This document shows positions 1 to 64,000 of a stretch of 64,000 bases of DNA, in pieces. Positions within the stretch are counted from its first letter, which is position 1. Each line of letters begins with the position of its first letter. The notes beneath the pieces are model-generated. The model saw only the letters and a list, made by a program, of their open reading frames with translations. It made no database searches and was not told the origin of the DNA. The position numbers were made by a program, and so were the translations under genes. This DNA comes from Aureispira sp. CCB-E (GTDB lineage Bacteria; Bacteroidota; Bacteroidia; Chitinophagales; Saprospiraceae), in assembly GCF_031326345.1 (NCBI RefSeq), contig NZ_CP133671.1:4340001-4404000 (forward strand). Reading direction: 5' to 3'.

Positions 1-67
1 TTCTTGTTATAATAATATTAGAACTTTTACGTTGTGGGATTGATTTGCTTTCCATTCTGTCAAAATA

Positions 68-982
68 CTAAAACAAAGTCATCTGACCATCATCAATAGG
101 CTTTGTTTTTATAGAAAAACGCAAATCGCTCTTTCTTTCCAATTGTTCTATCAGGTAAATACACATCTCTGGAGATAAAATATTGTCTGGTTGATGAGAA
201 AAGAAGTAAATTTCTCTTAATCCTTGTTTCATCCAATCCACTAATAAATCAATCCACTCGTCCACTCGTTCATAATCTGTAGGATGCAAACCATTGCCCA
301 CAAAACGTATCATTGCACTAGGTGTCGTCAAGCCCAGATGCAAGACATCTCTTCTGCCCGCAACATCTGTTATTACCGTTCCTACATCGTGACTAGCTAA
401 TAAATTGAGTAATAATTGAAAATAGTGCTCGTCTTTAAACCAGTTCTCTGCACGTACTTCTATGGCAAGAGGCACTTCATCTGTAGGAAACTTAGATAAA
501 AACTGCTCTAAAATTGCCATTCGATTAGGACCAAAATTAGGTGGCAATTGCATAAAAGAAGTCCCCAATTTTTCCTTCAAACCTGTAATGGAGGCACAAA
601 ATAGATCAATTTGATTTCCATAAGCCCCCAAATCGTTGCTATGGCTAATAGATTGAGGAATTTTGGGTGCAAACTTAAAATCTTTTGCAGATAGATCGTA
701 CCAATTTTGAATGGTTTGAGCAGTGGGAATTCGATAATGCGTTGTATTCAGTTCTATGGTAGAGAACTGTCTGGAGTAATGGTACAAATATTCTTTGGTC
801 TTCGCTTTTTGCGGATAATATTTACCCAACCATTCTTTCATTCCCCAACCTGTACAACCAAAATAGAAATTCGTTTTTTCACTTGTTGCAGGTAATCGTT
901 TTAATAATTTTGTAGTATTGGGATGTACGGTTCCCATAGAAAAATCTACCTTACTGATATCTTTTAACTTTCCAAATTCCAT
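68..982 (-). CDS. DUF72 (YecE-like) family protein
   Basis: The 304-residue product is of usual DUF72 length. Near residue 41 it has the family opening YFGCTGWGMKEW, followed by a FSTIELNTTHYRIP segment and FAPKIPQSISH, matching the conserved strands and the K-[FI]-P-x-x-[IL]-[ST]-H motif of this TIM-barrel-like family. No signal peptide or membrane segment is visible, so it is probably cytosolic. The family's biochemical role is not established, and I assign none. The ATG at 982 is the first start in frame. The gene is separated from the glycosidase cluster by about 300 bp and is probably transcribed alone. Family assignment is firm; function is unknown. Confidence 0.88.
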   Translation of the reverse strand: MEFGKLKDISKVDFSMGTVHPNTTKLLKRLPATSEKTNFYFGCTGWGMKEWLGKYYPQKAKTKEYLYHYSRQFSTIELNTTHYRIPTAQTIQNWYDLSAKDFKFAPKIPQSISHSNDLGAYGNQIDLFCASITGLKEKLGTSFMQLPPNFGPNRMAILEQFLSKFPTDEVPLAIEVRAENWFKDEHYFQLLLNLLASHDVGTVITDVAGRRDVLHLGLTTPSAMIRFVGNGLHPTDYERVDEWIDLLVDWMKQGLREIYFFSHQPDNILSPEMCIYLIEQLERKSDLRFSIKTKPIDDGQMTLF

Positions 983-1286
983 TGATTCATAATTAAGAAG
1001 CCTAGCAGGAAAAATGTAATCTAATCATTTAGAATTAAAATTCATGCAGAAACCTTCAAGTATTAACTATTTCTTTTCTTTTCGAGCGTAAAATGCTTAT
1101 TAAAGTACTTTGTCCCAACAAGCAGAGCTCCGCATCAACCAATAATAGTACAAGGTGCTATTATTTTTCTGACCACTTAGTTATAAAAACAAAAACAATA
1201 CGGAATAGGTTTTGATTGATTGTATAGGAATAGTTTGTTGATTTTTCTTTAGTTCAAGGCATCTTTATTAAACTATATTCGATAGT
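983..1286. other. Intergenic gap, no gene seen
   Basis: AT-rich spacer between the DUF72 gene and the glycosidase cluster. The only structure I see is a weak 8-bp hairpin (AATAATAG at 1141-1148 with CTATTATT at 1159-1166) followed by a short T run. It could end a plus-strand transcript, but no plus-strand gene precedes it. Confidence 0.4.
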
Positions 1287-2339
1287 TTATTGACTCGCTT
1301 CTTCTCTCTTTCCATACAACTCCTTCAACACTTTTAATGCTTTTTTCCCTTGGGGAGTATAGTCTCGCTCTATTTCAGATTTTTTCAAAACGGATGATAT
1401 ATCGGCATACCACTTCCATTGAAAACCACCTGCCCACCAAGATTTTTGACCAAAAACTTCTAACAACGCTTGCAAGGCATTCGCCTGTGCTTGCTCACTT
1501 AACTTTGCCTCTGCTTGCTTTTTTTCTAATAACCAAGCTTTATAAGCACAGCCTTCCAAACTCATATAACCAAACTCTGTAAACAAGATGGGGCGTTGCC
1601 AAATATTATAAAAAGCTTCCATACTATCTATAGTTGGCTCCCATGCCCGTTTCAATTCCGTTACATTGGGGCGCTTTTTTTTGATTAAAGGAAAATAGGC
1701 ATCTATCCCAACATAGTCTAGAGCATCCCAAAAACTTACGGATGAATAAGCATCCCAATTAGATGCATAAACTAACTTTCCAGAGTAAATTGTTCGAATG
1801 TCTTGAATCAAACCTCTCCAAAATTCAGGTCGCTGAATAGCGGATAGTTTTACCTCGGTACCTACTGCAAACAACTCTACCTTCATGCTATCGGCTAGCT
1901 TTGCCATGGGTAAGATATAATTACGGTAATTGTTTTCGAACAACAGCCAATCTGCTTCATTGTCAAATTCTAAATCTCCAATCCACTGATTATAAGCCCA
2001 TAACTGCGGTTTTAGAAGGACTGCTAAATTTTCTTTTTTTGCCAATTGGATCGATTGAATTAATCCTTCTTTTTTTTCACCCCACCACAAATAACCACCG
2101 TACTCAATCGTTGGCTGATCTTTATTAAAAAAAGCAAAAGGCTGAATACTAACGTAATTAACACCAATTGATTCTATGATAGGCATAGGATTCTCTTTAA
2201 AAGGATTTGGCGGAGCCATTATTGCCATTCCATTTATTTTTCCTTTCAAAAGCCCTTTCATAACAGGTGCTTGTCGATTCGGGTAAACCCAACAAGCTGC
2301 TAAATTAATTAGCATCAATATGATAAAAATTTGTTTCAA
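1287..2339 (-). CDS. GH113-like secreted glycosidase, paralogue 1 (lipoprotein)
   Basis: 350 aa, last of four tandem paralogues. The N-terminus has a short hydrophobic signal ending in a lipobox (LAAC, Cys16), so the protein is probably lipid-anchored at the envelope. The rest reads as one TIM barrel: GMAIMAPPNPF near residue 37, VLLKPQLW near 107, VGTE with Glu162, GIDAYFPL near 211, PILFTEFGY with Glu255, and a C-terminal WWAGGFQWKWY. GH113 enzymes use two glutamates after strands 4 and 7; Glu162 (acid/base) and Glu255 (nucleophile) sit where expected. Characterised GH113 members are endo-beta-mannanases, but substrate here is inference. About 120 bp, holding a REP-like fragment, separate it from paralogue 2. 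Confidence 0.8.
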   Translation of the reverse strand: MKQIFIILMLINLAACWVYPNRQAPVMKGLLKGKINGMAIMAPPNPFKENPMPIIESIGVNYVSIQPFAFFNKDQPTIEYGGYLWWGEKKEGLIQSIQLAKKENLAVLLKPQLWAYNQWIGDLEFDNEADWLLFENNYRNYILPMAKLADSMKVELFAVGTEVKLSAIQRPEFWRGLIQDIRTIYSGKLVYASNWDAYSSVSFWDALDYVGIDAYFPLIKKKRPNVTELKRAWEPTIDSMEAFYNIWQRPILFTEFGYMSLEGCAYKAWLLEKKQAEAKLSEQAQANALQALLEVFGQKSWWAGGFQWKWYADISSVLKKSEIERDYTPQGKKALKVLKELYGKREEASQ

Positions 2340-2420
2340 ATTGCTACTTTAGAATGTTCTAGTTCTGGTATTCTAAAAATAAATTTGATCTTCCTTATGG
2401 ATCAATAGTTAGCTTTGTTA

Positions 2421-2464
2421 CTCCCGACGGTCGTGAGCTCGCTGTGCTCGGTTCGCTGCTACTA
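2421..2464. repeat. REP-like intergenic fragment
   Basis: GC-richer patch inside AT-rich spacer DNA. The stretch CTCCCGACGGTCGTGAG differs at only two positions from CTCCCTGCGGTCGTGAG in the palindromic element at 39893-40112, and the same word occurs inverted at 55244-55263. It lies directly against the stop codon of the gene at 2465-3544. It appears to be a partial copy of the palindromic repeat family. Confidence 0.45.
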
Positions 2465-3544
2465 TTATTGGTACAATTGCTGCAACATATCTGCTCCCAT
2501 TTTTCCTTCAGGTGTATAATCTTTTGCCAAATCTTCTTCACAAGAAGCACTGACTGCATCGGCATACCATTTCCACTGAAAACCACCTGCCCACCATGCC
2601 TTAGAACCAAATACCTCTATCAAAGCATGCAAAGCATTTGCTTGCGCTTGTTCGTTAATCTCGTTAGAAGACATTTTCCCCTCTAATTCCCAAGTATTAT
2701 AAGCACAACTACTAACGCTTAAATATCCAAATTCTGTAAATAAAATTGGCTTATTTATTTGTGCAGAATAAACCGAAAGTTCTTGTTCATAGGATCCCCA
2801 AGCATTCATTAAATCGCAAACAGGTGGGGTTGCTTCTGGGATCAATGGGAAATAAGCATCCACACCTACATAATCTAGTAAATCCCAAAAAGAAACATCC
2901 TGATAATCATCCCAATTAGCTGCATACGTTAAAGGTCCATCGTAAATTTGTCGAACTTGCGCAATCAAATTTCTCCAATAATTAGGGCGTTGTAAAACAA
3001 ATTTTGCAATTTCGGTTCCAATGCACAATAGATCAACATCCATATTATTTGCTATTTGAGCCCACTCCAAAACTAAGTTTGTATAGTTAATTTCAAATTG
3101 ATCCCATTTTGATTCTGTATCAAATTCCATGTCTCCAATCCATTCTGTTGCCGCCCAAAGTTGAGGCTTTAACATTACCTTCAAACCTCTTTGTTTGGAA
3201 CGCTGAATCAACTCTATAACAGCTTGTTTAGAACTTGGTCCATGTGGGCAATCAGGCAACGGGCAAACAGATACGCTATCAATTCTAGGGTTATTTACCT
3301 CGTAATAAGCATAAGGCATGGCAGCCACCCAATTGACTCCTATGCTATTTAGGTTTTTTATAGGCGTTCCATCTATAGGGCTTTCTGCTGCTACTACTGA
3401 CATTCCTCTTATTTTGTCAGTCATAAGCCCTTTTGTCACTGGAACCTCGCAAGGTAATTTATCTGCCGTACAACTTGATAGTCCAAAAATAGAGAATAGA
3501 ATACTCATTTTCTTCAAAAATTGAAACACCAATGTTTTTTTCAT
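2465..3544 (-). CDS. GH113-like secreted glycosidase, paralogue 2 (lipoprotein)
   Basis: 359 aa. The signal peptide ends in lipobox LSSC (Cys25), predicting a lipoprotein. The barrel motifs match its neighbours: GMSVVAAESP replaces the usual APPNPF loop, then VMLKPQLW, CIGTEI with the likely acid/base Glu, GVDAYFPL, PILFTEFGYLS with the likely nucleophile Glu, and WWAGGFQWKWYAD. The first loop after strand 1 differs (ESPIDGTP instead of PNPF), and a Cys-rich insert (SVCPLPDCPHG) replaces the WWGE motif of its sisters. Both changes are in the region expected to line the substrate cleft, so specificity may differ. The start at 3544 gives a complete signal peptide. Spacing to its neighbours (120-190 bp) allows either an operon or separate promoters. 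Confidence 0.8.
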   Translation of the reverse strand: MKKTLVFQFLKKMSILFSIFGLSSCTADKLPCEVPVTKGLMTDKIRGMSVVAAESPIDGTPIKNLNSIGVNWVAAMPYAYYEVNNPRIDSVSVCPLPDCPHGPSSKQAVIELIQRSKQRGLKVMLKPQLWAATEWIGDMEFDTESKWDQFEINYTNLVLEWAQIANNMDVDLLCIGTEIAKFVLQRPNYWRNLIAQVRQIYDGPLTYAANWDDYQDVSFWDLLDYVGVDAYFPLIPEATPPVCDLMNAWGSYEQELSVYSAQINKPILFTEFGYLSVSSCAYNTWELEGKMSSNEINEQAQANALHALIEVFGSKAWWAGGFQWKWYADAVSASCEEDLAKDYTPEGKMGADMLQQLYQ

Positions 3545-3732
3545 GGTTTTAATAGGTTTATACTTTTGTAATTTAAACCAAACGGATGCATCACCGTTCG
3601 TTTTTCTATGAAAAATTTTGAATGTAGGACAGAAAAAATAAAATTACTTTAAAACTTGTGATTAAGGTCACATCGTAAAATAGGGATTATTGAAATAATA
3701 AATATTTTTTTTTACAACTTTAATAATTGACA

Positions 3733-4821
3733 TTAGTCTGAGTACATTTTTTGCAACAAAGTTTCTGCCAATTTACCTCGAGGCGTATAGTCTCTTGCCC
3801 GCTTCCCTTCTCCCATCGAACTCGAATAATTGGGATACCATTTCCATAAAAAACCACCTGCCCACCAATCTTTGCCTGCAAAGACTTCCAACAAAGCCTG
3901 AATGGCATTTGCCTGTGCTTGTTCATTAATGCCAGCTGATGCTCTGTTTTTCTCCAACACCCAAGTTTTCCCTGCACAACCATCCAAACTCAAATACCCA
4001 AATTCAGTAAACAAAATTGGCTTGTTCCACTTTTTTGCATACCCTTCTAATTTAGTTACAATAGGTTCCCAAGCCTCTTTTAAATCACAAACAGTAGGTG
4101 TTTTTTCAAAAGAAAGTGGAAAATAGGCATTTACACCGATATAATCCAAAGCATCCCAAAAGGTAATTTTATCATAATCATCCCAATTTGGAGCGTAAGT
4201 TAACTTACCATTATATACTTTTCTAATCGATTGGATTAATTGACGCCAGTACTTTGGTCGTTGTTCCGCAGAATGGCGAATTTCAGTTCCTATACACAAC
4301 ATATCCATTTCCATACTATCAGCTATAGCTGCCCATTTCAAGATAAAGGTGGCATAATTTTTTTCAAATTTCTTCCAATCTTTTTCTGTGTCGAATTTCA
4401 GTTCTCCAATCCACTGATCGTGCGTCCAAAGTTGAGGTTTAAGCATCACTTTAATTCCTTTATCGTGTGCATGATTTACGGTTGTGCAAATACCCTCAGG
4501 ACGCTCTCCCCACCAACCTCCATTGGAAAAACCATGTATTTCAGGCTCATTCTTTTTGAAATATGCATAAGGCAATACCGCCACCCAGTCTGTTCCCAGC
4601 GCTTTTAGTGGTAATAAGGGGTCATTTGGAAAAGGATTAGGTGGAGCTACAAACGACATGCCTTTTATTTTGTTTGACAACAACCCTGATTGTATTGCGG
4701 CATCACAATTTTCTTGGGCAAAGGTATCTACGGATAACACTTCAGTTTCTTTATCTAGAGTAGACAAAGCACCTAATGTTAAGCCAATTAAAAACAGCCC
4801 TCCTAATATTAAATAACGCAT
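3733..4821 (-). CDS. GH113-like secreted glycosidase, paralogue 3
   Basis: 362 aa. Unlike its three sisters the N-terminus (MRYLILGGLFLIGLTLGAL) has no lipobox Cys; it looks like a classical signal peptide or a membrane anchor, so location may differ. Barrel motifs are intact: GMSFVAPPNPFPNDP, WWGERPEG, VMLKPQLW, CIGTEI with the likely acid/base Glu, GVNAYFPL, PILFTEFGYLS with the likely nucleophile Glu, and WWAGGFLWKWYP. The conserved DWWAGG/WKWY end, present in all four copies, forms the last strand and helix of the barrel. Activity on a beta-mannan or related glycan is inferred from the family only. Confidence 0.8.
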   Translation of the reverse strand: MRYLILGGLFLIGLTLGALSTLDKETEVLSVDTFAQENCDAAIQSGLLSNKIKGMSFVAPPNPFPNDPLLPLKALGTDWVAVLPYAYFKKNEPEIHGFSNGGWWGERPEGICTTVNHAHDKGIKVMLKPQLWTHDQWIGELKFDTEKDWKKFEKNYATFILKWAAIADSMEMDMLCIGTEIRHSAEQRPKYWRQLIQSIRKVYNGKLTYAPNWDDYDKITFWDALDYIGVNAYFPLSFEKTPTVCDLKEAWEPIVTKLEGYAKKWNKPILFTEFGYLSLDGCAGKTWVLEKNRASAGINEQAQANAIQALLEVFAGKDWWAGGFLWKWYPNYSSSMGEGKRARDYTPRGKLAETLLQKMYSD

Positions 4822-4928
4822 CTAATCTGCTCTTTTTATTCTCTTTTCAAAATGGACATTCTTACATTGATTGAGTGCAATGTTGTTCCACATTAACTAC
4901 TTAACAAAATTTCAAAATAAATCGCAAC

Positions 4929-5978
4929 TTATTGATAAAGTCCTTTCAAAACCTCTTCTGTCATCTTACCCTGAGGTGTGTAATCATCCGAGCGATCTTG
5001 CGAACTAGCAGCCAAATCTGCATACCACTTCCATTGAAAACCACCTGCCCACCAATCTTCCTTTCCAAATATCTCCAGCAACGCTTGAGCGGCATTTGCC
5101 TGTGCCTGTTCGTTAATAGCAGCACTACTCCGATTCTTTTCCAACTCCCAAGTTTTATAAGCACAGCCATCCAAACTTAGATAGCCCCACTCTGTAAATA
5201 AAATAGGCTTATTCCACTTTGTTGAAAACGTTTTTAAACGTTCAAACGTTGGTTCCCATGCTGTTTTTAAATCACAAACCTTGGGAGTAGCATCTGGCAA
5301 CAATGAGAAATAAGCATCTACACCTATATAATCTAATTTGTCCCAAAATGTAATTTGGTCGTATTCATCCCAATTAGGAGCATAAGTAATCGGACCACTA
5401 TATATTTGGCGGATAGAATCAATTAAATTATTCCAATAAGTTGGATGATTCATTGCGGATTCCTTGATCTCTGTTCCTATGCAAAAAATATCTACCTCTA
5501 AGTCTTCAGCAATGCCCGCCCAATAACAGATAAAACTTGTATAATCTGCGTGAAATTGATCCCATTCCTGTTGTGTTGGGTACTCCATATCCCCAATCCA
5601 CCCCTGCCAAGACCAAAGCTGTGGTTTCAGCATTGTTTTCATTCCTTGTGCAACCGCCAAATTATGACTGGTCGTTATCCCCACTTTAGTTTCTCCCCAC
5701 CACCCACCGGCGGTTCCAGTCGTGTCAAATGAAATCGTTGCATTACTTTGGTCAAAAAAACCAAAGGGTAATAAAGCTACCCAGTTAATACCTAAAGCAT
5801 TCATCTCTTCCATCGGGTCTTGAACAAACGGGTTGCGTGGAGCAGTTAAGGACATACCACAAACTTTAGCTTTTAGTAAGCCTTTCTGAACAGGAGCTTC
5901 ACAAGTATCGACAGGTCGGCAGCCTATTGTACTTATTACGAATAGAAAGATAGAACTCAAAAATAATCTATTATACAT
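4929..5978 (-). CDS. GH113-like secreted glycosidase, paralogue 4 (lipoprotein)
   Basis: 349 aa, first in transcription order of the four-gene run. The signal peptide ends with a lipobox (STIGC, Cys20). Barrel motifs: GMSLTAPRNPF, GGWWGETKVG, TMLKPQLWSW, CIGTEI (acid/base Glu), GVDAYFSL, PILFTEWGYLS (nucleophile Glu; Trp replaces Phe) and WWAGGFQWKWYAD. The start is supported by the signal peptide and by an ATTCTAAT motif at complement 5982-5989, three bases upstream, which recurs before several other secreted-protein genes here. As the outermost gene it is the best place for a cluster promoter, but I cannot identify one. Confidence 0.8.
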   Translation of the reverse strand: MYNRLFLSSIFLFVISTIGCRPVDTCEAPVQKGLLKAKVCGMSLTAPRNPFVQDPMEEMNALGINWVALLPFGFFDQSNATISFDTTGTAGGWWGETKVGITTSHNLAVAQGMKTMLKPQLWSWQGWIGDMEYPTQQEWDQFHADYTSFICYWAGIAEDLEVDIFCIGTEIKESAMNHPTYWNNLIDSIRQIYSGPITYAPNWDEYDQITFWDKLDYIGVDAYFSLLPDATPKVCDLKTAWEPTFERLKTFSTKWNKPILFTEWGYLSLDGCAYKTWELEKNRSSAAINEQAQANAAQALLEIFGKEDWWAGGFQWKWYADLAASSQDRSDDYTPQGKMTEEVLKGLYQ

Positions 5979-6186
5979 AATATTAGAATTAAGAAAGTTA
6001 CATAAGGCTTACAACCGAAGCCTGAGAAATGATACAAGATGGGGGCTTTTATTTTTATGTGTCCTCTTTCTAGTAATTCTATAGAGATTTAAAATATTTT
6101 CATTGCAAAAGCAATTCTTCACAAGAAGGTATTACTTTAGCAACCCAAAATACATCAATTTTAATCGCTTCATTATACAACATAAA

Positions 6187-6927
6187 ATGGGAACAACAAC
6201 GTATTTAGTTGTAATTATTTTTTTGGGTAGTTTGGTAAATTCTACTTTTGGTTTTGGTTTTGCTTTAACAACAGTTCCTTTGCTTTCTCTCTTTTTTGGA
6301 CTCAATACACTTGGTCCCTTAATTCCTCTCCTATTTCTCACTTCAGGAATTCTTATCGTTTTTCAGGGCAGAAAGAATGTGCAATTCAAAAGTGTTATTC
6401 CGCTAGCTTTAGCTGCCACATTAATTATTCCAATTGGCGTTTATTTGAATAAATATGGTCCAGAAATGATTATGAAATTGATTTTAGGCATTTTTATTGT
6501 TATTTTTTCTATCTACAATCTAAAAACGCCTGTATTACCCAAACTCAATGATAATAAAACAGCTCCTATTTTTGGAGGACTTTCTGGGTTGTTTGCAGGA
6601 ATATGTAATATTTCTGGTCCACCAGCAGTTATTTATGCAGCCCTACGACAGTGGCAACCCAATATATTTAGAGTTACTTTGCAAGCTTATTTTTTATATG
6701 TAAATTGTATTGTTATCAGCAGCCATGTTTATATTCGATCTTATGATAATCCTAATATTGTACTTTATTACTTAATTGCACTTCCATCAATGCTTTTGGC
6801 CATACCTATTGGAAAAAAAATTAACCAGTCTATTAAGAGTCCCCAAAAATTCAATAAATATGTTTATGGACTCATGCTTTTTTCTGGAGTATTACTCATT
6901 GTTAAAAGTATCAACACGATTCTATAA
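6187..6927 (+). CDS. TauE/SafE family sulfite/organosulfur exporter-like permease
   Basis: 246 aa from the ATG at 6187. An in-frame ATG at 6103 would add a charged, non-hydrophobic leader and is less likely. Seven to eight hydrophobic segments are visible, arranged as two related halves. The first half has the family pattern of a membrane helix followed by FGFGFALTTVPLL; the second has GGLSGLFAGICNISGPPAVIYAAL, the conserved G-x-x-x-G-x-x-N-x-x-GPP signature of TauE/SafE (formerly DUF81). Family members export or import sulfite, sulfoacetate, taurine-derived or other small anions; the substrate here cannot be told. The next gene starts 30 bp downstream on the same strand, probably co-transcribed. 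Confidence 0.85.
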   Translation: MGTTTYLVVIIFLGSLVNSTFGFGFALTTVPLLSLFFGLNTLGPLIPLLFLTSGILIVFQGRKNVQFKSVIPLALAATLIIPIGVYLNKYGPEMIMKLILGIFIVIFSIYNLKTPVLPKLNDNKTAPIFGGLSGLFAGICNISGPPAVIYAALRQWQPNIFRVTLQAYFLYVNCIVISSHVYIRSYDNPNIVLYYLIALPSMLLAIPIGKKINQSIKSPQKFNKYVYGLMLFSGVLLIVKSINTIL

Positions 6928-6957
6928 ATTATTCTTAATTGCAACTCAGCTACCATC

Positions 6958-7677
6958 ATGCAAAACTTAGGGCTTTTATACGATGAAGCTTTGAAAGCAA
7001 AAAAATTCAGAGCTTTGATTGACCAAAAAACAAAAATCATCCAAAAACATGGAAAAGCAGGTGTTCTATATTTATTACAAAAAGAAAACCTTGGCAACTG
7101 TTCCTTTTTAGAAGACGTAAAAGACGAAACTTGCCCATGGTTTCAATACAAACACGATAGCCCTGCTTCAGCTGTTACAAAAATTTGGTCTCCCCTAGAC
7201 AAGTTGTTACCACAGTTTTTAGATCTTTTTAAAGCACGTTGCAAGTATATTTTGACAATTGAACAGCATAAAAATTGGCAACTAATTTATTTGATTGAAG
7301 CATTAATGGACAATGGAACTCCTTTTTATCTCTTTTACAATGGAGGCGCACCAATAGATGAGGCTGCTGAATTCGAGCGCCGCAGCATCAGCCAAAAGTA
7401 TCAACATAACTTAGGTCTATTTTACCAAGTACATAACGGCTTTGGCGAACTATATAGAGAATCTGTATTGCCCTTCGATGAACTAAGCAAAATAAAAGTG
7501 GATGGTATTTTTTATTGGAGCTTTTTCGATTTTGTAAGCAAGGCAAGACAATGCATTAAGGCAAACGAACTCGTTTTGCCTAATCCAATTACTTATGACC
7601 ATGATAAAGGTATTCTTCAAGCCTATCATCCCTTTTGGCAATTCTTAGACGAACGTTTGGCTTTGATTGATGAATAA
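6958..7677 (+). CDS. Conserved hypothetical, possibly SMI1/KNR4 (SUKH)-like
   Basis: 239 aa, no signal peptide or membrane helix, so cytosolic. I do not recognise it with confidence. The segment LGLFYQVHNGFGE followed by VLPFDELSKI resembles the 'x-x-Y-x-x-x-NG ... LP-x-x-E/D-L' core of SMI1/KNR4 proteins, many of which are immunity or scaffold proteins; this is only a hint. It lies 30 bp behind the TauE-like permease and is probably translated from the same message. No toxin gene is adjacent, which weakens an immunity role. Confidence 0.6.
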   Translation: MQNLGLLYDEALKAKKFRALIDQKTKIIQKHGKAGVLYLLQKENLGNCSFLEDVKDETCPWFQYKHDSPASAVTKIWSPLDKLLPQFLDLFKARCKYILTIEQHKNWQLIYLIEALMDNGTPFYLFYNGGAPIDEAAEFERRSISQKYQHNLGLFYQVHNGFGELYRESVLPFDELSKIKVDGIFYWSFFDFVSKARQCIKANELVLPNPITYDHDKGILQAYHPFWQFLDERLALIDE

Positions 7678-8057
7678 CAAATCGACCACCAATGAGATGG
7701 GTTGCAGATAAACAGAGATTAAATCGTAAAAAGCCAATCCAAGAAGAACAACAACAGAAGTTTTTTTCTTTTTTTTAAAGATTTTTTTTTTGTTTCTTAG
7801 AACAATAAATCATAAATCAAGTTTATATATAGTAGAAACTATTAGCCTCCTATCTTGTCCTTTTTTTAGTTCCCCAATAATATTATCAATATATTTTTAA
7901 TTAAGGACTATATATATGTAGTAAAAATTATAAAATTCCCATGAGAATTGTATTTTAGCAAGATATTTGTGAAACCTTTGAATTAGGTAATTACTGCCTA
8001 TACGAACAAATATATTTTAACGCTTTTTTTTATTTAGTTTAAACTTTTAATGACATT
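7678..8057 (+). other. AT-rich intergenic region
   Basis: 380 bp without a convincing ORF. It contains long T/A runs and about 200 bp of extremely AT-rich DNA leading to the lipoprotein gene at 8058. I see no clear hairpin terminator for the upstream gene and cannot place a promoter with confidence. Confidence 0.4.
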
Positions 8058-8564
8058 ATGAAAAACTTAATCATTTTATTTTTAGCTGCTATTTTCGTTA
8101 TTTCATGTGAGAATGATCCATGTAAAGACGTAGTTTGTGGTGACCAAGGTACTTGTACAGAAGGTATTTGTGTTTGTACAGAAGGATACGAGCAAGATGC
8201 TGCTGGGCTTTGTAACACAGAAATGCGTGCTAAATTCATCGGTAGCTGGGTTGTTTCTGATAGTTGTAGCACTTCTGGTACTGCTAGTTACACAGTAACT
8301 ACAACCAATACAAGTTCTAACATCAAGAAGTTTAATGTTACTAATTTCTGGGATCAATTTACAAACGTAGTAGTTGCAGATGTTTCTTCTTCTACAGAAT
8401 TCAGTATTTCTCGTCAAGAGCCAGACAATGACAAATTCTTTGTAGAGTCTGTAGGTACTGGTAGCATTAGTGGAAACACTATTACTATAAAGTATGTTGT
8501 TTCTGATGAAACAGATGCAAACAACATCAAGAGAGATACATGTATGTCTACTTGGGTAAAATAA
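8058..8564 (+). CDS. Small lipoprotein with EGF-like cysteine-rich N-terminus
   Basis: 168 aa. The signal peptide ends in VISC (lipobox), giving a lipid-anchored Cys. Right behind it is a compact Cys-rich stretch (CKDVVCGDQGTC then CVCTEGYEQDAAGLC) with the spacing of an EGF-like domain, common in secreted Bacteroidota proteins. The remainder, beginning FIGSWVVSDSC, looks like a small beta-barrel/lipocalin-like domain. No catalytic motif is visible. It is monocistronic: a good hairpin follows at 8611. Role unknown; probably surface-exposed binding or structural. Confidence 0.8.
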   Translation: MKNLIILFLAAIFVISCENDPCKDVVCGDQGTCTEGICVCTEGYEQDAAGLCNTEMRAKFIGSWVVSDSCSTSGTASYTVTTTNTSSNIKKFNVTNFWDQFTNVVVADVSSSTEFSISRQEPDNDKFFVESVGTGSISGNTITIKYVVSDETDANNIKRDTCMSTWVK

Positions 8565-8610
8565 TAAGATACTGTTGCATTTAACTTATAGAGTTAAATC
8601 TCAAATAAAG

Positions 8611-8648
8611 ACTGGTTACACGGCAGCGTGTAATCAGTTTTTTATTTT
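8611..8648 (+). terminator. Rho-independent terminator
   Basis: 12-bp stem ACTGGTTACACG / CGTGTAATCAGT with one G-T pair and a GCAG loop, followed by a TTTTTTATTTT tail, 46 bp after the stop of the lipoprotein gene. Confidence 0.85.
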
Positions 8649-8863
8649 GTTCCATTTCATTTTCTTTCTAATCTATGTCAACAATAGATTCTTGGCTTGC
8701 CCCAAGAACAAAAACCAAGATTTACGCTTTTACTCTGCCCAGACTTTTGTTTCTGTTGCACAAAACAACTCCTGATAACCCCAAAAATAAAAAGCAGAAT
8801 AAGTTCCATTGGAACCTATCCTGCCATTATCATTAAGCGAATAAATTATGCCATTACAATAAT

Positions 8864-9364
8864 TTATTTACCGCCCATTTTGCTTTTCTTTTTGTCTGTA
8901 GAAGTGGTACCTTCTCCAGATTTACTATCGCCACTCATTTTTCCTTTTTTACCGTCAACTGAAGCATCTTTTTCACCACTCATTTTTCCTTTCTTTCCAG
9001 TTGTTGGGGTTGGCTTAGTAGTAGTAGTTGGCTCATCATTGCCCCCTGTGGTAGTTGTTGTTGTAGTTGTTGTTCCACCTTGAGAACTTCCACCACCTGT
9101 AGTTGTTGTTGTCACAACAGTATTGCCACCTTCCGAAGCTTCAGCTCCTGCATTTTGCAATTCTGTCCAGTGAGCTTGTGCTGCAGCCAAAGCCTGTGCT
9201 TTACAAAGTTGCTCTTGCTCCATTTTAAAATCTGTTACCAATTGTTGGTAAGCTGTTTCTACTTTTTGTTCATCTGTTTGAGCATCATCAAATGCCATAA
9301 ATGCACCAGCGCCTAAAAATGTAAGACACAATGCACCCACCTTATATAATCTTGTTTTTTTCAT
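8864..9364 (-). CDS. Secreted low-complexity Thr-rich protein with KKGKMSG repeats
   Basis: 166 aa. An N-terminal signal peptide (hydrophobic stretch ending near AGAFMAFDDA) is followed by a short helical region (residues 30-75). Then come two low-complexity blocks: long runs of Thr alternating with Gly, and three or four copies of a basic K-K-x-K-M-[SG]-G motif to the end. The composition suggests an extended, exported, possibly structural or surface-binding protein. No family is recognised. The stop lies in a tight convergent/divergent setting and the next minus-strand gene begins 58 bp further along. The ATG at 9364 is preceded by TCTAAT, similar to other secreted-protein genes here. Confidence 0.7.
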   Translation of the reverse strand: MKKTRLYKVGALCLTFLGAGAFMAFDDAQTDEQKVETAYQQLVTDFKMEQEQLCKAQALAAAQAHWTELQNAGAEASEGGNTVVTTTTTGGGSSQGGTTTTTTTTTGGNDEPTTTTKPTPTTGKKGKMSGEKDASVDGKKGKMSGDSKSGEGTTSTDKKKSKMGGK

Positions 9365-9421
9365 AATATTAGACTCGATTTTGGATTATTCAAATTATTA
9401 TTCAAACTAGCTGTACTCTTA

Positions 9422-9640
9422 CTAATTTGCCATTTTGATAGAATCTAAAGCTGCTGCTGTATATGCTGCCATATTAGATTCACAATCTGCTGCTGCCTCC
9501 TCTTGTAGCTCAACTTTAGCTTCATCAAACTTCTTTTGTGCTTCTGCTTGAATTTCTTCTGCGGACATTCCACCACCACAGCTAAAAAGAGTTGCAGATG
9601 CTAGCAAAACAGCAGAAAAACGTAATATATTCGTTTTCAT
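9422..9640 (-). CDS. Small Ala/Glu-rich lipoprotein
   Basis: 72 aa from the ATG at 9640; a further upstream in-frame ATG (9715) would add a non-signal leader and is rejected. The signal peptide ends in FSCGGG (lipobox Cys). The mature part is an amphipathic helix rich in Ala, Glu and Lys (residues about 25-60) containing a Cys and ending with DSIKMAN. It resembles the short helical tail of many Bacteroidota lipoproteins of unknown function. It precedes the Thr-rich secreted gene by 58 bp on the same strand and could be co-transcribed. Confidence 0.65.
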   Translation of the reverse strand: MKTNILRFSAVLLASATLFSCGGGMSAEEIQAEAQKKFDEAKVELQEEAAADCESNMAAYTAAALDSIKMAN

Positions 9641-9715
9641 GTAAAAACTTTTTTTAAAATTATTAAATATAATTAAGTACTCTAAATGTTCAATTACGCT
9701 CCTTTGATTTGGCAA

Positions 9716-10036
9716 CCAAAGGATATAAGATGTTTTAATCTCTCATAAATGTCACTCAATGAAGTTAGACATTTTATTTTAAATAAAATCTTTTTTTTTT
9801 TACTTTTTTGAGACAATTAACATAGTAAAATAACAGTTTTTCAAACAAATTGTTCATTTAAAAGCTTTTTTACTTGGCTCAAATAACCAACAACCTGCTT
9901 GCGCTTACCTTGCAATATATGCAAAAGTTATGAACTTTAAACAAGGGATAAAGCAAACTTTTTAGATAAAACTAGCTTTAGCTTTTTTCTATATAAATAT
10001 TCTTACTAATTTAGTATTGGGTCAACTATTAGCAAC
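9716..10036. other. Intergenic gap, no gene seen
   Basis: About 320 AT-rich bases between a divergently placed small lipoprotein gene and the end of the serine dehydratase gene. It holds A/T runs only. I see no strong hairpin or ORF. Confidence 0.4.
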
Positions 10037-11458
10037 TTAACATTCTGGTACTCGGACGGAGACATTGATTGCCAAACCACCTTCCGACGTTTCCTTATAT
10101 TTATCACTCATATCCAAAGCTGTTTCTTTCATGGTTTTAATAACGCTATCTAGGCTCACTTTTGCCTTAGTAGGATCGCTAGTTAAGGCTATTTGGCAAG
10201 CCGTCAATGCTTTCATCGCCCCCATTGTATTCCGTTCAATACAAGGCACCTGAACCAAACCACTAATTGGATCACAAGTTAACCCCAAATGATGTTCCAT
10301 TGCGATTTCGGCAGCAATCAAAACTTGCTGAGGTGTTCCTCCCAAGCACTCCGTCAAACCAGCAGCTGCCATTGCAGAAGAAACGCCTATTTCTGCCTGA
10401 CAACCTCCAAGCGCTGCCGATATTGTCGAGCCTTTTTTAAACAATGACCCAATTTCAGACGCGGTCAAAATAAATCGAATCACATCCTTATTGCCTCTGT
10501 TGGGATAAAAACACAAGTAAAACATCAGTACAGCTGGAATGACTCCTGCCGCTCCATTGGTTGGCGCTGTTACGACACGACCAAAAGCAGCATTTTCTTC
10601 GTTTACAGCCAAAGCAAAACAACTAATCCAATTGACTACATTGCTAAAACTTGGATTGACAACCTGAATCAAACGAATCCAATCATCTATATCTTTTGTT
10701 TGTACTCCATTTAGTAATTTATTATTAAAACGATAGGCTCTTCGCTCTACTTCTAAACCACCTGGCAAAATCCCTTCAGTATGACAACCTCTGTGAATAC
10801 AAGCTTTCATAGTGTTCCATATTTCCAAAATTCCTTTTCTAATCTCCTTTCTAGATCTTAGACTTAGCTCATTTTTCATGACAATTTCAGAAATTGGCAA
10901 ACCAGTTACTCCTACCCATTTCAACAAATCCTTCTCCGTCTGAATTAAATATGGAAAGTTCGGTTTTTCGGGTTCTTGATTTTCTTGTCGAACAGTGGGA
11001 TCTCCTTCTTGTGTTACAAATCCCCCTCCTATAGAATAGTAGGTTTCCTCCATTCTCGTTTCATCCTCTAACACAGCGACAAAAGTTAATGCATTGGGAT
11101 GCGCAGGAAGATTTTTGTAAATAAACTCAATGTTTTCTAACGGGATAAATGGGATATTATAAGAACGATTAATTCCCAAGAGACTGCTTTTATACACTTG
11201 CTCTATATATCGATCTATTTTTTTTGTTTTAATTGTTTTGGGGTTGTATCCCATCAAGCCCAACATTACCGCTATATCGGTTCCATGACCTTGACCTGTT
11301 TTAGCCAAGGAGCCATACAATTTAACACTAACGGTAATTATTTTTCGGTCACCAACCTTTTTTAAAAAGGATAAAGCCGCTACCCAAGGTCCCATTGTAT
11401 GGGAACTCGAAGGCCCTACTCCTATTTTAAAAATATCAAAAACACTAATTTCTTCCAT
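10037..11458 (-). CDS. sdaA: L-serine ammonia-lyase (iron-sulfur L-serine dehydratase)
   Basis: 473 aa, the length of single-chain SdaA enzymes. It converts L-serine to pyruvate and ammonia in the cytosol using a [4Fe-4S] cluster. The beta domain opens with [16 protein letters not shown] (residues 10-25), the family's hallmark substrate loop. The alpha domain carries [14 protein letters not shown] near residue 300 and the cluster-ligand region: GGCQAEIG and [16 protein letters not shown] supply three conserved Cys. The reading frame is complete and the chosen ATG at 11458 begins the beta domain directly. It is monocistronic; the tRNA gene lies upstream on the same strand with its own terminator. 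Confidence 0.95.
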
Positions 11459-11672
11459 AGTAGTAAAAGGAGTAAATAAAATTGAGTTTTGTTATCAATA
11501 AAAATAGTCTACTAAAACCATGTTAGTCCTCCTCTATGTCAGAAGTAGCCAACTAACGATGTTCATTGAACTGATATTTGGTGAAAGTTCTATTCAAAGA
11601 TAAAGTACCACATTGAAGAATACTAACAATAATTAAAAAAAAACACTATATTTTTTTAATTAAAAAAAGCAC

Positions 11673-11708
11673 AAAAAAAAGTCTTCAAGAATACACCTTG
11701 AAGACTTT
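11673..11708 (-). terminator. Terminator of the tRNA-Gly transcript
   Basis: 12-bp perfect stem AAAGTCTTCAAG / CTTGAAGACTTT with a 7-nt loop. On the minus strand it is followed by a run of eight U, and it lies 6 bp beyond the tRNA 3' end. Confidence 0.85.
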
Positions 11709-11713
11709 AAAAG

Positions 11714-11786
11714 AGCGAAAAACGAGATTCGAACTCGCGACCCCAACCTTGGCAAGGTTGTGCTCTACCAGCTGAGCTATTTTCGC
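11714..11786 (-). tRNA. tRNA-Gly (GCC anticodon)
   Basis: 73-nt cloverleaf read on the minus strand: 7-bp acceptor stem GCGAAAA/TTTTCGC, D stem GCTC/GAGC with loop AGCTGGTA, anticodon stem CAACC/GGTTG with loop TTGCCAA (anticodon GCC), variable loop GGGTC, and T arm with TTCGAAT. The discriminator is U and no 3' CCA is encoded. I see no integrated element at its 3' end. Confidence 0.95.
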
Positions 11787-12019
11787 TTATCATTTTCTGC
11801 GAGTGCAAATATAAGACACAATTTATTTTTTGACAAAATTTTTAAGCTATTTTTTTTATTTTTTTCATTTTTTTATCGACATTTAAGATAACCACATCAA
11901 CCAACACTCCTGATTCTGCCCAAAAGGCAACGCCCCACATTACAAACATCACTTAACTTAACTTGTTGTATTCTAATATTTTCTTATTTTTAAAACGCAA
12001 CAAATAATTTTAATATTAC

Positions 12020-14419
12020 ATGAAAAGCTACAGTACAACGTCTTTATTAATTTTTCTTGCCATTTTATTTTCTTTTCAGTCTAGTCAAGCACAAATTTCA
12101 GATTTCAACCTAACTTCCGTTAGCAACCTTCCCTATACTCAAGAATTAAACGACATTTGGGGATATGTAGATGCTACGGGGGTTGAGTATGCTTTGGTTG
12201 GTACTCGAACTGGAACTTCTATAGTGAGTTTGGCAAATCCTAATGCCCCTTCAGAAGTTTTGTTTATTCCTGGAGCCACCTCTATTTGGCGAGATCTAAA
12301 AACATGGGGTAATTTTGCCTACGTCACATCAGACCAAGGAAATGATGGTTTACTAATTATAGATTTGTCTCCTCTCCCAAGTGGCACCCCTAGTTATCAA
12401 TTTTGGAGACCAGAACTCACCATCAACAGCTCAACAGACACCCTTAATAGAGCACATAACCTCTATATTGACGAGGGGGGATTTTGTTACATTGCAGGTA
12501 GCAATATCAGCACAGGAGAAACATTTATACTGGATGTACATACTACTCCTGGTAACCCTATACTATTAGGTGCAACCTCTCCTGTTTACGCGCACGATGC
12601 CTATGCTAGAGGGGATACGCTTTGGACTTCTGATATTAATAATGGTACGTTTTCTGTATACGATGTTAGTAATAAGAACGCTCCTGTCATCTTAGGCAAC
12701 CAAACAACACCTCGAAACTTTGCACACAACGCATGGATTTCGGATGATGGGAATGCACTCTTTACCACTGATGAAAAATCTAATGCTTGGGTCGCGTCTT
12801 TTAATGTTTCAGACTTAGGCAATATCAAAGAATTGGACCGATATAGAACGCCTACTCCCAATACAATTCCTCATAATACACACACGTACAACGATTATTT
12901 AGTTACCTCTTATTATACCGACGGTCTTATTATTATTGACGCTAGTCGTCCCGACAACTTGATTGAGGTAGGACGCTATGATACTTATAACTTAAGTCCT
13001 GAAACTGGTTTCTTTGGTGCTTGGGGTGCTTACCCTTATTTGCCTTCTGGCTTAGTACTCGTCTCTGATATTAATACAGGACTGCATGTTCTACAACCCA
13101 ACTATCAACGTGCCTGCTGGTTGGAAGGAATTGTTACTGATCAAGCAACATCTAGCGTTCTATTCGATGTAGATGTCCAAATTTTAAATACACATTCTAA
13201 CGACGCGACCGATTTCATGGGCACCTATAAAACTGGAATGGGAATAGCTGGAACATACGATGTAGAATTCAAAAAAGCTGGCTATATTCCTCAGACAATT
13301 TCGGTTACTCTAACCAATGGAATTGTAACTACACAAAATGTACAGTTGGTTCCCGCCACAGCCTTTACTTTAACAGGTCAAGTCGTAGATAGTATCAATC
13401 CTAGTATTGGTCTTTCAAATGCTATTGTCAACCTACAAAGTTCGCTTTATGAGTATACCACTACAGCAGATGCTAATGGTAATTTTAGTGTTACGATTTA
13501 TCCCGACAACGACTATAAAGTTATAGCTGGAAAATGGGGGCATCATGCCAAACTTTTTGAGTTAGTTGCTTTGGATTCTACTGCGATTCCTGCCCAAGTT
13601 TATCCTTTGCGAAGAGGCTATAAAGATGAATTTGTTCTAGATTATAGGTGGTCAGAATTTGGAAACGCTACTTCTGGAAAATGGGAACGCGGTATCCCTG
13701 CTCCTTTGTCTACTTGGCAAGGTAGTGTACTTCCTGAAGAAGGTGATTTAACGGGTGATATTGGAGTATATTGCCTAATCACAGGTAATAATGGGAATGG
13801 CATACATGGTGCAGATGACGTAGACAATGGTGCTACAACGATTGTTTCTCCTATCATGGATTTAAGTGGTATAACAAATCCTATTCTAAACTACCATTAT
13901 TTCTTTAACGTCAACTGGCCTCCAAGTGGAACGGACTCTTTTACGGTTTATATAACCAATGGTACAGACACCGCTATACTTGCTAGTAGCACTGCTCCAC
14001 AATACAGTTGGTCTGCTAAGCAATCTATTTCTATTGCTGACTACATCAGCCTAACTAACACAATGCGTGTTTATTTTCAAGTAAATGATGCTAGTGGAAC
14101 TGCTTTAGAGGCGCTTGTCGATTTATTCGAAATCTCAGACTCCAATGCGACATCTGTCCATGTTCTTCCTACTCAAGATATTAATGTTAACTATTATCCA
14201 AACCCATTCAAACAAAGCATTCAACTTGATTATGAAATAGATAATAATAATCTTCAAAATATTTCATTAGAAGTATACAATACTTTAGGACAAATAGTTG
14301 AAAGACAAATATTGCCTCCTGTCTCTAGTCAGTTAAACCTAGGGAGACACTGGGAAGCAGGCATATACTTTATAAAAATAGGTAACAAAACAATCAAAGT
14401 CATTAAATCAGAATCATAG
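12020..14419 (+). CDS. Choice-of-anchor B / LVIVD-repeat protein with T9SS sorting domain, paralogue 1
   Basis: 799 aa. A signal peptide (cleavage near QSSQAQ) is followed by about 360 residues of LVIVD-type propeller repeats, seen as recurring SIVSLANPNAPSEV, LLIIDLS, VYDVSNKNAPVILG and LIIIDASRPDNLIEVGRYDT motifs. This is the 'choice-of-anchor B' arrangement. Next come two carboxypeptidase-regulatory-like Ig folds (from about 375 and 455), a region with a conserved YKDEFVLDY...W start near 535, and a C-terminal T9SS type A sorting domain (YYPNPF... GIYFIKIGNKTIKVIK). It should be exported by T9SS to the cell surface or medium. Function is unknown. The paralogue at 14739 is its tandem duplicate. 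ATTCTAAT lies 43 bp upstream of the ATG. Confidence 0.88.
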   Translation: MKSYSTTSLLIFLAILFSFQSSQAQISDFNLTSVSNLPYTQELNDIWGYVDATGVEYALVGTRTGTSIVSLANPNAPSEVLFIPGATSIWRDLKTWGNFAYVTSDQGNDGLLIIDLSPLPSGTPSYQFWRPELTINSSTDTLNRAHNLYIDEGGFCYIAGSNISTGETFILDVHTTPGNPILLGATSPVYAHDAYARGDTLWTSDINNGTFSVYDVSNKNAPVILGNQTTPRNFAHNAWISDDGNALFTTDEKSNAWVASFNVSDLGNIKELDRYRTPTPNTIPHNTHTYNDYLVTSYYTDGLIIIDASRPDNLIEVGRYDTYNLSPETGFFGAWGAYPYLPSGLVLVSDINTGLHVLQPNYQRACWLEGIVTDQATSSVLFDVDVQILNTHSNDATDFMGTYKTGMGIAGTYDVEFKKAGYIPQTISVTLTNGIVTTQNVQLVPATAFTLTGQVVDSINPSIGLSNAIVNLQSSLYEYTTTADANGNFSVTIYPDNDYKVIAGKWGHHAKLFELVALDSTAIPAQVYPLRRGYKDEFVLDYRWSEFGNATSGKWERGIPAPLSTWQGSVLPEEGDLTGDIGVYCLITGNNGNGIHGADDVDNGATTIVSPIMDLSGITNPILNYHYFFNVNWPPSGTDSFTVYITNGTDTAILASSTAPQYSWSAKQSISIADYISLTNTMRVYFQVNDASGTALEALVDLFEISDSNATSVHVLPTQDINVNYYPNPFKQSIQLDYEIDNNNLQNISLEVYNTLGQIVERQILPPVSSQLNLGRHWEAGIYFIKIGNKTIKVIKSES

Positions 14420-14437
14420 TACCGTTCATTTATTAAC

Positions 14438-14482
14438 ACAAGGAATGGATACAAAATCCCAACTTTTGTATCCATTCCTTGT
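14438..14482 (+). terminator. Hairpin terminator
   Basis: Perfect 19-bp stem, ACAAGGAATGGATACAAAA (14438-14456) with its complement at 14464-14482 and a 7-nt loop. It lies 18 bp past the stop of the first LVIVD gene. The tail is TA-rich rather than a clean U run. Confidence 0.7.
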
Positions 14483-14738
14483 TATATTATAACTAATCAT
14501 CACTCACTAAAATTTTATAAAATCAAAAAATCAGAATCAATTATTGCTTAACACCTACTAAATCTTATATCCATTTAGCTACTTATCTCTCTAATTGACC
14601 TACCAACAAACAAGTCAAACCCCACATTTTTTCATTTTAACGCTCCACTAAGCCACTCAAAGTCAATGTACGTTCACTTACTACTCTAAATTGACTGTAT
14701 CACTATAGCTTTAGTGGGCTATTCTCAATCTCTACAAT

Positions 14739-17075
14739 ATGCGTTTAATTACTTTATTATGCTTGTTGTTTGTTGGTAGCATACAAGCTCAAATCCCGAA
14801 TCACAACATTACACCAGTAGGAAATCTACCTTACAGTATCATATTAAATGATATTTGGGGCTATGTAGACTCATCAGGAACAGAATATGCCTTGGTGGGA
14901 GACTTAGATGGTCTTTCTATTGTAAGTTTGGCCGACCCTGCCAATCCTGTCGAAATTAGTTATATCAACGCCAACAGTAGTATATGGCGAGACGTAAAAA
15001 CATATGGCTCTCGCGCCTATGCCGTTACCGAAGGTGGTGGTGGAATTTTAATTGTTGACCTTTCAGATTTGCCCAACAGTGTCAGTCACCATTTTCATAC
15101 AAATTTTCCTGCCTACTCTGCTCATAATTTGTGGATTGACGAACAAGGTTATCTGTATCTTGCGGGGGATTCTGGTTCTGGTTCTCCAGCTTATTATGAC
15201 TTAAACCCAGATCCAGACACGCCTACATACATGGGACATGTATTTCCGTTTTACTACTCGCATGATGTATATGTTCGAAATGACACCTTGTGGTCCGCTA
15301 ATGTCTACGATGGATTTTTTACCGTATTTGATATGAGTAACAAGAGTTCTCCTCAGTTATTAGCAACCCAAAGAACGTCTAGAGATTTTGCGCACAATGT
15401 ATGGTTATCTGAAGATGGTCAGACACTTTTTACTACCGATGAAAAAGCAGGTGCTTGGATAGATGCTTATGACGTATCGGACTTATCCGATATCAAACGA
15501 ATCGATCGTTGGCGTACCCCCAATCCAGGAGTTGTCCCCCACAATGTACATGTTCACAACAACTATTTAGTTGTCTCTTATTATACGGACGGTTTAATTA
15601 TTTTGGATGCTAGCAGACCTAATAACTTGGTTGAAGTCGCTCGCTACGATACCTATCCATTGGTTCCTAATAGTGAGCTGGATGGTGCTTGGGGTGCTTA
15701 TCCATTTTTGCCTTCTGGTCATATTTTAGTTTCAGATAGACAAACGGGTTTGCATGTTTTAAATCCTAATTATGTTCGAGCTTGTTGGCTAGAAGGAATT
15801 GTCACCGATTCGATTACTGGAGCACCATTGCACAATACATCAGTTAGCATTACTGGAAATGTCCCTTCCACCAACTCGGATATTACAGGTGCTTACAAAA
15901 CAGGGACTGTTGTTCCAGGAACCTATCAAGTGACTTTTAGCAAATTGGGATACATTTCCAAAACAATTACAACAACATTACAAAATGGACAATTAACCCT
16001 CGAAAATGTAGAACTAGCTTTGACTCCCAGAGTTACACTTAATCTAAAAGTTGAAGATAAAAAAAGTGGCCATCCTATTCCCAATAGCATTGTAGAAGTT
16101 AGAGGATTGAACGTTGATACAATTTATACGGGATTTACCGATGCCAATGGAGATTTTCAACAAGCCTTACTCCAATCAGATTATGAACTATGGGTTGGAC
16201 ATTGGGGACATCAAACTCAGAGAGATTCTTTAAGTATCCATTCTAATACATCAACAACCATACAACTCAATAAAGGTTATAAAGATGAATTTGAACTCGA
16301 TTTAGGCTGGGCTTTATCAGGAAGCGTTACTAATGGAAATTGGACAAGACAAGAATTGTACAGCGTTCCAGGTCTATTCTTTCCACTTCTTAATGTAGAT
16401 TCGGATGATTTAGGGAATAAGTGCGTTACAACAGGTCATTATCCATCCGATACTCTTCTTTCTAGTATTGTCTGGATGGACTCTGGAACAACCATTTTCA
16501 ACTCTCCCCTAATGGACTTGAGCACAGCTACAGATCCTTATCTGAACTTCCAATATTACTTTTACAGTCTATTCCAATCTGCTGGCACACTAGAAGTATA
16601 TGTCAGTAATGGTATTGATACGGTTCAAGTGATGAATCATTCTAGCAATATTAACCCTGCTACATGGACAGCTTCTCCAGATATTTACTTAAAGAACCAT
16701 GTCTCGCTGACCAATACGATGGAAGTAATTTTTAAAGCTTACAACTCTACACCAAGCACCAATAGCCTAGTACGAATTTGGGTAGATGATTTTATGGTGG
16801 TAGATTCTGCTGGCAATCATATTGCCATACAGCAAGTAGAAATTCCTCAAACAATCGCTTCTACTGCTCCTAACCCTTTTCAAGAAAACGTCGTCTTAAC
16901 TTACGATCAAGTAAAGCTCCCTGCCGCACTAGAAGTTATTAATTCATTAGGACAGATAATTGAGCAACAAACTATTGAGCAACCCAAAGGACGTCTTTTG
17001 CTAGGACAGGCATGGGAAACGGGTATTTATTTCATTCGAATTGGAGACCAAACCTTAAAAGTTGTCAAACATTAA
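14739..17075 (+). CDS. Choice-of-anchor B / LVIVD-repeat protein with T9SS sorting domain, paralogue 2
   Basis: 778 aa with the same architecture as the gene upstream: signal peptide ending SIQAQ, LVIVD repeats (SIVSLADPANPVEI, ILIVDLS, VFDMSNKSSPQLLA, LIILDASRPNNLVEVARYDT), two carboxypeptidase-regulatory-like domains, YKDEFELD near 525, and a T9SS sorting end (TAPNPF ... GIYFIRIGDQTLKVVKH). Propeller blocks align closely with paralogue 1, while the module after YKDEFELD is much more diverged. This suggests an old tandem duplication with relaxed constraint in the middle. Both copies keep the sorting signal, so both are likely surface or secreted. Each has its own terminator. Confidence 0.88.
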   Translation: MRLITLLCLLFVGSIQAQIPNHNITPVGNLPYSIILNDIWGYVDSSGTEYALVGDLDGLSIVSLADPANPVEISYINANSSIWRDVKTYGSRAYAVTEGGGGILIVDLSDLPNSVSHHFHTNFPAYSAHNLWIDEQGYLYLAGDSGSGSPAYYDLNPDPDTPTYMGHVFPFYYSHDVYVRNDTLWSANVYDGFFTVFDMSNKSSPQLLATQRTSRDFAHNVWLSEDGQTLFTTDEKAGAWIDAYDVSDLSDIKRIDRWRTPNPGVVPHNVHVHNNYLVVSYYTDGLIILDASRPNNLVEVARYDTYPLVPNSELDGAWGAYPFLPSGHILVSDRQTGLHVLNPNYVRACWLEGIVTDSITGAPLHNTSVSITGNVPSTNSDITGAYKTGTVVPGTYQVTFSKLGYISKTITTTLQNGQLTLENVELALTPRVTLNLKVEDKKSGHPIPNSIVEVRGLNVDTIYTGFTDANGDFQQALLQSDYELWVGHWGHQTQRDSLSIHSNTSTTIQLNKGYKDEFELDLGWALSGSVTNGNWTRQELYSVPGLFFPLLNVDSDDLGNKCVTTGHYPSDTLLSSIVWMDSGTTIFNSPLMDLSTATDPYLNFQYYFYSLFQSAGTLEVYVSNGIDTVQVMNHSSNINPATWTASPDIYLKNHVSLTNTMEVIFKAYNSTPSTNSLVRIWVDDFMVVDSAGNHIAIQQVEIPQTIASTAPNPFQENVVLTYDQVKLPAALEVINSLGQIIEQQTIEQPKGRLLLGQAWETGIYFIRIGDQTLKVVKH

Positions 17076-17127
17076 AACTTTCTTAAGAAAATTCTATACA
17101 CCAAAAAGAATAGAATGGACATCTATA

Positions 17128-17161
17128 AAGTCAAAAGGCCTTGTGCTTTTTGGCTTTTTTT
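17128..17161 (+). terminator. Rho-independent terminator
   Basis: Stem AGTCAAAAGGC / GCTTTTTGGCT (two G-T pairs) with a CTTGT loop and a seven-T tail, about 50 bp after the second LVIVD gene. Confidence 0.85.
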
Positions 17162-17196
17162 ATTATATTCAATAATCCATACAACGAGCATTAACC

Positions 17197-17655
17197 ATGA
17201 AAAGTAAATTCTATTTATTAGTACTGAGTTTCCCACTGCTTATAAGCTTGGGTTCGATCAACTATAATGTACTAACAAAAGATTTAGAAAAAACCTCTTC
17301 CTCAAAAACTAGCTCTATTTCACTGGTAAACAAGTGGCAAGTAAATTCCCCTGCTTTTTTTGATATAGAAATTGATAATTATACATTAAATTCTACAAAC
17401 TTTCACTTTGGATATTTTGTTGAGTTTAATGAGGACAATACCTTTCAAGCTTATTACAGGGCATCTTGTGGCAATGATTGTTTTACTTCAACCAACGGTA
17501 TTTATACCACCAAAGGCAATTCAGTAGAGATATTTGTATTGTCTGCCCAACAATCTGGTTTCTGTTCTGATCCTAAGCAATTTAGCAACAAAAAAATGGG
17601 CACGTTTCAAATCATACAAAACAATAAAGACGAGCTTTTATTAAAACGAATTTAA
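17197..17655 (+). CDS. Small exported protein, lipocalin-like
   Basis: 152 aa with an uncleaved or weakly predicted signal region (FYLLVLSFPLLISLGSI). The mature part has a Trp-containing first strand (VNKWQV), a FNEDNTFQAYYR strand, four Cys in two close pairs, a G-x-Y-T-T-x-G-N turn and ends LLLKRI, a layout often seen in short lipocalin-like envelope proteins. No enzyme motif is visible. The next gene starts 17 bp past its stop, so the two are probably one transcript. I cannot assign a function. Confidence 0.65.
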   Translation: MKSKFYLLVLSFPLLISLGSINYNVLTKDLEKTSSSKTSSISLVNKWQVNSPAFFDIEIDNYTLNSTNFHFGYFVEFNEDNTFQAYYRASCGNDCFTSTNGIYTTKGNSVEIFVLSAQQSGFCSDPKQFSNKKMGTFQIIQNNKDELLLKRI

Positions 17656-17672
17656 AAATAGATAAAACACCA

Positions 17673-18227
17673 ATGACCACCACATTAAAAGTACATTTCA
17701 TTCTCTTTTTTCTTTCTATTTTCATCGCTTGCAATGACCCTAATTATAATGGGGACAATTATATTGCCTTTGACACGATGGACGAACTATCGCATAAAAT
17801 TATTGAAAGCATTAAGAATAATGACGAACAAAAAATGCTAAAATTACTGGATAATAATGCCTTAATTTTTGATTTATTGACAAATGCCGAAGGCGATGAC
17901 GCCAACAAGACCAAAGCCTATTTAATGACAGAAGAAGGAAAGCGCAATTTCAGCATCGATCAAATGGCACAAAAACAACGTATCAATGCTTTTTTTAGCA
18001 CAGGACTTCCCAATCAGATTACAATTAATAAGGCTGCTTTTCAAACCATTGGTCTGGAATTCGTCCACGAACAACCCTATTCAGAAAACTCTCCCGCTAT
18101 GTTACAAAGTTATCAAATTAGAATTGATAATGGTGACAAACAAGCCTATGGCTATGATATTCAAGTAATCTATTGGAATAACAAATATCATTTAATCGAA
18201 GCTGCAGGCTTTTTGAATAAGCTATAG
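17673..18227 (+). CDS. Lipoprotein of unknown function
   Basis: 184 aa. Signal peptide ends in lipobox IFIAC (Cys20). The mature domain has an N-terminal helix (SHKIIESIKNNDEQKMLKLL) and a C-terminal strand-rich part ending YHLIEAAGFLNKL. This is the outline of a small NTF2-like or 'DUF4878-like' lumenal domain, an inference from pattern only. It follows the exported protein at 17197 closely and ends 69 bp before the first A2M-like gene. No clear terminator separates it from that gene, so read-through is possible. Confidence 0.65.
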   Translation: MTTTLKVHFILFFLSIFIACNDPNYNGDNYIAFDTMDELSHKIIESIKNNDEQKMLKLLDNNALIFDLLTNAEGDDANKTKAYLMTEEGKRNFSIDQMAQKQRINAFFSTGLPNQITINKAAFQTIGLEFVHEQPYSENSPAMLQSYQIRIDNGDKQAYGYDIQVIYWNNKYHLIEAAGFLNKL

Positions 18228-18296
18228 TTCTCCTAGAATCATTCATTTATTAGAAGCATCCAAATTTTCCCAACAAACATAACAAACCAACATATC

Positions 18297-21200
18297 ATGC
18301 AAAAAATGTTCAACTGGATACTTATCAGTATTCTATTGTTTTTTGTGCAACAGAATAGCATTGCACAAACCAAAACCAACAACTACACCAAAGAATGGGC
18401 AGAAATCAATAAGTTAGAATATGATGGTCTAACTAAGTCTGCCTTAGAAGCTACTCAAAAATTGTACACAAAAATTCAAGGAGATGACCAAAATTCAGCG
18501 CAAACTGGACAAAGTATAAAGGCACTTCTTTTTATTAATAAATACCAAGCTCGATTAGAAGAAGATGGTCTAGTCAAAGCTATTTATCGCTTCGAAGAAG
18601 AAGCCCTAAAAGCACAATCTCCTATCAAGCCCATTTTGCAATCTATGATTGCAGAATTGTATGATCGTTATTTAAATCAACATCTTTATAAATTTCAAAA
18701 CCGAACTGCAACAGAAGAATTTGATCCCAAAGACATTAGAACTTGGGATATTGACCGCATTACCCAAAAGTGTTATGAACTGTATCAATCAAGTGTTCAA
18801 TTTGAAGACACTAAAAATATTTCTATTGATAATTTTGCAGCGATTACCCAACAAGGTGCCAATGTAGAAGGACTTCGACCTACTCTATATGATTTCCTAC
18901 TTCACAGAGCCTTAGATTTTCATCAATCTGATAAATATTATTTAACTAAACCTGCTTATAAGTTTTATTTAGACTCAGAAGAAGATTTTGCTGGTGCTGC
19001 TGAATTTTCTAAACGTAGTTTAACTGCCAAAGATAGTCTTTCTGCTAATTTTCAAGCGCTCATTTTATTTCAAAAAGGCTTGGCTTTCCATTTGGACAAC
19101 CCTAGAGCTTTAATTGATTTGGACTTAAAACGCCTAGAGTTTGTTAAAAATAAATCCATTCGAAACGACAAAGAGATATTGTATATAGAACGTTTGGAAG
19201 CTTTGTTTAAAAAACACAAAGATCAAGCAATTTCTACAGAGATTGCCTATAAAATTGCCATGCATTATCATCGTCAAGGGCAAAAATACCAACCTTCTCC
19301 AACCGAGCAATATCGTTGGGATATAAAAAAGGCATATGAAATTTGCGAAAAAGCGGTAAAAGCTTTCCCTTCGTCTTACGGCGCTTCTCATTGCAAGAAC
19401 TTAATGGCAACGATCAAAAGCAAAAGCATCTCACTAAATGTAGAAAAAGTAAATCCTATCAATCAACCCACTTTAGGCCTGATTACTTACAAAAACCTTT
19501 CTAAACTCTATTTTAGAGCTATCCCAATTACCAAGGCACAATACGATGCTTTTAATAGCAAATACGGAAAGGCTAGGGCTACCTATCTAAAAAATCTTTC
19601 AGGTGCTTATAAATGGTCTAACGAACTCAAGGATGAAGGGGATTATCAACAACACAGCGTTGAATTTAGTATTCCCAAATTAAGAAACGGACGTTACCTC
19701 ATTGCTGCCTCTGCCAATGAAGATTTTTCATACTCAGAAAATGGCATTGCTTATAGTCTTTTTCATGTTTCTAACATCAGTTTTAGCACTCGATCAGAAG
19801 ATGGAAAACAAACATTTTATCTAACAGATAGAGTAACTGGCAAGCCACTTTCTGATGTAAAAGCTGAGTTTTATGTTTCTACCTACAATAGTTTGTTGCG
19901 TCGGTACGAAACTGTCAAAGCTGGCAATGCCCAAAGTGATAAAAATGGTTATTTTCAGACCACCAACTTTAAAGCTAAAAATTCATATTATAACAATTCT
20001 TTTTTTGTTAAACTTACACACGAAGATGACGAGTTGTTCTTAGACGATTCTTATTATAATTATAATAATAGCGAACCCTATGAACAAGAATTTACAACCT
20101 TCTTTTTGGATAGAGCGATTTATAGACCAGGTCAAATTGTCTATTTCAAAGGATTGGTTTTAAAACGTATGACGAATGGAAAAAATCCTAAAATTGTTCC
20201 AAACCAAGCCCGTACCATTGTCTTTTATGATGCCAATTATCAAAAAATAGCCGAAGCAAAAGTTACGACCAACGACTATGGCTCTTTTAATGGTTCTTTC
20301 ACAGCTCCTTCGAGTGGTTTAACAGGGCAGATGCGGATTGAAGACACCCAAAATAATAGCAACAAGTATTTTCGAGTAGAAGAATACAAACGACCTAAAT
20401 TTGAAGTCATTGCATTGCCCGTAAAAGAATCTTTCAAAATAAATGATTCTGTAAAAGTTCAAGGGCACGCCAAAGCTTATGCTGGTAATAATATTGATGG
20501 TGCCAAAGTTCAATATCGTGTTGTAAGAAAGGCTAACTTTCCATACTGGAACTGGCGTTGGGGATGGTATATCCCATTCAATCAAGAGGTTCAAGAAATT
20601 GCTTTTGGAGAAACAACTACCAATGAAAAAGGAGAATATGAAATTACCTTTAAGGCTTTAGCCGATCGTTCTATTCCCAAAGATAAAAACCCGCAATTTA
20701 ACTACACCGTTTATGCTACAGTTACCGATATTACGGGTGAAACGCATACGGTGCAAACAACCGTCAAAGTTGGTTATATTGCTTTAGATATTAGTTTGTC
20801 TATTCCTGAAAATGTAGATAGAGAAAATGCCGAAGCATTTATCATTAACAGTAAAAATTTAAATGCCGAATTTGAAGCTGCTAAAGGTTCTATTATCATC
20901 GAACAGCTACAAACACCTAAAACTGTTTATAGCAATCGTTTTTGGGCTAAGCCTGATTATTATACTATTTTAACCGCAGAGAAATTCCAAGAGAAATTTC
21001 CTCATTATGCTTATAAAAACGAGGACGAGCAACAAAAATGGAACGTTGCCAAAGAAGTTTTAAAAACAGCTTTTGACACAGAAAAATCCAAAGAACTCGA
21101 CCTTAAAAAGATCCAAAAATGGACGCAAGGTGCTTATAAGGTCACTCTAAAAACCCAAGACAAATACGGAAAAGCAATTGAATTGGTTCGATTCTTTACG

Positions 21201-24200
21201 CTTTATAGCTCTAAAGAAAAAACAACTCCTGTCAATAATGCCTTATTTGTAGCCCAAACTTCTTTTACGAAAGAACCTGGGGAAACGGTAACATTGGATT
21301 TTGGTGCGCATAACAAAGCTGCTTATGTTTTATATGAGGTAGAACATGATAATCAAATTGTAAAAAAAGAATGGATTCAACCCAAAGGAAGAACAAAAGT
21401 TGAGATTGCTATAGAAGAAAAACATCGTGGCAATTTACACTTTCACCTAACAAGCACACAAAGCAATCGTTTGTATACTTCGGGAGGAACCATTTATGTT
21501 CCTTGGAGCAATAAAGATTTAAAAGTCGAATACGCTACATTCCGTGACAAGTTATATCCTGGGCAAAAAGAAGAATGGAAAATTAAAATCTCAGGTCATA
21601 AAGGAGATAAAGTTGCGGCTGAATTTTTAGCAGGTATGTATGATGCCTCTTTAGATGCTTTTGCTCCTAACTCTTGGAACATGACTATTCACCCTACAAG
21701 TTATCGCAATATGTCACTTCAAGGAAATCAAAATTTCTACTATGTAGGCTCAAGTTTATTAGGGTCAAACTGGAATGCATACAGTTATGGTCAATCTAGA
21801 ACCTACAAAACATTTAATTGGAATGGATTTTCTTTTTATGAATGGGACTACGCTAGAGGTGGCCGCTATGATGAGGTATTTGAATCTGAAGATGTTGAAG
21901 TTGTGGAAGAAGTGCAATCTGGTGGAATTAGAGAGAAGTCTATGAATCGAGCTCCTGCCCCTCCAACTCCTTCTTCTGCTACCATTGCCGATTTTAGACC
22001 TAAAGATTCTAGTGTCAACGAACAACAATTAGCAACGAACAAGCCCCAAGCACCAGAGCAGGCTCCTGAAGAAGATTTTGGAGATATAAACGTTCGTACC
22101 AACTTAAATGAAACTGTTTTCTTTTATCCTGATTTAATGACCGATAAAGATGGAAATATCATCATTAAATTCACAATGAACGAAGCCTTAACCAAATGGA
22201 AATTCATGCTTTTTGGGTATACCAAGGAGTTGGCTTTTGTCTCTGACACCAAATCTGTCGTCACTCAAAAAGACTTGATGGTTGTTCCCAATGCCCCTCG
22301 ATTCTTTAGAGAAAATGATGAAATTTACTTTACAGCTAAGGTCAGCAACTTGACTGAAAAAGCCATGAAGGGTAAGGCTCAATTACAACTCTTTGATGCG
22401 ATTAGCATGCAACCTATTGATGCTGCTTTTGGTAATACTCAAGCTACGCTTTCTTTTGATGCAAAGGCAGGGCAATCTGCTCCTTTGGCTTGGAAACTCA
22501 ACATTCCTGATGGTTGGAACACACCTGTTACGCATCGAGTCGTTGCTAAAGCGGGTGATTTCTCCGATGGCGAAGAAGCTGCTATTCCTGTGCTGACCAA
22601 TCGCATGTTGGTCACCGAAACACAACCGCTCCCTGTTCGAGGAAAACAAACTAAAAAATTCACCTTTGATAGAATGGCTCAAGTCAGTCAATCAAAAACG
22701 CTCCAACACCATCAACTGACCTTAGAATTCACGCAAAACCCTGCTTGGTATGCCATTCAATCTTTGCCTTATTTGATGGAATATCCTTATGAGTGTACCG
22801 AACAAATTTTCTCTCGTTATTATGCCAACAGTTTGGCTTCTGATGTTGCCAATGCGCATCCCAAGGTGAAACGAGTTTTTGATCAATGGAAAAATATTGA
22901 TACCGATGCTTTAAAAAGTAATTTGGCTAAAAATGAGGAACTTAAATATGCTTTATTAGAAGAAACGCCTTGGGTTTTGGCAGCGCAAAGTGAAGCGACT
23001 CAAAAGAAAAATATTGGGGTGCTTTTTGATCTTAATCGTATGGCGAATGAATTGACAAAAGCTAGGGACAAAATGGCGGATCGTCAATTGGCAAACGGTG
23101 GCTTTAGTTGGATGCCTGGTGGTCGAGATAGCTGGTACATCACCCAATATATTGTAGAAGGCATGGGACATCTAGATAAGTTGGGGGTTAAGGATATTCA
23201 ATCTGATCCTAAGATGGCAAAAATGATTCAACGTGCCGTTGACTACATTGATGTGGAGCTAGCTCGACAGTACAAAGAATTGCTCAAATGGGCAAAACGA
23301 AGCAAGAATGAAAAAGAGTACTTAGAGCAAGATCATCTAGGACAAATGGTCATTCATTATTTTTATGCTAGAACCTTCTTTTTAGAGCAAAAAATTACCA
23401 ATAAAACTACTTTAGAAGCCATCCAGTACTACGAAGGGCAAGCTCTAAAATATTGGAGAAATAAGTCCATGTACATGCAAGGACTGTTAGCCTTAGGTTT
23501 CCACAGAAAAGGAACCGACTTAGAAACGCCTCAAAAAATTGTTGCAGCTGCCAAAGAAAATGCCTTGAATAGCGATGAAATGGGCATGTATTGGAAGTAT
23601 CCATCGGGTTACTTTTGGTATCAACTACCCATCGAAACCCATGCCTTGATGATTGAGGTCTTTGATGTTGTGGCTAAAGATGCTAAGGCAGTAGAAGATT
23701 TGAAAGTTTGGTTGCTAAAAGCCAAGCAGACAACTCATTGGAAAACGACCAAAGCTACTGCCGCCGCTTGTTATGCGTTGCTCATGTCCGGTGACAATTG
23801 GTTGATGGACGACCAAGAAATTGAAATTACTTTGGGCAACAAAAAATTGGATCAATCTCAAATCAAGAAAGAAGCAGGAACGGGGTATTTTAAAACTTCT
23901 TGGAAAGCAGATGAGATTACCAACGATATGGCAAACATCAAGGTCAAAAATCCAAACAATGTCGTGGCTTGGGGAGCTTTGTACTGGCAATACTTCGAGA
24001 ATTTAGACAAGATTACGCATTTCAAAGAAACACCTTTGAAGTTGAATAAGAAACTGTTCAAACAAATTAACACCGATCGAGGTCCTGTCTTAAAACCTAT
24101 TGATAGCCAAACCTTAGAACCTGGAGACTTGATTAAAGTTCGCATTGAATTGATGGTTGATCGAGATATGGAATATGTTCACATGAAGGATATGAGAGCA

Positions 24201-24449
24201 GCCGGTTTAGAACCAACCAATGTCTTGAGTCAGTATAAATACCAAGGAGGTTTGGGCTATTACGAAAGTACTAGAGATGCTTCGACCAACTTCTTCTTTA
24301 GTTATTTATCTAAAGGTACTTATGTCTTTGAATATCCTTTGCGAGTCAATCACAAAGGTGATTTCTCCAATGGAATCACCACCATTCAATGTATGTATGC
24401 CCCTGAATTTACGGCTCACTCTGAGGGCGTTCGAGTCTCTGTTGAGTAA
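18297..24449 (+). CDS. Alpha-2-macroglobulin-like protein, paralogue 1
   Basis: 2050 aa, exported (signal peptide ending NSIAQ; no lipobox). Domains in order: an N-terminal helical, TPR-like region (25-390); MG domains from about 395, with the hallmark FFLDRAIYRPGQIVYFKG near 603 and FRVEEYKRPKFEV near 690; a bait-region domain starting VEYATFRDKLYPGQ near 1080; a disordered acidic/proline-rich bait-like segment (about 1185-1260); the A2M signature VFFYPDLMTDKDGN just after it; and the thioester domain with ECTEQ (Cys1500, Glu1502, Gln1503). Bacterial A2Ms are thought to trap proteases when the bait is cut and to bond them through the thioester. The 3' half is nearly identical to that of paralogue 2. 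No pbpC-type partner lies nearby. Confidence 0.9.
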   Translation: MQKMFNWILISILLFFVQQNSIAQTKTNNYTKEWAEINKLEYDGLTKSALEATQKLYTKIQGDDQNSAQTGQSIKALLFINKYQARLEEDGLVKAIYRFEEEALKAQSPIKPILQSMIAELYDRYLNQHLYKFQNRTATEEFDPKDIRTWDIDRITQKCYELYQSSVQFEDTKNISIDNFAAITQQGANVEGLRPTLYDFLLHRALDFHQSDKYYLTKPAYKFYLDSEEDFAGAAEFSKRSLTAKDSLSANFQALILFQKGLAFHLDNPRALIDLDLKRLEFVKNKSIRNDKEILYIERLEALFKKHKDQAISTEIAYKIAMHYHRQGQKYQPSPTEQYRWDIKKAYEICEKAVKAFPSSYGASHCKNLMATIKSKSISLNVEKVNPINQPTLGLITYKNLSKLYFRAIPITKAQYDAFNSKYGKARATYLKNLSGAYKWSNELKDEGDYQQHSVEFSIPKLRNGRYLIAASANEDFSYSENGIAYSLFHVSNISFSTRSEDGKQTFYLTDRVTGKPLSDVKAEFYVSTYNSLLRRYETVKAGNAQSDKNGYFQTTNFKAKNSYYNNSFFVKLTHEDDELFLDDSYYNYNNSEPYEQEFTTFFLDRAIYRPGQIVYFKGLVLKRMTNGKNPKIVPNQARTIVFYDANYQKIAEAKVTTNDYGSFNGSFTAPSSGLTGQMRIEDTQNNSNKYFRVEEYKRPKFEVIALPVKESFKINDSVKVQGHAKAYAGNNIDGAKVQYRVVRKANFPYWNWRWGWYIPFNQEVQEIAFGETTTNEKGEYEITFKALADRSIPKDKNPQFNYTVYATVTDITGETHTVQTTVKVGYIALDISLSIPENVDRENAEAFIINSKNLNAEFEAAKGSIIIEQLQTPKTVYSNRFWAKPDYYTILTAEKFQEKFPHYAYKNEDEQQKWNVAKEVLKTAFDTEKSKELDLKKIQKWTQGAYKVTLKTQDKYGKAIELVRFFTLYSSKEKTTPVNNALFVAQTSFTKEPGETVTLDFGAHNKAAYVLYEVEHDNQIVKKEWIQPKGRTKVEIAIEEKHRGNLHFHLTSTQSNRLYTSGGTIYVPWSNKDLKVEYATFRDKLYPGQKEEWKIKISGHKGDKVAAEFLAGMYDASLDAFAPNSWNMTIHPTSYRNMSLQGNQNFYYVGSSLLGSNWNAYSYGQSRTYKTFNWNGFSFYEWDYARGGRYDEVFESEDVEVVEEVQSGGIREKSMNRAPAPPTPSSATIADFRPKDSSVNEQQLATNKPQAPEQAPEEDFGDINVRTNLNETVFFYPDLMTDKDGNIIIKFTMNEALTKWKFMLFGYTKELAFVSDTKSVVTQKDLMVVPNAPRFFRENDEIYFTAKVSNLTEKAMKGKAQLQLFDAISMQPIDAAFGNTQATLSFDAKAGQSAPLAWKLNIPDGWNTPVTHRVVAKAGDFSDGEEAAIPVLTNRMLVTETQPLPVRGKQTKKFTFDRMAQVSQSKTLQHHQLTLEFTQNPAWYAIQSLPYLMEYPYECTEQIFSRYYANSLASDVANAHPKVKRVFDQWKNIDTDALKSNLAKNEELKYALLEETPWVLAAQSEATQKKNIGVLFDLNRMANELTKARDKMADRQLANGGFSWMPGGRDSWYITQYIVEGMGHLDKLGVKDIQSDPKMAKMIQRAVDYIDVELARQYKELLKWAKRSKNEKEYLEQDHLGQMVIHYFYARTFFLEQKITNKTTLEAIQYYEGQALKYWRNKSMYMQGLLALGFHRKGTDLETPQKIVAAAKENALNSDEMGMYWKYPSGYFWYQLPIETHALMIEVFDVVAKDAKAVEDLKVWLLKAKQTTHWKTTKATAAACYALLMSGDNWLMDDQEIEITLGNKKLDQSQIKKEAGTGYFKTSWKADEITNDMANIKVKNPNNVVAWGALYWQYFENLDKITHFKETPLKLNKKLFKQINTDRGPVLKPIDSQTLEPGDLIKVRIELMVDRDMEYVHMKDMRAAGLEPTNVLSQYKYQGGLGYYESTRDASTNFFFSYLSKGTYVFEYPLRVNHKGDFSNGITTIQCMYAPEFTAHSEGVRVSVE

Positions 24450-24455
24450 AAGTAA
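22048..24455 (+). repeat. Near-identical 2.4-kb tract, copy 1 (3' half of A2M paralogue 1)
   Basis: This tract matches 28321-30728 base for base at a constant offset of 6273 with no indel. By eye I count 13 substitutions, most of them synonymous, and none between 22220 and 23473. Similarity drops abruptly on the left inside the bait-like segment and on the right 6 bp past the stop codon. Confidence 0.95.
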
Positions 24456-24465
24456 GGCTATTTCT

Positions 24466-24503
24466 ATTAGGCAATTTGGAATATCGTTTTCAAATTGCCT
24501 AAT
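24466..24503 (+). terminator. Hairpin behind A2M paralogue 1
   Basis: 13-bp perfect stem ATTAGGCAATTTG (24466-24478) / CAAATTGCCTAAT (24491-24503) with a 12-nt loop. It lacks a U run, so it may act as a weak terminator or 3' stabiliser. Confidence 0.5.
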
Positions 24504-24557
24504 CAATTAAAATATCAAAATCACACGACCCAATACCTAAACTTAAAAATAAACATT

Positions 24558-27500
24558 ATGCAAAAAAATAAATATTGGGGAATTATCTGTGCCTTTATAA
24601 CGGTTGCATTATCTATCAACCTATTTGCACAAAAACCAAATAAGACAACAATGAATAATTATCCCAAAGCTTGGGAAGCCATCAACAAATTAGAGTATGA
24701 TGGTTTGACCAAGTCTGCACTAGAAGAAACTCAAAAGCTCTATACTCAAATTAAAAAAGACGCTGAAAATCCTGCCCAAACGGCGCAGTTAATCAAAGCC
24801 CTTTTATTTATTAATAAATATCAGGCACGCTTAGAAGAAGATGGTTTGATCAAAGCCATTTATCGTTTTCAAGAAGAAGCAAAAACAGCCACAGCTCCAA
24901 TCAAGCCTATTTTGTTATCGATGGTAGCTGAAATGTACGACCGTTATCTCAACCAACATTTGTACAAGTTTCAAAACCGAACCAAAACAGCAGATTTTAA
25001 ACAAGAAGATATTCGGACTTGGGATGTTGCTAGGATTACAGAAAAATGCTTTGAATTGTACCACCAAAGCATCACTTATGATGAGACCAAAACGTTGGCT
25101 ATAAAAGATTTTGAAGCCATCACCTACAGTTCTTTTAATGTAGAGGGACTACGCCCAACGCTCTATGATTTTCTTGTTCATCGCGCCCTTGATTTTTTTG
25201 AGTCTGAGAAATACTATTTAACGAAACCTGCCTTTAAGTTTTATTTGGATTCTAAAGTACATTTTGCCGATGGGTCAAGTTTTATTAATACAACACTAAA
25301 AGCTAAAGATAGCCTTGCCTCGGAATTTCAAACCTTGCGTTTGTATCAAGAAGCATTAGCCTTTCATGTTGATGACAAAGACCCCAAAGCTTATATTGAT
25401 TTAGAACTTAGACGATTGCGTTATGTTTTAAACAAATCTATTTTAAATGATAAAAACTTACTTTATTTAGATCGTTTAGAAGCACTTCATCAACAGTACA
25501 AAAAACAAGAAGTTGCCGCTGAAATTGCTTTTCAAATTGCTACTTATTATTATAATCAAGGACAAAAATACCAACCTTCTCCAACCGAGCAATATCGTTG
25601 GGATATCAAAAAAGCATACGAAATTTGCCAAAAAGCAATAGAGCAATACCCCAAGTCTTACGGTGCTTCTCACTGCGAAGCTCTAATCAGCAGTATTCAG
25701 CAGAAGAATATGTCTCTGGATGTAGAAAAGATTAATGCGATTGATGCCCCTATCTTAGCTCTGTTAAGTTACAAAAATCTACAAAAAGTATACTTTAGAG
25801 CCATTCCGATTACAAAAGCTCAACACACTACTTTGAATGAAAAGTATGGCGAAAAACGCGCTGCATATTTGCGCAAATTATCCAGCACTTACCAATGGTC
25901 TTTGGAGATTAAAGATGAGGGGGATTATCAAAATCACACCATTGAGTTTGAAATTCCCAAACTACCTAATGGTCGTTATATTATTGCAGTCTCTGCGGAT
26001 GAAGATTTTTCCTACAAAGAAAATGGCATTGCCTATAGTTCTTTCTTTGTATCTAATATGAGTCTTGTAGCGCGTCAAAATGACGGAAATTATAGTTTTT
26101 ATGTAACGAATAGAACAACAGGTATGCCTTTAGAAGGCGTTCGTGCAGAATTTTATGTATCCAAATACAATAGCCTTTTAAGACGTTACGAAACCATTCG
26201 TGCACACACGACTGATAGTGATAAAAATGGTTTAATTAATAGTCAAGGATTACAAACTAAAAATGGTTATTACCAAAGTTCTTATTTCATTAAATTATCC
26301 CAAAAAGAGGATGTTTTATTTCTCGACGACTCTTACTACAACCATGATCCTAATGCTCCTTATCAAAAACAGACAACACATTTCTTTTTGGATAGAGCAA
26401 TTTATCGCCCAGGACAATTGGTCTACTTCAAGGGCTTGGTCTTGAGTCATATGACAGATGGCAAAGATCAAAAAATTGTCCCCAATCAACAACGAATCAT
26501 TACCTTTTACGATGCCAACCGACAAAAAGTAGCCGATGTAACGGTAACCACCAATGAATATGGTTCTTTTAGTGGCTCATTCACTGCTCCTAAAGGTGGC
26601 TTGTTGGGTCAAATGTACTTGGAAGATAGTCATAGCCACAGTACAAAGTATTTTAGAGTTGAAGAATACAAGCGCCCTAAGTTTGAAGTCGTTGCTCTGC
26701 CCATCAAGGAGTCCTACAAAATTGGCGATACGGTTCATGTTCAAGGGCACGCCAAAGCCTATGCAGGTAATAATATTGATGGTGCCAAAGTGCAATATCG
26801 TGTGGTTCGCCAAGCTCGTTTTCCTTATTGGAATTGGCGTTGGGGTTGGTACATTCCGTTTAATAGAGAACAACAAGAGATCACTTTTGGAGAAACAACA
26901 ACCAATGAAAAAGGAGAATATGAAATTGCTTTTGAAGCAATAGCAGATCGCTCTATTCCAAAAGATAAAAATCCTGAATTTCAATATACCGTACATGCTA
27001 CTGTAACCGACATTACAGGAGAGACACATACGACACAATCTACCGTTCGAGTAGGTTATATTGCTTTGGATGTTAGTTTGTCTATCCCCGAAAATGTCAA
27101 CAGAGAAAACACGTCTTCTTTTGGCATTAACACACAAAACCTTAACTATCAATTTGAAGCAGCACAAGGAGAAATTGTCATTGAACAATTGAAAACACCC
27201 AATATTATTTACAAGAATCGTTTGTGGTCTAAACCTGACTATGAAAACATGGACAAAGAAAGCTTTAAGAAAAAGTTTCCTTTGTATGCTTTCAAAAATG
27301 AGGACGAGCCCAACAACTGGTCGGTCTCTAAAGAAGTTTTAAGGACTTCTTTTGATACGAAACAATCAAAAAAATTAGAGCTAAAAAACGTCAACAATTG
27401 GAAACAAGGACGTTATAGAGTTACGCTTAAAACTAAAGATAAATACGGTGCTCCGATTGAGATTCGAAAGTTTTTTACATTGTATAGCAATAAAGCTAAA

Positions 27501-30500
27501 AAAACACCGCTCAACAATGCTTTGTTTCTCGCTCAAAGTTCTTTTACTGCTGAACCAGACACTAGTATCAATATAGATTTTGGCACTTACGAAAAGGCTG
27601 CTTATGTATTGTATGAGATAGAACATGATCATCAAATTATACATCGAGAATGGATTCAACCCAAAGGAAGAATCATTCGTAGTCTTTCAATAGAAGAAAA
27701 ACATCGTGGCAACCTACATTTTCATCTAACAAGCATTCAAGATGGTCGTTTTTACAGCTCTGGAGGAACGATTTATGTTCCTTGGAGCAACAAAGATTTA
27801 AAAGTTGAATACGCTACATTCCGTGACAAACTATATCCTGGTCAAAAAGAAGAATGGAAGATTAAAATTTCTGGTCATAAAGGAGATAAAGTTGCCGCCG
27901 AATTTCTAGCGAGTATGTATGATGCCTCCTTAGATGCTTTTAGTGCTAATTCTTGGTACTTCAATATTCATCCTAGTTCCTACAGGAGTTTAAGTTTACA
28001 AGGTTATAATTCGTTTACTATGGTGGGTTCTGCCTTGCTACAACATGACTGGAATACCTACAAATCGGGTGCATCTAGAACCTACCCTACACTGGATTGG
28101 AATGGTTTTTCTTTCTATGAATATGATTATTCTCGTGGCAATCGGGTTTATAAAAGTGCCAGTCCTAAAGGACGCATGAGATCCAAAAAAGAAGGTTCAA
28201 AATTGGGCGCTCCTATCATGGACAGTTCTGTAGAAATGGAAGAAGTCGAAGCAGATGGTTTTATGAATGCAGAACAAGATAAAACAGTCGTTTCTAACGA
28301 CCAAATTACAGCTAAGCCTGAAGCACCAGAGCAGGCTCCTGAAGAAGATTTTGGAAATATAAACGTTCGTACCAACTTAAATGAAACTGTTTTCTTTTAT
28401 CCTGATTTAATGACCGATAAAGATGGAAATATCATCATTAAATTCACGATGAACGAAGCCTTAACCAAATGGAAATTCATGCTTTTTGGGCATACCAAGG
28501 AGTTGGCTTTTGTCTCTGACACCAAATCTGTCGTCACTCAAAAAGACTTGATGGTTGTTCCCAATGCCCCTCGATTCTTTAGAGAAAATGATGAAATTTA
28601 CTTTACAGCTAAGGTCAGCAACTTGACTGAAAAAGCCATGAAGGGTAAGGCTCAATTACAACTCTTTGATGCGATTAGCATGCAACCTATTGATGCTGCT
28701 TTTGGTAATACTCAAGCTACGCTTTCTTTTGATGCAAAGGCAGGGCAATCTGCTCCTTTGGCTTGGAAACTCAACATTCCTGATGGTTGGAACACACCTG
28801 TTACGCATCGAGTCGTTGCTAAAGCGGGTGATTTCTCCGATGGCGAAGAAGCTGCTATTCCTGTGCTGACCAATCGCATGTTGGTCACCGAAACACAACC
28901 GCTCCCTGTTCGAGGAAAACAAACTAAAAAATTCACCTTTGATAGAATGGCTCAAGTCAGTCAATCAAAAACGCTCCAACACCATCAACTGACCTTAGAA
29001 TTCACGCAAAACCCTGCTTGGTATGCCATTCAATCTTTGCCTTATTTGATGGAATATCCTTATGAGTGTACCGAACAAATTTTCTCTCGTTATTATGCCA
29101 ACAGTTTGGCTTCTGATGTTGCCAATGCGCATCCCAAGGTGAAACGAGTTTTTGATCAATGGAAAAATATTGATACCGATGCTTTAAAAAGTAATTTGGC
29201 TAAAAATGAGGAACTTAAATATGCTTTATTAGAAGAAACGCCTTGGGTTTTGGCAGCGCAAAGTGAAGCGACTCAAAAGAAAAATATTGGGGTGCTTTTT
29301 GATCTTAATCGTATGGCGAATGAATTGACAAAAGCTAGGGACAAAATGGCGGATCGTCAATTGGCAAACGGTGGCTTTAGTTGGATGCCTGGTGGTCGAG
29401 ATAGCTGGTACATCACCCAATATATTGTAGAAGGCATGGGACATCTAGATAAGTTGGGGGTTAAGGATATTCAATCTGATCCTAAGATGGCAAAAATGAT
29501 TCAACGTGCCGTTGACTACATTGATGTGGAGCTAGCTCGACAGTACAAAGAATTGCTCAAATGGGCAAAACGAAGCAAGAATGAAAAAGAGTACTTAGAG
29601 CAAGATCATCTAGGACAAATGGTCATTCATTATTTTTATGCTAGAACCTTCTTTTTAGAGCAAAAAATTACCAATAAAACTACTTTAGAAGCCATCCAGT
29701 ACTACGAAGGGCAAGCTCTAAAATATTGGAGAAATAAGTCCATGTATATGCAAGGACTGTTAGCCTTAGGTTTCCACAGAAAAGGAACCGACTTAGAAAC
29801 GCCTCAAAAGATTGTTGCAGCTGCCAAAGAAAATGCCTTGAATAGCGATGAAATGGGCATGTATTGGAAGTATCCATCGGGTTACTTTTGGTATCAACTG
29901 CCCATCGAAACCCATGCCTTGATGATTGAGGTCTTTGATGTTGTAGCTAAAGATGCTAAGGCGGTAGAAGATTTGAAAGTTTGGTTGCTAAAAGCCAAGC
30001 AGACAACTCATTGGAAAACGACCAAAGCTACTGCCGCCGCTTGTTATGCGTTGCTCATGTCGGGTGATAATTGGTTGATGGACGACCAAGAAATTGAAAT
30101 TACTTTGGGCAACAAAAAATTGGATCAATCTCAAATCAAGAAAGAAGCAGGAACGGGGTATTTTAAAACTTCTTGGAAAGCAGATGAAATTACCAACGAT
30201 ATGGCAAACATCAAGGTCAAAAATCCAAACAATGTCGTGGCTTGGGGAGCTTTGTACTGGCAATACTTCGAGAATTTAGACAAGATTACGCATTTCAAAG
30301 AAACACCTTTGAAGTTGAATAAGAAACTGTTCAAACAAATTAACACCGATCGAGGTCCTGTCTTAAAACCTATTGATAGCCAAACCTTAGAACCTGGAGA
30401 CTTGATTAAAGTTCGCATTGAATTGATGGTTGATCGAGATATGGAATATGTTCACATGAAGGATATGAGAGCAGCCGGTTTAGAACCAACCAATGTCTTG

Positions 30501-30722
30501 AGTCAGTATAAATACCAAGGAGGTTTGGGCTATTACGAAAGTACTAGAGATGCTTCGACCAACTTCTTCTTTAGTTATTTATCTAAAGGTACTTATGTCT
30601 TTGAATATCCTTTGCGAGTCAATCACAAAGGTAATTTCTCCAATGGAATTACCACCATTCAATGTATGTATGCCCCTGAATTTACGGCTCACTCTGAGGG
30701 CGTTCGAGTCTCTGTTGAGTAA
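24558..30722 (+). CDS. Alpha-2-macroglobulin-like protein, paralogue 2
   Basis: 2054 aa from the ATG at 24558, which starts a good signal peptide (cleavage near NLFAQK). An in-frame ATG at 24495 would add a hydrophilic leader and overlap the upstream hairpin, so I reject it. Domain order equals paralogue 1: N-terminal helical region, MG domains (FFLDRAIYRPGQLVYFKG), bait-region domain (VEYATFRDKLYPGQ), a diverged bait-like segment (Lys/Arg-rich then acidic), A2M signature, and thioester ECTEQ with Cys1504. Its N-terminal half is clearly diverged from paralogue 1, while the last 2.4 kb is almost identical. It probably has the same trap mechanism but a different bait and outer surface. Exported, no lipobox. 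Confidence 0.9.
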   Translation: MQKNKYWGIICAFITVALSINLFAQKPNKTTMNNYPKAWEAINKLEYDGLTKSALEETQKLYTQIKKDAENPAQTAQLIKALLFINKYQARLEEDGLIKAIYRFQEEAKTATAPIKPILLSMVAEMYDRYLNQHLYKFQNRTKTADFKQEDIRTWDVARITEKCFELYHQSITYDETKTLAIKDFEAITYSSFNVEGLRPTLYDFLVHRALDFFESEKYYLTKPAFKFYLDSKVHFADGSSFINTTLKAKDSLASEFQTLRLYQEALAFHVDDKDPKAYIDLELRRLRYVLNKSILNDKNLLYLDRLEALHQQYKKQEVAAEIAFQIATYYYNQGQKYQPSPTEQYRWDIKKAYEICQKAIEQYPKSYGASHCEALISSIQQKNMSLDVEKINAIDAPILALLSYKNLQKVYFRAIPITKAQHTTLNEKYGEKRAAYLRKLSSTYQWSLEIKDEGDYQNHTIEFEIPKLPNGRYIIAVSADEDFSYKENGIAYSSFFVSNMSLVARQNDGNYSFYVTNRTTGMPLEGVRAEFYVSKYNSLLRRYETIRAHTTDSDKNGLINSQGLQTKNGYYQSSYFIKLSQKEDVLFLDDSYYNHDPNAPYQKQTTHFFLDRAIYRPGQLVYFKGLVLSHMTDGKDQKIVPNQQRIITFYDANRQKVADVTVTTNEYGSFSGSFTAPKGGLLGQMYLEDSHSHSTKYFRVEEYKRPKFEVVALPIKESYKIGDTVHVQGHAKAYAGNNIDGAKVQYRVVRQARFPYWNWRWGWYIPFNREQQEITFGETTTNEKGEYEIAFEAIADRSIPKDKNPEFQYTVHATVTDITGETHTTQSTVRVGYIALDVSLSIPENVNRENTSSFGINTQNLNYQFEAAQGEIVIEQLKTPNIIYKNRLWSKPDYENMDKESFKKKFPLYAFKNEDEPNNWSVSKEVLRTSFDTKQSKKLELKNVNNWKQGRYRVTLKTKDKYGAPIEIRKFFTLYSNKAKKTPLNNALFLAQSSFTAEPDTSINIDFGTYEKAAYVLYEIEHDHQIIHREWIQPKGRIIRSLSIEEKHRGNLHFHLTSIQDGRFYSSGGTIYVPWSNKDLKVEYATFRDKLYPGQKEEWKIKISGHKGDKVAAEFLASMYDASLDAFSANSWYFNIHPSSYRSLSLQGYNSFTMVGSALLQHDWNTYKSGASRTYPTLDWNGFSFYEYDYSRGNRVYKSASPKGRMRSKKEGSKLGAPIMDSSVEMEEVEADGFMNAEQDKTVVSNDQITAKPEAPEQAPEEDFGNINVRTNLNETVFFYPDLMTDKDGNIIIKFTMNEALTKWKFMLFGHTKELAFVSDTKSVVTQKDLMVVPNAPRFFRENDEIYFTAKVSNLTEKAMKGKAQLQLFDAISMQPIDAAFGNTQATLSFDAKAGQSAPLAWKLNIPDGWNTPVTHRVVAKAGDFSDGEEAAIPVLTNRMLVTETQPLPVRGKQTKKFTFDRMAQVSQSKTLQHHQLTLEFTQNPAWYAIQSLPYLMEYPYECTEQIFSRYYANSLASDVANAHPKVKRVFDQWKNIDTDALKSNLAKNEELKYALLEETPWVLAAQSEATQKKNIGVLFDLNRMANELTKARDKMADRQLANGGFSWMPGGRDSWYITQYIVEGMGHLDKLGVKDIQSDPKMAKMIQRAVDYIDVELARQYKELLKWAKRSKNEKEYLEQDHLGQMVIHYFYARTFFLEQKITNKTTLEAIQYYEGQALKYWRNKSMYMQGLLALGFHRKGTDLETPQKIVAAAKENALNSDEMGMYWKYPSGYFWYQLPIETHALMIEVFDVVAKDAKAVEDLKVWLLKAKQTTHWKTTKATAAACYALLMSGDNWLMDDQEIEITLGNKKLDQSQIKKEAGTGYFKTSWKADEITNDMANIKVKNPNNVVAWGALYWQYFENLDKITHFKETPLKLNKKLFKQINTDRGPVLKPIDSQTLEPGDLIKVRIELMVDRDMEYVHMKDMRAAGLEPTNVLSQYKYQGGLGYYESTRDASTNFFFSYLSKGTYVFEYPLRVNHKGNFSNGITTIQCMYAPEFTAHSEGVRVSVE

Positions 30723-30728
30723 AAGTAA
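28321..30728 (+). repeat. Near-identical 2.4-kb tract, copy 2 (3' half of A2M paralogue 2)
   Basis: Partner of 22048-24455. Only three differences change the protein (Asp/Asn just after the bait, Tyr/His in the G-x-TKEL segment and Asp/Asn near the C-terminus). The remainder are silent. Confidence 0.95.
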
Positions 30729-30751
30729 ACTAACAACAATAAGATCAATTA

Positions 30752-30782
30752 GAAGCACTGGAGAAACACTTTCCAGTGCTTC
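30752..30782 (+). terminator. Hairpin behind A2M paralogue 2
   Basis: 10-bp perfect stem GAAGCACTGG / CCAGTGCTTC with an 11-nt loop, 30 bp after the stop, followed by AATATTATTAT. Unrelated in sequence to the hairpin behind paralogue 1, which marks the end of the duplicated tract. Confidence 0.65.
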
Positions 30783-30817
30783 AATATTATTATAAATAGC
30801 ATCCTAAACTTTTACCT

Positions 30818-33800
30818 ATGAAACCTTTAATCGTTACGTTATTTTTGCTATCCTTTCTAAACGCCTCTTTTGCACAAACCAACTCTTACACTCAGCAATG
30901 GGCTAAGATTGATTCTTTGGAACATTATAGAGATTTAAAACCTGCTATTCCTTTATTAAATCAATTAATGGAACAATCTCGACACGATACAATTGATTTA
31001 AGTGCTAGAGCTCATTATGTAAAAGCATTTTTGTTCAGAAGTAAATATGAAGTAGAACTAGAGTTAGGACTCCAAGATAGTAGCCATAGAAAGCACCTTT
31101 GTTATTTAACGGTAATTGATGCTTTAAAACCTAAATTACTCGCCCAAATAGACCAAAGCAAAGACTCTATTGTTAATGCCTTACTTTATGCTCATCTAGC
31201 AGATTTATTGATCAAGTATCAACGTGATTTTTATGTTTGTAATAATATCCGCCCTAAAGTTAGAAGGGTTATTTGGAATGCAACAGGCAACTATACCCTA
31301 GATTCTGATCCTGATCCTGTGCAAGATTCTATTGATAATATGCTGCGTCTTTATCAAGAAGAAACCAGCCGTTACCTATTGTCCGCTATAGCATCAACAG
31401 CACCCAAAAATGTTTGGGCACATGATTATGTAGTTTTGCTAGGGCTTGACACCATAACCAATACGCTTCCCAACTACTCGCTCTATGATTTACTGGTTGA
31501 TAATGCGATTGATTACCTTACCCATCAATCGACATATACAACCTATAAAAAGACAAAAAAACACTATCCTTTTCGTGACTCTCTAGCATTCGTTCGTGTA
31601 GAAGATTTTGTTCAGTTTGATTTTACGGTTGCTGATGAGCATGCTAAAAGAATTCAAATCTATAAATTATACCAAGTGCTTCTACGCCATTATTTGAAGC
31701 ACAACCAACGCAATCTACTTGCCAAATTTGACTTGGAGCGAATGGTCTTTGGATTAAATTATAATTATGAAGGAATAAAAAAACACAACAGCTATTACCT
31801 AACTCGCTTGCTAGAAATGGAACAAACATACGCAGATGTTCCTATGGGTACCATGATTAGTTATGAAGTTGCCAAAGACTTATTTAATCCTTATGGTTAT
31901 CATTACCCTCAATTTAGAAACAGTATTTATAATAATCGCTGGAATATAAAAAAGGCGCACGATATCTGTCAAGCAGCCATTCAGCGCTTTCCTAACTCCG
32001 TTGGAGCAAAAAATTGCCAAGCACTGTTGAATCAGATTCTACAAAAAGAATTAAGTCTGTCCATAGAGGCAGTGACTCCAACTCAACAAAATATTTTAGT
32101 TAAAGTTACGAGCAAAAATATTGACAAAGTCTATTGCAAATTATTGCCTTTACCTGACCATTATTACAAGGAAAAAGCCCAGTTAGATTTATTAGCAAAA
32201 CCAACAACCCGCGATTCCATTTGGAGTGCCTATATTGCTAAAATAGCATCTCATTATAGTCATACTTGGGAAGAGCAAATTCCGTTGTCAAATGATTTCA
32301 AAAACCATTCTATTGAAATAAAGGTTCCTGCTCAAAAAGCTGGTGCTTATCTACTTATTATGTCTCACAAAGCTGATTTTTCTTATCAAAAAAATGGATT
32401 GGTTTATGCTTATTTCCAAGTTTCTGATTTGGCATTTATCGCTAGAGCACGCCCTCAAAAAGGACAGTCTATTAATGAGTTTTTTATTGTTAATCGAAAA
32501 AATGGCGCGCCTATTGAGCAAGCAAAAGTTCAGTTTTTAGATAAAGATTGGAAAAAAATTGACACCCAATACAGCAACAACCAAGGGCATCTAACGACTC
32601 ATTTAAACCGTACAAAACCTTACTCCATTCGAATTAAAAAAGGCAAAGACCAATTGTGGCTAGACGATCATCAGCTAAGATACAATGACTACAGTCGCCT
32701 AAAAAAAGGTAAAAAAACCTACCTCTTTACAGACAAACCTATTTATCGACCGGGACAAAACATTCAATACAAAGGCATTCTTACTCAGTTTAACACCGAT
32801 GGCACTAGTGATATTCTACCCCGCCAAAAAACAACCATCCATTTCTATGATGCTAATCAACAAAAAATAGCCAGTCAAATCATTACCACCAATGAATATG
32901 GCGCTTATAGCGGTCAATTTAGAATACCGAATAGTATTTTATTGGGGGAAATGCATCTGCAGGACTCTTTGAGCAGGAATAAGGTTTATTTCGATGTTGA
33001 AGAATACAAAAAACCAACACTGCAAACAAAAGTTGAGAGCTTTGTTGTACTTGGTGAATATAGGGATACTTTGGTTGTAGTCGGAACAGCTAAAACTTTT
33101 TCTGGAATGCCTTTGATGGATGCAAAAATTCAGTATTCTATTCTAAAAGAATATCAAGATACGTTAAAAGTAGCTACTGCTTTGATTGATGCTAAGGGCA
33201 ACTTTTATGTTCGATTGCTAATTGACAAGGAGAAAGATTCCTTGATCTATCAAAGTGATTATTCGTTTCATGGGACAATCGTAGATTTAACTGGCGAAAC
33301 CATTGAATGTTCCACGCACACTTCACAAAAAAATCTCAACTATTTCCTTTCAACTTCAAATGATTCTTCTATAGATGTTGTTTTTGCCCATGAATCCAAT
33401 ATTGTTCGTCATTCGACTTCAACTATAGCCAACTACAAAGCCACTAAACAACAAGGTTCTTCTACTTCTAAGCAGCCTGTTTCAATTCAAACTTATTTAA
33501 TTATAGAGCAATTAAGTACTCCCAAGCATCCTTATATCAATAGGCTGTGGAGTATCCCTGATACAACGATCACTACTGTCGCAGCATTTGAGAAAGATTT
33601 CCCTCTCTACGAAGCTTATGACAACCAACGCCACAAAGCCAATTGGGTCGTATTGGATACTATTTATAAAGACCAAGTCCATGCGGCATCCAAAGAATGG
33701 CAACTGAATACCTTAAATTGGGCGAAGGGCTTTTATCGCATTCGCTTTATTTATCAAGACAGCAGCCTTGTCTTAGCTCAAGAAGAGATTCGTTATTTTA

Positions 33801-36800
33801 ACCTACAAGATACCTTCCCTTCTCCTACTTACAATGTTGCTTTATTGCATTATAATAAAGATAGTTTTTTGACTGGAGAACCCCAAGATATCGTTCTACT
33901 GGAGGTTGGTTCTTACTTTGACGATGCCCATATTCTGCTAGAACTAGAGAACTATGAAAAAGTACACGAATACCGTTGGTTACAACCTCAAGCCTATCAA
34001 AAAGTTCCTATTGTACTTAATGAGAAACATCGAGGTAATTTGCACTACCGATTGCTGTCTATTTATAATAATCGTTTTCATGATTTTGAAAATTACATTC
34101 AGGTACCTTGGAGCAATAAAGATTTAACCATAGAATATTTGTCCTTTAGAGACAATTTACTACCTGGCCAAGAAGAAGAATGGACTATAAAAATAACTAG
34201 CCCTAATGGAGAGGCGGTTGCCAGTGAAATACTAGCTTCTATGTACGATAGTTCCTTAGATTATCTAACAAGCCATTCTTGGCATTTCGATGTGTATCAA
34301 AATTCTTATTACAGAAGTTTAGAGGATTGGTCTAGCAAAGATAATATCAAACAAAGAACATTTAAGGTATCTCAATCGCCCAACTGGCAGCTTCCTACGC
34401 TCAAATCCTACGCCATTGTTGATCCCAATATCAATGCAACTGCTTCTTTTCTAAAATTCAATCAATTTTGGTATGCTCATCCTCCAACGCCGAAGGACGC
34501 AGATGGTGATGGCATTCCGAATGAACAAGATTTAGAGCCTAATTCTTTGCCTTATTATCCTGTTGATGCCCATGGTCGAAATATTATTATTCCTGTTTTG
34601 GAATTGGCGGAAAAGGAAATCGCTACTATGGAGCGACAGGAAAGTTATATACTCGTAGATGGTATTCCATGCCTAAGCGTTGTCAATGATATGGATTTTA
34701 ACCTTTACGATTATGGAGGAATTCCCGTCGAGTATGGTGATCCCAATGATGCTATATTGCTCTCTCCTAGCAATAATGTAGGAGGTGCAACTCGAAACAG
34801 TTTGTCTGCTAACTTCAACAACGTCAAAATACGCTCCGACTTAAAAGAATCTGTTTTCTTCTACCCGCATCTAAATACAGATAGTACAGGTAGTATTAGC
34901 ATTAAATTTAAGATGAGTGAGGCGCTTTCAAGCTGGAAATTCAGGCTCTTGGCGCATACAAAAGACTTAAAAACTACCCTTAGTCACAAAGAACTGGTCA
35001 CAAAAAAAAAGTTAATGGTCATGCCTAACACGCCCCGTTTTCTGCGTCAAGGGGATATGGTTGACATCAGCACCAAAGTTGCTAATCTAAGCCAAGAGCC
35101 ACTAGCAGGAAAAGTGACGTTACAGCTTTTTGATGCGCTGACCAATGCTCCTATTGATGTCCAGTTTGAGCATATCAATACCATTCAATCATTTGATTTA
35201 AAACAAGAAGCTGTTACCAAAGTTCACTGGACCTTAAAAGTTCCGCAGGACTGGACTAACCCTGTTTTGTATAAGATAATTGCAAAGGCTGATAATTTTT
35301 CAGATGGCGAACAAAATCAGTTGCCTGTTATTAGTAATAAAACCTTGGTTTTGGAAAGTTTGCCGATTTTGGCGCATGGACAGCAAAAACAAAACGTTGT
35401 CTTTAAAGGTTTGAAGCACAACGCTTCTACTACCTTACAACAACACCGATTTACTTTAGAGATGAGCACAAACCCTGCTTGGGAAGCTCTTTTATCATTA
35501 CCTTATTTGATAGAATATCCTTATGAGTGTTCAGAACAATTGTTTTCAAGGTTTTATGCGAATAGTTTGGCTACGAAAATTATTACTGAAAACCCTAAAC
35601 TCGAAAAACTATTTGAAACTTGGGCAGCAAAAGATGTTCCTAGTTCTAGTTTGGATAAATTGCTGAATAATCCCACTTTGAAATCGATTTTACTAGAAGA
35701 AACGCCTTGGGTGCTCCAATCGAATTCAAGTGCTGAGCGACAAAAACACTTGGGGCAGCTGTTAAAACTAAGTCGTATGGCTAAAGAATTTCAAAAAGTC
35801 CGCCACCAATTGCTAGAACGTCAATCGGAAGATGGTGGTTTTTCTTGGTTTAAGGGAGGGCATTCCAGTCCATTTATAACACAGTATATTCTTAGTGGGT
35901 TGGCAAAATTAGAACAATTGGGTGCTAATGCATGGTCTAAAAACAAAGCGATTCAACAAATGCTGAAAAAAGCATTGGATTATACAGACCAACAAATCAT
36001 CCAACAGTACCAGCAGTTAGCACATTATTATCAAAACAACAAACAAGTTAAACCAGATTCTGATGCCATGCGCTTGGAAGATAATCTGAGTCCTTCTGCC
36101 ATTCAATATTTATATACAAAAAGTTTCTTTTGGGATGCTACAAGTATTCAAAAAGACTCTGCTTTGGCTCAAAGCATTCAGTACTATTTGGAACAAGCTA
36201 AGTTGCATTGGCGCAATAAATCTATTTATCAACAAGGCTTACTGGCTTTGGCTGCTCATCGCATCCGTCCTCAAAGTAAATATGCGCAAATGATTGCCGA
36301 CAGCTTAAAAAATCAAGCTATTATAGATTCAACACAAGGGATGTATTGGACGCAACCATGGGGATTTTATTCGCATCAATTGCCAATAGAAACGCAAGCC
36401 ATTATGATTGAGCTATTTGAAGAAGTAGCCAAAGACGATGCTGCTGTCTACTTACTAAAGCTTTGGTTATTGCGCCAGAAAAAAGGAACTGCTTGGGCTA
36501 GTACAAAAGCGACTACTACCGCTTGTTACGCTTTGCTGATGTCTGGCAACAATTGGTTAGACCATTCAATTGGTTTGGACATTCAAATTGGAAAAGAATC
36601 CTTTTCGTCCACAACTATGGATCAAGAATTAGGAACAGGTTATTTTCAAAAAACTTGGCCTTCTGACTCGATCAACAAAGACATGGCAATCATAAGCATT
36701 ACCAATAAAAATAATACGCCTGCTTTGGGTGCTGCTTATTGGCAATACTTTGAGCAATTTGAAAACATCCACACTTTTCAAGAAACACCTCTAAAGATAA

Positions 36801-37204
36801 AAAAAGAGCTGTTCTTGCAAACGCCAAGTACAACAGGTGTTGTTCACACACCAATTCAAACAACAGACATAAAACCAGGAGATTTGATTTTGGTAAAAAT
36901 TGAGTTGGAAGTAGGGCAAACGATGGAATATTTACACCTAAAAGATATGCGTGCAGCCGGTTTTGAACCGACCAATGTTCTCAGTCGTTATCATTATCAG
37001 AATGGCATAGGCTATTATCAAATGACCAAAGATGCCTCTAGCAATTTCTTTTTTAGAGAGTTAAAGAAAGGAGCATATACTTTTGAATATACCCTTCGTG
37101 CCGTCCACAAGGGGCAATTTTCTAATGGGATTACAACAATTCAATCTATGTATGCGCCAGAGTTTACGGCACATTCTGAAGCGATAGATGTGATTATAAA
37201 GTAG
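30818..37204 (+). CDS. Alpha-2-macroglobulin-like protein, paralogue 3 with TSP3-like motif in the bait position
   Basis: 2128 aa; signal peptide ends NASFAQ, no lipobox. It keeps the family order: helical N-terminal region, MG domains with LFTDKPIYRPGQNIQYKG and FDVEEYKKPT, a bait-region domain (IEYLSFRDNLLPGQ), A2M signature VFFYPHLNTDSTGS and thioester ECSEQ with Cys1571. It is much more diverged from paralogues 1 and 2 than they are from each other and did not take part in the 3' homogenisation. Its bait position is longer (about residues 1220-1340) and holds DADGDGIPNEQD, a thrombospondin type-3-like calcium-binding motif, plus an ILVDGIPC segment. This implies a different trigger or stability. 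Own 3' hairpin; probably monocistronic. Confidence 0.9.
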   Translation: MKPLIVTLFLLSFLNASFAQTNSYTQQWAKIDSLEHYRDLKPAIPLLNQLMEQSRHDTIDLSARAHYVKAFLFRSKYEVELELGLQDSSHRKHLCYLTVIDALKPKLLAQIDQSKDSIVNALLYAHLADLLIKYQRDFYVCNNIRPKVRRVIWNATGNYTLDSDPDPVQDSIDNMLRLYQEETSRYLLSAIASTAPKNVWAHDYVVLLGLDTITNTLPNYSLYDLLVDNAIDYLTHQSTYTTYKKTKKHYPFRDSLAFVRVEDFVQFDFTVADEHAKRIQIYKLYQVLLRHYLKHNQRNLLAKFDLERMVFGLNYNYEGIKKHNSYYLTRLLEMEQTYADVPMGTMISYEVAKDLFNPYGYHYPQFRNSIYNNRWNIKKAHDICQAAIQRFPNSVGAKNCQALLNQILQKELSLSIEAVTPTQQNILVKVTSKNIDKVYCKLLPLPDHYYKEKAQLDLLAKPTTRDSIWSAYIAKIASHYSHTWEEQIPLSNDFKNHSIEIKVPAQKAGAYLLIMSHKADFSYQKNGLVYAYFQVSDLAFIARARPQKGQSINEFFIVNRKNGAPIEQAKVQFLDKDWKKIDTQYSNNQGHLTTHLNRTKPYSIRIKKGKDQLWLDDHQLRYNDYSRLKKGKKTYLFTDKPIYRPGQNIQYKGILTQFNTDGTSDILPRQKTTIHFYDANQQKIASQIITTNEYGAYSGQFRIPNSILLGEMHLQDSLSRNKVYFDVEEYKKPTLQTKVESFVVLGEYRDTLVVVGTAKTFSGMPLMDAKIQYSILKEYQDTLKVATALIDAKGNFYVRLLIDKEKDSLIYQSDYSFHGTIVDLTGETIECSTHTSQKNLNYFLSTSNDSSIDVVFAHESNIVRHSTSTIANYKATKQQGSSTSKQPVSIQTYLIIEQLSTPKHPYINRLWSIPDTTITTVAAFEKDFPLYEAYDNQRHKANWVVLDTIYKDQVHAASKEWQLNTLNWAKGFYRIRFIYQDSSLVLAQEEIRYFNLQDTFPSPTYNVALLHYNKDSFLTGEPQDIVLLEVGSYFDDAHILLELENYEKVHEYRWLQPQAYQKVPIVLNEKHRGNLHYRLLSIYNNRFHDFENYIQVPWSNKDLTIEYLSFRDNLLPGQEEEWTIKITSPNGEAVASEILASMYDSSLDYLTSHSWHFDVYQNSYYRSLEDWSSKDNIKQRTFKVSQSPNWQLPTLKSYAIVDPNINATASFLKFNQFWYAHPPTPKDADGDGIPNEQDLEPNSLPYYPVDAHGRNIIIPVLELAEKEIATMERQESYILVDGIPCLSVVNDMDFNLYDYGGIPVEYGDPNDAILLSPSNNVGGATRNSLSANFNNVKIRSDLKESVFFYPHLNTDSTGSISIKFKMSEALSSWKFRLLAHTKDLKTTLSHKELVTKKKLMVMPNTPRFLRQGDMVDISTKVANLSQEPLAGKVTLQLFDALTNAPIDVQFEHINTIQSFDLKQEAVTKVHWTLKVPQDWTNPVLYKIIAKADNFSDGEQNQLPVISNKTLVLESLPILAHGQQKQNVVFKGLKHNASTTLQQHRFTLEMSTNPAWEALLSLPYLIEYPYECSEQLFSRFYANSLATKIITENPKLEKLFETWAAKDVPSSSLDKLLNNPTLKSILLEETPWVLQSNSSAERQKHLGQLLKLSRMAKEFQKVRHQLLERQSEDGGFSWFKGGHSSPFITQYILSGLAKLEQLGANAWSKNKAIQQMLKKALDYTDQQIIQQYQQLAHYYQNNKQVKPDSDAMRLEDNLSPSAIQYLYTKSFFWDATSIQKDSALAQSIQYYLEQAKLHWRNKSIYQQGLLALAAHRIRPQSKYAQMIADSLKNQAIIDSTQGMYWTQPWGFYSHQLPIETQAIMIELFEEVAKDDAAVYLLKLWLLRQKKGTAWASTKATTTACYALLMSGNNWLDHSIGLDIQIGKESFSSTTMDQELGTGYFQKTWPSDSINKDMAIISITNKNNTPALGAAYWQYFEQFENIHTFQETPLKIKKELFLQTPSTTGVVHTPIQTTDIKPGDLILVKIELEVGQTMEYLHLKDMRAAGFEPTNVLSRYHYQNGIGYYQMTKDASSNFFFRELKKGAYTFEYTLRAVHKGQFSNGITTIQSMYAPEFTAHSEAIDVIIK

Positions 37205-37217
37205 TGCTTACAATATT

Positions 37218-37262
37218 ACTATTGAATGCTTGACTGACGAATATTATCAAGCATTCAGTAGT
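37218..37262 (+). terminator. Hairpin behind A2M paralogue 3
   Basis: 16-bp stem ACTATTGAATGCTTGA / TCAAGCATTCAGTAGT with one T-G pair and a 13-nt loop. It lies between two convergent genes (A2M 3 and the PLP enzyme) and could end both transcripts. Confidence 0.7.
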
Positions 37263-37283
37263 AAATATCACAAAATTTAATCC

Positions 37284-38756
37284 TTAAATAGCACTAAACA
37301 GCTTATTCATAAACTCTGTTAGCAAAACATTGCGCTGTTGGACAGGCAGTTGATTTAGAATATTATTAATCATTTCTAAATTATCAGGCAAGCCTGCCCC
37401 TTCGCCTCCACCTCCTAAACCAAGCATTTCTGCTAGATTGTCAAACGTTTCAGCATTCATATTGTCAAACATGGGTGCCAACATAGCTGGATCCAATGCC
37501 ATTTCAGGTGCTTGTTTTTCTTTTAATGCTGCAATCGCTGATTTAAATTCTTTTAATAATTCTGGAATATGTGCTACGTTCGCTCGATTAATACTCAAAT
37601 GCAATGCTTCTTTAGAACAATTAGCGGCTAATTGAACTTGAATATGCCAGCCCCTTTTTGCCATCCAGTCACTAATAGCAAAAACATTAATTTTAGGATC
37701 GGTAGAAACAATTGCTACTAAATTGATGTCAGGATCCCCCATTACTTCTAACTCTGGAATTGCTGCAATCCCTTCTCGACATAACTTAGTGGCTTCTTGA
37801 CAACCTTTGACAATATCAATGTATCCCTCCTGTCCAATATGATTTAGGGTTGCCCAAGCACCAGCCAAAGGACCACCTGTCTTGCTAGACAATACGGTTG
37901 GATTAATCACTGTGTAACCAGACCAGCTAGAACAAGCAAAAATTTGATGCCGTCTCAAATCTCTATTTTTTTGCAGAATACAAGAAGCTCCCTTAGCAGC
38001 ATATCCATATTTGTGAAAATCCGCTGACATAGAGGTTACACCATCGACACTAAAATCAAAAGGAGGAACATCATAGCCTGCCTTGCGGGCAAAAGGTAAG
38101 TAAAAGCCACCAACACAAGCATCAACATGGCATAAAATATTTCTAGATTTTGCCATCGCTGCAAGTTCTTCTATGGGATCAATTACCCCATGAGCATAAG
38201 AAGGTGCCGACCCAACAATTAGAATGGTGTTTTCTGTAATCGCTGCTTCAACCAGTTTCGGATCTACTTTCAAAGTGTCTTTATCAACAGGAACCATAAC
38301 GACTTTTACCCCCAAATAATGTCCCGCTTTGTGGAAAGCTGCATGTGCCGTTTCTCCTATAATTAGTTCTGGCACTTGGATTTCTGGTCGATTGGCTCTA
38401 AAATAATCTCTTGCCGTTTTAACAGCCAGTATAATACTTTCTGTACCGCCTGAGGTAAAGTTTCCGACTACTTCATCATCTCCTCCTAACAAATCTTTTG
38501 CCATCCCAATCAAATCATTTTCAAGCCTTAATAAGCTTGGGAATGCTGTTGGATCCAAACCATTTTCAATGAGGTACATCTTATAAGCCTCCTTTGTCAA
38601 GTTTTCCGTTTCTTTTTTGGGTTCATAAACATAAGCGAGCACTTTCCCTGAATCCCAAGGCACATCATTCTTTTTCATAGCTTTTAGCTCGCTTAGTATT
38701 TCTTCTGTCGATAAACCTTTTTGAGGAATCGAAATCTTATTGGTCTTTACTTCCAT
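37284..38756 (-). CDS. PLP-dependent lyase/decarboxylase, sphingosine-1-phosphate-lyase-like
   Basis: 490 aa from the ATG at 38756. The ATG at 38822 would add 22 basic residues with no support. Fold-type-I group II decarboxylase features: NFTSGGTESI for phosphate binding, HVDACVGGF with Asp212 contacting the pyridine nitrogen, and SADFHKYGYAAKG with the PLP Lys249. The segments DFSVDGVTSMSADFHKYG and PTVLSSKTGGPLAGAWATLNHIG match sphingosine-1-phosphate lyases more closely than glutamate or tyrosine decarboxylases. There is no N-terminal membrane anchor as in eukaryotic SPL, so the enzyme should be cytosolic. A Gly/Met-rich tail (about 70 residues, including GLGGGGEGAG) is unusual. Substrate is inferred; Bacteroidota sphingolipid turnover is plausible. 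Confidence 0.82.
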   Translation of the reverse strand: MEVKTNKISIPQKGLSTEEILSELKAMKKNDVPWDSGKVLAYVYEPKKETENLTKEAYKMYLIENGLDPTAFPSLLRLENDLIGMAKDLLGGDDEVVGNFTSGGTESIILAVKTARDYFRANRPEIQVPELIIGETAHAAFHKAGHYLGVKVVMVPVDKDTLKVDPKLVEAAITENTILIVGSAPSYAHGVIDPIEELAAMAKSRNILCHVDACVGGFYLPFARKAGYDVPPFDFSVDGVTSMSADFHKYGYAAKGASCILQKNRDLRRHQIFACSSWSGYTVINPTVLSSKTGGPLAGAWATLNHIGQEGYIDIVKGCQEATKLCREGIAAIPELEVMGDPDINLVAIVSTDPKINVFAISDWMAKRGWHIQVQLAANCSKEALHLSINRANVAHIPELLKEFKSAIAALKEKQAPEMALDPAMLAPMFDNMNAETFDNLAEMLGLGGGGEGAGLPDNLEMINNILNQLPVQQRNVLLTEFMNKLFSAI

Positions 38757-39150
38757 TTTGATCAATCTATTATTTATTTTTTTTAATTTTAATGCTTTAA
38801 TGTGGTAATTTTGTGAGACCACACAACTCTAAATCATAATCTAGCGAGCATGTGTTGTTCCCATAAAGGGACGAATCCAGTTTCATTTTGCTATGGCTCC
38901 TTGGTTTCGACCTGTTATTAAACAGCAAGAATATTGGCTAAACAAATATAACAAAATTGAACACATATTCAAGTTTAAACAATACTTTTACACTGTCCTA
39001 TTTTTTAGTATTTTGCAATTTTTTGATTGCATGATAAAGCCATGATTTTTGCATGATGTCTCCAAATAAGGCATTAAAATAAGAATAGGATTGGCTAAAA
39101 TAATTAGCAAAAGATATTGGTAAAGTTTATAAAATTGTTAAAGAGATATT
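38757..39150. other. Intergenic region between divergent genes
   Basis: 394 bp separating the divergent PLP enzyme and nucleotidyltransferase genes, so it should carry both promoters. It has a GC-richer patch (38840-38930) with a small TCCC-ATAAA-GGGA hairpin and then AT-rich DNA. I cannot assign a known riboswitch or exact promoter. Confidence 0.4.
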
Positions 39151-39867
39151 ATGAAAGCAATGCTATTTGCAGCAGGTTTGGGTACTCGTCTTCGCCCCTT
39201 AACCAATGACCGCCCCAAAGCTTTGGTAAAAGTCCATGGAAAAACACTTTTACAACATGCTGTAGAACACTTAAAATCCTTTGGGATAATAGATATTGTT
39301 ATTAACATTCATCATTTTGGTGAAAAGGTACTAAAAGAATTGGAGGTACATCAGAATTTTGGTTGTTGCATTTCTATTTCAGATGAACGAGCAGCACTGT
39401 TGGAAACAGGTGGAGGCTTGTTAAAAGCTAAAGCACATTTTGAAGAAGAAGAAGCCGTTGTTATTTACAATGTCGATGTACTTTCTAACATCAATTTATC
39501 GACTATGCTCCGCCATCACCAGCAGCACGAGGCTTTAGCAACACTAGCAACACGGAATAGAGAAAGTTCCCGCTATTTGTTGTTCAACGAACAGCAAGAA
39601 CTGTGTGGTTGGACAAACACCAAAACAAAAGCCATTCGACATGTTCGCCCTGCACAAAAAATTCAATCGTATGCCTTTAGTGGCATACACATTATTCATC
39701 CTTCTTTGCTCGATTTGATGACACAAAAAGGCAAATTTTCTATTATAGAAACATACCTCAATTTAGCAGACAAACACAAAATCATAGCCTATCCTCACAA
39801 CCAAGATTATTGGTTTGATGTAGGTAAACCTGAACGTTTGAGAGCTGCATTAGAGTTTTTGGATTAA
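39151..39867 (+). CDS. Sugar-1-phosphate nucleotidyltransferase (MurU/GlmU-N-like)
   Basis: 238 aa, a single NTP_transferase domain with no C-terminal left-handed helix. The start MKAMLFAAGLGTRLRPLTNDRPKAL carries the G-x-G-T-R-L-x-P-L-T nucleotide loop and PKAL motif. YNVDVLSNI holds a metal-binding Asp, and DVGKPERL closes the active site. The size and the LETGGGLLKAKAHF segment resemble MurU-type N-acetylmuramate-1-phosphate uridylyltransferases and mannose-1-phosphate guanylyltransferases. The exact sugar cannot be settled. Cytosolic. The gene stands alone; the region downstream is a palindromic repeat. Confidence 0.85.
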   Translation: MKAMLFAAGLGTRLRPLTNDRPKALVKVHGKTLLQHAVEHLKSFGIIDIVINIHHFGEKVLKELEVHQNFGCCISISDERAALLETGGGLLKAKAHFEEEEAVVIYNVDVLSNINLSTMLRHHQQHEALATLATRNRESSRYLLFNEQQELCGWTNTKTKAIRHVRPAQKIQSYAFSGIHIIHPSLLDLMTQKGKFSIIETYLNLADKHKIIAYPHNQDYWFDVGKPERLRAALEFLD

Positions 39868-39892
39868 ATATATCCATCTTCTTTTATTATAG

Positions 39893-40112
39893 TAGTTCGT
39901 TGATTACCTGCGGTGCTACTTCGTGGTAGCTCCCTGCGGTCGTGAGATCGCTATCGCTTAGTTGTTTACTTTTTTACCAAAAAGATAAAAAAGCACATTT
40001 ATATTAGCTTGATAATCAAATTTTTAACACAAAATACAATAAAACTGTAACTTATTGATTATCAAAACAATAAAGTTTAGCTTCGCTGCTACTGCGTGGT
40101 TTCAACGAACTA
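39893..40112. repeat. Palindromic (MITE/REP-like) element, about 220 bp
   Basis: Bounded by a perfect 11-bp inverted repeat TAGTTCGTTGA (39893-39903) / TCAACGAACTA (40102-40112). Inside are inverted cores TTGATAATCAAA (40009-40020) and TTGATTATCAAA (40055-40066), and a GC-rich AGCTCCCTGCGGTCGTGAGA word (39928-39947) found inverted at 55244-55263. Noncoding; folds back on itself. Same family as the elements at 55103-55302 and 55663-55822. Confidence 0.8.
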
Positions 40113-40288
40113 TTGTTATTACAAAACATTAAAACATCTATAAACAAGGACAAGCTCCTTTTTACCAAGAACAAAGACCGCTTTCATTTTGTTGTTTTAA
40201 GTAGAGATACCATTGCTCTAGCCTTTTGGCTTTAGTCTAAATGAGTGTCCCGTAAATTACATTAGTAAAAATAAACACACACAACTTT

Positions 40289-40672
40289 ATGAAACGATTT
40301 TTCTTCTTTTCCTTTCTAATAATAGGATTTTATCAACTCATTTCTTGTGCCCCTACTCAACCACAGGATGATATCATCTGCAGTACTATTTACAAAAGTA
40401 TAGATGTAGGCATCAATGGCCAGCAACTCGATCGCTACTATACCATTAGAATATCAGATGGGGATACCCTTAAATATGAAGATCCGAATGAGTCCGATAG
40501 TTTTTATCCTGTTATAACTGATGCTTATCATAGTAATTTAGTCAACAAAAAAGATAGCTTTCATTTTGTTGGTTTCTCGAATGGTTCTATTATTGTGGAG
40601 CAAGCCTACATTATTGGAGGAGATGAGTGTCACATTTACCTTCACAAAGGTCCAGAAACCATTGACTTATAA
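40289..40672 (+). CDS. Small lipoprotein of unknown function
   Basis: 127 aa. Hydrophobic signal ending in LISC (lipobox Cys20). The mature part reads as beta strands (YYTIRISDGDTLKYED, SFHFVGFSNGSIIVEQAYIIGGDECHIYL) with a Cys near each end. No motif I know. The DoxX-like gene starts 11 bp after the stop, so the two are very likely one operon; a role together in the envelope is inference. Confidence 0.7.
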   Translation: MKRFFFFSFLIIGFYQLISCAPTQPQDDIICSTIYKSIDVGINGQQLDRYYTIRISDGDTLKYEDPNESDSFYPVITDAYHSNLVNKKDSFHFVGFSNGSIIVEQAYIIGGDECHIYLHKGPETIDL

Positions 40673-40683
40673 AAAAACATTCC

Positions 40684-41115
40684 ATGCAAACTGTTCCTCT
40701 TAATCAGCAAGTTGCTGTGTTAACATTGCGCTTATTATTGGGTTTTATCTTTTTAATGCAAGGATACGGCAAGGTATTTACCTATACAGTAGACGGCATT
40801 TATCAAATGGCATTTGCTACTCAAGCCTATGCTAGTATTCCTAAATTCCTGTTGTTAGGAACAGCTTATTATACTTCTTATGTAGAACTTATAGGAGGGT
40901 TGTTGCTTGTGATTGGTTTAAAACGAGATTATGCCTTATATGCTCTAGCATCTGTTTTGGTTCTTGTAACATTTGGACATGGCTACGCAGAACCTATTTG
41001 GGATTTGTCTCATGTTATGTACCGTGCGATACTTTTAATTGCTCTATTGTTGCTGCCTAGTCAATGGGATCGATTTTCTATCGATTATTATATTAACCAT
41101 AGTCGTTCACTTTAA
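40684..41115 (+). CDS. DoxX family membrane protein
   Basis: 143 aa with four hydrophobic helices. Features of DoxX: TLRLLLGFIFLMQGYGKV in helix 1, a Tyr/Thr-rich loop, VELIGGLLLVIGL in helix 2, ALASVLVLVTFGHG in helix 3, and MYRAILLIALLLL in helix 4. DoxX-like proteins are small inner-membrane proteins linked in different organisms to respiratory or thiol redox chemistry; I infer no specific reaction. Translationally tied to the lipoprotein at 40289 (11-bp gap). Confidence 0.85.
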   Translation: MQTVPLNQQVAVLTLRLLLGFIFLMQGYGKVFTYTVDGIYQMAFATQAYASIPKFLLLGTAYYTSYVELIGGLLLVIGLKRDYALYALASVLVLVTFGHGYAEPIWDLSHVMYRAILLIALLLLPSQWDRFSIDYYINHSRSL

Positions 41116-41189
41116 CTTCATACGATAATTTGCTGTACTAAATAGTATGGCTTTGGCACACTATTAAAATAAATTAAGATTTACTATTT

Positions 41190-41399
41190 ATGAGCAATTC
41201 TAACGATAGCCGCCACTTTGTTACCTTGTTTTTATTATTTATTGGAATAGAAGTTCTTTTGTATACTTTGATTGTTTATTTAGATCTTTTTGGATTAAAA
41301 TTAGAATTTGCCAAGAGAGATCCTGCGTTTATGGTCTTTTATGGTATATCAGCTATTGTCTTCTTTTTTTTCATTAGCAAAGTAGATCGCAAAAGATAA
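41190..41399 (+). CDS. Small two-helix membrane protein
   Basis: 69 aa. Two predicted membrane helices (FVTLFLLFIGIEVLLYTLIVYL and MVFYGISAIVFFFFISKV) separated by a charged loop and ended by DRKR. It begins 74 bp after the DoxX gene on the same strand and is probably part of that small envelope operon. No known family. Its hydrophobic/positive-outside pattern is typical of a real membrane protein rather than a chance ORF. Confidence 0.6.
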   Translation: MSNSNDSRHFVTLFLLFIGIEVLLYTLIVYLDLFGLKLEFAKRDPAFMVFYGISAIVFFFFISKVDRKR

Positions 41400-41780
41400 A
41401 ACAGTGCTTTTTTTAATATTTTTCTTTTAGTCAATAACATATATTTTTCTCCAAAATGGCAAAAACGTGACATACTTTGGCAAGTTTAGTTCATCCAAGC
41501 TTTGCTAATAGTACATATCTTTGTGTTCTAAACAATTCAAATTTTAAAAGGTTATAATAATATATAGATATAAGTAAAAGTTAGTTTTTCTATGCTAGTA
41601 AAACGTTGAATGCTTAATAATAATTTTTTTTGCTTCTTTTTTCTATTTGCAAATTTTAAAAGTTTCAAAGTTTACAATTACATTTATTGTAATCTTCTGA
41701 TTAATAAAGAAAATAAAGACTCAACTTCTTAAGCCTATAGAATAGAATTATGTTAAATAATAAATTAAAATTTTATTAAA
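41400..41780 (+). other. AT-rich intergenic region
   Basis: 380 bp of very AT-rich DNA with no convincing ORF or strong hairpin. It presumably contains the promoter of the two-repeat lipoprotein at 41781, which I cannot pinpoint. Confidence 0.4.
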
Positions 41781-42791
41781 ATGAACACCTTTAAACACTT
41801 TTTTCTACTCATTGTTACATTTTTTTTAGTTGTTTCTTGTTCAGAACAAAATGAAGTAATCACTCCATCTACTTCTACGGATGCAAACAATACGACTATC
41901 ACAAATACTAGTAATAATATAATTAATAACACACCTTGTGGCACACCAGTAGTTAGTACATTTAATGCAGGGCAGCACATTAATATTGGAACGGTTACTG
42001 TAACCAATACCGCAACACAACTATTTGTTACTTTTTCGACACAAAACAACTGGGTTTTAGGACAAACACATCTATATGTTGGCTCTTTGGCAAATATGCC
42101 CGCTACTCCAAATGGAAATCCTAAAATTGGAAATTTCCCATCTAGTACTACACACAGCCCTATGGTAACCACCTTTACATATACATACGATTTGTCTACT
42201 TTGGATTCTTGCTTTATTGTTGCGGCACACGCTGAGGCACACTTACTAAATAGTGAGGGCGAAATTGTTCAGTCCGAAACAGCTTGGGCTAATGATGTCC
42301 AATTTAATAACTCAGGAAGCTGGGCAGGATATATGAACTATTGCGTACAAGAATGTGAACCTTGTGTATACGACACAATTTCTTATGATTTTTATGGTGG
42401 TCAAACAATTTTGGTTGGAAATGTTGAGGTAATCAACGACGCAACCAACCTCTATGTTACTTTTAATACTACTGGAGGATGGAATTTGGCAGAAACGCAT
42501 CTATACATTGGCAGCTTAGCTAATTTGCCCACCAATAATTCCAATACCCCTATTCCAGGACAATTCCCTTATCAAGCCACTCATATTGCAGGAACAACTA
42601 CTTATACCTATACTATTCCCCTATCTTCAATTAGTGATTCTTGTTTTATCATTGCAACGCATGCAAGTGTTAGTCAATCCAATGGCGTTGACGACGAACA
42701 GTATGAAACAGCTTGGAGTTTCGGGACTGAATTCCCTAATACCAACAGATGGGGATGGTACAACGAGTATTGTACTCAGGTTTGCCCATAA
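41781..42791 (+). CDS. Lipoprotein with two tandem beta-rich repeats
   Basis: 336 aa. The signal ends in lipobox VVSC. A Thr/Asn-rich linker follows and then two tandem copies of a roughly 130-residue domain. Each copy runs: G-Q-x-I-x-[IV]-G-x-V-x-V, [QN]-L-[FY]-V-T-F-[SN]-T, W-x-L-x-[QE]-T-H-L-Y-[VI]-G-S-L-A-N, a TYTY/FTYTYDL strand, DSCFI-[VI]-A-[AT]-H-A, E-T-A-W, and a W...Y-C-x-[QV]-x-C end. The conserved Cys pairs probably form one disulphide per repeat. The domain recalls secreted Bacteroidota modules of unknown fold; I do not recognise a named family. Located at the cell surface by lipid anchor. A strong terminator follows. Confidence 0.75.
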   Translation: MNTFKHFFLLIVTFFLVVSCSEQNEVITPSTSTDANNTTITNTSNNIINNTPCGTPVVSTFNAGQHINIGTVTVTNTATQLFVTFSTQNNWVLGQTHLYVGSLANMPATPNGNPKIGNFPSSTTHSPMVTTFTYTYDLSTLDSCFIVAAHAEAHLLNSEGEIVQSETAWANDVQFNNSGSWAGYMNYCVQECEPCVYDTISYDFYGGQTILVGNVEVINDATNLYVTFNTTGGWNLAETHLYIGSLANLPTNNSNTPIPGQFPYQATHIAGTTTYTYTIPLSSISDSCFIIATHASVSQSNGVDDEQYETAWSFGTEFPNTNRWGWYNEYCTQVCP

Positions 42792-42838
42792 GCATTTATA
42801 TAAACACGTACAAGTAAGTAAAAAAGCTCTTACTTATC

Positions 42839-42879
42839 AAAGCAGAAAAACTACATTTGGTAGCTTTTCTGCTTTTTTT
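42839..42879 (+). terminator. Rho-independent terminator
   Basis: Stem AAAGCAGAAAA-aCTAC / GTAGc-TTTTCTGCTTT with an ATTTG loop and a seven-T tail, 47 bp past the lipoprotein stop. Confidence 0.88.
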
Positions 42880-43472
42880 ATTCCTATTTTTTTCTTTCCA
42901 CAATAACGATGTGATTACCCTAAGCGAATCCTCTTCGCCCCAAAAACACCTTAGCCTTTATTTTACAATACATAATACATAACTAAAATAACACTACGTT
43001 TTACAGATTTAGAAAACTTTTTAAACTCTTAATTATATGTTAAGAAAATTTTAATAACGGATATAAAACCAAGCTTAAACAAAATTTTATTTCAAATAAC
43101 AAGACTAATCAAAATAAAAAACTTAACACTTCAAATATTACCCTTAAATATATTAAATCTAACTCCTTTTTTAAACGAAATTAGGTTTCGACTTAAAACC
43201 TAATAACAAAATTAAATTTTACTTTTTGTGATTTTTAATGTGTATAATTACAAACAACAACATAGATACAAAACACAAACACCATAATACTTATTCAAAA
43301 TTTTCCTCATTCTACTTAAAACAATTTCAAATGATTCAATTGAAAAACACTAGTTAACATCAATCTATCCAAACACCCTCACAACAGATAAACAAAGGAT
43401 TTAATATTCCCCAATACGACATCCCCCTTGGTAGTACGCTACACACACTTTCTGTTTTAATTAAAACTATTT
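42880..43472 (+). other. Long, extremely AT-rich upstream region of the protease gene
   Basis: Nearly 600 bp of A/T-dominated DNA with no ORF over 60 codons that looks real and no clear hairpin. Its length and composition suggest a regulatory or nucleoid-protein-bound region ahead of the secreted protease, which is inference. Short A and T tracts recur throughout. Confidence 0.4.
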
Positions 43473-45779
43473 ATGATGAAAAATTTATTATTTTTCCTAC
43501 TATTCATTAGTAGTCTTACCTACGCCCAAAGCCCACTTACAGGATCTAACCACTCCTCTCAAAACCATCTCGATCGACCTAGCAAACCACTCAAAATTGG
43601 AGATGAGGAAGCATTAAACATACAGACTCAACATCCTTACAATGCAACTGGTACAACAGGGATTATCTTCGAAAAAGAGTTCTATTCCAAACAAGCTTCT
43701 TACATCAAATTATACTTTAAAAATTTCAACTTAGCGCCAGGTGATTATGTAGAGATTACAGCTCCTAATATTGGAGAATCTATCATTTATGGTGGTCAAG
43801 GGAAAATTATTGATGCTCAGCTAAATACGATCAGTGATTTTTGGACCAAAGTTTTATTTGACGAGCGTATTATTGTTCGTCTCCATGCTCAAAATGCGTC
43901 CAACTACTACGGTTTTGACATAGCACGAGTTGCTTATGGCTATCCACAAGAAAAGATCGATGCTATCTTAGCAGAAAAATCAATTTGTGGTGGTGACGAA
44001 AAAGAACCTATCATTTGCTATAATGGAACAACCATGTACACCAAAGGCCGGGCTGTTTGCCGATTATTAATCAATGGCTCTAGTCTTTGTACAGGTTGGT
44101 TACTAGGTTGTGATGGTCATTTGATGACAAATAATCACTGTGTTGGCACGGCTTCTGCGGCAGCTAACACTGATTTTATGTTCAATTATCATCATACTAA
44201 TTGTAATGGCTCTGGTAATTCCACTTCTGATGTTGTCGCATCTTCTTCTACATTTATCAAAACTAGTTCTACACTAGATTATACGTTACTAAAACTTCCA
44301 AATAATCCAACTAGCACCTACGGCTATTTAAGCTTGAGTTCTGTTGCACCTTCTGTAAATGATCGCATTTACATCGTAGGGCATCCAGGAGGTAGACGCA
44401 AAGAGATTACAGTAAAAACAGACCAAGGAGGTGATGCCAATGGTAATGCACAAGTTAATACCGTGACAACTAATGGCATTCGTTATTATGCTGATACAGA
44501 AGGTGGTAGTTCTGGATCTCCTGTTTTGGATTATAATTCTAATTTAGTAGTTGCCATTCACAATACAGGTGGCTGTACCAACGGTTCTAGTGGTAGAAGC
44601 GATAAGTTAATCGCACACATTGGTAATGACATGCCTAATTGTGGTGTTGATGGAGGCACCAATCCACCAGCCAATTGTAGTTCAACCATAAGTTCTTTCC
44701 CATATACTGAAAGTTTTGAAACCAACTTTGGTGCTTGGACACAAGCAAGTGGTGATGACTTTAACTGGAGTCGCAATTCAGGTGGCACACCTTCTTCTAA
44801 TACAGGACCAAGTGCTGCAAGTAGCGGTAGTTACTATGTTTATATGGAATCATCTTCTCCAAACTACTCTAGCAAACAAGCTATCTTAAATAGTCCTTGT
44901 TTTGACTTATCTGGCTTGAGTTCTCCTAGCTTAACCTTCAAGTATCATATGTATGGTGCTGCTGCAATGGGCAATTTAAAACTAGAAGCAAGCACTAATG
45001 GAACTTCTTGGACTACAATTTGGTCTAAAGCAGGTAACCAAGGAAATTCTTGGCAAACAGCTACTGTCAGTCTAAACAGTTATACTTCCGAAACAGAGTT
45101 AAAGTTACGATTTAATGGTACAACAGGAACAACTTGGCAAGGAGACATGGCTGTAGATGCATTCTCTATATCAGGTACGGCTACTCCAACTTGTATCGAT
45201 ACTCGCTTGACTCTCAAGTTTGATAATTATCCAGAAGAAACAAGCTGGAACATCAAAAATAGTGCTGGTGCTACTGTTGCTTCTGGAGGTACTTATCCTA
45301 ACCAAGCAGATGGTTCTACGCTCAACATCAATCAATGTTTGCCAGCTGGTTGTTACACACTAACTGTTAATGACTCTTATGGAGATGGGATGTGTTGTGC
45401 ATACGGTAATGGTTCTTATTCTCTTAGCAATGCGTCAAGCGGAACTGTTTTAGCTTCTGGAGGAAGTTTTAGCAGTACAGAGACAAAGAACTTCTGTGTC
45501 AATAGCAACGAAAGTGCTAGTGTCGATGTTAACAACGTTGAAAAAGTACAAGGAACCTTCTTAAACGTGTCACCTAATCCATTTACAGATCAACTACAAA
45601 TTCAAACCAATATTGAAGGGCTTACGAATTATACATTGGTGAATTTACAAGGTCAAATTGTAAAAACTGGCACGCTCCAAAATAAAACGGTTGTGTTGAA
45701 TGATTTAAATCGTGGAGTTTATTTTATTACGTTTGCAAACGATAAAAAACAGCTTGTTAGAAAGGTTATCAAACAATAA
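43473..45779 (+). CDS. Secreted trypsin-like serine protease with MAM-like domain and T9SS sorting domain
   Basis: 768 aa. Signal peptide ends LTYAQS. A propeptide-like region (25-170) precedes a chymotrypsin-fold peptidase with triad His222 (TNNHCVG), Asp269 (TLDYTLLKL) and Ser347 (GGSSGSPVL), making it a likely active endopeptidase. A MAM-like beta domain follows (about 415-565: SFPYTESFETNFGAW ... PCFDLSGLSSPSLTFKYHMYG ... MAVDAFSI). Next is a Cys-containing module of about 90 residues (DSYGDGMCC), then a T9SS type A sorting domain (VSPNPF ... GVYFITFANDKKQLVRKVIKQ). Exported to the surface or medium by T9SS. The gene stands alone, preceded by about 600 bp of AT-rich DNA and followed by a strong terminator. 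Confidence 0.92.
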   Translation: MMKNLLFFLLFISSLTYAQSPLTGSNHSSQNHLDRPSKPLKIGDEEALNIQTQHPYNATGTTGIIFEKEFYSKQASYIKLYFKNFNLAPGDYVEITAPNIGESIIYGGQGKIIDAQLNTISDFWTKVLFDERIIVRLHAQNASNYYGFDIARVAYGYPQEKIDAILAEKSICGGDEKEPIICYNGTTMYTKGRAVCRLLINGSSLCTGWLLGCDGHLMTNNHCVGTASAAANTDFMFNYHHTNCNGSGNSTSDVVASSSTFIKTSSTLDYTLLKLPNNPTSTYGYLSLSSVAPSVNDRIYIVGHPGGRRKEITVKTDQGGDANGNAQVNTVTTNGIRYYADTEGGSSGSPVLDYNSNLVVAIHNTGGCTNGSSGRSDKLIAHIGNDMPNCGVDGGTNPPANCSSTISSFPYTESFETNFGAWTQASGDDFNWSRNSGGTPSSNTGPSAASSGSYYVYMESSSPNYSSKQAILNSPCFDLSGLSSPSLTFKYHMYGAAAMGNLKLEASTNGTSWTTIWSKAGNQGNSWQTATVSLNSYTSETELKLRFNGTTGTTWQGDMAVDAFSISGTATPTCIDTRLTLKFDNYPEETSWNIKNSAGATVASGGTYPNQADGSTLNINQCLPAGCYTLTVNDSYGDGMCCAYGNGSYSLSNASSGTVLASGGSFSSTETKNFCVNSNESASVDVNNVEKVQGTFLNVSPNPFTDQLQIQTNIEGLTNYTLVNLQGQIVKTGTLQNKTVVLNDLNRGVYFITFANDKKQLVRKVIKQ

Positions 45780-45815
45780 AGGGATATTTTTTCTTAACAC
45801 AGCAGCAACACAACA

Positions 45816-45848
45816 GACGCCAAGATTTTTTCTTGGCGTCTTTTTTTT
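45816..45848 (+). terminator. Rho-independent terminator
   Basis: 10-bp perfect stem GACGCCAAGA / TCTTGGCGTC, T-rich loop, eight-T tail, 37 bp after the protease gene. Confidence 0.92.
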
Positions 45849-45927
45849 AGTAGTTAGTTGTGCTGCTACTTTGTCTTAGTAGTAGAAATTATCACAAATA
45901 AAATGATATACCTACATAAATCTCCAA

Positions 45928-46033
45928 GGAACTTTTTTTTCTTATTTTGTATTATAATAATTTGCTCATTAACGATATTAACACTCAAACAACCTTACTT
46001 TACTCTAGCTAAACTAAACCTTATCAAAATGAC
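45928..46033 (+). repeat. 106-bp direct repeat, copy 1
   Basis: Identical to 48011-48116 except one A/G change near its middle (CAAACAACC against CAAACGACC). It starts GGAACTTTTTTTTCTT and ends TTATCAAAATGAC. It lies beyond the 3' end of the T9SS gene at 46168-47601. Noncoding as far as I can tell. Confidence 0.9.
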
Positions 46034-46167
46034 AAAAATAGTGACCACTAAATAGCTATTTTATCTGATCTTTGAGTGGTAAAGTATATTTGGGATACAG
46101 AAAAGAACAAGTAGAAGTATTAATGGAAAACGCACTCCACAAGCTCGCTTTAACCAAGCTTATAATT

Positions 46168-47601
46168 TTAGTGCCCAATGACTACTTTCTTAGTGGCATA
46201 TTTTTCATCCGTTATAATTTTCAAGATGTAGATACCTTGCTCTACTCCTGTCACATCAATACTAAAGATATTTTCCCCTTTATAAGCGCACTCAAGCACT
46301 AATTGCCCTGCTGAATTCAGTAATTGAACTTGACCAAGTTCCAAAGCGCTACCATCTAATTCAATATTAAGGAGTACATCTGTTGGTTGTGGAAACGTCT
46401 TAACTTCTATTGGAAGTTTTTCTATCTTAGCAATGGGTACTAAAGAGGATAATGTGGTAGTATCTCCTACTAAGACACCATCTTTTACGTATGCAACAAG
46501 TTGATTTTCAAAACTACCTAAGTGATTAGATTCCTCATCATATAAAAAGCCCAGACCAGAGGCAAAGAATCTACTCTTAGAACTTGAAATGATATTATAG
46601 ATACCAGGATTGGGGCTGTAATTGCTAAGTCTAAATGGTGTAACTTTTTTAATTGCTTTACCTGCTCTATCTTCTGTAATGACACACAACCTATACTCTT
46701 GAGGATAATTAGAAGCCATAATTCCCCCATTAGAAACAAGTTCTTCGTCATGATAATAAGGCAATAAGGAGGTTGTTCCTACAGCAGTTGTTATTGACTG
46801 ATTACCATAATTATTGTTTTTTTGGAAAGATTCTTTTCGAAATGTATAATTGTTCCCTGATCTTGATAACACAGTATATTTCTCTCGTAATAATGAACTA
46901 GAGTTGATGTATACACTTCTCGACTCATACACCAAGACATCCCCCACTTCATAATCATAGGTATTCAAAGTACTTGGCATTTGTTGTCCAATAAAATTAG
47001 TGGGTGTATACTCAATTCCAGCTAATGTGTAATAGAGATCCGAAGTATCTGGAAAGTATACAATTCCATGATTTTTAGATAGTAAAATACTATCACCTAA
47101 AGATAAATGAATTACTTTGATAGAGTCCACTTGTCCCAAAACAGTATCTTGAACAATATTGGTCACGGTTGCTATATTTTGAGTATTTTGATTATAGGTC
47201 CAACTGTCATTTATACTTGCTTGTGTATTGAGAACAAGTGTATCTGGATCATAAAAATTATAAACACCTCCTCCCCCTGAAACCATCTTGCGCTCTAAAA
47301 AATTAGGTTGGTGAGCTTTGATACCAACTCCAGCTGCCAAAAAAGAAACATCATTGAAAAAATAATTTGTTAAACCATTCACTTGTTGCACACTATCCAC
47401 TTCTATTGTTCGAAACACAATCGAAGTCGGTACATAATATAAATCTACAAGAGAATAGGCTTGTATAGGATAAATACTCAAGTTATGAGCTTTATAATTC
47501 GTTTTGCCAGTGATTGAGATAGGTGTCCAATTTTGAGCAAAGGCAGTAGAAATGTTCAAAATCAATAACAAAAGTCCCAATTTTATAGGTAATCTATGCA
47601 T
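46168..47601 (-). CDS. T9SS-sorted secreted protein of unknown function
   Basis: 477 aa. Signal peptide ends ISTAFAQN. A long beta-rich body with recurring DTLVLN, DSILLSKNHGIVYFPD and GDVLVYESRSVY segments resembles many Bacteroidota surface proteins but no named family. The C-terminus is a complete T9SS type A sorting domain (TFPQPTDVLLNIEL ... GIYILKIITDEKYATKKVVIGH). Probably exported through T9SS and either attached to the surface or released. The gene is on the minus strand between two near-identical 106-bp direct repeats, so this roughly 2.1-kb segment may be a unit that can be deleted or duplicated by recombination. Confidence 0.8.
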   Translation of the reverse strand: MHRLPIKLGLLLLILNISTAFAQNWTPISITGKTNYKAHNLSIYPIQAYSLVDLYYVPTSIVFRTIEVDSVQQVNGLTNYFFNDVSFLAAGVGIKAHQPNFLERKMVSGGGGVYNFYDPDTLVLNTQASINDSWTYNQNTQNIATVTNIVQDTVLGQVDSIKVIHLSLGDSILLSKNHGIVYFPDTSDLYYTLAGIEYTPTNFIGQQMPSTLNTYDYEVGDVLVYESRSVYINSSSLLREKYTVLSRSGNNYTFRKESFQKNNNYGNQSITTAVGTTSLLPYYHDEELVSNGGIMASNYPQEYRLCVITEDRAGKAIKKVTPFRLSNYSPNPGIYNIISSSKSRFFASGLGFLYDEESNHLGSFENQLVAYVKDGVLVGDTTTLSSLVPIAKIEKLPIEVKTFPQPTDVLLNIELDGSALELGQVQLLNSAGQLVLECAYKGENIFSIDVTGVEQGIYILKIITDEKYATKKVVIGH

Positions 47602-48010
47602 AGTTAATCTTGTTTAATAATGTATAAATACATATATGTAATCATTCAGAAAAATTATATAAAAACAACCTTCTTTTTTAACTATAATTTTTTATCACTG
47701 GTAAATAACCAGATGACACACCCCTTAAAACTTCTGAATTTTCAGCAAACAGATCATTTACTTGGTTTAAAAATGATTACAAATATACTTTTTGCAAACC
47801 GACAACAACTAAACTAATATACACTAAACATTCAACATTCTAAAATACATAATATTGAGCTTATCAGATAACAATAGCCTACTTCAATACGTAAAACTTT
47901 GATTATCAAACGAAATAAAAGAGCTTTTAACGAGTATTGTTTATCAGCAATTTTACACCAACTTATTTCCACCTCTACTTGCACAGCCTACATAATCCTT
48001 CTTTATTCGG
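47602..48010. other. Intergenic region upstream of the T9SS gene
   Basis: About 410 AT-rich bases between the minus-strand T9SS gene and the second 106-bp repeat. It holds a perfect small palindrome TTTGATTATCAAA near 47898, the core of the palindromic repeat family. No gene is supported. Confidence 0.45.
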
Positions 48011-48116
48011 GGAACTTTTTTTTCTTATTTTGTATTATAATAATTTGCTCATTAACGATATTAACACTCAAACGACCTTACTTTACTCTAGCTAAACTAA
48101 ACCTTATCAAAATGAC
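48011..48116 (+). repeat. 106-bp direct repeat, copy 2
   Basis: Copy of 45928-46033 with a single substitution, 2.08 kb away in the same orientation. It ends about 120 bp before the SDR gene. Confidence 0.9.
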
Positions 48117-48234
48117 CAATTTATTTCTAGTCAAGATATTTTAAGGTACAGTAGCAAGCGGCGTTAATATTGGTTTTCTTTGCCAAAGAAAACGCCACTA
48201 ACAACTGCCAATCCGTTTTAAAATCATAATAAAG

Positions 48235-49227
48235 ATGCAGGAATTATTAATCATTGGAGGTCCTAATTTTATAGGTCGAAATTTACTTGAACAGCTTAAA
48301 AATCATCCGCAGTATTCTGTTACTTTATTTAACAGGGGAAAGACGAATGCAACGCTTTTTCCTGAGTTAAAGCGTATTGTTGGCGACAGAAACACGAATG
48401 ATATTCAAAAAATTGGTCAACAAAACTGGGATTATATTATTGATTTGTCTTGCTACTACCCTGCTTCGCTAGATGCTGTTTTATCTAATATTAATAAAAC
48501 AAAATTGAAACGATATATTTTCATTTCTACTTGTTCTGTTTATGACAACAGTCATAAATCAGAGCAGCCAACACCTGAAAATGGTTCACTTTTGTCTTGT
48601 TCTGAAACGCAAAAAACAACACCTCTACCCGATGCTTATGGCGAAAAGAAGGTAGCTTGCGAAACATTATTAGCACAATCGGGAGTAGATTATATTAGCC
48701 TACGACCTGGGCTTGTCTACGGGGCATACGATTATACCGATCGTTTGTATTACTGGTTGTATCAAGTGCAGCACCACCAAGAGCTTTTGCTGCCCAATTG
48801 TGGCAGTTCTTTATTTTCCATTACCTATATTGACGACTTGATACAAAGTATTGTAGAAGCCTTGAGCATCTCCAAACACAACACAATCTATAATGTCATG
48901 AGTCAAGAGTGTGCGTCTATCAAGAAAATAGTGGATACGGCTTGCTTCTTACTTGATAAAAACCCCAATAGAATCAATGCCACAGCTGACTTTTTGAATG
49001 CTCAACAAATTGCAGAATGGACAACCATGCCTTTATGGATTAATGGAGATTATTTTACCTTTTCGAATCAAAAATTAAAAACCGATTTTAAGTTTCAACT
49101 AAAAGGCTGGACAGAGAGTATTGCCAAAACCATTGAATATTATCAATCTCTCGGTTGGCCCACTCCTAACTATGGTATGTCTGAAAAAAAACGAATAGAG
49201 TTAATAAATTTGATTGTCGCCCCATAA
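48235..49227 (+). CDS. NAD(P)-dependent epimerase/dehydratase (extended SDR)
   Basis: 330 aa. Rossmann N-terminus LLIIGGPNFIGRNLLEQL (a G-G-x-x-F-I-G variant of GxxGxxG), a YIIDLSCYYP strand, ISTCSVYDN with the catalytic Ser/Thr region, and YGEKKVACE giving the YxxxK catalytic pair. RPGLVYGAYDYTDR is the post-active-site loop of extended SDRs. No signal peptide, so cytosolic. The GGP...FIG start and overall length resemble the CSP41/isoflavone-reductase-like branch more than UDP-galactose epimerases, but substrate is unknown. It is alone between a repeat and a convergent lipoprotein gene. Confidence 0.85.
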   Translation: MQELLIIGGPNFIGRNLLEQLKNHPQYSVTLFNRGKTNATLFPELKRIVGDRNTNDIQKIGQQNWDYIIDLSCYYPASLDAVLSNINKTKLKRYIFISTCSVYDNSHKSEQPTPENGSLLSCSETQKTTPLPDAYGEKKVACETLLAQSGVDYISLRPGLVYGAYDYTDRLYYWLYQVQHHQELLLPNCGSSLFSITYIDDLIQSIVEALSISKHNTIYNVMSQECASIKKIVDTACFLLDKNPNRINATADFLNAQQIAEWTTMPLWINGDYFTFSNQKLKTDFKFQLKGWTESIAKTIEYYQSLGWPTPNYGMSEKKRIELINLIVAP

Positions 49228-49283
49228 AATTTAGATAGTACGATCTATAATTGTTAGCTGTGCTATTATTTGCCGTATTGTGG

Positions 49284-49685
49284 CTACCTAGATAACTCTA
49301 AGTTATCTTCTAAAACTCCAGGGATATGAGGTCCTACTCGTATTCTATTATTTCCATTGAATTGAATAGGATGCTTTAAACTAGGCTCACAAGTCGGAAA
49401 TGTTGCTGGGTTAGGTATGTCCAGCCACAAACTAGACCTAGTGCCTTCTGACTCAATCCACCACTCAAAAGTATCAACAACACTTATAGGAACACCATTA
49501 ATTGCTCCACAGGCAAAATCAAAATAAGGTGAATTAACTGTTATTCCTGTCCTATCTGCATTAAATGTAATTGTACCGCCATCGGAAGTTGTCCAAGTGC
49601 CTATTATATCCTCTTCCGCAACTCTACAGGCCACTAATGCAATGCTAAGATATACCAACCCCAAAAATTGTATTGCTTTTCGCAT
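49284..49685 (-). CDS. Small lipoprotein of unknown function
   Basis: 133 aa from the ATG at 49685; the ATG at 49739 would put charged residues before the signal peptide and is rejected. Signal ends LVAC (lipobox Cys20). The mature domain opens VAEEDIIGTWTTSDGGTITFNADRTG, the W-T-x-x-D-G-G-T-I-x-F start of lipocalin-like/META-type small barrels, and has two further Cys. Likely an envelope binding or stress protein; this is inference. Convergent with the SDR gene, 56 bp apart. Confidence 0.7.
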   Translation of the reverse strand: MRKAIQFLGLVYLSIALVACRVAEEDIIGTWTTSDGGTITFNADRTGITVNSPYFDFACGAINGVPISVVDTFEWWIESEGTRSSLWLDIPNPATFPTCEPSLKHPIQFNGNNRIRVGPHIPGVLEDNLELSR

Positions 49686-49986
49686 AATAAATGATTTATT
49701 ATTTTTAGAATAATAATCCTGCCTCAAAAACAACACCATTTGCCACTGTTTAAGTTTAATTCTAGGTTATTTAACAATGGCTACAAAACCATTTTTTCTC
49801 ATTACTTTTCTTATTGTAAAGAAGCAAAAAGTAGTTTTTTTTTTCAATAAAAAAAATTATATTTACCTAATAGACAACCTATTAAAATCACACTTTCATA
49901 CTAACACCTATTCCAACGATCTATTTTAGCCCTCAAAATCTATCCAATTTAGAACAGACACTCAATAACATTCAAAAAAAGTAGCT
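49686..49986. other. Intergenic region between divergent genes
   Basis: About 300 AT-rich bases carrying the promoters of the small lipoprotein (minus) and the CHAP protein (plus). I see A/T tracts but no hairpin or certain promoter. Confidence 0.4.
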
Positions 49987-51333
49987 ATGAAACTTCAAAA
50001 ACTAGCAAAGTTGCGCGAAACAATACGAAAGTATGAAGATACCATTCGATATTATGAAAAGCTATTTATGGCAGATGGGCAGATTGACTCAAATGAACAA
50101 CTCAAACTTAATAAGCTTAATACTAGTCTAAAAAAAATTGCCAATAAAATAGAGGCAAAAGAAAAAGCATTAAGCTCTAGTGAACGAATTAAAAATGCTT
50201 TGCAATCTCACCAAGAAGGGATAAAAGACTGGTCTAGCACCAAGGATGACACGGTAGATCATACGTTAGTAAATGAACCAACATCAAGTAAAAGTATTAG
50301 TGGCTCGGTTGGGCGCAAAGGTGATAATAAAAAAAGTGACGTAAGCCTTGTTCAAAATTTGCTTAGAGAAAAAAATAATGCCCCCTTAAAAGGCTCTGGA
50401 ATATGTGGTCCCAAAACAATTAAAGCAATTAAAAATTTTCAACAAAAAGTAGAAGAAGCAGACACAGGGATTATCACCCCCAACGATAATACTTGGAAAA
50501 AACTTAATGCATATACCCCTATTGATAAAGATAATAAAGATTTAGATTTATCATCCATCAAAAATTCCGTTGGCAAAAAAGGTGTTAACGACAAGGAAGA
50601 TGTTAAGATAGTCCAAGAATTGCTCAAAAAGAAAGGTGGAAAACTTATCGGTCTTGGTATATGTGGACCACTTACAATTAGTGCCATCAAAAAGTTTCAA
50701 AGCATTAATCTTAATGGATTTAGCGATGGTCTTGTAGAACCTGATGGAAAAACATTTAAGCTCTTGGTTGGCAATGGAAAACCTATTAGTAGCGATGATA
50801 TTAATTCCAATACAGGTCCTTTGAATAAACCCAATTGGATAAAAATAGCAGAAGGAGAAAAAGGTGTCAAAGAAAATACTAGTAAGAAGAAGCACAATCC
50901 TAGAGTTTTAGAATACCATGCTTCTGTGAAAGGTAATATAAAAAATGATGAAACGCCTTGGTGCTCTTCTTTTGTTAATTGGGTGATGAAAAAAGCAGGT
51001 CAAGGAGGTACCAATAGTGCAATGGCTATTTCTTGGAAAAAATATGGTAAAAATCTAGGGAAACCTGCCTATGGAGCCATCGCAGTCATCGATTGGGATG
51101 GTGCTGGTCCTGGGTGGAAAGGTCATGTCGGCTTTGTGGTTGGTAAAAAAGGAGAAGAGGTATTGTTACTTGGAGGCAATCAAAGAAATGCTGTCAACAT
51201 CAAGTCTTACTCAACAAGCAAGGTGGTAGCCTATGTCGTACCTAGCAATTATGAAGTACCAGCTAATGCTTATTCCTTTGGTGAATTTACTGGCGACTAT
51301 GGTTCTGGTGGGGGCATGAACTCGACTCGATAA
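49987..51333 (+). CDS. Leaderless peptidoglycan-binding / CHAP-type amidase protein
   Basis: 448 aa with no signal peptide. Residues 1-75 form a charged coiled coil (RKYEDTIRYYEKLF, then a long Lys/Glu helix). Two peptidoglycan-binding_1 domains follow at about 100-175 and 190-265, each with the D-V-x-x-V-Q-x-L-L-x-x-K core, a G-x-G-I-C-G-P turn and a T-I-x-A-I-K-x-F-Q helix. The C-terminal domain (about 285-420) is a CHAP/TIGR02594-type cysteine amidase with PWCSSFVNWVMKKAG (catalytic Cys) and WKGHVGFVVG (catalytic His). The tail is Gly-rich. Such enzymes cut peptide cross-links. The missing leader suggests delivery by lysis, a contractile injection system or another route; none is visible in this window. 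Confidence 0.85.
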   Translation: MKLQKLAKLRETIRKYEDTIRYYEKLFMADGQIDSNEQLKLNKLNTSLKKIANKIEAKEKALSSSERIKNALQSHQEGIKDWSSTKDDTVDHTLVNEPTSSKSISGSVGRKGDNKKSDVSLVQNLLREKNNAPLKGSGICGPKTIKAIKNFQQKVEEADTGIITPNDNTWKKLNAYTPIDKDNKDLDLSSIKNSVGKKGVNDKEDVKIVQELLKKKGGKLIGLGICGPLTISAIKKFQSINLNGFSDGLVEPDGKTFKLLVGNGKPISSDDINSNTGPLNKPNWIKIAEGEKGVKENTSKKKHNPRVLEYHASVKGNIKNDETPWCSSFVNWVMKKAGQGGTNSAMAISWKKYGKNLGKPAYGAIAVIDWDGAGPGWKGHVGFVVGKKGEEVLLLGGNQRNAVNIKSYSTSKVVAYVVPSNYEVPANAYSFGEFTGDYGSGGGMNSTR

Positions 51334-51348
51334 AATACCAATATGGGA

Positions 51349-51407
51349 TGTTGAATTCTAAATGTAAAACAGTGCTATTTACACTAGAATTCAACATTTA
51401 ATTTTTT
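51349..51407 (+). terminator. Hairpin terminator
   Basis: Stem TGTTGAATTCTA / TAGAATTCAACA, extended by TGTAAA/TTTACA across a small bulge, then TTTAATTTTTT. It is 15 bp after the CHAP gene and could also serve the convergent lipoprotein. Confidence 0.75.
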
Positions 51408-51424
51408 CGTATAAAACATTCACC

Positions 51425-52291
51425 CTACTGACGAAGCGATTTATCTATAAATGCACCTTCTTTTAAGAACCTTCCTGGATAAACACCAGCAACTGTTTTA
51501 CGTGTTGAATCGGTGTAGGCAATCGTATGATAATAATAATATTTAGGATGCAATTCATAAATATCCTTCTCACATACGGGGCTATCTAATGAATGATTTG
51601 TAACATAAGTTTCGCTTTTGAAAAAAATAGGGTTTTGCCTCAAGTAAAATTTCCCATTTTCAATTGGTCTCTCTTTATCCTCCAATTGTTTTAACTTCCT
51701 CAAGTTAATACTCTTAAATTCGGCTGTATAGTTTTTTAACAACTCTTTTAAAGAAGGGTCAAAGTCTTTTGGAGAAGCATAAAAATAACTCTCAATTGTG
51801 TCCCTATCTATTTCGATCAATTCTTCAAAAACTTCATAAATGGGGTCATCTGGCAAACTTGTTAGCACTTGATAATGATAAAGCCAGTAACCAACTTTAC
51901 GAGGGTCACCTACTGGAAAACTATACAATACGACACTGTCATTATTATCATTCACTAGCCAGGTAGAATACATGCCTTGTGTTAATTTTGTTATGCTTGT
52001 ATTTTCTGCTTCTGCATTGACTATATTTTTTAGACTATCAAGAAAAGAATCTAAGTATACAATATCTTGTTGAACAAATTTCCCTGCCATAAATGCTTGT
52101 AAACGAGCTACATTACTTTTTATAGAACGATAATAATCAATTCCTACATCAGTCTCATTAACAAATCCAACCAGCAGCTTTTTATTTTCCTCTTTTCTAA
52201 TTTCTTTATTTCCTTGGCAAGCCGTTAAGAATAAAACACTAATAAGGAGATACAATCTGTTGTAAACAATAAGGTTAATTTTAATTTGCAT
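51425..52291 (-). CDS. Lipoprotein, possibly CpcT/CpeT-like
   Basis: 288 aa. Signal ends LTAC (lipobox Cys25). The mature region resembles the CpcT/CpeT chromophore-lyase fold: DSVVLYSFPVGDPRKVGYWLYHYQ and DPIYEVFEELIEID recall the W-L-Y-x-x-Q ... Y-R-x-R-V-Y-x-L pattern of that family, members of which also occur in non-phototrophs with unknown roles. The match is weak and no bilin biology is implied. The rest of the protein is acidic and Lys-rich. Convergent with the CHAP gene, sharing the hairpin between them. Confidence 0.6.
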   Translation of the reverse strand: MQIKINLIVYNRLYLLISVLFLTACQGNKEIRKEENKKLLVGFVNETDVGIDYYRSIKSNVARLQAFMAGKFVQQDIVYLDSFLDSLKNIVNAEAENTSITKLTQGMYSTWLVNDNNDSVVLYSFPVGDPRKVGYWLYHYQVLTSLPDDPIYEVFEELIEIDRDTIESYFYASPKDFDPSLKELLKNYTAEFKSINLRKLKQLEDKERPIENGKFYLRQNPIFFKSETYVTNHSLDSPVCEKDIYELHPKYYYYHTIAYTDSTRKTVAGVYPGRFLKEGAFIDKSLRQ

Positions 52292-52865
52292 AATTTTTTA
52301 TTTTACAAGAATATGAAAGGGACGAATTCCATTGTCTTACTCATAACAAGTGTCTGTTCTAAATAAACAACAACCTACAGATGGTCATCTTTCCTAAGAT
52401 TGCTTATCATTTTACGCTGCACCTGCACTTATCTAAATTTAGCAGTCTGTTAATTCTATTGAATAAAACCAAAACAATTGAGAAATAACCAAACACCTTG
52501 ATGGGCAATTAAGTTTTGACTATTAATGGTTTAAATCAATTTACATATAACAATATTACATACTAAGGCTTTAAACTAAAATACATTTTTCCTGCCAAAA
52601 AAACAGTGCAAATTAATAGCCAAAATGTTATTTTAAAGCACTACAAAAATCCATTTATGTCCCTTTTGAACTCCTCTTTTTCTATTGTTTTGTTCACACC
52701 AACAGCCTTGCCTATTCCTTTTATTTTTATTCCCTAATATGCCTACTTCAATAGCTAGAAAAATAACACATCTTATTTTAGTCTACTCGAAAATGAATTT
52801 CTTTCCACCTTATTATTATCTTGTCCTAAAAAAAGACACTGCACACCAACAGCACGAACATAGAT
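52292..52865. other. Intergenic region between divergent genes
   Basis: 574 bp separating the minus-strand lipoprotein gene and the MFS gene, both reading away from it. Short spurious ORFs only. No hairpin or repeat recognised. Confidence 0.4.
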
Positions 52866-54221
52866 ATGGAAAAAAATAGCAAAAAACTCATCAATGCTTG
52901 GTCTTCTTATGATTGGGCAAACTCTGTTTATAATTTAATTGTTACCACGGCTATTTTTCCTAAATACTACGAAAGTGTTACAGAAGCGGCATTTGGAGGC
53001 GAAATTGTTCCATTTTTTGGGATTAAAATCTCCAGTTCTGTTTTGTTTACTTATGCTATCTCTTTTTCCTTTTTAGTCATTGTCATTACCTCTCCTATTT
53101 TGTCTGGCATTGCGGATTATATTGGTGGAAAAAAGCGGTTCATGCAATTTTTCACCTACTTGGGGGCTGCCTCTTGTATGGGTTTGTATTTTTTTGATGG
53201 TCCCAATATCGAGTACGGAATTATGTGTTCGGTATTAGCTAGTGTAGGTTATGCAGGATCTTTGGTTTTTTATAATGGTTTTCTGCCTGAGATAGCAACC
53301 CCTGATAGAATGGATAGTGTTAGTGCAAGAGGCTTTACTTTTGGTTATATTGGAAGTGTTATTTTATTAATCATTAATCTCCTGTTCATCATTTTCCCAG
53401 ACACATTTGGCTTTGATGGCGTGAATACTGCTACCAAATTTGGTTTTTTGTTGGTAGGACTTTGGTGGTTAGGCTTTGCTCAAATTGCTTTTTATCACCT
53501 AAAGGATCAACCTACAGGAAATAAAATGTCTTCCCAAGTCTTAGGACGTGGCATCAAAGAACTCCGAAAAGTATTTGTGCAAGTCAAGGCTAGACCAACA
53601 ATGAAAAAGTTCTTACTTTCCTTCTTCTTCTACAGTATGGGCGTATTAACCGTCATGCTTTTAGCTCCTTTATTTGCTTCTCAAGTTATGGACATCACCT
53701 TTGTTGAAATGATTGTTGTTGTACTCATTCTTCAAATTTTGGCTATTGTTGGTGCTTATTTCTTTTCTTGGGTATCGAGCAAAAAAGGTAGCCGCTTTGC
53801 TATTAGCACTATTTTGGTCATATGGGTAGGCATTTGTATTGTTTGCTATTTCCTTACCATTAAAGTTGGCTTTTATATTTTAGCTGGAATTTTAGGATTA
53901 GGAATGGGAGGTGTACAATCTATTTCTCGCTCTACTTATTCTAGGTTAATCCCTAAAGCGACCAAAGACACGGCTTCGTTCTTTAGCTTTTTTGACATCA
54001 CAGAGAAATTAGCCATTGTAATCGGTAGTTTTGCCTTTGGCTTTATCAATCAAATTACTGGTTCTATGAGAAATAGTATGCTGTTTATGACCCTCTTTTT
54101 TATAATCGGTATCATTATTCTTCAAGTAACAGATTTAGAAAGTGATATGAAAAAAGTAGCAGAAGCAGACGAATTTGACAATCCTTGGGATGATGTTTTA
54201 GAAGACATATTAGATGATTAG
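52866..54221 (+). CDS. MFS transporter, UMF1 (Atg22-like) family
   Basis: 451 aa with about 12 membrane helices. The N-terminus INAWSSYDWANSVYNLIVTTAIFPKYY is diagnostic of the UMF1/Atg22-like branch of the major facilitator superfamily. Helix 4-5 loop GFLPEIATPDRMDSVSARGFTFGYIGS and the ISRSTYSRLIPKATKDTASFFSFFDITEKLA segment are also typical. Eukaryotic Atg22 exports amino acids from the vacuole; bacterial substrates are largely unknown. The C-terminal tail is acidic (DNPWDDVLEDILDD), presumably cytoplasmic. Alone and convergent with the VIYS-module gene at 54364. Confidence 0.88.
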   Translation: MEKNSKKLINAWSSYDWANSVYNLIVTTAIFPKYYESVTEAAFGGEIVPFFGIKISSSVLFTYAISFSFLVIVITSPILSGIADYIGGKKRFMQFFTYLGAASCMGLYFFDGPNIEYGIMCSVLASVGYAGSLVFYNGFLPEIATPDRMDSVSARGFTFGYIGSVILLIINLLFIIFPDTFGFDGVNTATKFGFLLVGLWWLGFAQIAFYHLKDQPTGNKMSSQVLGRGIKELRKVFVQVKARPTMKKFLLSFFFYSMGVLTVMLLAPLFASQVMDITFVEMIVVVLILQILAIVGAYFFSWVSSKKGSRFAISTILVIWVGICIVCYFLTIKVGFYILAGILGLGMGGVQSISRSTYSRLIPKATKDTASFFSFFDITEKLAIVIGSFAFGFINQITGSMRNSMLFMTLFFIIGIIILQVTDLESDMKKVAEADEFDNPWDDVLEDILDD

Positions 54222-54270
54222 ATTTGTAATCCTCCTATAAAATTAGGTGCTTTTCTGCCACTTATATTTC

Positions 54271-54296
54271 AAAAAAAAGGCAGCTCAAAAGCTGCC
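54271..54296 (-). terminator. Rho-independent terminator (bidirectional)
   Basis: Stem GGCAGCT-CAAA-AGCTGCC. On the minus strand it is followed by eight U, ending the gene at 54364-55074. On the plus strand it may also stop the MFS message. Confidence 0.88.
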
Positions 54297-54363
54297 TTCC
54301 ACTGTTTTTAGGACTAAAACAGATTTCAGATTACAAGTAAAATATACAAAAGAGAGGGGGTAT

Positions 54364-55074
54364 TTACTCTACTCTTAATCTGTAATTTTTCGGTGTTTCA
54401 TTTTTAAATTTATCTATAGCAGCATCTAGGTAAGGATGTACTTCGCCCAATACATTAACATTCCCCTTTCGCTCAATTTTAACTTTTTTAATACTCAAAG
54501 GCAACTCTTGACCATCAAGAACGGACGTACTTGTTAACCAATGATGATTTAGTTTTGCGGCAGTATATACATATTGATTACTCATACCAATTGGTTCTTT
54601 GGCTAAGATAACTCCTTTTTTATTAAAAGTAGCCAAGTAATAGTTTTTATGATAACGACGCGCATCATCATACGAACTATAAATCACTAGATCAAATTTT
54701 TTCGTTCTCTTGACTAAATATTCTGCCTCATACGTATTGGGGCGCAACCCTCCTTTTCTTTTGTGGCTAATCTCTGGCAAAAATAAATCAAAATCTGGCA
54801 GTAACATTCGACTCTCAATAACTTTTCGAACTTCCATTCGATCCAAATTCACTGCCTTAAATTCTGCTTCGCTCACAGGCAAAGGCTGGTGAATCCGCAC
54901 ATCCAAAAGAATTTCTTGCAGCGATTCAACCGTTTCAAATTTTTCTAAAAATTGTTCGTATTGTGCTGCCCGATATTTAGCACTTACTTTCCTTGTTCCC
55001 GCTTCTGAATTTATTCCAAACGATGATAAGAACAATAGTGCTGCTCCAACTAAACCCATTTTTAATACTTGCAT
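54364..55074 (-). CDS. Exported VIYS-module protein, short paralogue 1
   Basis: 236 aa with an N-terminal signal peptide (MGLVGAALLFLSSFG, cleavage before NSEAG) and no lipobox. Family not recognised. It is a clear paralogue of the gene at 55863: both share YEQFLEKFE/YKDFLSKFE near residue 40, DFDLFLP/DYDAFIP, a R-P-N-T-Y-E-A-E / G-P-S-T-Y-K-A-E block and the C-terminal module F-D-L-V-I-Y-S ... K-x-Y-Y-L-A-T-F-N-K-K-G. The last block also occurs in the two TPR lipoproteins at 56713 and 58103. No catalytic motif. Probably periplasmic or outer-membrane associated. ATTCTAAT lies 14 bp upstream. Confidence 0.7.
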   Translation of the reverse strand: MQVLKMGLVGAALLFLSSFGINSEAGTRKVSAKYRAAQYEQFLEKFETVESLQEILLDVRIHQPLPVSEAEFKAVNLDRMEVRKVIESRMLLPDFDLFLPEISHKRKGGLRPNTYEAEYLVKRTKKFDLVIYSSYDDARRYHKNYYLATFNKKGVILAKEPIGMSNQYVYTAAKLNHHWLTSTSVLDGQELPLSIKKVKIERKGNVNVLGEVHPYLDAAIDKFKNETPKNYRLRVE

Positions 55075-55102
55075 AACTGATGTTTTTGATTAGAATCATC
55101 AA

Positions 55103-55302
55103 TAGTTCGTAGGAAAATCGCATCAGTTTGATTATCAATAGAGTACACTTTCGCTGCTTGATTTCTTAAAGAATTGATAATCAAACTGATGTAAAGATGC
55201 TTTTTTAGTTTTTCACAAAAAAGCTAAAAAACTAAGCTTGCGCTCTCACGACCGCAGGGAGCTAACTAAAAGCGAAGCGCTCACGAAGCAATCCACGAAC
55301 TA
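55103..55302. repeat. Palindromic (MITE/REP-like) element, 200 bp
   Basis: Ends TAGTTCGT (55103-55110) / ACGAACTA (55295-55302). The inner 19-bp perfect inverted repeat CATCAGTTTGATTATCAAT lies at 55121-55139 with its complement at 55173-55191. Right arm contains the GC-rich word shared with 39893-40112. It separates the two short VIYS genes. Confidence 0.85.
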
Positions 55303-55619
55303 CTAAATAATAACACACGGTATTTTTTCGATTCTGTGTTAATAATTCAATTAAGTATGTAACAAGTATAGTTTCACCATGTATTTTCTTTTGTTGGGTT
55401 GAAATCAATCTACTATTCTAAAACCTCCAAACCTTGTTTTCTATTGTATTAAAACCTTTCTTTTTTTAATTTCTAATCGTTTCACCTAGTAGCGAAAAAG
55501 TATTGTTCATGAGTTTCACAAACTAATAAGTGCGCTCATACTACAAAAAACAGTCGCTTTAACATTCACATATCCCCCAAAAATGGATTATAATTTTTCT
55601 GCACCTTCAAACCATTCAT
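55303..55619. other. Intergenic gap between repeats
   Basis: About 310 AT-rich bases between the 55103-55302 element and the terminator at 55620. No gene or further repeat seen. Confidence 0.4.
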
Positions 55620-55651
55620 AAAAAAAAGGCAGCTCAATTAAGAACTACCTT
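55620..55651 (-). terminator. Terminator-like hairpin
   Basis: On the minus strand AGGTAGTTC / GAGCTGCCT pairs throughout (two G-U) and is followed by a U run. It resembles the terminator at 54271-54296, as if copied. It lies beyond the palindromic element, 210 bp after the stop at 55863. Confidence 0.65.
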
Positions 55652-55662
55652 TTAGTAAATAA

Positions 55663-55822
55663 TACTCCGTTGATTTTTTATTTTTTCTACGAACCCGTAG
55701 GCTCACGAAGTAAAAACGTAAAAAAGCATCTTTTATCATCTTGATTACCAGTCTTTTAGTAAAAAGGTTAATAAAAATACATCTTACTGATAATCAAACT
55801 AATACGATTTTCCAACGGAGTA
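55663..55822. repeat. Palindromic (MITE/REP-like) element, 160 bp
   Basis: Perfect 10-bp ends TACTCCGTTG (55663-55672) / CAACGGAGTA (55813-55822). Internal imperfect inverted arms CTTGATTACCAGT and ACTGATAATCAAA resemble the core of the other elements, but the end sequence differs, so it is a divergent member or a related subtype. Confidence 0.75.
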
Positions 55823-55862
55823 ATGAGTAAAAGAAATTGTTTAAAATTTATAAAGTATGTAC

Positions 55863-56543
55863 CTAAGAAAATTTAAGGATTGCTTTTTGTTGAACAGGTT
55901 CTATTTCATCCATAGATTTTGTCTCTTCATGTACTAAAATTTCTCCTTTGGGGGTAATAAACATCTTTTTAACATCCTTCTCATCATAACGTTTAGATTC
56001 TCCTTCTAAAACTATGCGTTTTGTTGTCAATTCCATTCTTTCTGTAATGGTCAATTCTGTTTGTTCCTCTAGTCCCGAATATCCTAAATAACGTGTTGCT
56101 ATCGGATTTCCTTTTCCATCAAAGGTCGCTAATAGATATGACTTAGCACCTCCATCAAAAGCACGAGATTCGCTATAAATCACAGCACTATACTTACCAC
56201 TCGTTGCCAAAGCTAGTTCAGCCTTATAAGTACTAGGTCCCATTCGGCTCATCATACCTCGCCCAATTCCAGGAATAAAAGCATCGTAGTCTTTCGTTAA
56301 AACCTTATTTAGTTCTGTTTTACTTTCTAGTTTTTCTAATTGTTTTTTGCGTTTTTGAGGAGTCATTTCGTTCGTAACAATATAGGCTTCTAAAGTAATG
56401 GTATTGGGCAAGTTTATTTGCTCAAATTTACTGAGAAAATCTTTGTACAAACGCTCTCGACCATCCTCGTAGGTAGAATAATAAGCAAAAGAGCATAAGC
56501 TTGTTACTAAACTTAGAATGAAACTTATTTTTAGTAATTGCAT
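55863..56543 (-). CDS. Exported VIYS-module protein, short paralogue 2
   Basis: 226 aa, signal peptide (FILSLVTSLCSFAYYS). Paralogue of 54364-55074: the two align over YKDFLSKFE, DYDAFIPG, GPSTYKAELAL, the Y-S-A-V-I-Y-S core and SYLLATFDGKG. Between them lie two palindromic elements. The C-terminal part (RKRIVLEGE...GEILVHEETK) is charged and beta-rich. Function unknown. It is followed on the minus strand by the repeat at 55663-55822 and then a terminator-like hairpin. Confidence 0.7.
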   Translation of the reverse strand: MQLLKISFILSLVTSLCSFAYYSTYEDGRERLYKDFLSKFEQINLPNTITLEAYIVTNEMTPQKRKKQLEKLESKTELNKVLTKDYDAFIPGIGRGMMSRMGPSTYKAELALATSGKYSAVIYSESRAFDGGAKSYLLATFDGKGNPIATRYLGYSGLEEQTELTITERMELTTKRIVLEGESKRYDEKDVKKMFITPKGEILVHEETKSMDEIEPVQQKAILKFS

Positions 56544-56712
56544 AAGGATATGATTTTTTAGTAGTTCGTTAATTGTTTGAGTTCTTGTTCTTGCTTACAC
56601 CTCTTATATATCAGTCAACTATAAACACGTATTAAAATGTCAAAGGCTATGCCAAACCCAAATACACCCCATACAAACCTGATTATGTATCACTTAGATG
56701 TTATTTATTCAA

Positions 56713-57996
56713 CTATCGCATACTTATTGAGCCTCCAGCTTCTATAACTCGACCAGAAATCGTAATCTCATAAGCTTGGCTGGATTTAGCAATTGTTTTT
56801 TTGAGATGTGTCTGATTATAAAAATTCTTATTTCTCCATTGCTGCTTGGCACCTTTTTTCCACTTGATAGCATAATTCGTAACAACAAAACTATTGTCAG
56901 CATTTAGCACAAAAGCCTTGCATGTTTTTAAGGAACCACGTTTGGCAACTTCTAGTTCCGAAATTTTATCCCCTTGCTTATTATAGGTGACTAAATAATA
57001 TTTTTTAGGCAAAATATACTCTGACCAACTCTCCTCCACACTGTATACAACTAAGAAGTAATTTTCTTGTGCCATACACATTTCAAATCGACACAAATTT
57101 CGCCCACTTCGGCTAAAAGCTCTATATCGAGCTTCTTTTACAAAAGCATCAAAATAGCCATACACAATAGGATGTTCTTTTTCATATAGCTGATAATCAT
57201 CATACTTAGCATTGACCGCTTCAAACAAGTTGGTGGGTCCCAAATCATAAGTACCTACCGTATGGGCTTCGGGAGCAGAATACTTAAATGCTTCAAACAT
57301 GGCCAATTTATTGCCTTTAAACAATTGATCATACGAATTCCAAAAACGTTCCCATTTTCTGTAAGCCTGAAAAGCCGTGTCTTGCAATAAGAATTCGTAG
57401 TTTTTCAATTCCTTCGTTTGTTTAAGTAGGCTGTACTTTCTTTTTCTTTTAAGTAAATAGTTATCTATTTCGTAAACATCTTTACCTTGTAATCCATAAA
57501 CTCTTGCTATTTTCCAATAACAATCTCCCTTGTACGGATAGTCTATTTCTATTGCCTTCTCATAAGCAACAATAGCCTCTTGATAACGCCCTTGTTCTAC
57601 CAATGTATCCCCATAAGTTTGGCAAAATCTAGCATTTTCCCAAGCGTACCTACCCGTACCAACCGCTCCTTGAACAATCCGTTGCCACTTTTCTTCCATC
57701 GTTTCTGGCGGAAGAAGAATTTCCCACTCAGGTTCTGGCTCAGGCTCAGGAGGAGGTGGTGGTGCAGGTTCTACCTCTTTGCTTAGAAGCACCAATTGTG
57801 GCGATAAGGGTTGAGACTCTTGAACAGCAATGTGTACATTGGGAGATCTGGATGCTACTGTAACACTTTTTTCACTTACCTCATCCAGTACAATTGGATA
57901 TTGTTTAATTTCAGATTTTTTAGTGTCAGTATCCGAACAGCTTACCAATACACTGATTGACAATGCACAAACATATAGATTCATTTTCATGGGCAT
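56713..57996 (-). CDS. TPR lipoprotein with VIYS-like C-terminal module, paralogue 1
   Basis: 427 aa. Signal ends LVSC (lipobox). A Pro/Glu-rich linker (PPPPPEPEPEPEWE near residue 80) leads to a TPR pair (YGDTLVEQGRYQEAIVAYEKAIEI, then CYWKIARVYGLQGKDVYEIDNYLL) at about 120-190. The C-terminal module has Y-F-L-V-V-Y-S-V-E-E-S-W, LPKKYYLVTYNKQGDKISELEVAKRGSLKTCKAFVL. Lipid anchoring plus TPRs suggests an envelope scaffold that contacts another protein; this is inference. Very similar to the gene at 58103. ATTCTAAT lies at complement 58003-58010, upstream of the start. Confidence 0.75.
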   Translation of the reverse strand: MPMKMNLYVCALSISVLVSCSDTDTKKSEIKQYPIVLDEVSEKSVTVASRSPNVHIAVQESQPLSPQLVLLSKEVEPAPPPPPEPEPEPEWEILLPPETMEEKWQRIVQGAVGTGRYAWENARFCQTYGDTLVEQGRYQEAIVAYEKAIEIDYPYKGDCYWKIARVYGLQGKDVYEIDNYLLKRKRKYSLLKQTKELKNYEFLLQDTAFQAYRKWERFWNSYDQLFKGNKLAMFEAFKYSAPEAHTVGTYDLGPTNLFEAVNAKYDDYQLYEKEHPIVYGYFDAFVKEARYRAFSRSGRNLCRFEMCMAQENYFLVVYSVEESWSEYILPKKYYLVTYNKQGDKISELEVAKRGSLKTCKAFVLNADNSFVVTNYAIKWKKGAKQQWRNKNFYNQTHLKKTIAKSSQAYEITISGRVIEAGGSISMR

Positions 57997-58021
57997 TATT
58001 TTATTAGAATAGTTTATGAAA

Positions 58022-58071
58022 TAATAAAAGAAAGCTTCCTGCTTCTACTCTTTAATAAGTAGATGCAAGAA
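58022..58071 (-). terminator. Hairpin between the TPR genes
   Basis: Minus strand TTCTTGCATCTACT pairs with AGTAGAAGCAGGAA (one mismatch, one G-U), followed by CTTTCTTTTATTAT. A likely end of the 58103-59308 transcript, so the two TPR genes are probably transcribed separately. Confidence 0.6.
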
Positions 58072-58102
58072 ACTCCCTTTTTGGTGCATTTTTTAGTGTA
58101 AG

Positions 58103-59308
58103 TTATCGCATTTCTACAGAAGCCATACCTTCTGTTTCAACGATACGCCCTGTTGTAGTGATTTGATACGTTTTAGTCGCAACAGCTTTACTTTCCTTCA
58201 AATTTTTGTAATTCAAGTAATGCTCAGCATTCCCTAAGTGCTTTTTTGCGCCTTTTTTCCATTCCACTTCATAATCGGTGACGACCAAACTATGATTGGG
58301 ATGTAGTACAAATCCCTTGCAAGTCTTTAACGATCCTCGTTTTGCTATATCTAATTCTGAAATTTTATTTCCTTTTAAATCATAAGTTACCAAGCGATAT
58401 TTCTTAGGCAAGATATATTCTGACCATTGTTCCTCCACACTGTAAACAACGGCAAAGTACGCCGCTTCTTCTAACATCATTTCATAACGATAATTATCTC
58501 CTCCTTCCCTACTAAACATATCATCCGAAACCCCTTCTACAAAATTTTCAAAAAAGCCACTGATAGCAGGACGATTTTCATAGTAGCCCATTTTTGATCG
58601 ATACTCATAATTTGTATTTTCATATAACTCTTTAGGGCTCATTATATAATCTTGAACCAACCTTTTCTTTGGTGCAAAGGTTACAAATGCCTTAAACATT
58701 GCTTTTTGATTAGTACCAAATAAATCATTGTACAAATACATAAAGTCATATTCTTCTCTCCAATTCTTAAAAGCCGAATCATATAACAAAGCACGATAAT
58801 TTCTAAACCCTTCTTTTCTAGCACTTATCAAATAATCTTCCATGGAACCATAAGAATCATCATTCAAAGCATATGTTCTTGCTATTTTATAATACAATGT
58901 TTTTAAATCCTCATAACCAAGCTGCTCCGCTTCCTTATACATTTCGATTGCCTCATCGTACTTTTTCATATCAACCAAAGCCTCTCCATAAGTATAATAA
59001 GTAATCGCATTTCCTTCATCATCTCCTCCTTGCTCCTCTAACTGAACCACTTCCTTCGTCAATTCTTGAATACTTTTTTGTGGTTTTTCATTCACTTTCT
59101 TTTTTTCTATCGTCTTCGACTCATTTTCTTTATTTTTTCCTTCTATAGACTCATCCGCTAGCGCAACCATTTCTACTTCATGTTCTGCTAGAGACGCATC
59201 AATGGTAGGATGTTGTATGATGTCAGAAGTTGGTTTCTGACTATTGTCAGAACAACTTACCAATGTCCATAACATCAATGCCGCAATACTCAATGATATA
59301 CTTTTCAT
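58103..59308 (-). CDS. TPR lipoprotein with VIYS-like C-terminal module, paralogue 2
   Basis: 401 aa. Signal ends LVSC (lipobox Cys19). An acidic Lys/Glu-rich linker (residues 50-100) is followed by TPRs (TYGEALVDMKKYDEAIEMYKEAEQL, LYYKIARTYALND). C-terminal module Y-F-A-V-V-Y-S-V-E-E-Q-W ... LPKKYRLVTYDLKGNKISELDIAKRGSLKTCKGFVL, nearly the same as paralogue 1. Both TPR copies keep the WKKGAK(K/Q) and the final TTGRIVE/TISGRVIE strand. Likely outer-membrane or periplasmic scaffold; no enzyme motif. ATTCTAAT sits one base upstream of the ATG. Confidence 0.75.
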   Translation of the reverse strand: MKSISLSIAALMLWTLVSCSDNSQKPTSDIIQHPTIDASLAEHEVEMVALADESIEGKNKENESKTIEKKKVNEKPQKSIQELTKEVVQLEEQGGDDEGNAITYYTYGEALVDMKKYDEAIEMYKEAEQLGYEDLKTLYYKIARTYALNDDSYGSMEDYLISARKEGFRNYRALLYDSAFKNWREEYDFMYLYNDLFGTNQKAMFKAFVTFAPKKRLVQDYIMSPKELYENTNYEYRSKMGYYENRPAISGFFENFVEGVSDDMFSREGGDNYRYEMMLEEAAYFAVVYSVEEQWSEYILPKKYRLVTYDLKGNKISELDIAKRGSLKTCKGFVLHPNHSLVVTDYEVEWKKGAKKHLGNAEHYLNYKNLKESKAVATKTYQITTTGRIVETEGMASVEMR

Positions 59309-59352
59309 AATTAGAATATTTTATGGTTATCTTTATCATTACTCTCTCAATA

Positions 59353-59422
59353 ATCACATCAAACTGATTATCAAAAGGATATGATTTTATTATTTTTAAC
59401 ACTAAAAGCTGATAATCAAGCT
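59353..59422. repeat. Fragment of palindromic element core
   Basis: Contains AACTGATTATCAAAA and, 30 bp on, GCTGATAATCAAGCTG in inverted orientation, the inner core of the elements at 39893, 55103 and 55663. I do not see the outer ends. Confidence 0.5.
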
Positions 59423-59852
59423 GAAAAGGCAACAAAGTATTCCTTTATAGCACTTATTGAAATCTCTACTTTGTACTTTTTTAATTTAGCACTATGCTTT
59501 TTCAACCCACATAGCACATTAATAATCAAGCACTAACAAACAGCTCAAATAACGATCTTTTTTTAGGTTTCGAATTGTTTTATATCTCATTAAACCCTTG
59601 TAACAGGAAAAAAGATACAGTCAAGCATTATTATCTTAGCCCCTAGTGAGTATTCGGCAACAAAAATGAGTAAGAGGCAGTTCTTTCTAAGTTTTAGTCA
59701 CATAAAAAGGAAAGAATACAAGGTCACAACTAGGTAGTATCCATAGATTTTTATACCTTTCAATAATAAATATGTTACCTCTAGTAATACTTTCTAATAA
59801 AATCCACGAAGTAATATTCTAGAATTACAGATCTTGAAATTCACTTCCCCTT
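59423..59852 (+). other. Intergenic region upstream of comEC
   Basis: 430 AT-rich bases without a supported gene. Presumably holds the ComEC promoter; not identifiable by eye. Confidence 0.4.
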
Positions 59853-61967
59853 ATGACTTGGCAACAAATTCCCTTTCTTCGATTGCTAATTCCCTTTTTG
59901 TCAGGAATAATATCCTACCATTGGTTAGGTACAGCAGTGCCATGGGAAATACTAATTGCTATTTATGCCTTACTTTTGGGGGGTATTTTTCTCTTGCACT
60001 TAAAACCCAAGCCCAATGTCTCTGTCATACGAGGTTGGGGGATGCTGCTTTCTATTTTGCTAATACAAGCTGGATATTTTGTAAGCTATGCCTATGATGC
60101 TCGAAATTCTCCAATCCACTTTGATCAATTTCTAAACGGGAAAGCAACTAATTCTCTTTATATTGCTACCATAGATAGTCCTATTAAGCTCAATGCCAAA
60201 AGTATTAAGGCAACCTTGAACTTATCTATACAAGGAAGCAATATAAAAACCTTGACTCCCTGCACAGGAAAAGTTATTGCTTATTTTCAATTAGATACCA
60301 ATAGCACAAAACTCCAATATGGTGACGTTATCACCTTTCACGCCACCCCACAAACATTATCCCCTCCTTTAAATCCCAAAGCCTTTGACAGTCGGGCTTA
60401 TTATGCTACTCAAAATATTTACCATCAAACCTATTTGCCTTCCGATCAATGGAAAAGAATAGGTAGTGGACAAGGACACTGGCTTTACCACTTTATTTAT
60501 CGCTTAAGAAGCCAATTACTTCAAACACTAAAGATACATTTGCCTTCGCCTAACGAATATGCTGTTGCTTCTGCTTTACTGCTTGGTGCTAAGGAAGAAT
60601 TAAACCAAGCATTGCGAAATGCCTACGCCGATACTGGTGCCATGCATGTTTTAGCTGTTTCTGGTTTACACATTGGAATTCTGGTCGGGCTGCTTTCATT
60701 TTTGTTTAGTTTTATTCGGCGTTCAGATGTTCGCTGGTTGCGAATTAAAACCCTTCTTTTATTGACTTTGCTATGGAGTTTTGCCCTCTTAACAGGTGCC
60801 TCTGCTTCCGTTTTGAGAGCCTGTACAATGTTTTCTTTTGTTCTTATTGGGCAATCTCTAAATCGAAAAATTAATACCTATAATGCATTAGCCGCTTCTG
60901 CTTTTGTACTTCTAACAATCAATCCATTGATGTTATTTCAAGTCGGGTTTCAACTTTCTTACCTTGCACTGATAGGCATTCTTTATTTGTACCCTAAAAT
61001 CTACAAACGCTGCTATATTGAAAATAAATTAGGCGATTGGCTTTGGAATGGTGTTGCACTTTCATTGGCTGCTCAAATTGCTACTTTGCCTATTAGTTTG
61101 TATTACTTCCATCAATTTCCAACTTTTTTTTGGCTTTCTGGAATTGTTGTTGCCGCAACTGCCGGTATTATTCTCAGTGTAGGGATTGCTCTATTATGCT
61201 TCTCTTGGGTACCGTTATTAAGTAGTCTATTAGGATATTTATTATATGGTTTTCTTTTTTTAATGAACAGCCTCATTTTTTTAATTCAACAATTACCAGG
61301 TGCTGTTTGGGAAGGCTTTTGGTTAGAATCTTGGGAAATGTGGACTTGGTATATTGTCCTAATCAGTACTGTTTATTTATTGATTCATCGACAACTCAAA
61401 GTAGCCATCATTCCACTTACTTTAACTATTTTATTGTTTGGTTATCATGCAATGATAGATTACCAACAAATCCAACAACGCCAGCTTTGCATTTACCACA
61501 GTCGCAAGAGTACACTGATCAGTTATCTTAATGGCACTAAAGCCATCACATGGATGGATTCTACTTTAATTGGAAATCCACAAGTACAATATGCTCAGCA
61601 AAATCACCTTTGGTCTGCGGGTATATCTAATCACCAGTTCCATGTTTTAGAAGATAGTGTTCAAAGAAACACCTTATATTATAAGCAGTACAAAGGGCAA
61701 TTTAGGCAACATCGGTTGAGCTTATACACTCCCAAACATCTCCATCATCATAGTCATACTCCTTTAGAGGTAGATTACCTTTTGATTCATGGCAACCCCA
61801 AGTTAAAGAGCATTCAACAAATTGAGGATTTATTTTTTTACAAAACACTCATTTTCGATGCCTCCAATAGCCGATGGCGTATACAACAATGGAGTAAAGA
61901 ATGCCAAAAACTAGGTATTCACTTTATAGATGTTTCTACCCAAGGTGCTTGTATCATTGACTTATAA
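59853..61967 (+). CDS. comEC: ComEC/Rec2-type DNA uptake channel protein
   Basis: 704 aa. N-terminal membrane segments and an OB-like DUF4131 region (about 30-175) precede the Competence domain: LLGAKEELNQALRNAYADTGAMHVLAVSGLHIGILVG near 245 and the LTGASASVLRACTMFSFVLIG segment near 315 are its signature, followed by eight or so helices. The C-terminal 150 residues form a short soluble domain with no metallo-beta-lactamase HxHxDH motif, as is common for Bacteroidota ComEC. ComEC forms the inner-membrane channel for single-stranded DNA import in natural transformation. No comEA or pilus gene is adjacent, so competence is not proven. Convergent with the propeller lipoprotein at 61977, 9 bp apart. 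Confidence 0.9.
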   Translation: MTWQQIPFLRLLIPFLSGIISYHWLGTAVPWEILIAIYALLLGGIFLLHLKPKPNVSVIRGWGMLLSILLIQAGYFVSYAYDARNSPIHFDQFLNGKATNSLYIATIDSPIKLNAKSIKATLNLSIQGSNIKTLTPCTGKVIAYFQLDTNSTKLQYGDVITFHATPQTLSPPLNPKAFDSRAYYATQNIYHQTYLPSDQWKRIGSGQGHWLYHFIYRLRSQLLQTLKIHLPSPNEYAVASALLLGAKEELNQALRNAYADTGAMHVLAVSGLHIGILVGLLSFLFSFIRRSDVRWLRIKTLLLLTLLWSFALLTGASASVLRACTMFSFVLIGQSLNRKINTYNALAASAFVLLTINPLMLFQVGFQLSYLALIGILYLYPKIYKRCYIENKLGDWLWNGVALSLAAQIATLPISLYYFHQFPTFFWLSGIVVAATAGIILSVGIALLCFSWVPLLSSLLGYLLYGFLFLMNSLIFLIQQLPGAVWEGFWLESWEMWTWYIVLISTVYLLIHRQLKVAIIPLTLTILLFGYHAMIDYQQIQQRQLCIYHSRKSTLISYLNGTKAITWMDSTLIGNPQVQYAQQNHLWSAGISNHQFHVLEDSVQRNTLYYKQYKGQFRQHRLSLYTPKHLHHHSHTPLEVDYLLIHGNPKLKSIQQIEDLFFYKTLIFDASNSRWRIQQWSKECQKLGIHFIDVSTQGACIIDL

Positions 61968-61976
61968 AGAATGCTT

Positions 61977-63131
61977 TTATTTCAAACGTTTTACAACATA
62001 CATATCTATATCCCCAGATTCAGAAAATGAAGCACTTTCTCCGATTAAATAATAAGCTTTTTCTGTTTCTATCACCGTAGAAAATTTATCTGATAAATCG
62101 CCTCCAAAACTTTGCTCTTGAATGAGCGTCCCATCAGCACTAGTTTCTAGTAAAAAAGCTCTTTTGCTTCCATTGCCATAGCTATCTGTTTCACCTGCTA
62201 ACAAAAGATTGCCATTACTCAATTCTATGGCACTAGTTCCTCCGTCATGAGCTACGCCACCATAATGTTCTTCAAATACAACGATTCCATCAGTTGAGAT
62301 CTTGGCTACGTATAAATTATGCAAAGGATCGATACCAGAGGAATGGCCACACAAAAGGAAGTGACCATCTAAAGTTTTTCGGATGCTATGAGCTTGTTCA
62401 TATTGAGGCGTTCCGTAGCTCTGTTCCCAGAGTACATTCCCTTGTTCATCCACTTTTAAAAGGTAAAAATCATCGTCTCCATCCTTACGCCTTCCTAACA
62501 AAAGGTATTCGTCTTGCTCTGTTTTAGCAATATTAATCCCTTCATCATTATAAGGGCTTGTATAAATTTTCTCCCATTTCAAGTCGCCTTGGCTGTTCAA
62601 ACAGGTTAAACTAAAATCATTGGTAGAACCATTGTGAGCCGACCCCAACACCAAAATATCTCCATTGCTAGTTTCGATTAAACCTTCCGCAACATCAAAC
62701 TGAGTTGCATCACCATACGTTCTACTCCATATCGTATTCCCATCAACATCTACTTTTACGATCAAAATATCTACTTGTGTTCCCGAATTAGTTGGAAGAC
62801 TTGTTATACCTAATAGCAACAAATTACCATCTGACGTTTTTACAATATTAGTCCCAAAGTCAAGTATTGTTCCTCCATACGATTTTTCAAAAACCAAATT
62901 TCCTAACGCATCAATTTTAGTCAGCGCCAATCCTCCCGAAGAACTTTGTAAACTTTTTGAAGTTCCCACCATATAAATATAACCATCGCTATAAATGGCT
63001 TCTGAGGCATAGTCAACTAAATTCCCTCCATACGTTTTCTCAAATGGCAGTTCAGTAGATGCTGTTTTTGTTTTGTTGCAAGCCATTGAGAGCATGCTAT
63101 ATATCGTGATAAGAACAAAGTATCTAGACAT
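61977..63131 (-). CDS. Secreted beta-propeller-like lipoprotein
   Basis: 384 aa from the ATG at 63131, which places a signal ending MAC (lipobox). The upstream in-frame ATG (63167) lies inside the neighbouring terminator and is rejected. Mature sequence has six to seven repeats of about 50 residues with the pattern F-E-K-[ST]-Y-G-G ... [DG]-G-[ND]-[LI]-L-L-L-G, e.g. LVFEKSYGG, TIWSRTYGD, DLKWEKIYTS, VLWEQSYGT, VVFEEHYGG, LIQEQSFGG. This is the delta-60/SBBP-type propeller repeat found in secreted Bacteroidota proteins. Surface exposed; no enzyme residues. Its stop nearly touches that of ComEC. Confidence 0.85.
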   Translation of the reverse strand: MSRYFVLITIYSMLSMACNKTKTASTELPFEKTYGGNLVDYASEAIYSDGYIYMVGTSKSLQSSSGGLALTKIDALGNLVFEKSYGGTILDFGTNIVKTSDGNLLLLGITSLPTNSGTQVDILIVKVDVDGNTIWSRTYGDATQFDVAEGLIETSNGDILVLGSAHNGSTNDFSLTCLNSQGDLKWEKIYTSPYNDEGINIAKTEQDEYLLLGRRKDGDDDFYLLKVDEQGNVLWEQSYGTPQYEQAHSIRKTLDGHFLLCGHSSGIDPLHNLYVAKISTDGIVVFEEHYGGVAHDGGTSAIELSNGNLLLAGETDSYGNGSKRAFLLETSADGTLIQEQSFGGDLSDKFSTVIETEKAYYLIGESASFSESGDIDMYVVKRLK

Positions 63132-63155
63132 AGATCTTTCGAATTTTAGGTCAAT

Positions 63156-63181
63156 AAAAAAGCCCATTTGTGAAATGGGCT
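63156..63181 (-). terminator. Terminator of the RNase D-like gene
   Basis: Minus strand stem AGCCCATT / AATGGGCT with a 5-nt loop and a U-rich tail, about 70 bp after the stop at 63253 and just ahead of the propeller gene. Confidence 0.88.
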
Positions 63182-63252
63182 AAAATTTTGCTTAAGGATA
63201 AAAACTCCTCTTTTAAATAAGGACGAGTAATCTTTATTAGTGGTTGCAATTC

Positions 63253-64000
63253 TTATGTTTTGACCGTTAAATAAGGGCTTACATCTATTCCCAATTCATC
63301 TGCATAACGTTCAATTAATACTCGTTTATATTTCCTCAAATTATCTAAATTTCCTAGTGCTAATTCATCCATCAAGCGATTGCCCATAATGTAAGTAACT
63401 ACATTTTCACCATGGTTTTCTGCTATTAGTTTTTGAATTGGTTTAAAGACTTTCTTTTTGGCTTCATCACGAATCGCACGTTCTTTCTTTTTGGCTTGGT
63501 ATAATTCGCTGCTCATTCGCTTCAAAGCCTTTTCTGTTTTGGATAAACCTTCCCGCTCTGCTTCTTTTGCTAAGCCTTGATACGTTTCCCAGAGTTCATT
63601 CTTAAACGCATCATTTTTGAGGCTCTTATAAATACCTCTAATTTTCTCAAAGCGATATATCTGTTTGGGACGTTCTGCCAATTCTCTCAAATATTCTTTA
63701 TCAATAATTTGATAACTAGGACGATTGTATTTTTCTGCTATTTTCTCTCGGTATTCTAATAGTCCCTTAAACAGGTAATATTCGTATTCTGACAGCCCAT
63801 GTTTATCCTTTTCTTTTAAGTAATTGTTGTTATCAATATCAGCATAAGAAACACCATCAATTATTTCGTTCTCTTCTTTTATCCAGTCCAAAATACCTTT
63901 TTCCTCTGCCATCTTGATTAGAATTTCCTTCATTTCTAACAAATACAAGACATCTTTTGCGGCATAATTAACTTGTTTTTCAGAAAGAGGTCTCAAAAAC
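63253..64000 (-). CDS. Ribonuclease D-like 3'-5' exonuclease, C-terminal part (truncated by the window)
   Basis: About 249 residues visible; the frame runs off the right edge, so the N-terminal part of the exonuclease is missing. The window begins in RPLSEKQVNYAAKDVLYLLEM, the DEDDy exonuclease motif 3 (Y-A-A-x-D, with catalytic Tyr and Asp). After a helical linker, two HRDC-like regions follow (about 85-145 and 170-240: YEYYLFKGLLEYREKIAEKYNRPSYQI..., FKPIQKLIAENHGENVVTYIMGNRL). RNase D trims tRNA and other RNA 3' ends in the cytosol. The end is complete and followed by a strong terminator. A standalone start at the TTG at 63996 is not credible. Confidence 0.85.
   Translation of the reverse strand, partial: FLRPLSEKQVNYAAKDVLYLLEMKEILIKMAEEKGILDWIKEENEIIDGVSYADIDNNNYLKEKDKHGLSEYEYYLFKGLLEYREKIAEKYNRPSYQIIDKEYLRELAERPKQIYRFEKIRGIYKSLKNDAFKNELWETYQGLAKEAEREGLSKTEKALKRMSSELYQAKKKERAIRDEAKKKVFKPIQKLIAENHGENVVTYIMGNRLMDELALGNLDNLRKYKRVLIERYADELGIDVSPYLTVKT

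What the first reader, a model, noticed from the sequence alone, without database searches (positions are those of the whole stretch)
22048..30728. Two A2M genes share a near-identical 3' half whose boundary lies at the end of the bait-like segment
Seen directly: 22048-24455 and 28321-30728 align without indels at offset 6273. I count 13 mismatches in about 2.4 kb, with about 1.25 kb (22220-23473) identical. Left of the boundary the bait-like segments are unalignable and the N-terminal halves are clearly diverged. The right boundary is 6 bp after the stop codon, and the two 3' hairpins are unrelated. The simplest reading is recent gene conversion, or replacement of one 3' half by the other, keeping a common thioester/trap half while bait and outer domains diverge. 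That would be a modular way to diversify protease-trap specificity, comparable to antigenic cassette systems.
Basis: seen in the sequence. Interest (0 to 1): 0.85.

Follow-up and report, generated by a model that had tools for sequence, protein, structure and literature searches.

The report
Two protease traps share one tail
Two neighbouring genes for protease-trap proteins in a bacterium close to Aureispira keep different front halves but repeatedly overwrite each other's back half, so that two sensors stay attached to one common trapping engine, much as in the mammalian immune receptors TLR1 and TLR6.

Summary
The genes (A, B) encode thioester alpha-2-macroglobulins whose front halves differ by 31% and whose baits barely align. 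It is neither an assembly artefact nor one recent event. Strain CCB-QB1 (same species) and two other genomes of the genus carry orthologous A and B. Front halves form an A clade and a B clade (support 100), so the duplication predates these species; 3' halves go by genome. Between two strains the 3' half has 24 sites homogenised within strains and 1 gene-specific; the front half has 0 and 1133. Within-genome dS of the 3' half is 0.02-0.06 in three whole arrays, against 1.3-2.0 between species. The edge lies at the end of the disordered bait, beside the segment that in E. coli A2M docks on the C-terminal domain after cleavage (extrapolated). Best reading: recurrent gene conversion confined mainly to the trap half. 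The antigenic-cassette analogy is not supported: no silent copies were found. TLR1/TLR6 is the closer precedent. New variant of a known kind; a selective role is plausible, not shown.

The parts
18297..24449 (+). Gene A, alpha-2-macroglobulin family protein, 2050 aa; signal peptide without lipobox cysteine (by eye)
   Evidence: A2M, MG2, bMG10 Pfam domains above cut-off
24558..30722 (+). Gene B, paralogue of A, 2054 aa if it starts at ATG 24558 (mechanical ORF starts at TTG 24495)
22048..24455 (+). Homogenised 3' half, copy in gene A (codon 1251 to 6 bp after the stop)
28321..30728 (+). Homogenised 3' half, copy in gene B
22219..23473 (+). 1255-bp stretch identical to 28492-29746
18297..21644 (+). 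Gene-specific front half of A: helical region of about 350 aa, then beta domains including MG2
21645..22047 (+). Bait-like disordered segment of A, gene-specific, variable in length between species
27924..28320 (+). Bait-like segment of B (start approximate, taken from the offset of the flanking match)
22050..22100 (+). Likely equivalent of E. coli A2M residues 947-963, the tail that docks on the C-terminal MG domain after bait cleavage (ungapped extrapolation)
22794..22805 (+). CTEQ thioester motif in A (in B at 29067-29078); gene C has CSEQ
   Evidence: aligned to CLEQ of E. coli A2M
24469..24500 (+). Hairpin after gene A, sequence not shared with the one after gene B
   Evidence: -16 kcal/mol, z -4.5
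30752..30782 (+). Hairpin after gene B, sequence not shared with the one after gene A
   Evidence: -21.2 kcal/mol, z -6.2
30818..37204 (+). Gene C, third A2M; its 3' half is 57-58% identical to A and B, so it is outside the exchange

Best explanation
A and B arose by duplication before the sampled species of the genus split. Since then, homologous recombination between the direct repeats (gene conversion or unequal exchange) has kept overwriting the 3' half of one copy with the other, independently in each lineage (shown by sequence comparison). The tract is bounded on the right by unrelated intergenic DNA and on the left by the hypervariable bait (edges shown; that loss of homology sets them is inferred). 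The product is two proteins with different front halves and baits on one near-identical engine: post-bait tail, the following macroglobulin domains, the thioester domain with CTEQ, and the C-terminal MG10 domain (fold match shown; protease trapping inferred from the family). The likely effect is that a protease that cuts either bait fires the same thioester trap, and that changes in the engine spread to both genes (inferred).
For: Site patterns in two strains of one species: 3' half 24 strain-specific against 1 gene-specific of 2400 sites, front half 0 against 1133 of 3708 (Fisher p 6e-49, but sites within one tract are not independent). dS of A against B in the 3' half is 0.021, 0.029 and 0.061 in the three genomes with both whole genes, and 1.6-1.8 in the front half; orthologues of different species have 3'-half dS of 1.34-2.05. 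Trees: front halves give an A clade (100/99) and a B clade (100/100), and G3_A with G3_B together is rejected, p 2e-94. 3' halves group G3_A with G3_B and all four window-species copies together; holding W_A, Q_A and G3_A together is rejected, p 6e-52, and W_A with Q_A, p 6e-9. In the fragmented MAG G006 the front halves go by gene, the B contig ends after 117 bp identical to A, and two 3'-end variants differ at 5 of 299 bp. Controls: a near-tandem A2M pair in another genus (G105) is 60-89% identical per block in the 3' half with no jump; other tandem paralogues in the window are 39-69% per block or 71-82% in short matches.
Against: Outside the window's species the support comes from two genomes, one of them a fragmented MAG. 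In G006 the only comparable 3' stretch (49 synonymous sites) has dS 0.18, because its first 81 bp after the bait hold 6 differences. In the 3'-half tree the pair W_A, W_B is not resolved as a pair inside its species group, and G6_B and G4_A were left out as partial. In a first front-half tree with gene C as outgroup G3_B did not join the B group clearly. Between the two strains the 3' half is more diverged (1.54 and 1.71%) than the front halves (0.72 and 0.27%), which conversion between two copies alone does not predict. G3 shows a patch of lower dS in the front half at residues 701-850, so exchange is not strictly confined to the 3' half. Function was not tested.
Confidence: 0.88

Rival explanations
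1. Neutral concerted evolution (a rival only for the why): the same exchange, but nothing is selected. Conversion persists where the copies stayed similar and stopped where front halves and bait had drifted apart.
For: The edges coincide with loss of homology on both sides. In the front half A and B share at most 44 (window, CCB-QB1), 49 (G003) and 31 (G006) identical bases in a row, against 1255 in the window's 3' half. The 3' half is also the more conserved half between species.
Against: The left edge falls near the same junction in three lineages (residue about 1251 in the window, 1255 in G003, between 1255 and 1293 in G006), and the front halves are conserved across species as two separate lineages. 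Neither excludes neutrality.
Confidence: 0.5
2. Assembly collapse or misjoin made one 3' half appear twice.
For: Near-identical repeats are a usual cause of such errors. MAG G001 has a single gene with an A-type front half and the downstream DNA that follows B elsewhere, which may be a collapse in that assembly.
Against: The two copies differ at 13 of 2408 sites here, 18 of 2400 in CCB-QB1 and 43 of 2400 in G003, each with its own set. Three assemblies (2, 180 and 3 contigs) hold the whole A-B array.
Confidence: 0.01
3. Separate recent duplications in each species, followed by replacement of one front half.
For: The 3' halves alone would look like this.
Against: Front halves of A and of B are orthologous across species with support 100, so both genes existed before the split.
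Confidence: 0.02
4. Import of the 3' half from other strains into both copies, rather than exchange between A and B, keeps them alike.
For: Excess divergence of the 3' half between strains, with strain-specific codons clustered at 1389-1395 and 1520-1714.
Against: The same import would have to hit both copies each time; one import followed by A-B conversion is simpler.
Confidence: 0.06
5. A cassette system that swaps front halves and baits to vary the trap.
For: Direct repeats could allow loss or gain of a front half; MAG G001 has an A front half followed by B-type downstream DNA and no B front half was found in it.
Against: No further copies of the 3' half or of either front half in the genome beyond A, B and short weak matches in gene C. 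Front halves follow stable gene lineages. G001 is a MAG in 560 contigs and may be a collapse.
Confidence: 0.05

Closest known systems
Mammalian TLR1/TLR6 tandem paralogues (PMC2077338; abstract seen)
   Same: Tandem immune-type paralogues whose N-terminal parts follow the gene and whose C-terminal region is homogenised by independent conversions in each species at nearly the same place
   Different: Animal receptors with LRR and TIR domains; here bacterial thioester traps, a 2.4-kb tract and an edge at a bait
Anopheles TEP1/TEP5/TEP6 gene conversion (PMC2576239; abstract and passages seen)
   Same: Same protein superfamily (thioester proteins), exchange between clustered loci, touching the thioester half
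   Different: There conversion makes a chimera and separates TEP1 alleles; here it homogenises the thioester half
Bacterial type I A2M of E. coli and Salmonella (PMC4498604, passages and section 10 seen; PMC5764988, passages seen)
   Same: Macroglobulin domains, disordered bait, CXEQ thioester; fold match E 7e-27 to Salmonella A2M 4u48
   Different: About 2050 aa with an N-terminal helical region; no lipobox seen; a tandem pair rather than a gene next to PBP1c
Domain-limited concerted evolution in prokaryotes: mtrA-1/mtrA-2 (PMC4632066) and RF1/RF2 domain 3 (PMC4530459), abstracts and openings seen; 26-gene survey (PMC6053082), abstract and one passage seen
   Same: One domain of a paralogue pair homogenised while another differs, repeatedly or over long times
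   Different: Metabolic and translation genes; the main text of the survey does not contain the word macroglobulin; its supplements were not seen

Membership tests
Bacterial type I alpha-2-macroglobulin | A2M and bMG10 domains above the curated cut-off | tested here: met
   3 of 3 proteins; no NCBIfam model matched any of the 3
Bacterial type I alpha-2-macroglobulin | CXEQ thioester motif in a helical domain | tested here: met
   CTEQ in A and B, CSEQ in C; helical surroundings in the model; aligned to CLEQ of E. coli A2M
Bacterial type I alpha-2-macroglobulin | Disordered bait before the thioester half | tested here: met
   residues 1117-1258 under pLDDT 50; cleavage not tested
Bacterial type I alpha-2-macroglobulin | Lipoprotein anchor and PBP1c neighbour, as in E. 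coli (a feature of those members, not of the whole family) | tested here: not met
   no lipobox cysteine in the signal peptides (by eye); no penicillin-binding or transglycosylase domain among 16 other ORFs scanned, both direct neighbours included, of 32 other ORFs of at least 150 aa
Bacterial type I alpha-2-macroglobulin | Covalent protease trapping | not testable with these tools
   needs purified protein
Concerted evolution by gene conversion | Paralogues within a genome closer than orthologues, in the converted part only | tested here: met
Concerted evolution by gene conversion | Duplication older than the species split | tested here: met
   A clade and B clade at support 100
Antigenic-cassette (silent copy) system | Store of silent variable cassettes recombining into an expressed locus | tested here: not met
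   DNA searches of the own genome with the 3' half and with each front half found only A, B and short matches in gene C; 40 first-look candidates were scored in each (of 56, 107 and 72)

The most novel reading that the evidence does not exclude
The unit of conversion is the functional unit: latch tail, thioester domain and the C-terminal docking domain must match one another, and selection keeps this engine identical in two traps whose sensors are free to specialise. Recombination between the direct repeats could also delete or add front halves, as the A-front/B-downstream gene of MAG G001 may show.
Probability: 0.35. Interest if true: 0.72.

Novelty: new variant of a known kind. Interest (0 to 1): 0.57.

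Why it matters
It would be a bacterial, thioester-protein counterpart of TLR1/TLR6: an innate-immunity-like pair in which exchange holds the effector half constant while the recognition half diverges. It also gives a natural comparison of two baits on an almost identical engine, in a genus known (recalled) for preying on other bacteria, so the open question of what bacterial A2M baits recognise becomes testable with a built-in control.

Tried and rejected
Assembly artefact: rejected, three assemblies hold the whole array with different residual differences. Single recent event: rejected by trees and dS. Gene C as donor: rejected, 57-58%. Silent front halves: none found.

GC-biased conversion: inconclusive. 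GC3 rises from front half to 3' half by 0.08-0.14 in the A and B copies of the window, CCB-QB1, G003 and G006 (A only), but also by 0.095 in the single gene of G5; by 0.063 in G1, 0.01-0.02 in G2 and G7 and about 0.04 in gene C.

Not exhaustive: the family search (398 genomes) scored at most two candidates per genome and its match list was cut; the named-genome scan kept 79 loci from 207 relatives. Among the 124 loci held a second whole A2M ORF stood beside the first only in L046 (CCB-QB1); L001, L002, L006, L009 and L036 are pieces of the window's or G003's array, and L071 and L091 are one gene split in two ORFs. That script reported one missing file name (P0003); hits of gene C show that its query file still held the third protein. 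Structure alignments took 45 of 63 and 43 of 66 available relatives besides the window, picked by hand without a rule.

Literature: no paper in the held library joined Aureispira with alpha-2-macroglobulin, the phrase bacterial alpha-2-macroglobulin with gene conversion, or alpha-2-macroglobulin with Bacteroidetes, thioester and bait. Macroglobulin with concerted evolution and bacterial gave 7 papers, none on bacterial A2M by title. Alpha-2-macroglobulin with Bacteroidota gave 10, none on bacterial A2M by title. Two wider searches listed 15 of 17 and 10 of 59.
Full report
What was checked. The genome (7.39 Mb, 2 contigs, 99.93% complete) holds this 3' half twice; gene C resembles it only in pieces. 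The three genes encode A2M-family proteins of 2050, 2054 (from the ATG at 24558) and 2128 aa with MG2, A2M and bMG10 domains, with CTEQ (A, B) and CSEQ (C) thioester motifs. NCBIfam gave no match for any of the three.

Where it comes from. Locus L046, 99% identical to gene A over residues 1-2050, is Aureispira sp. CCB-QB1 (NZ_JHBV01000044.1). Its contig length equals that of contig C44 of G156, the genome the tool places in the window's species. Seven more genomes of the genus were searched. The window's own strain has no name here.

Same pattern elsewhere. G003 (3 contigs) has an A-B tandem at G003:C1:2039345-2051775. MAG G006 has an A gene, the front half of a B gene and a C gene on three contigs; the A and B contigs break inside the 3' half and the C contig begins shortly before gene C. 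Identity of A against B in 100-codon blocks is 62-80% before the boundary and 98-100% after it in the window; 57-91% and 96-99% in G003; 56-82% and 98% (56 codons) in G006. In G006 the first 81 bp from VRTNL hold 6 differences and the next 117 bp none.

Concerted evolution, not one event. In a four-way comparison of the window strain and CCB-QB1, gene-specific sites (A differs from B the same way in both strains) number 1133 of 3708 in the front half and 1 of 2400 in the 3' half; strain-specific homogenised sites (A equals B in each strain, strains differ) number 0 and 24 (Fisher p 6e-49, though sites in one tract are not independent). dS between A and B is 0.021 (window), 0.029 (CCB-QB1) and 0.061 (G003) in the 3' half and 1.6-1.8 in the front half; in G006 the short 3' stretch that can be compared (49 synonymous sites) gives 0.18. 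Orthologues of different species differ by dS 1.34-2.05 in the 3' half, near saturation. The tree of front halves (13 rows) has an A clade of 5 and a B clade of 4, support 100/99 and 100/100, and keeps both when residues 695-859 are left out. In an earlier tree with gene C as outgroup, G3_B did not join the B group clearly. The tree of 3' halves (13 rows; G6_B and G4_A left out as partial) groups G3_A with G3_B, Q_A with Q_B, and the four window-species copies together; W_A and W_B are not resolved as a pair. Holding W_A, Q_A and G3_A together is rejected (p 6e-52), and W_A with Q_A too (p 6e-9).

Controls. G105, another genus, has two A2M genes about 1.4 kb apart; their 3' half is 60-89% identical per block with no jump. 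Tandem paralogues elsewhere in the window are 39-69% per 50-codon block (12020 and 14739) or 71-82% in short matches (genes in 1287-5978). So neither tandem A2M as such nor every tandem pair here is homogenised. Two dispersed A2M genes of G221 are 58-80% before and 70-84% after the bait, again with no jump to near identity. I found no other homogenised pair outside this genus, but the survey was not exhaustive. DNA searches of the own genome with each front half found no copies beyond A, B and two short matches in gene C.

What lies on each side. A model of residues 1085-2050 (46 sequences, mean pLDDT 73.2) leaves residues 1117-1258 at very low confidence and folds most of the rest; Foldseek's best match is Salmonella A2M (E 7e-27), with E. 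coli A2M (rank 6) and TEP1 (rank 11). TM-scores of the 50 listed matches are low (0.17-0.33), so domains match but their arrangement is not modelled. A model of residues 24-1130 (44 sequences, mean pLDDT 86.0) shows about 350 helical residues and then beta domains, best match E. coli A2M (E 4e-24). A profile search puts the start of the post-bait match at residue 730 of the human A2M chain (whole-sequence E 0.0005; no single stretch passed on its own).

Why the edge is interesting. In elastase-cleaved E. coli A2M, residues 947-963 of the bait domain become ordered and bind the C-terminal MG domain at a surface that overlaps the one that holds the thioester domain (PMC4498604, section 10). The profile comparison with E. 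coli A2M (probability 75) starts at its residue 976, matched to gene A residue 1281. Carried back without gaps, 947-963 fall on residues 1252-1268, just inside the shared half that begins at 1251. This crosses a gap-prone disordered stretch and is inference. If right, the converted unit holds both the latch and its docking site.

Mechanism and limits. Recombination between direct repeats explains homogenisation; the edges are where homology ends. The longest exact run in the front half is 44 bp (window) and 49 bp (G003), against 1255 bp in the window's 3' half. In G003 three 50-codon windows at residues 701-850 have pS 0.36, 0.21 and 0.45, lower than most of the front half, probably an older exchange. 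MAG G001 has one gene with an A-type front half followed by the hairpin and gene start that follow B in the window (and resemble the DNA before gene C in G006), and no B front half was found in it: a real deletion between repeats or a collapse, which I cannot tell apart.

Unexplained. Between the two strains the 3' half differs by 1.54% (A) and 1.71% (B), the front halves by 0.72% and 0.27%. The excess peaks at 22400-23200 in A and at the matching place in B; the start of gene C (31200-31600) is raised too. Import of foreign alleles followed by spread to the second copy would explain the first part.

Comparison. The nearest precedent in design is TLR1/TLR6 (PMC2077338, abstract). In the same superfamily, Anopheles TEP1 shows conversion that separates alleles rather than homogenising genes (PMC2576239, passages). 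Domain-limited concerted evolution is known in prokaryotes (PMC4632066, PMC4530459, abstracts and openings). That Aureispira preys by ixotrophy is recalled; a search for both words only listed papers. Verdict: a real, recurrent, well-bounded case; not seen in print for bacterial A2M in the searches; function untested.

Noticed in passing
L128:1630-8174 (CCB-QB1 gene C), compare window 31100-31243: In CCB-QB1 a 143-bp stretch of gene C is present twice in tandem, which breaks the reading frame near the N-terminus; real, or a sequencing error.
   Followed up: partly
window 22000-23600 and 28400-29600: The homogenised half is several times more diverged between two strains than most flanking DNA, at the same place in both copies; the start of gene C is raised too.
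   Followed up: partly
L007:847-7316 (MAG G001): A single A2M gene with A-type front half but B-type downstream DNA: deletion between direct repeats or assembly collapse.
   Followed up: partly
L037:645-6791 and L036:11343-17573 (G003 genes A and B), residues 701-850: A second, weaker patch of low synonymous divergence in the front half, suggesting an older conversion tract.
   Followed up: partly
window 45928-46033 and 48011-48116: A 106-bp direct repeat, 99% identical, 2083 bp apart, on both sides of an ORF with a T9SS sorting tail; only these two copies found in the genome.
   Followed up: partly
window 12020-17075: Two diverged tandem genes with LVIVD repeats and carboxypeptidase-regulatory domains (T9SS tail above cut-off in the first only) precede the A2M genes; similar-looking ORFs precede gene A in G003 and G006.
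   Followed up: no
window 43473-45779: A secreted-looking trypsin-like peptidase with MAM domain and T9SS sorting tail lies some 6 kb after the A2M cluster; whether it meets the traps is unknown.
   Followed up: no
G000, seven PF00207 places: The genome has seven A2M-domain places in all; four lie away from this cluster in shorter ORFs with lower scores.
   Followed up: no
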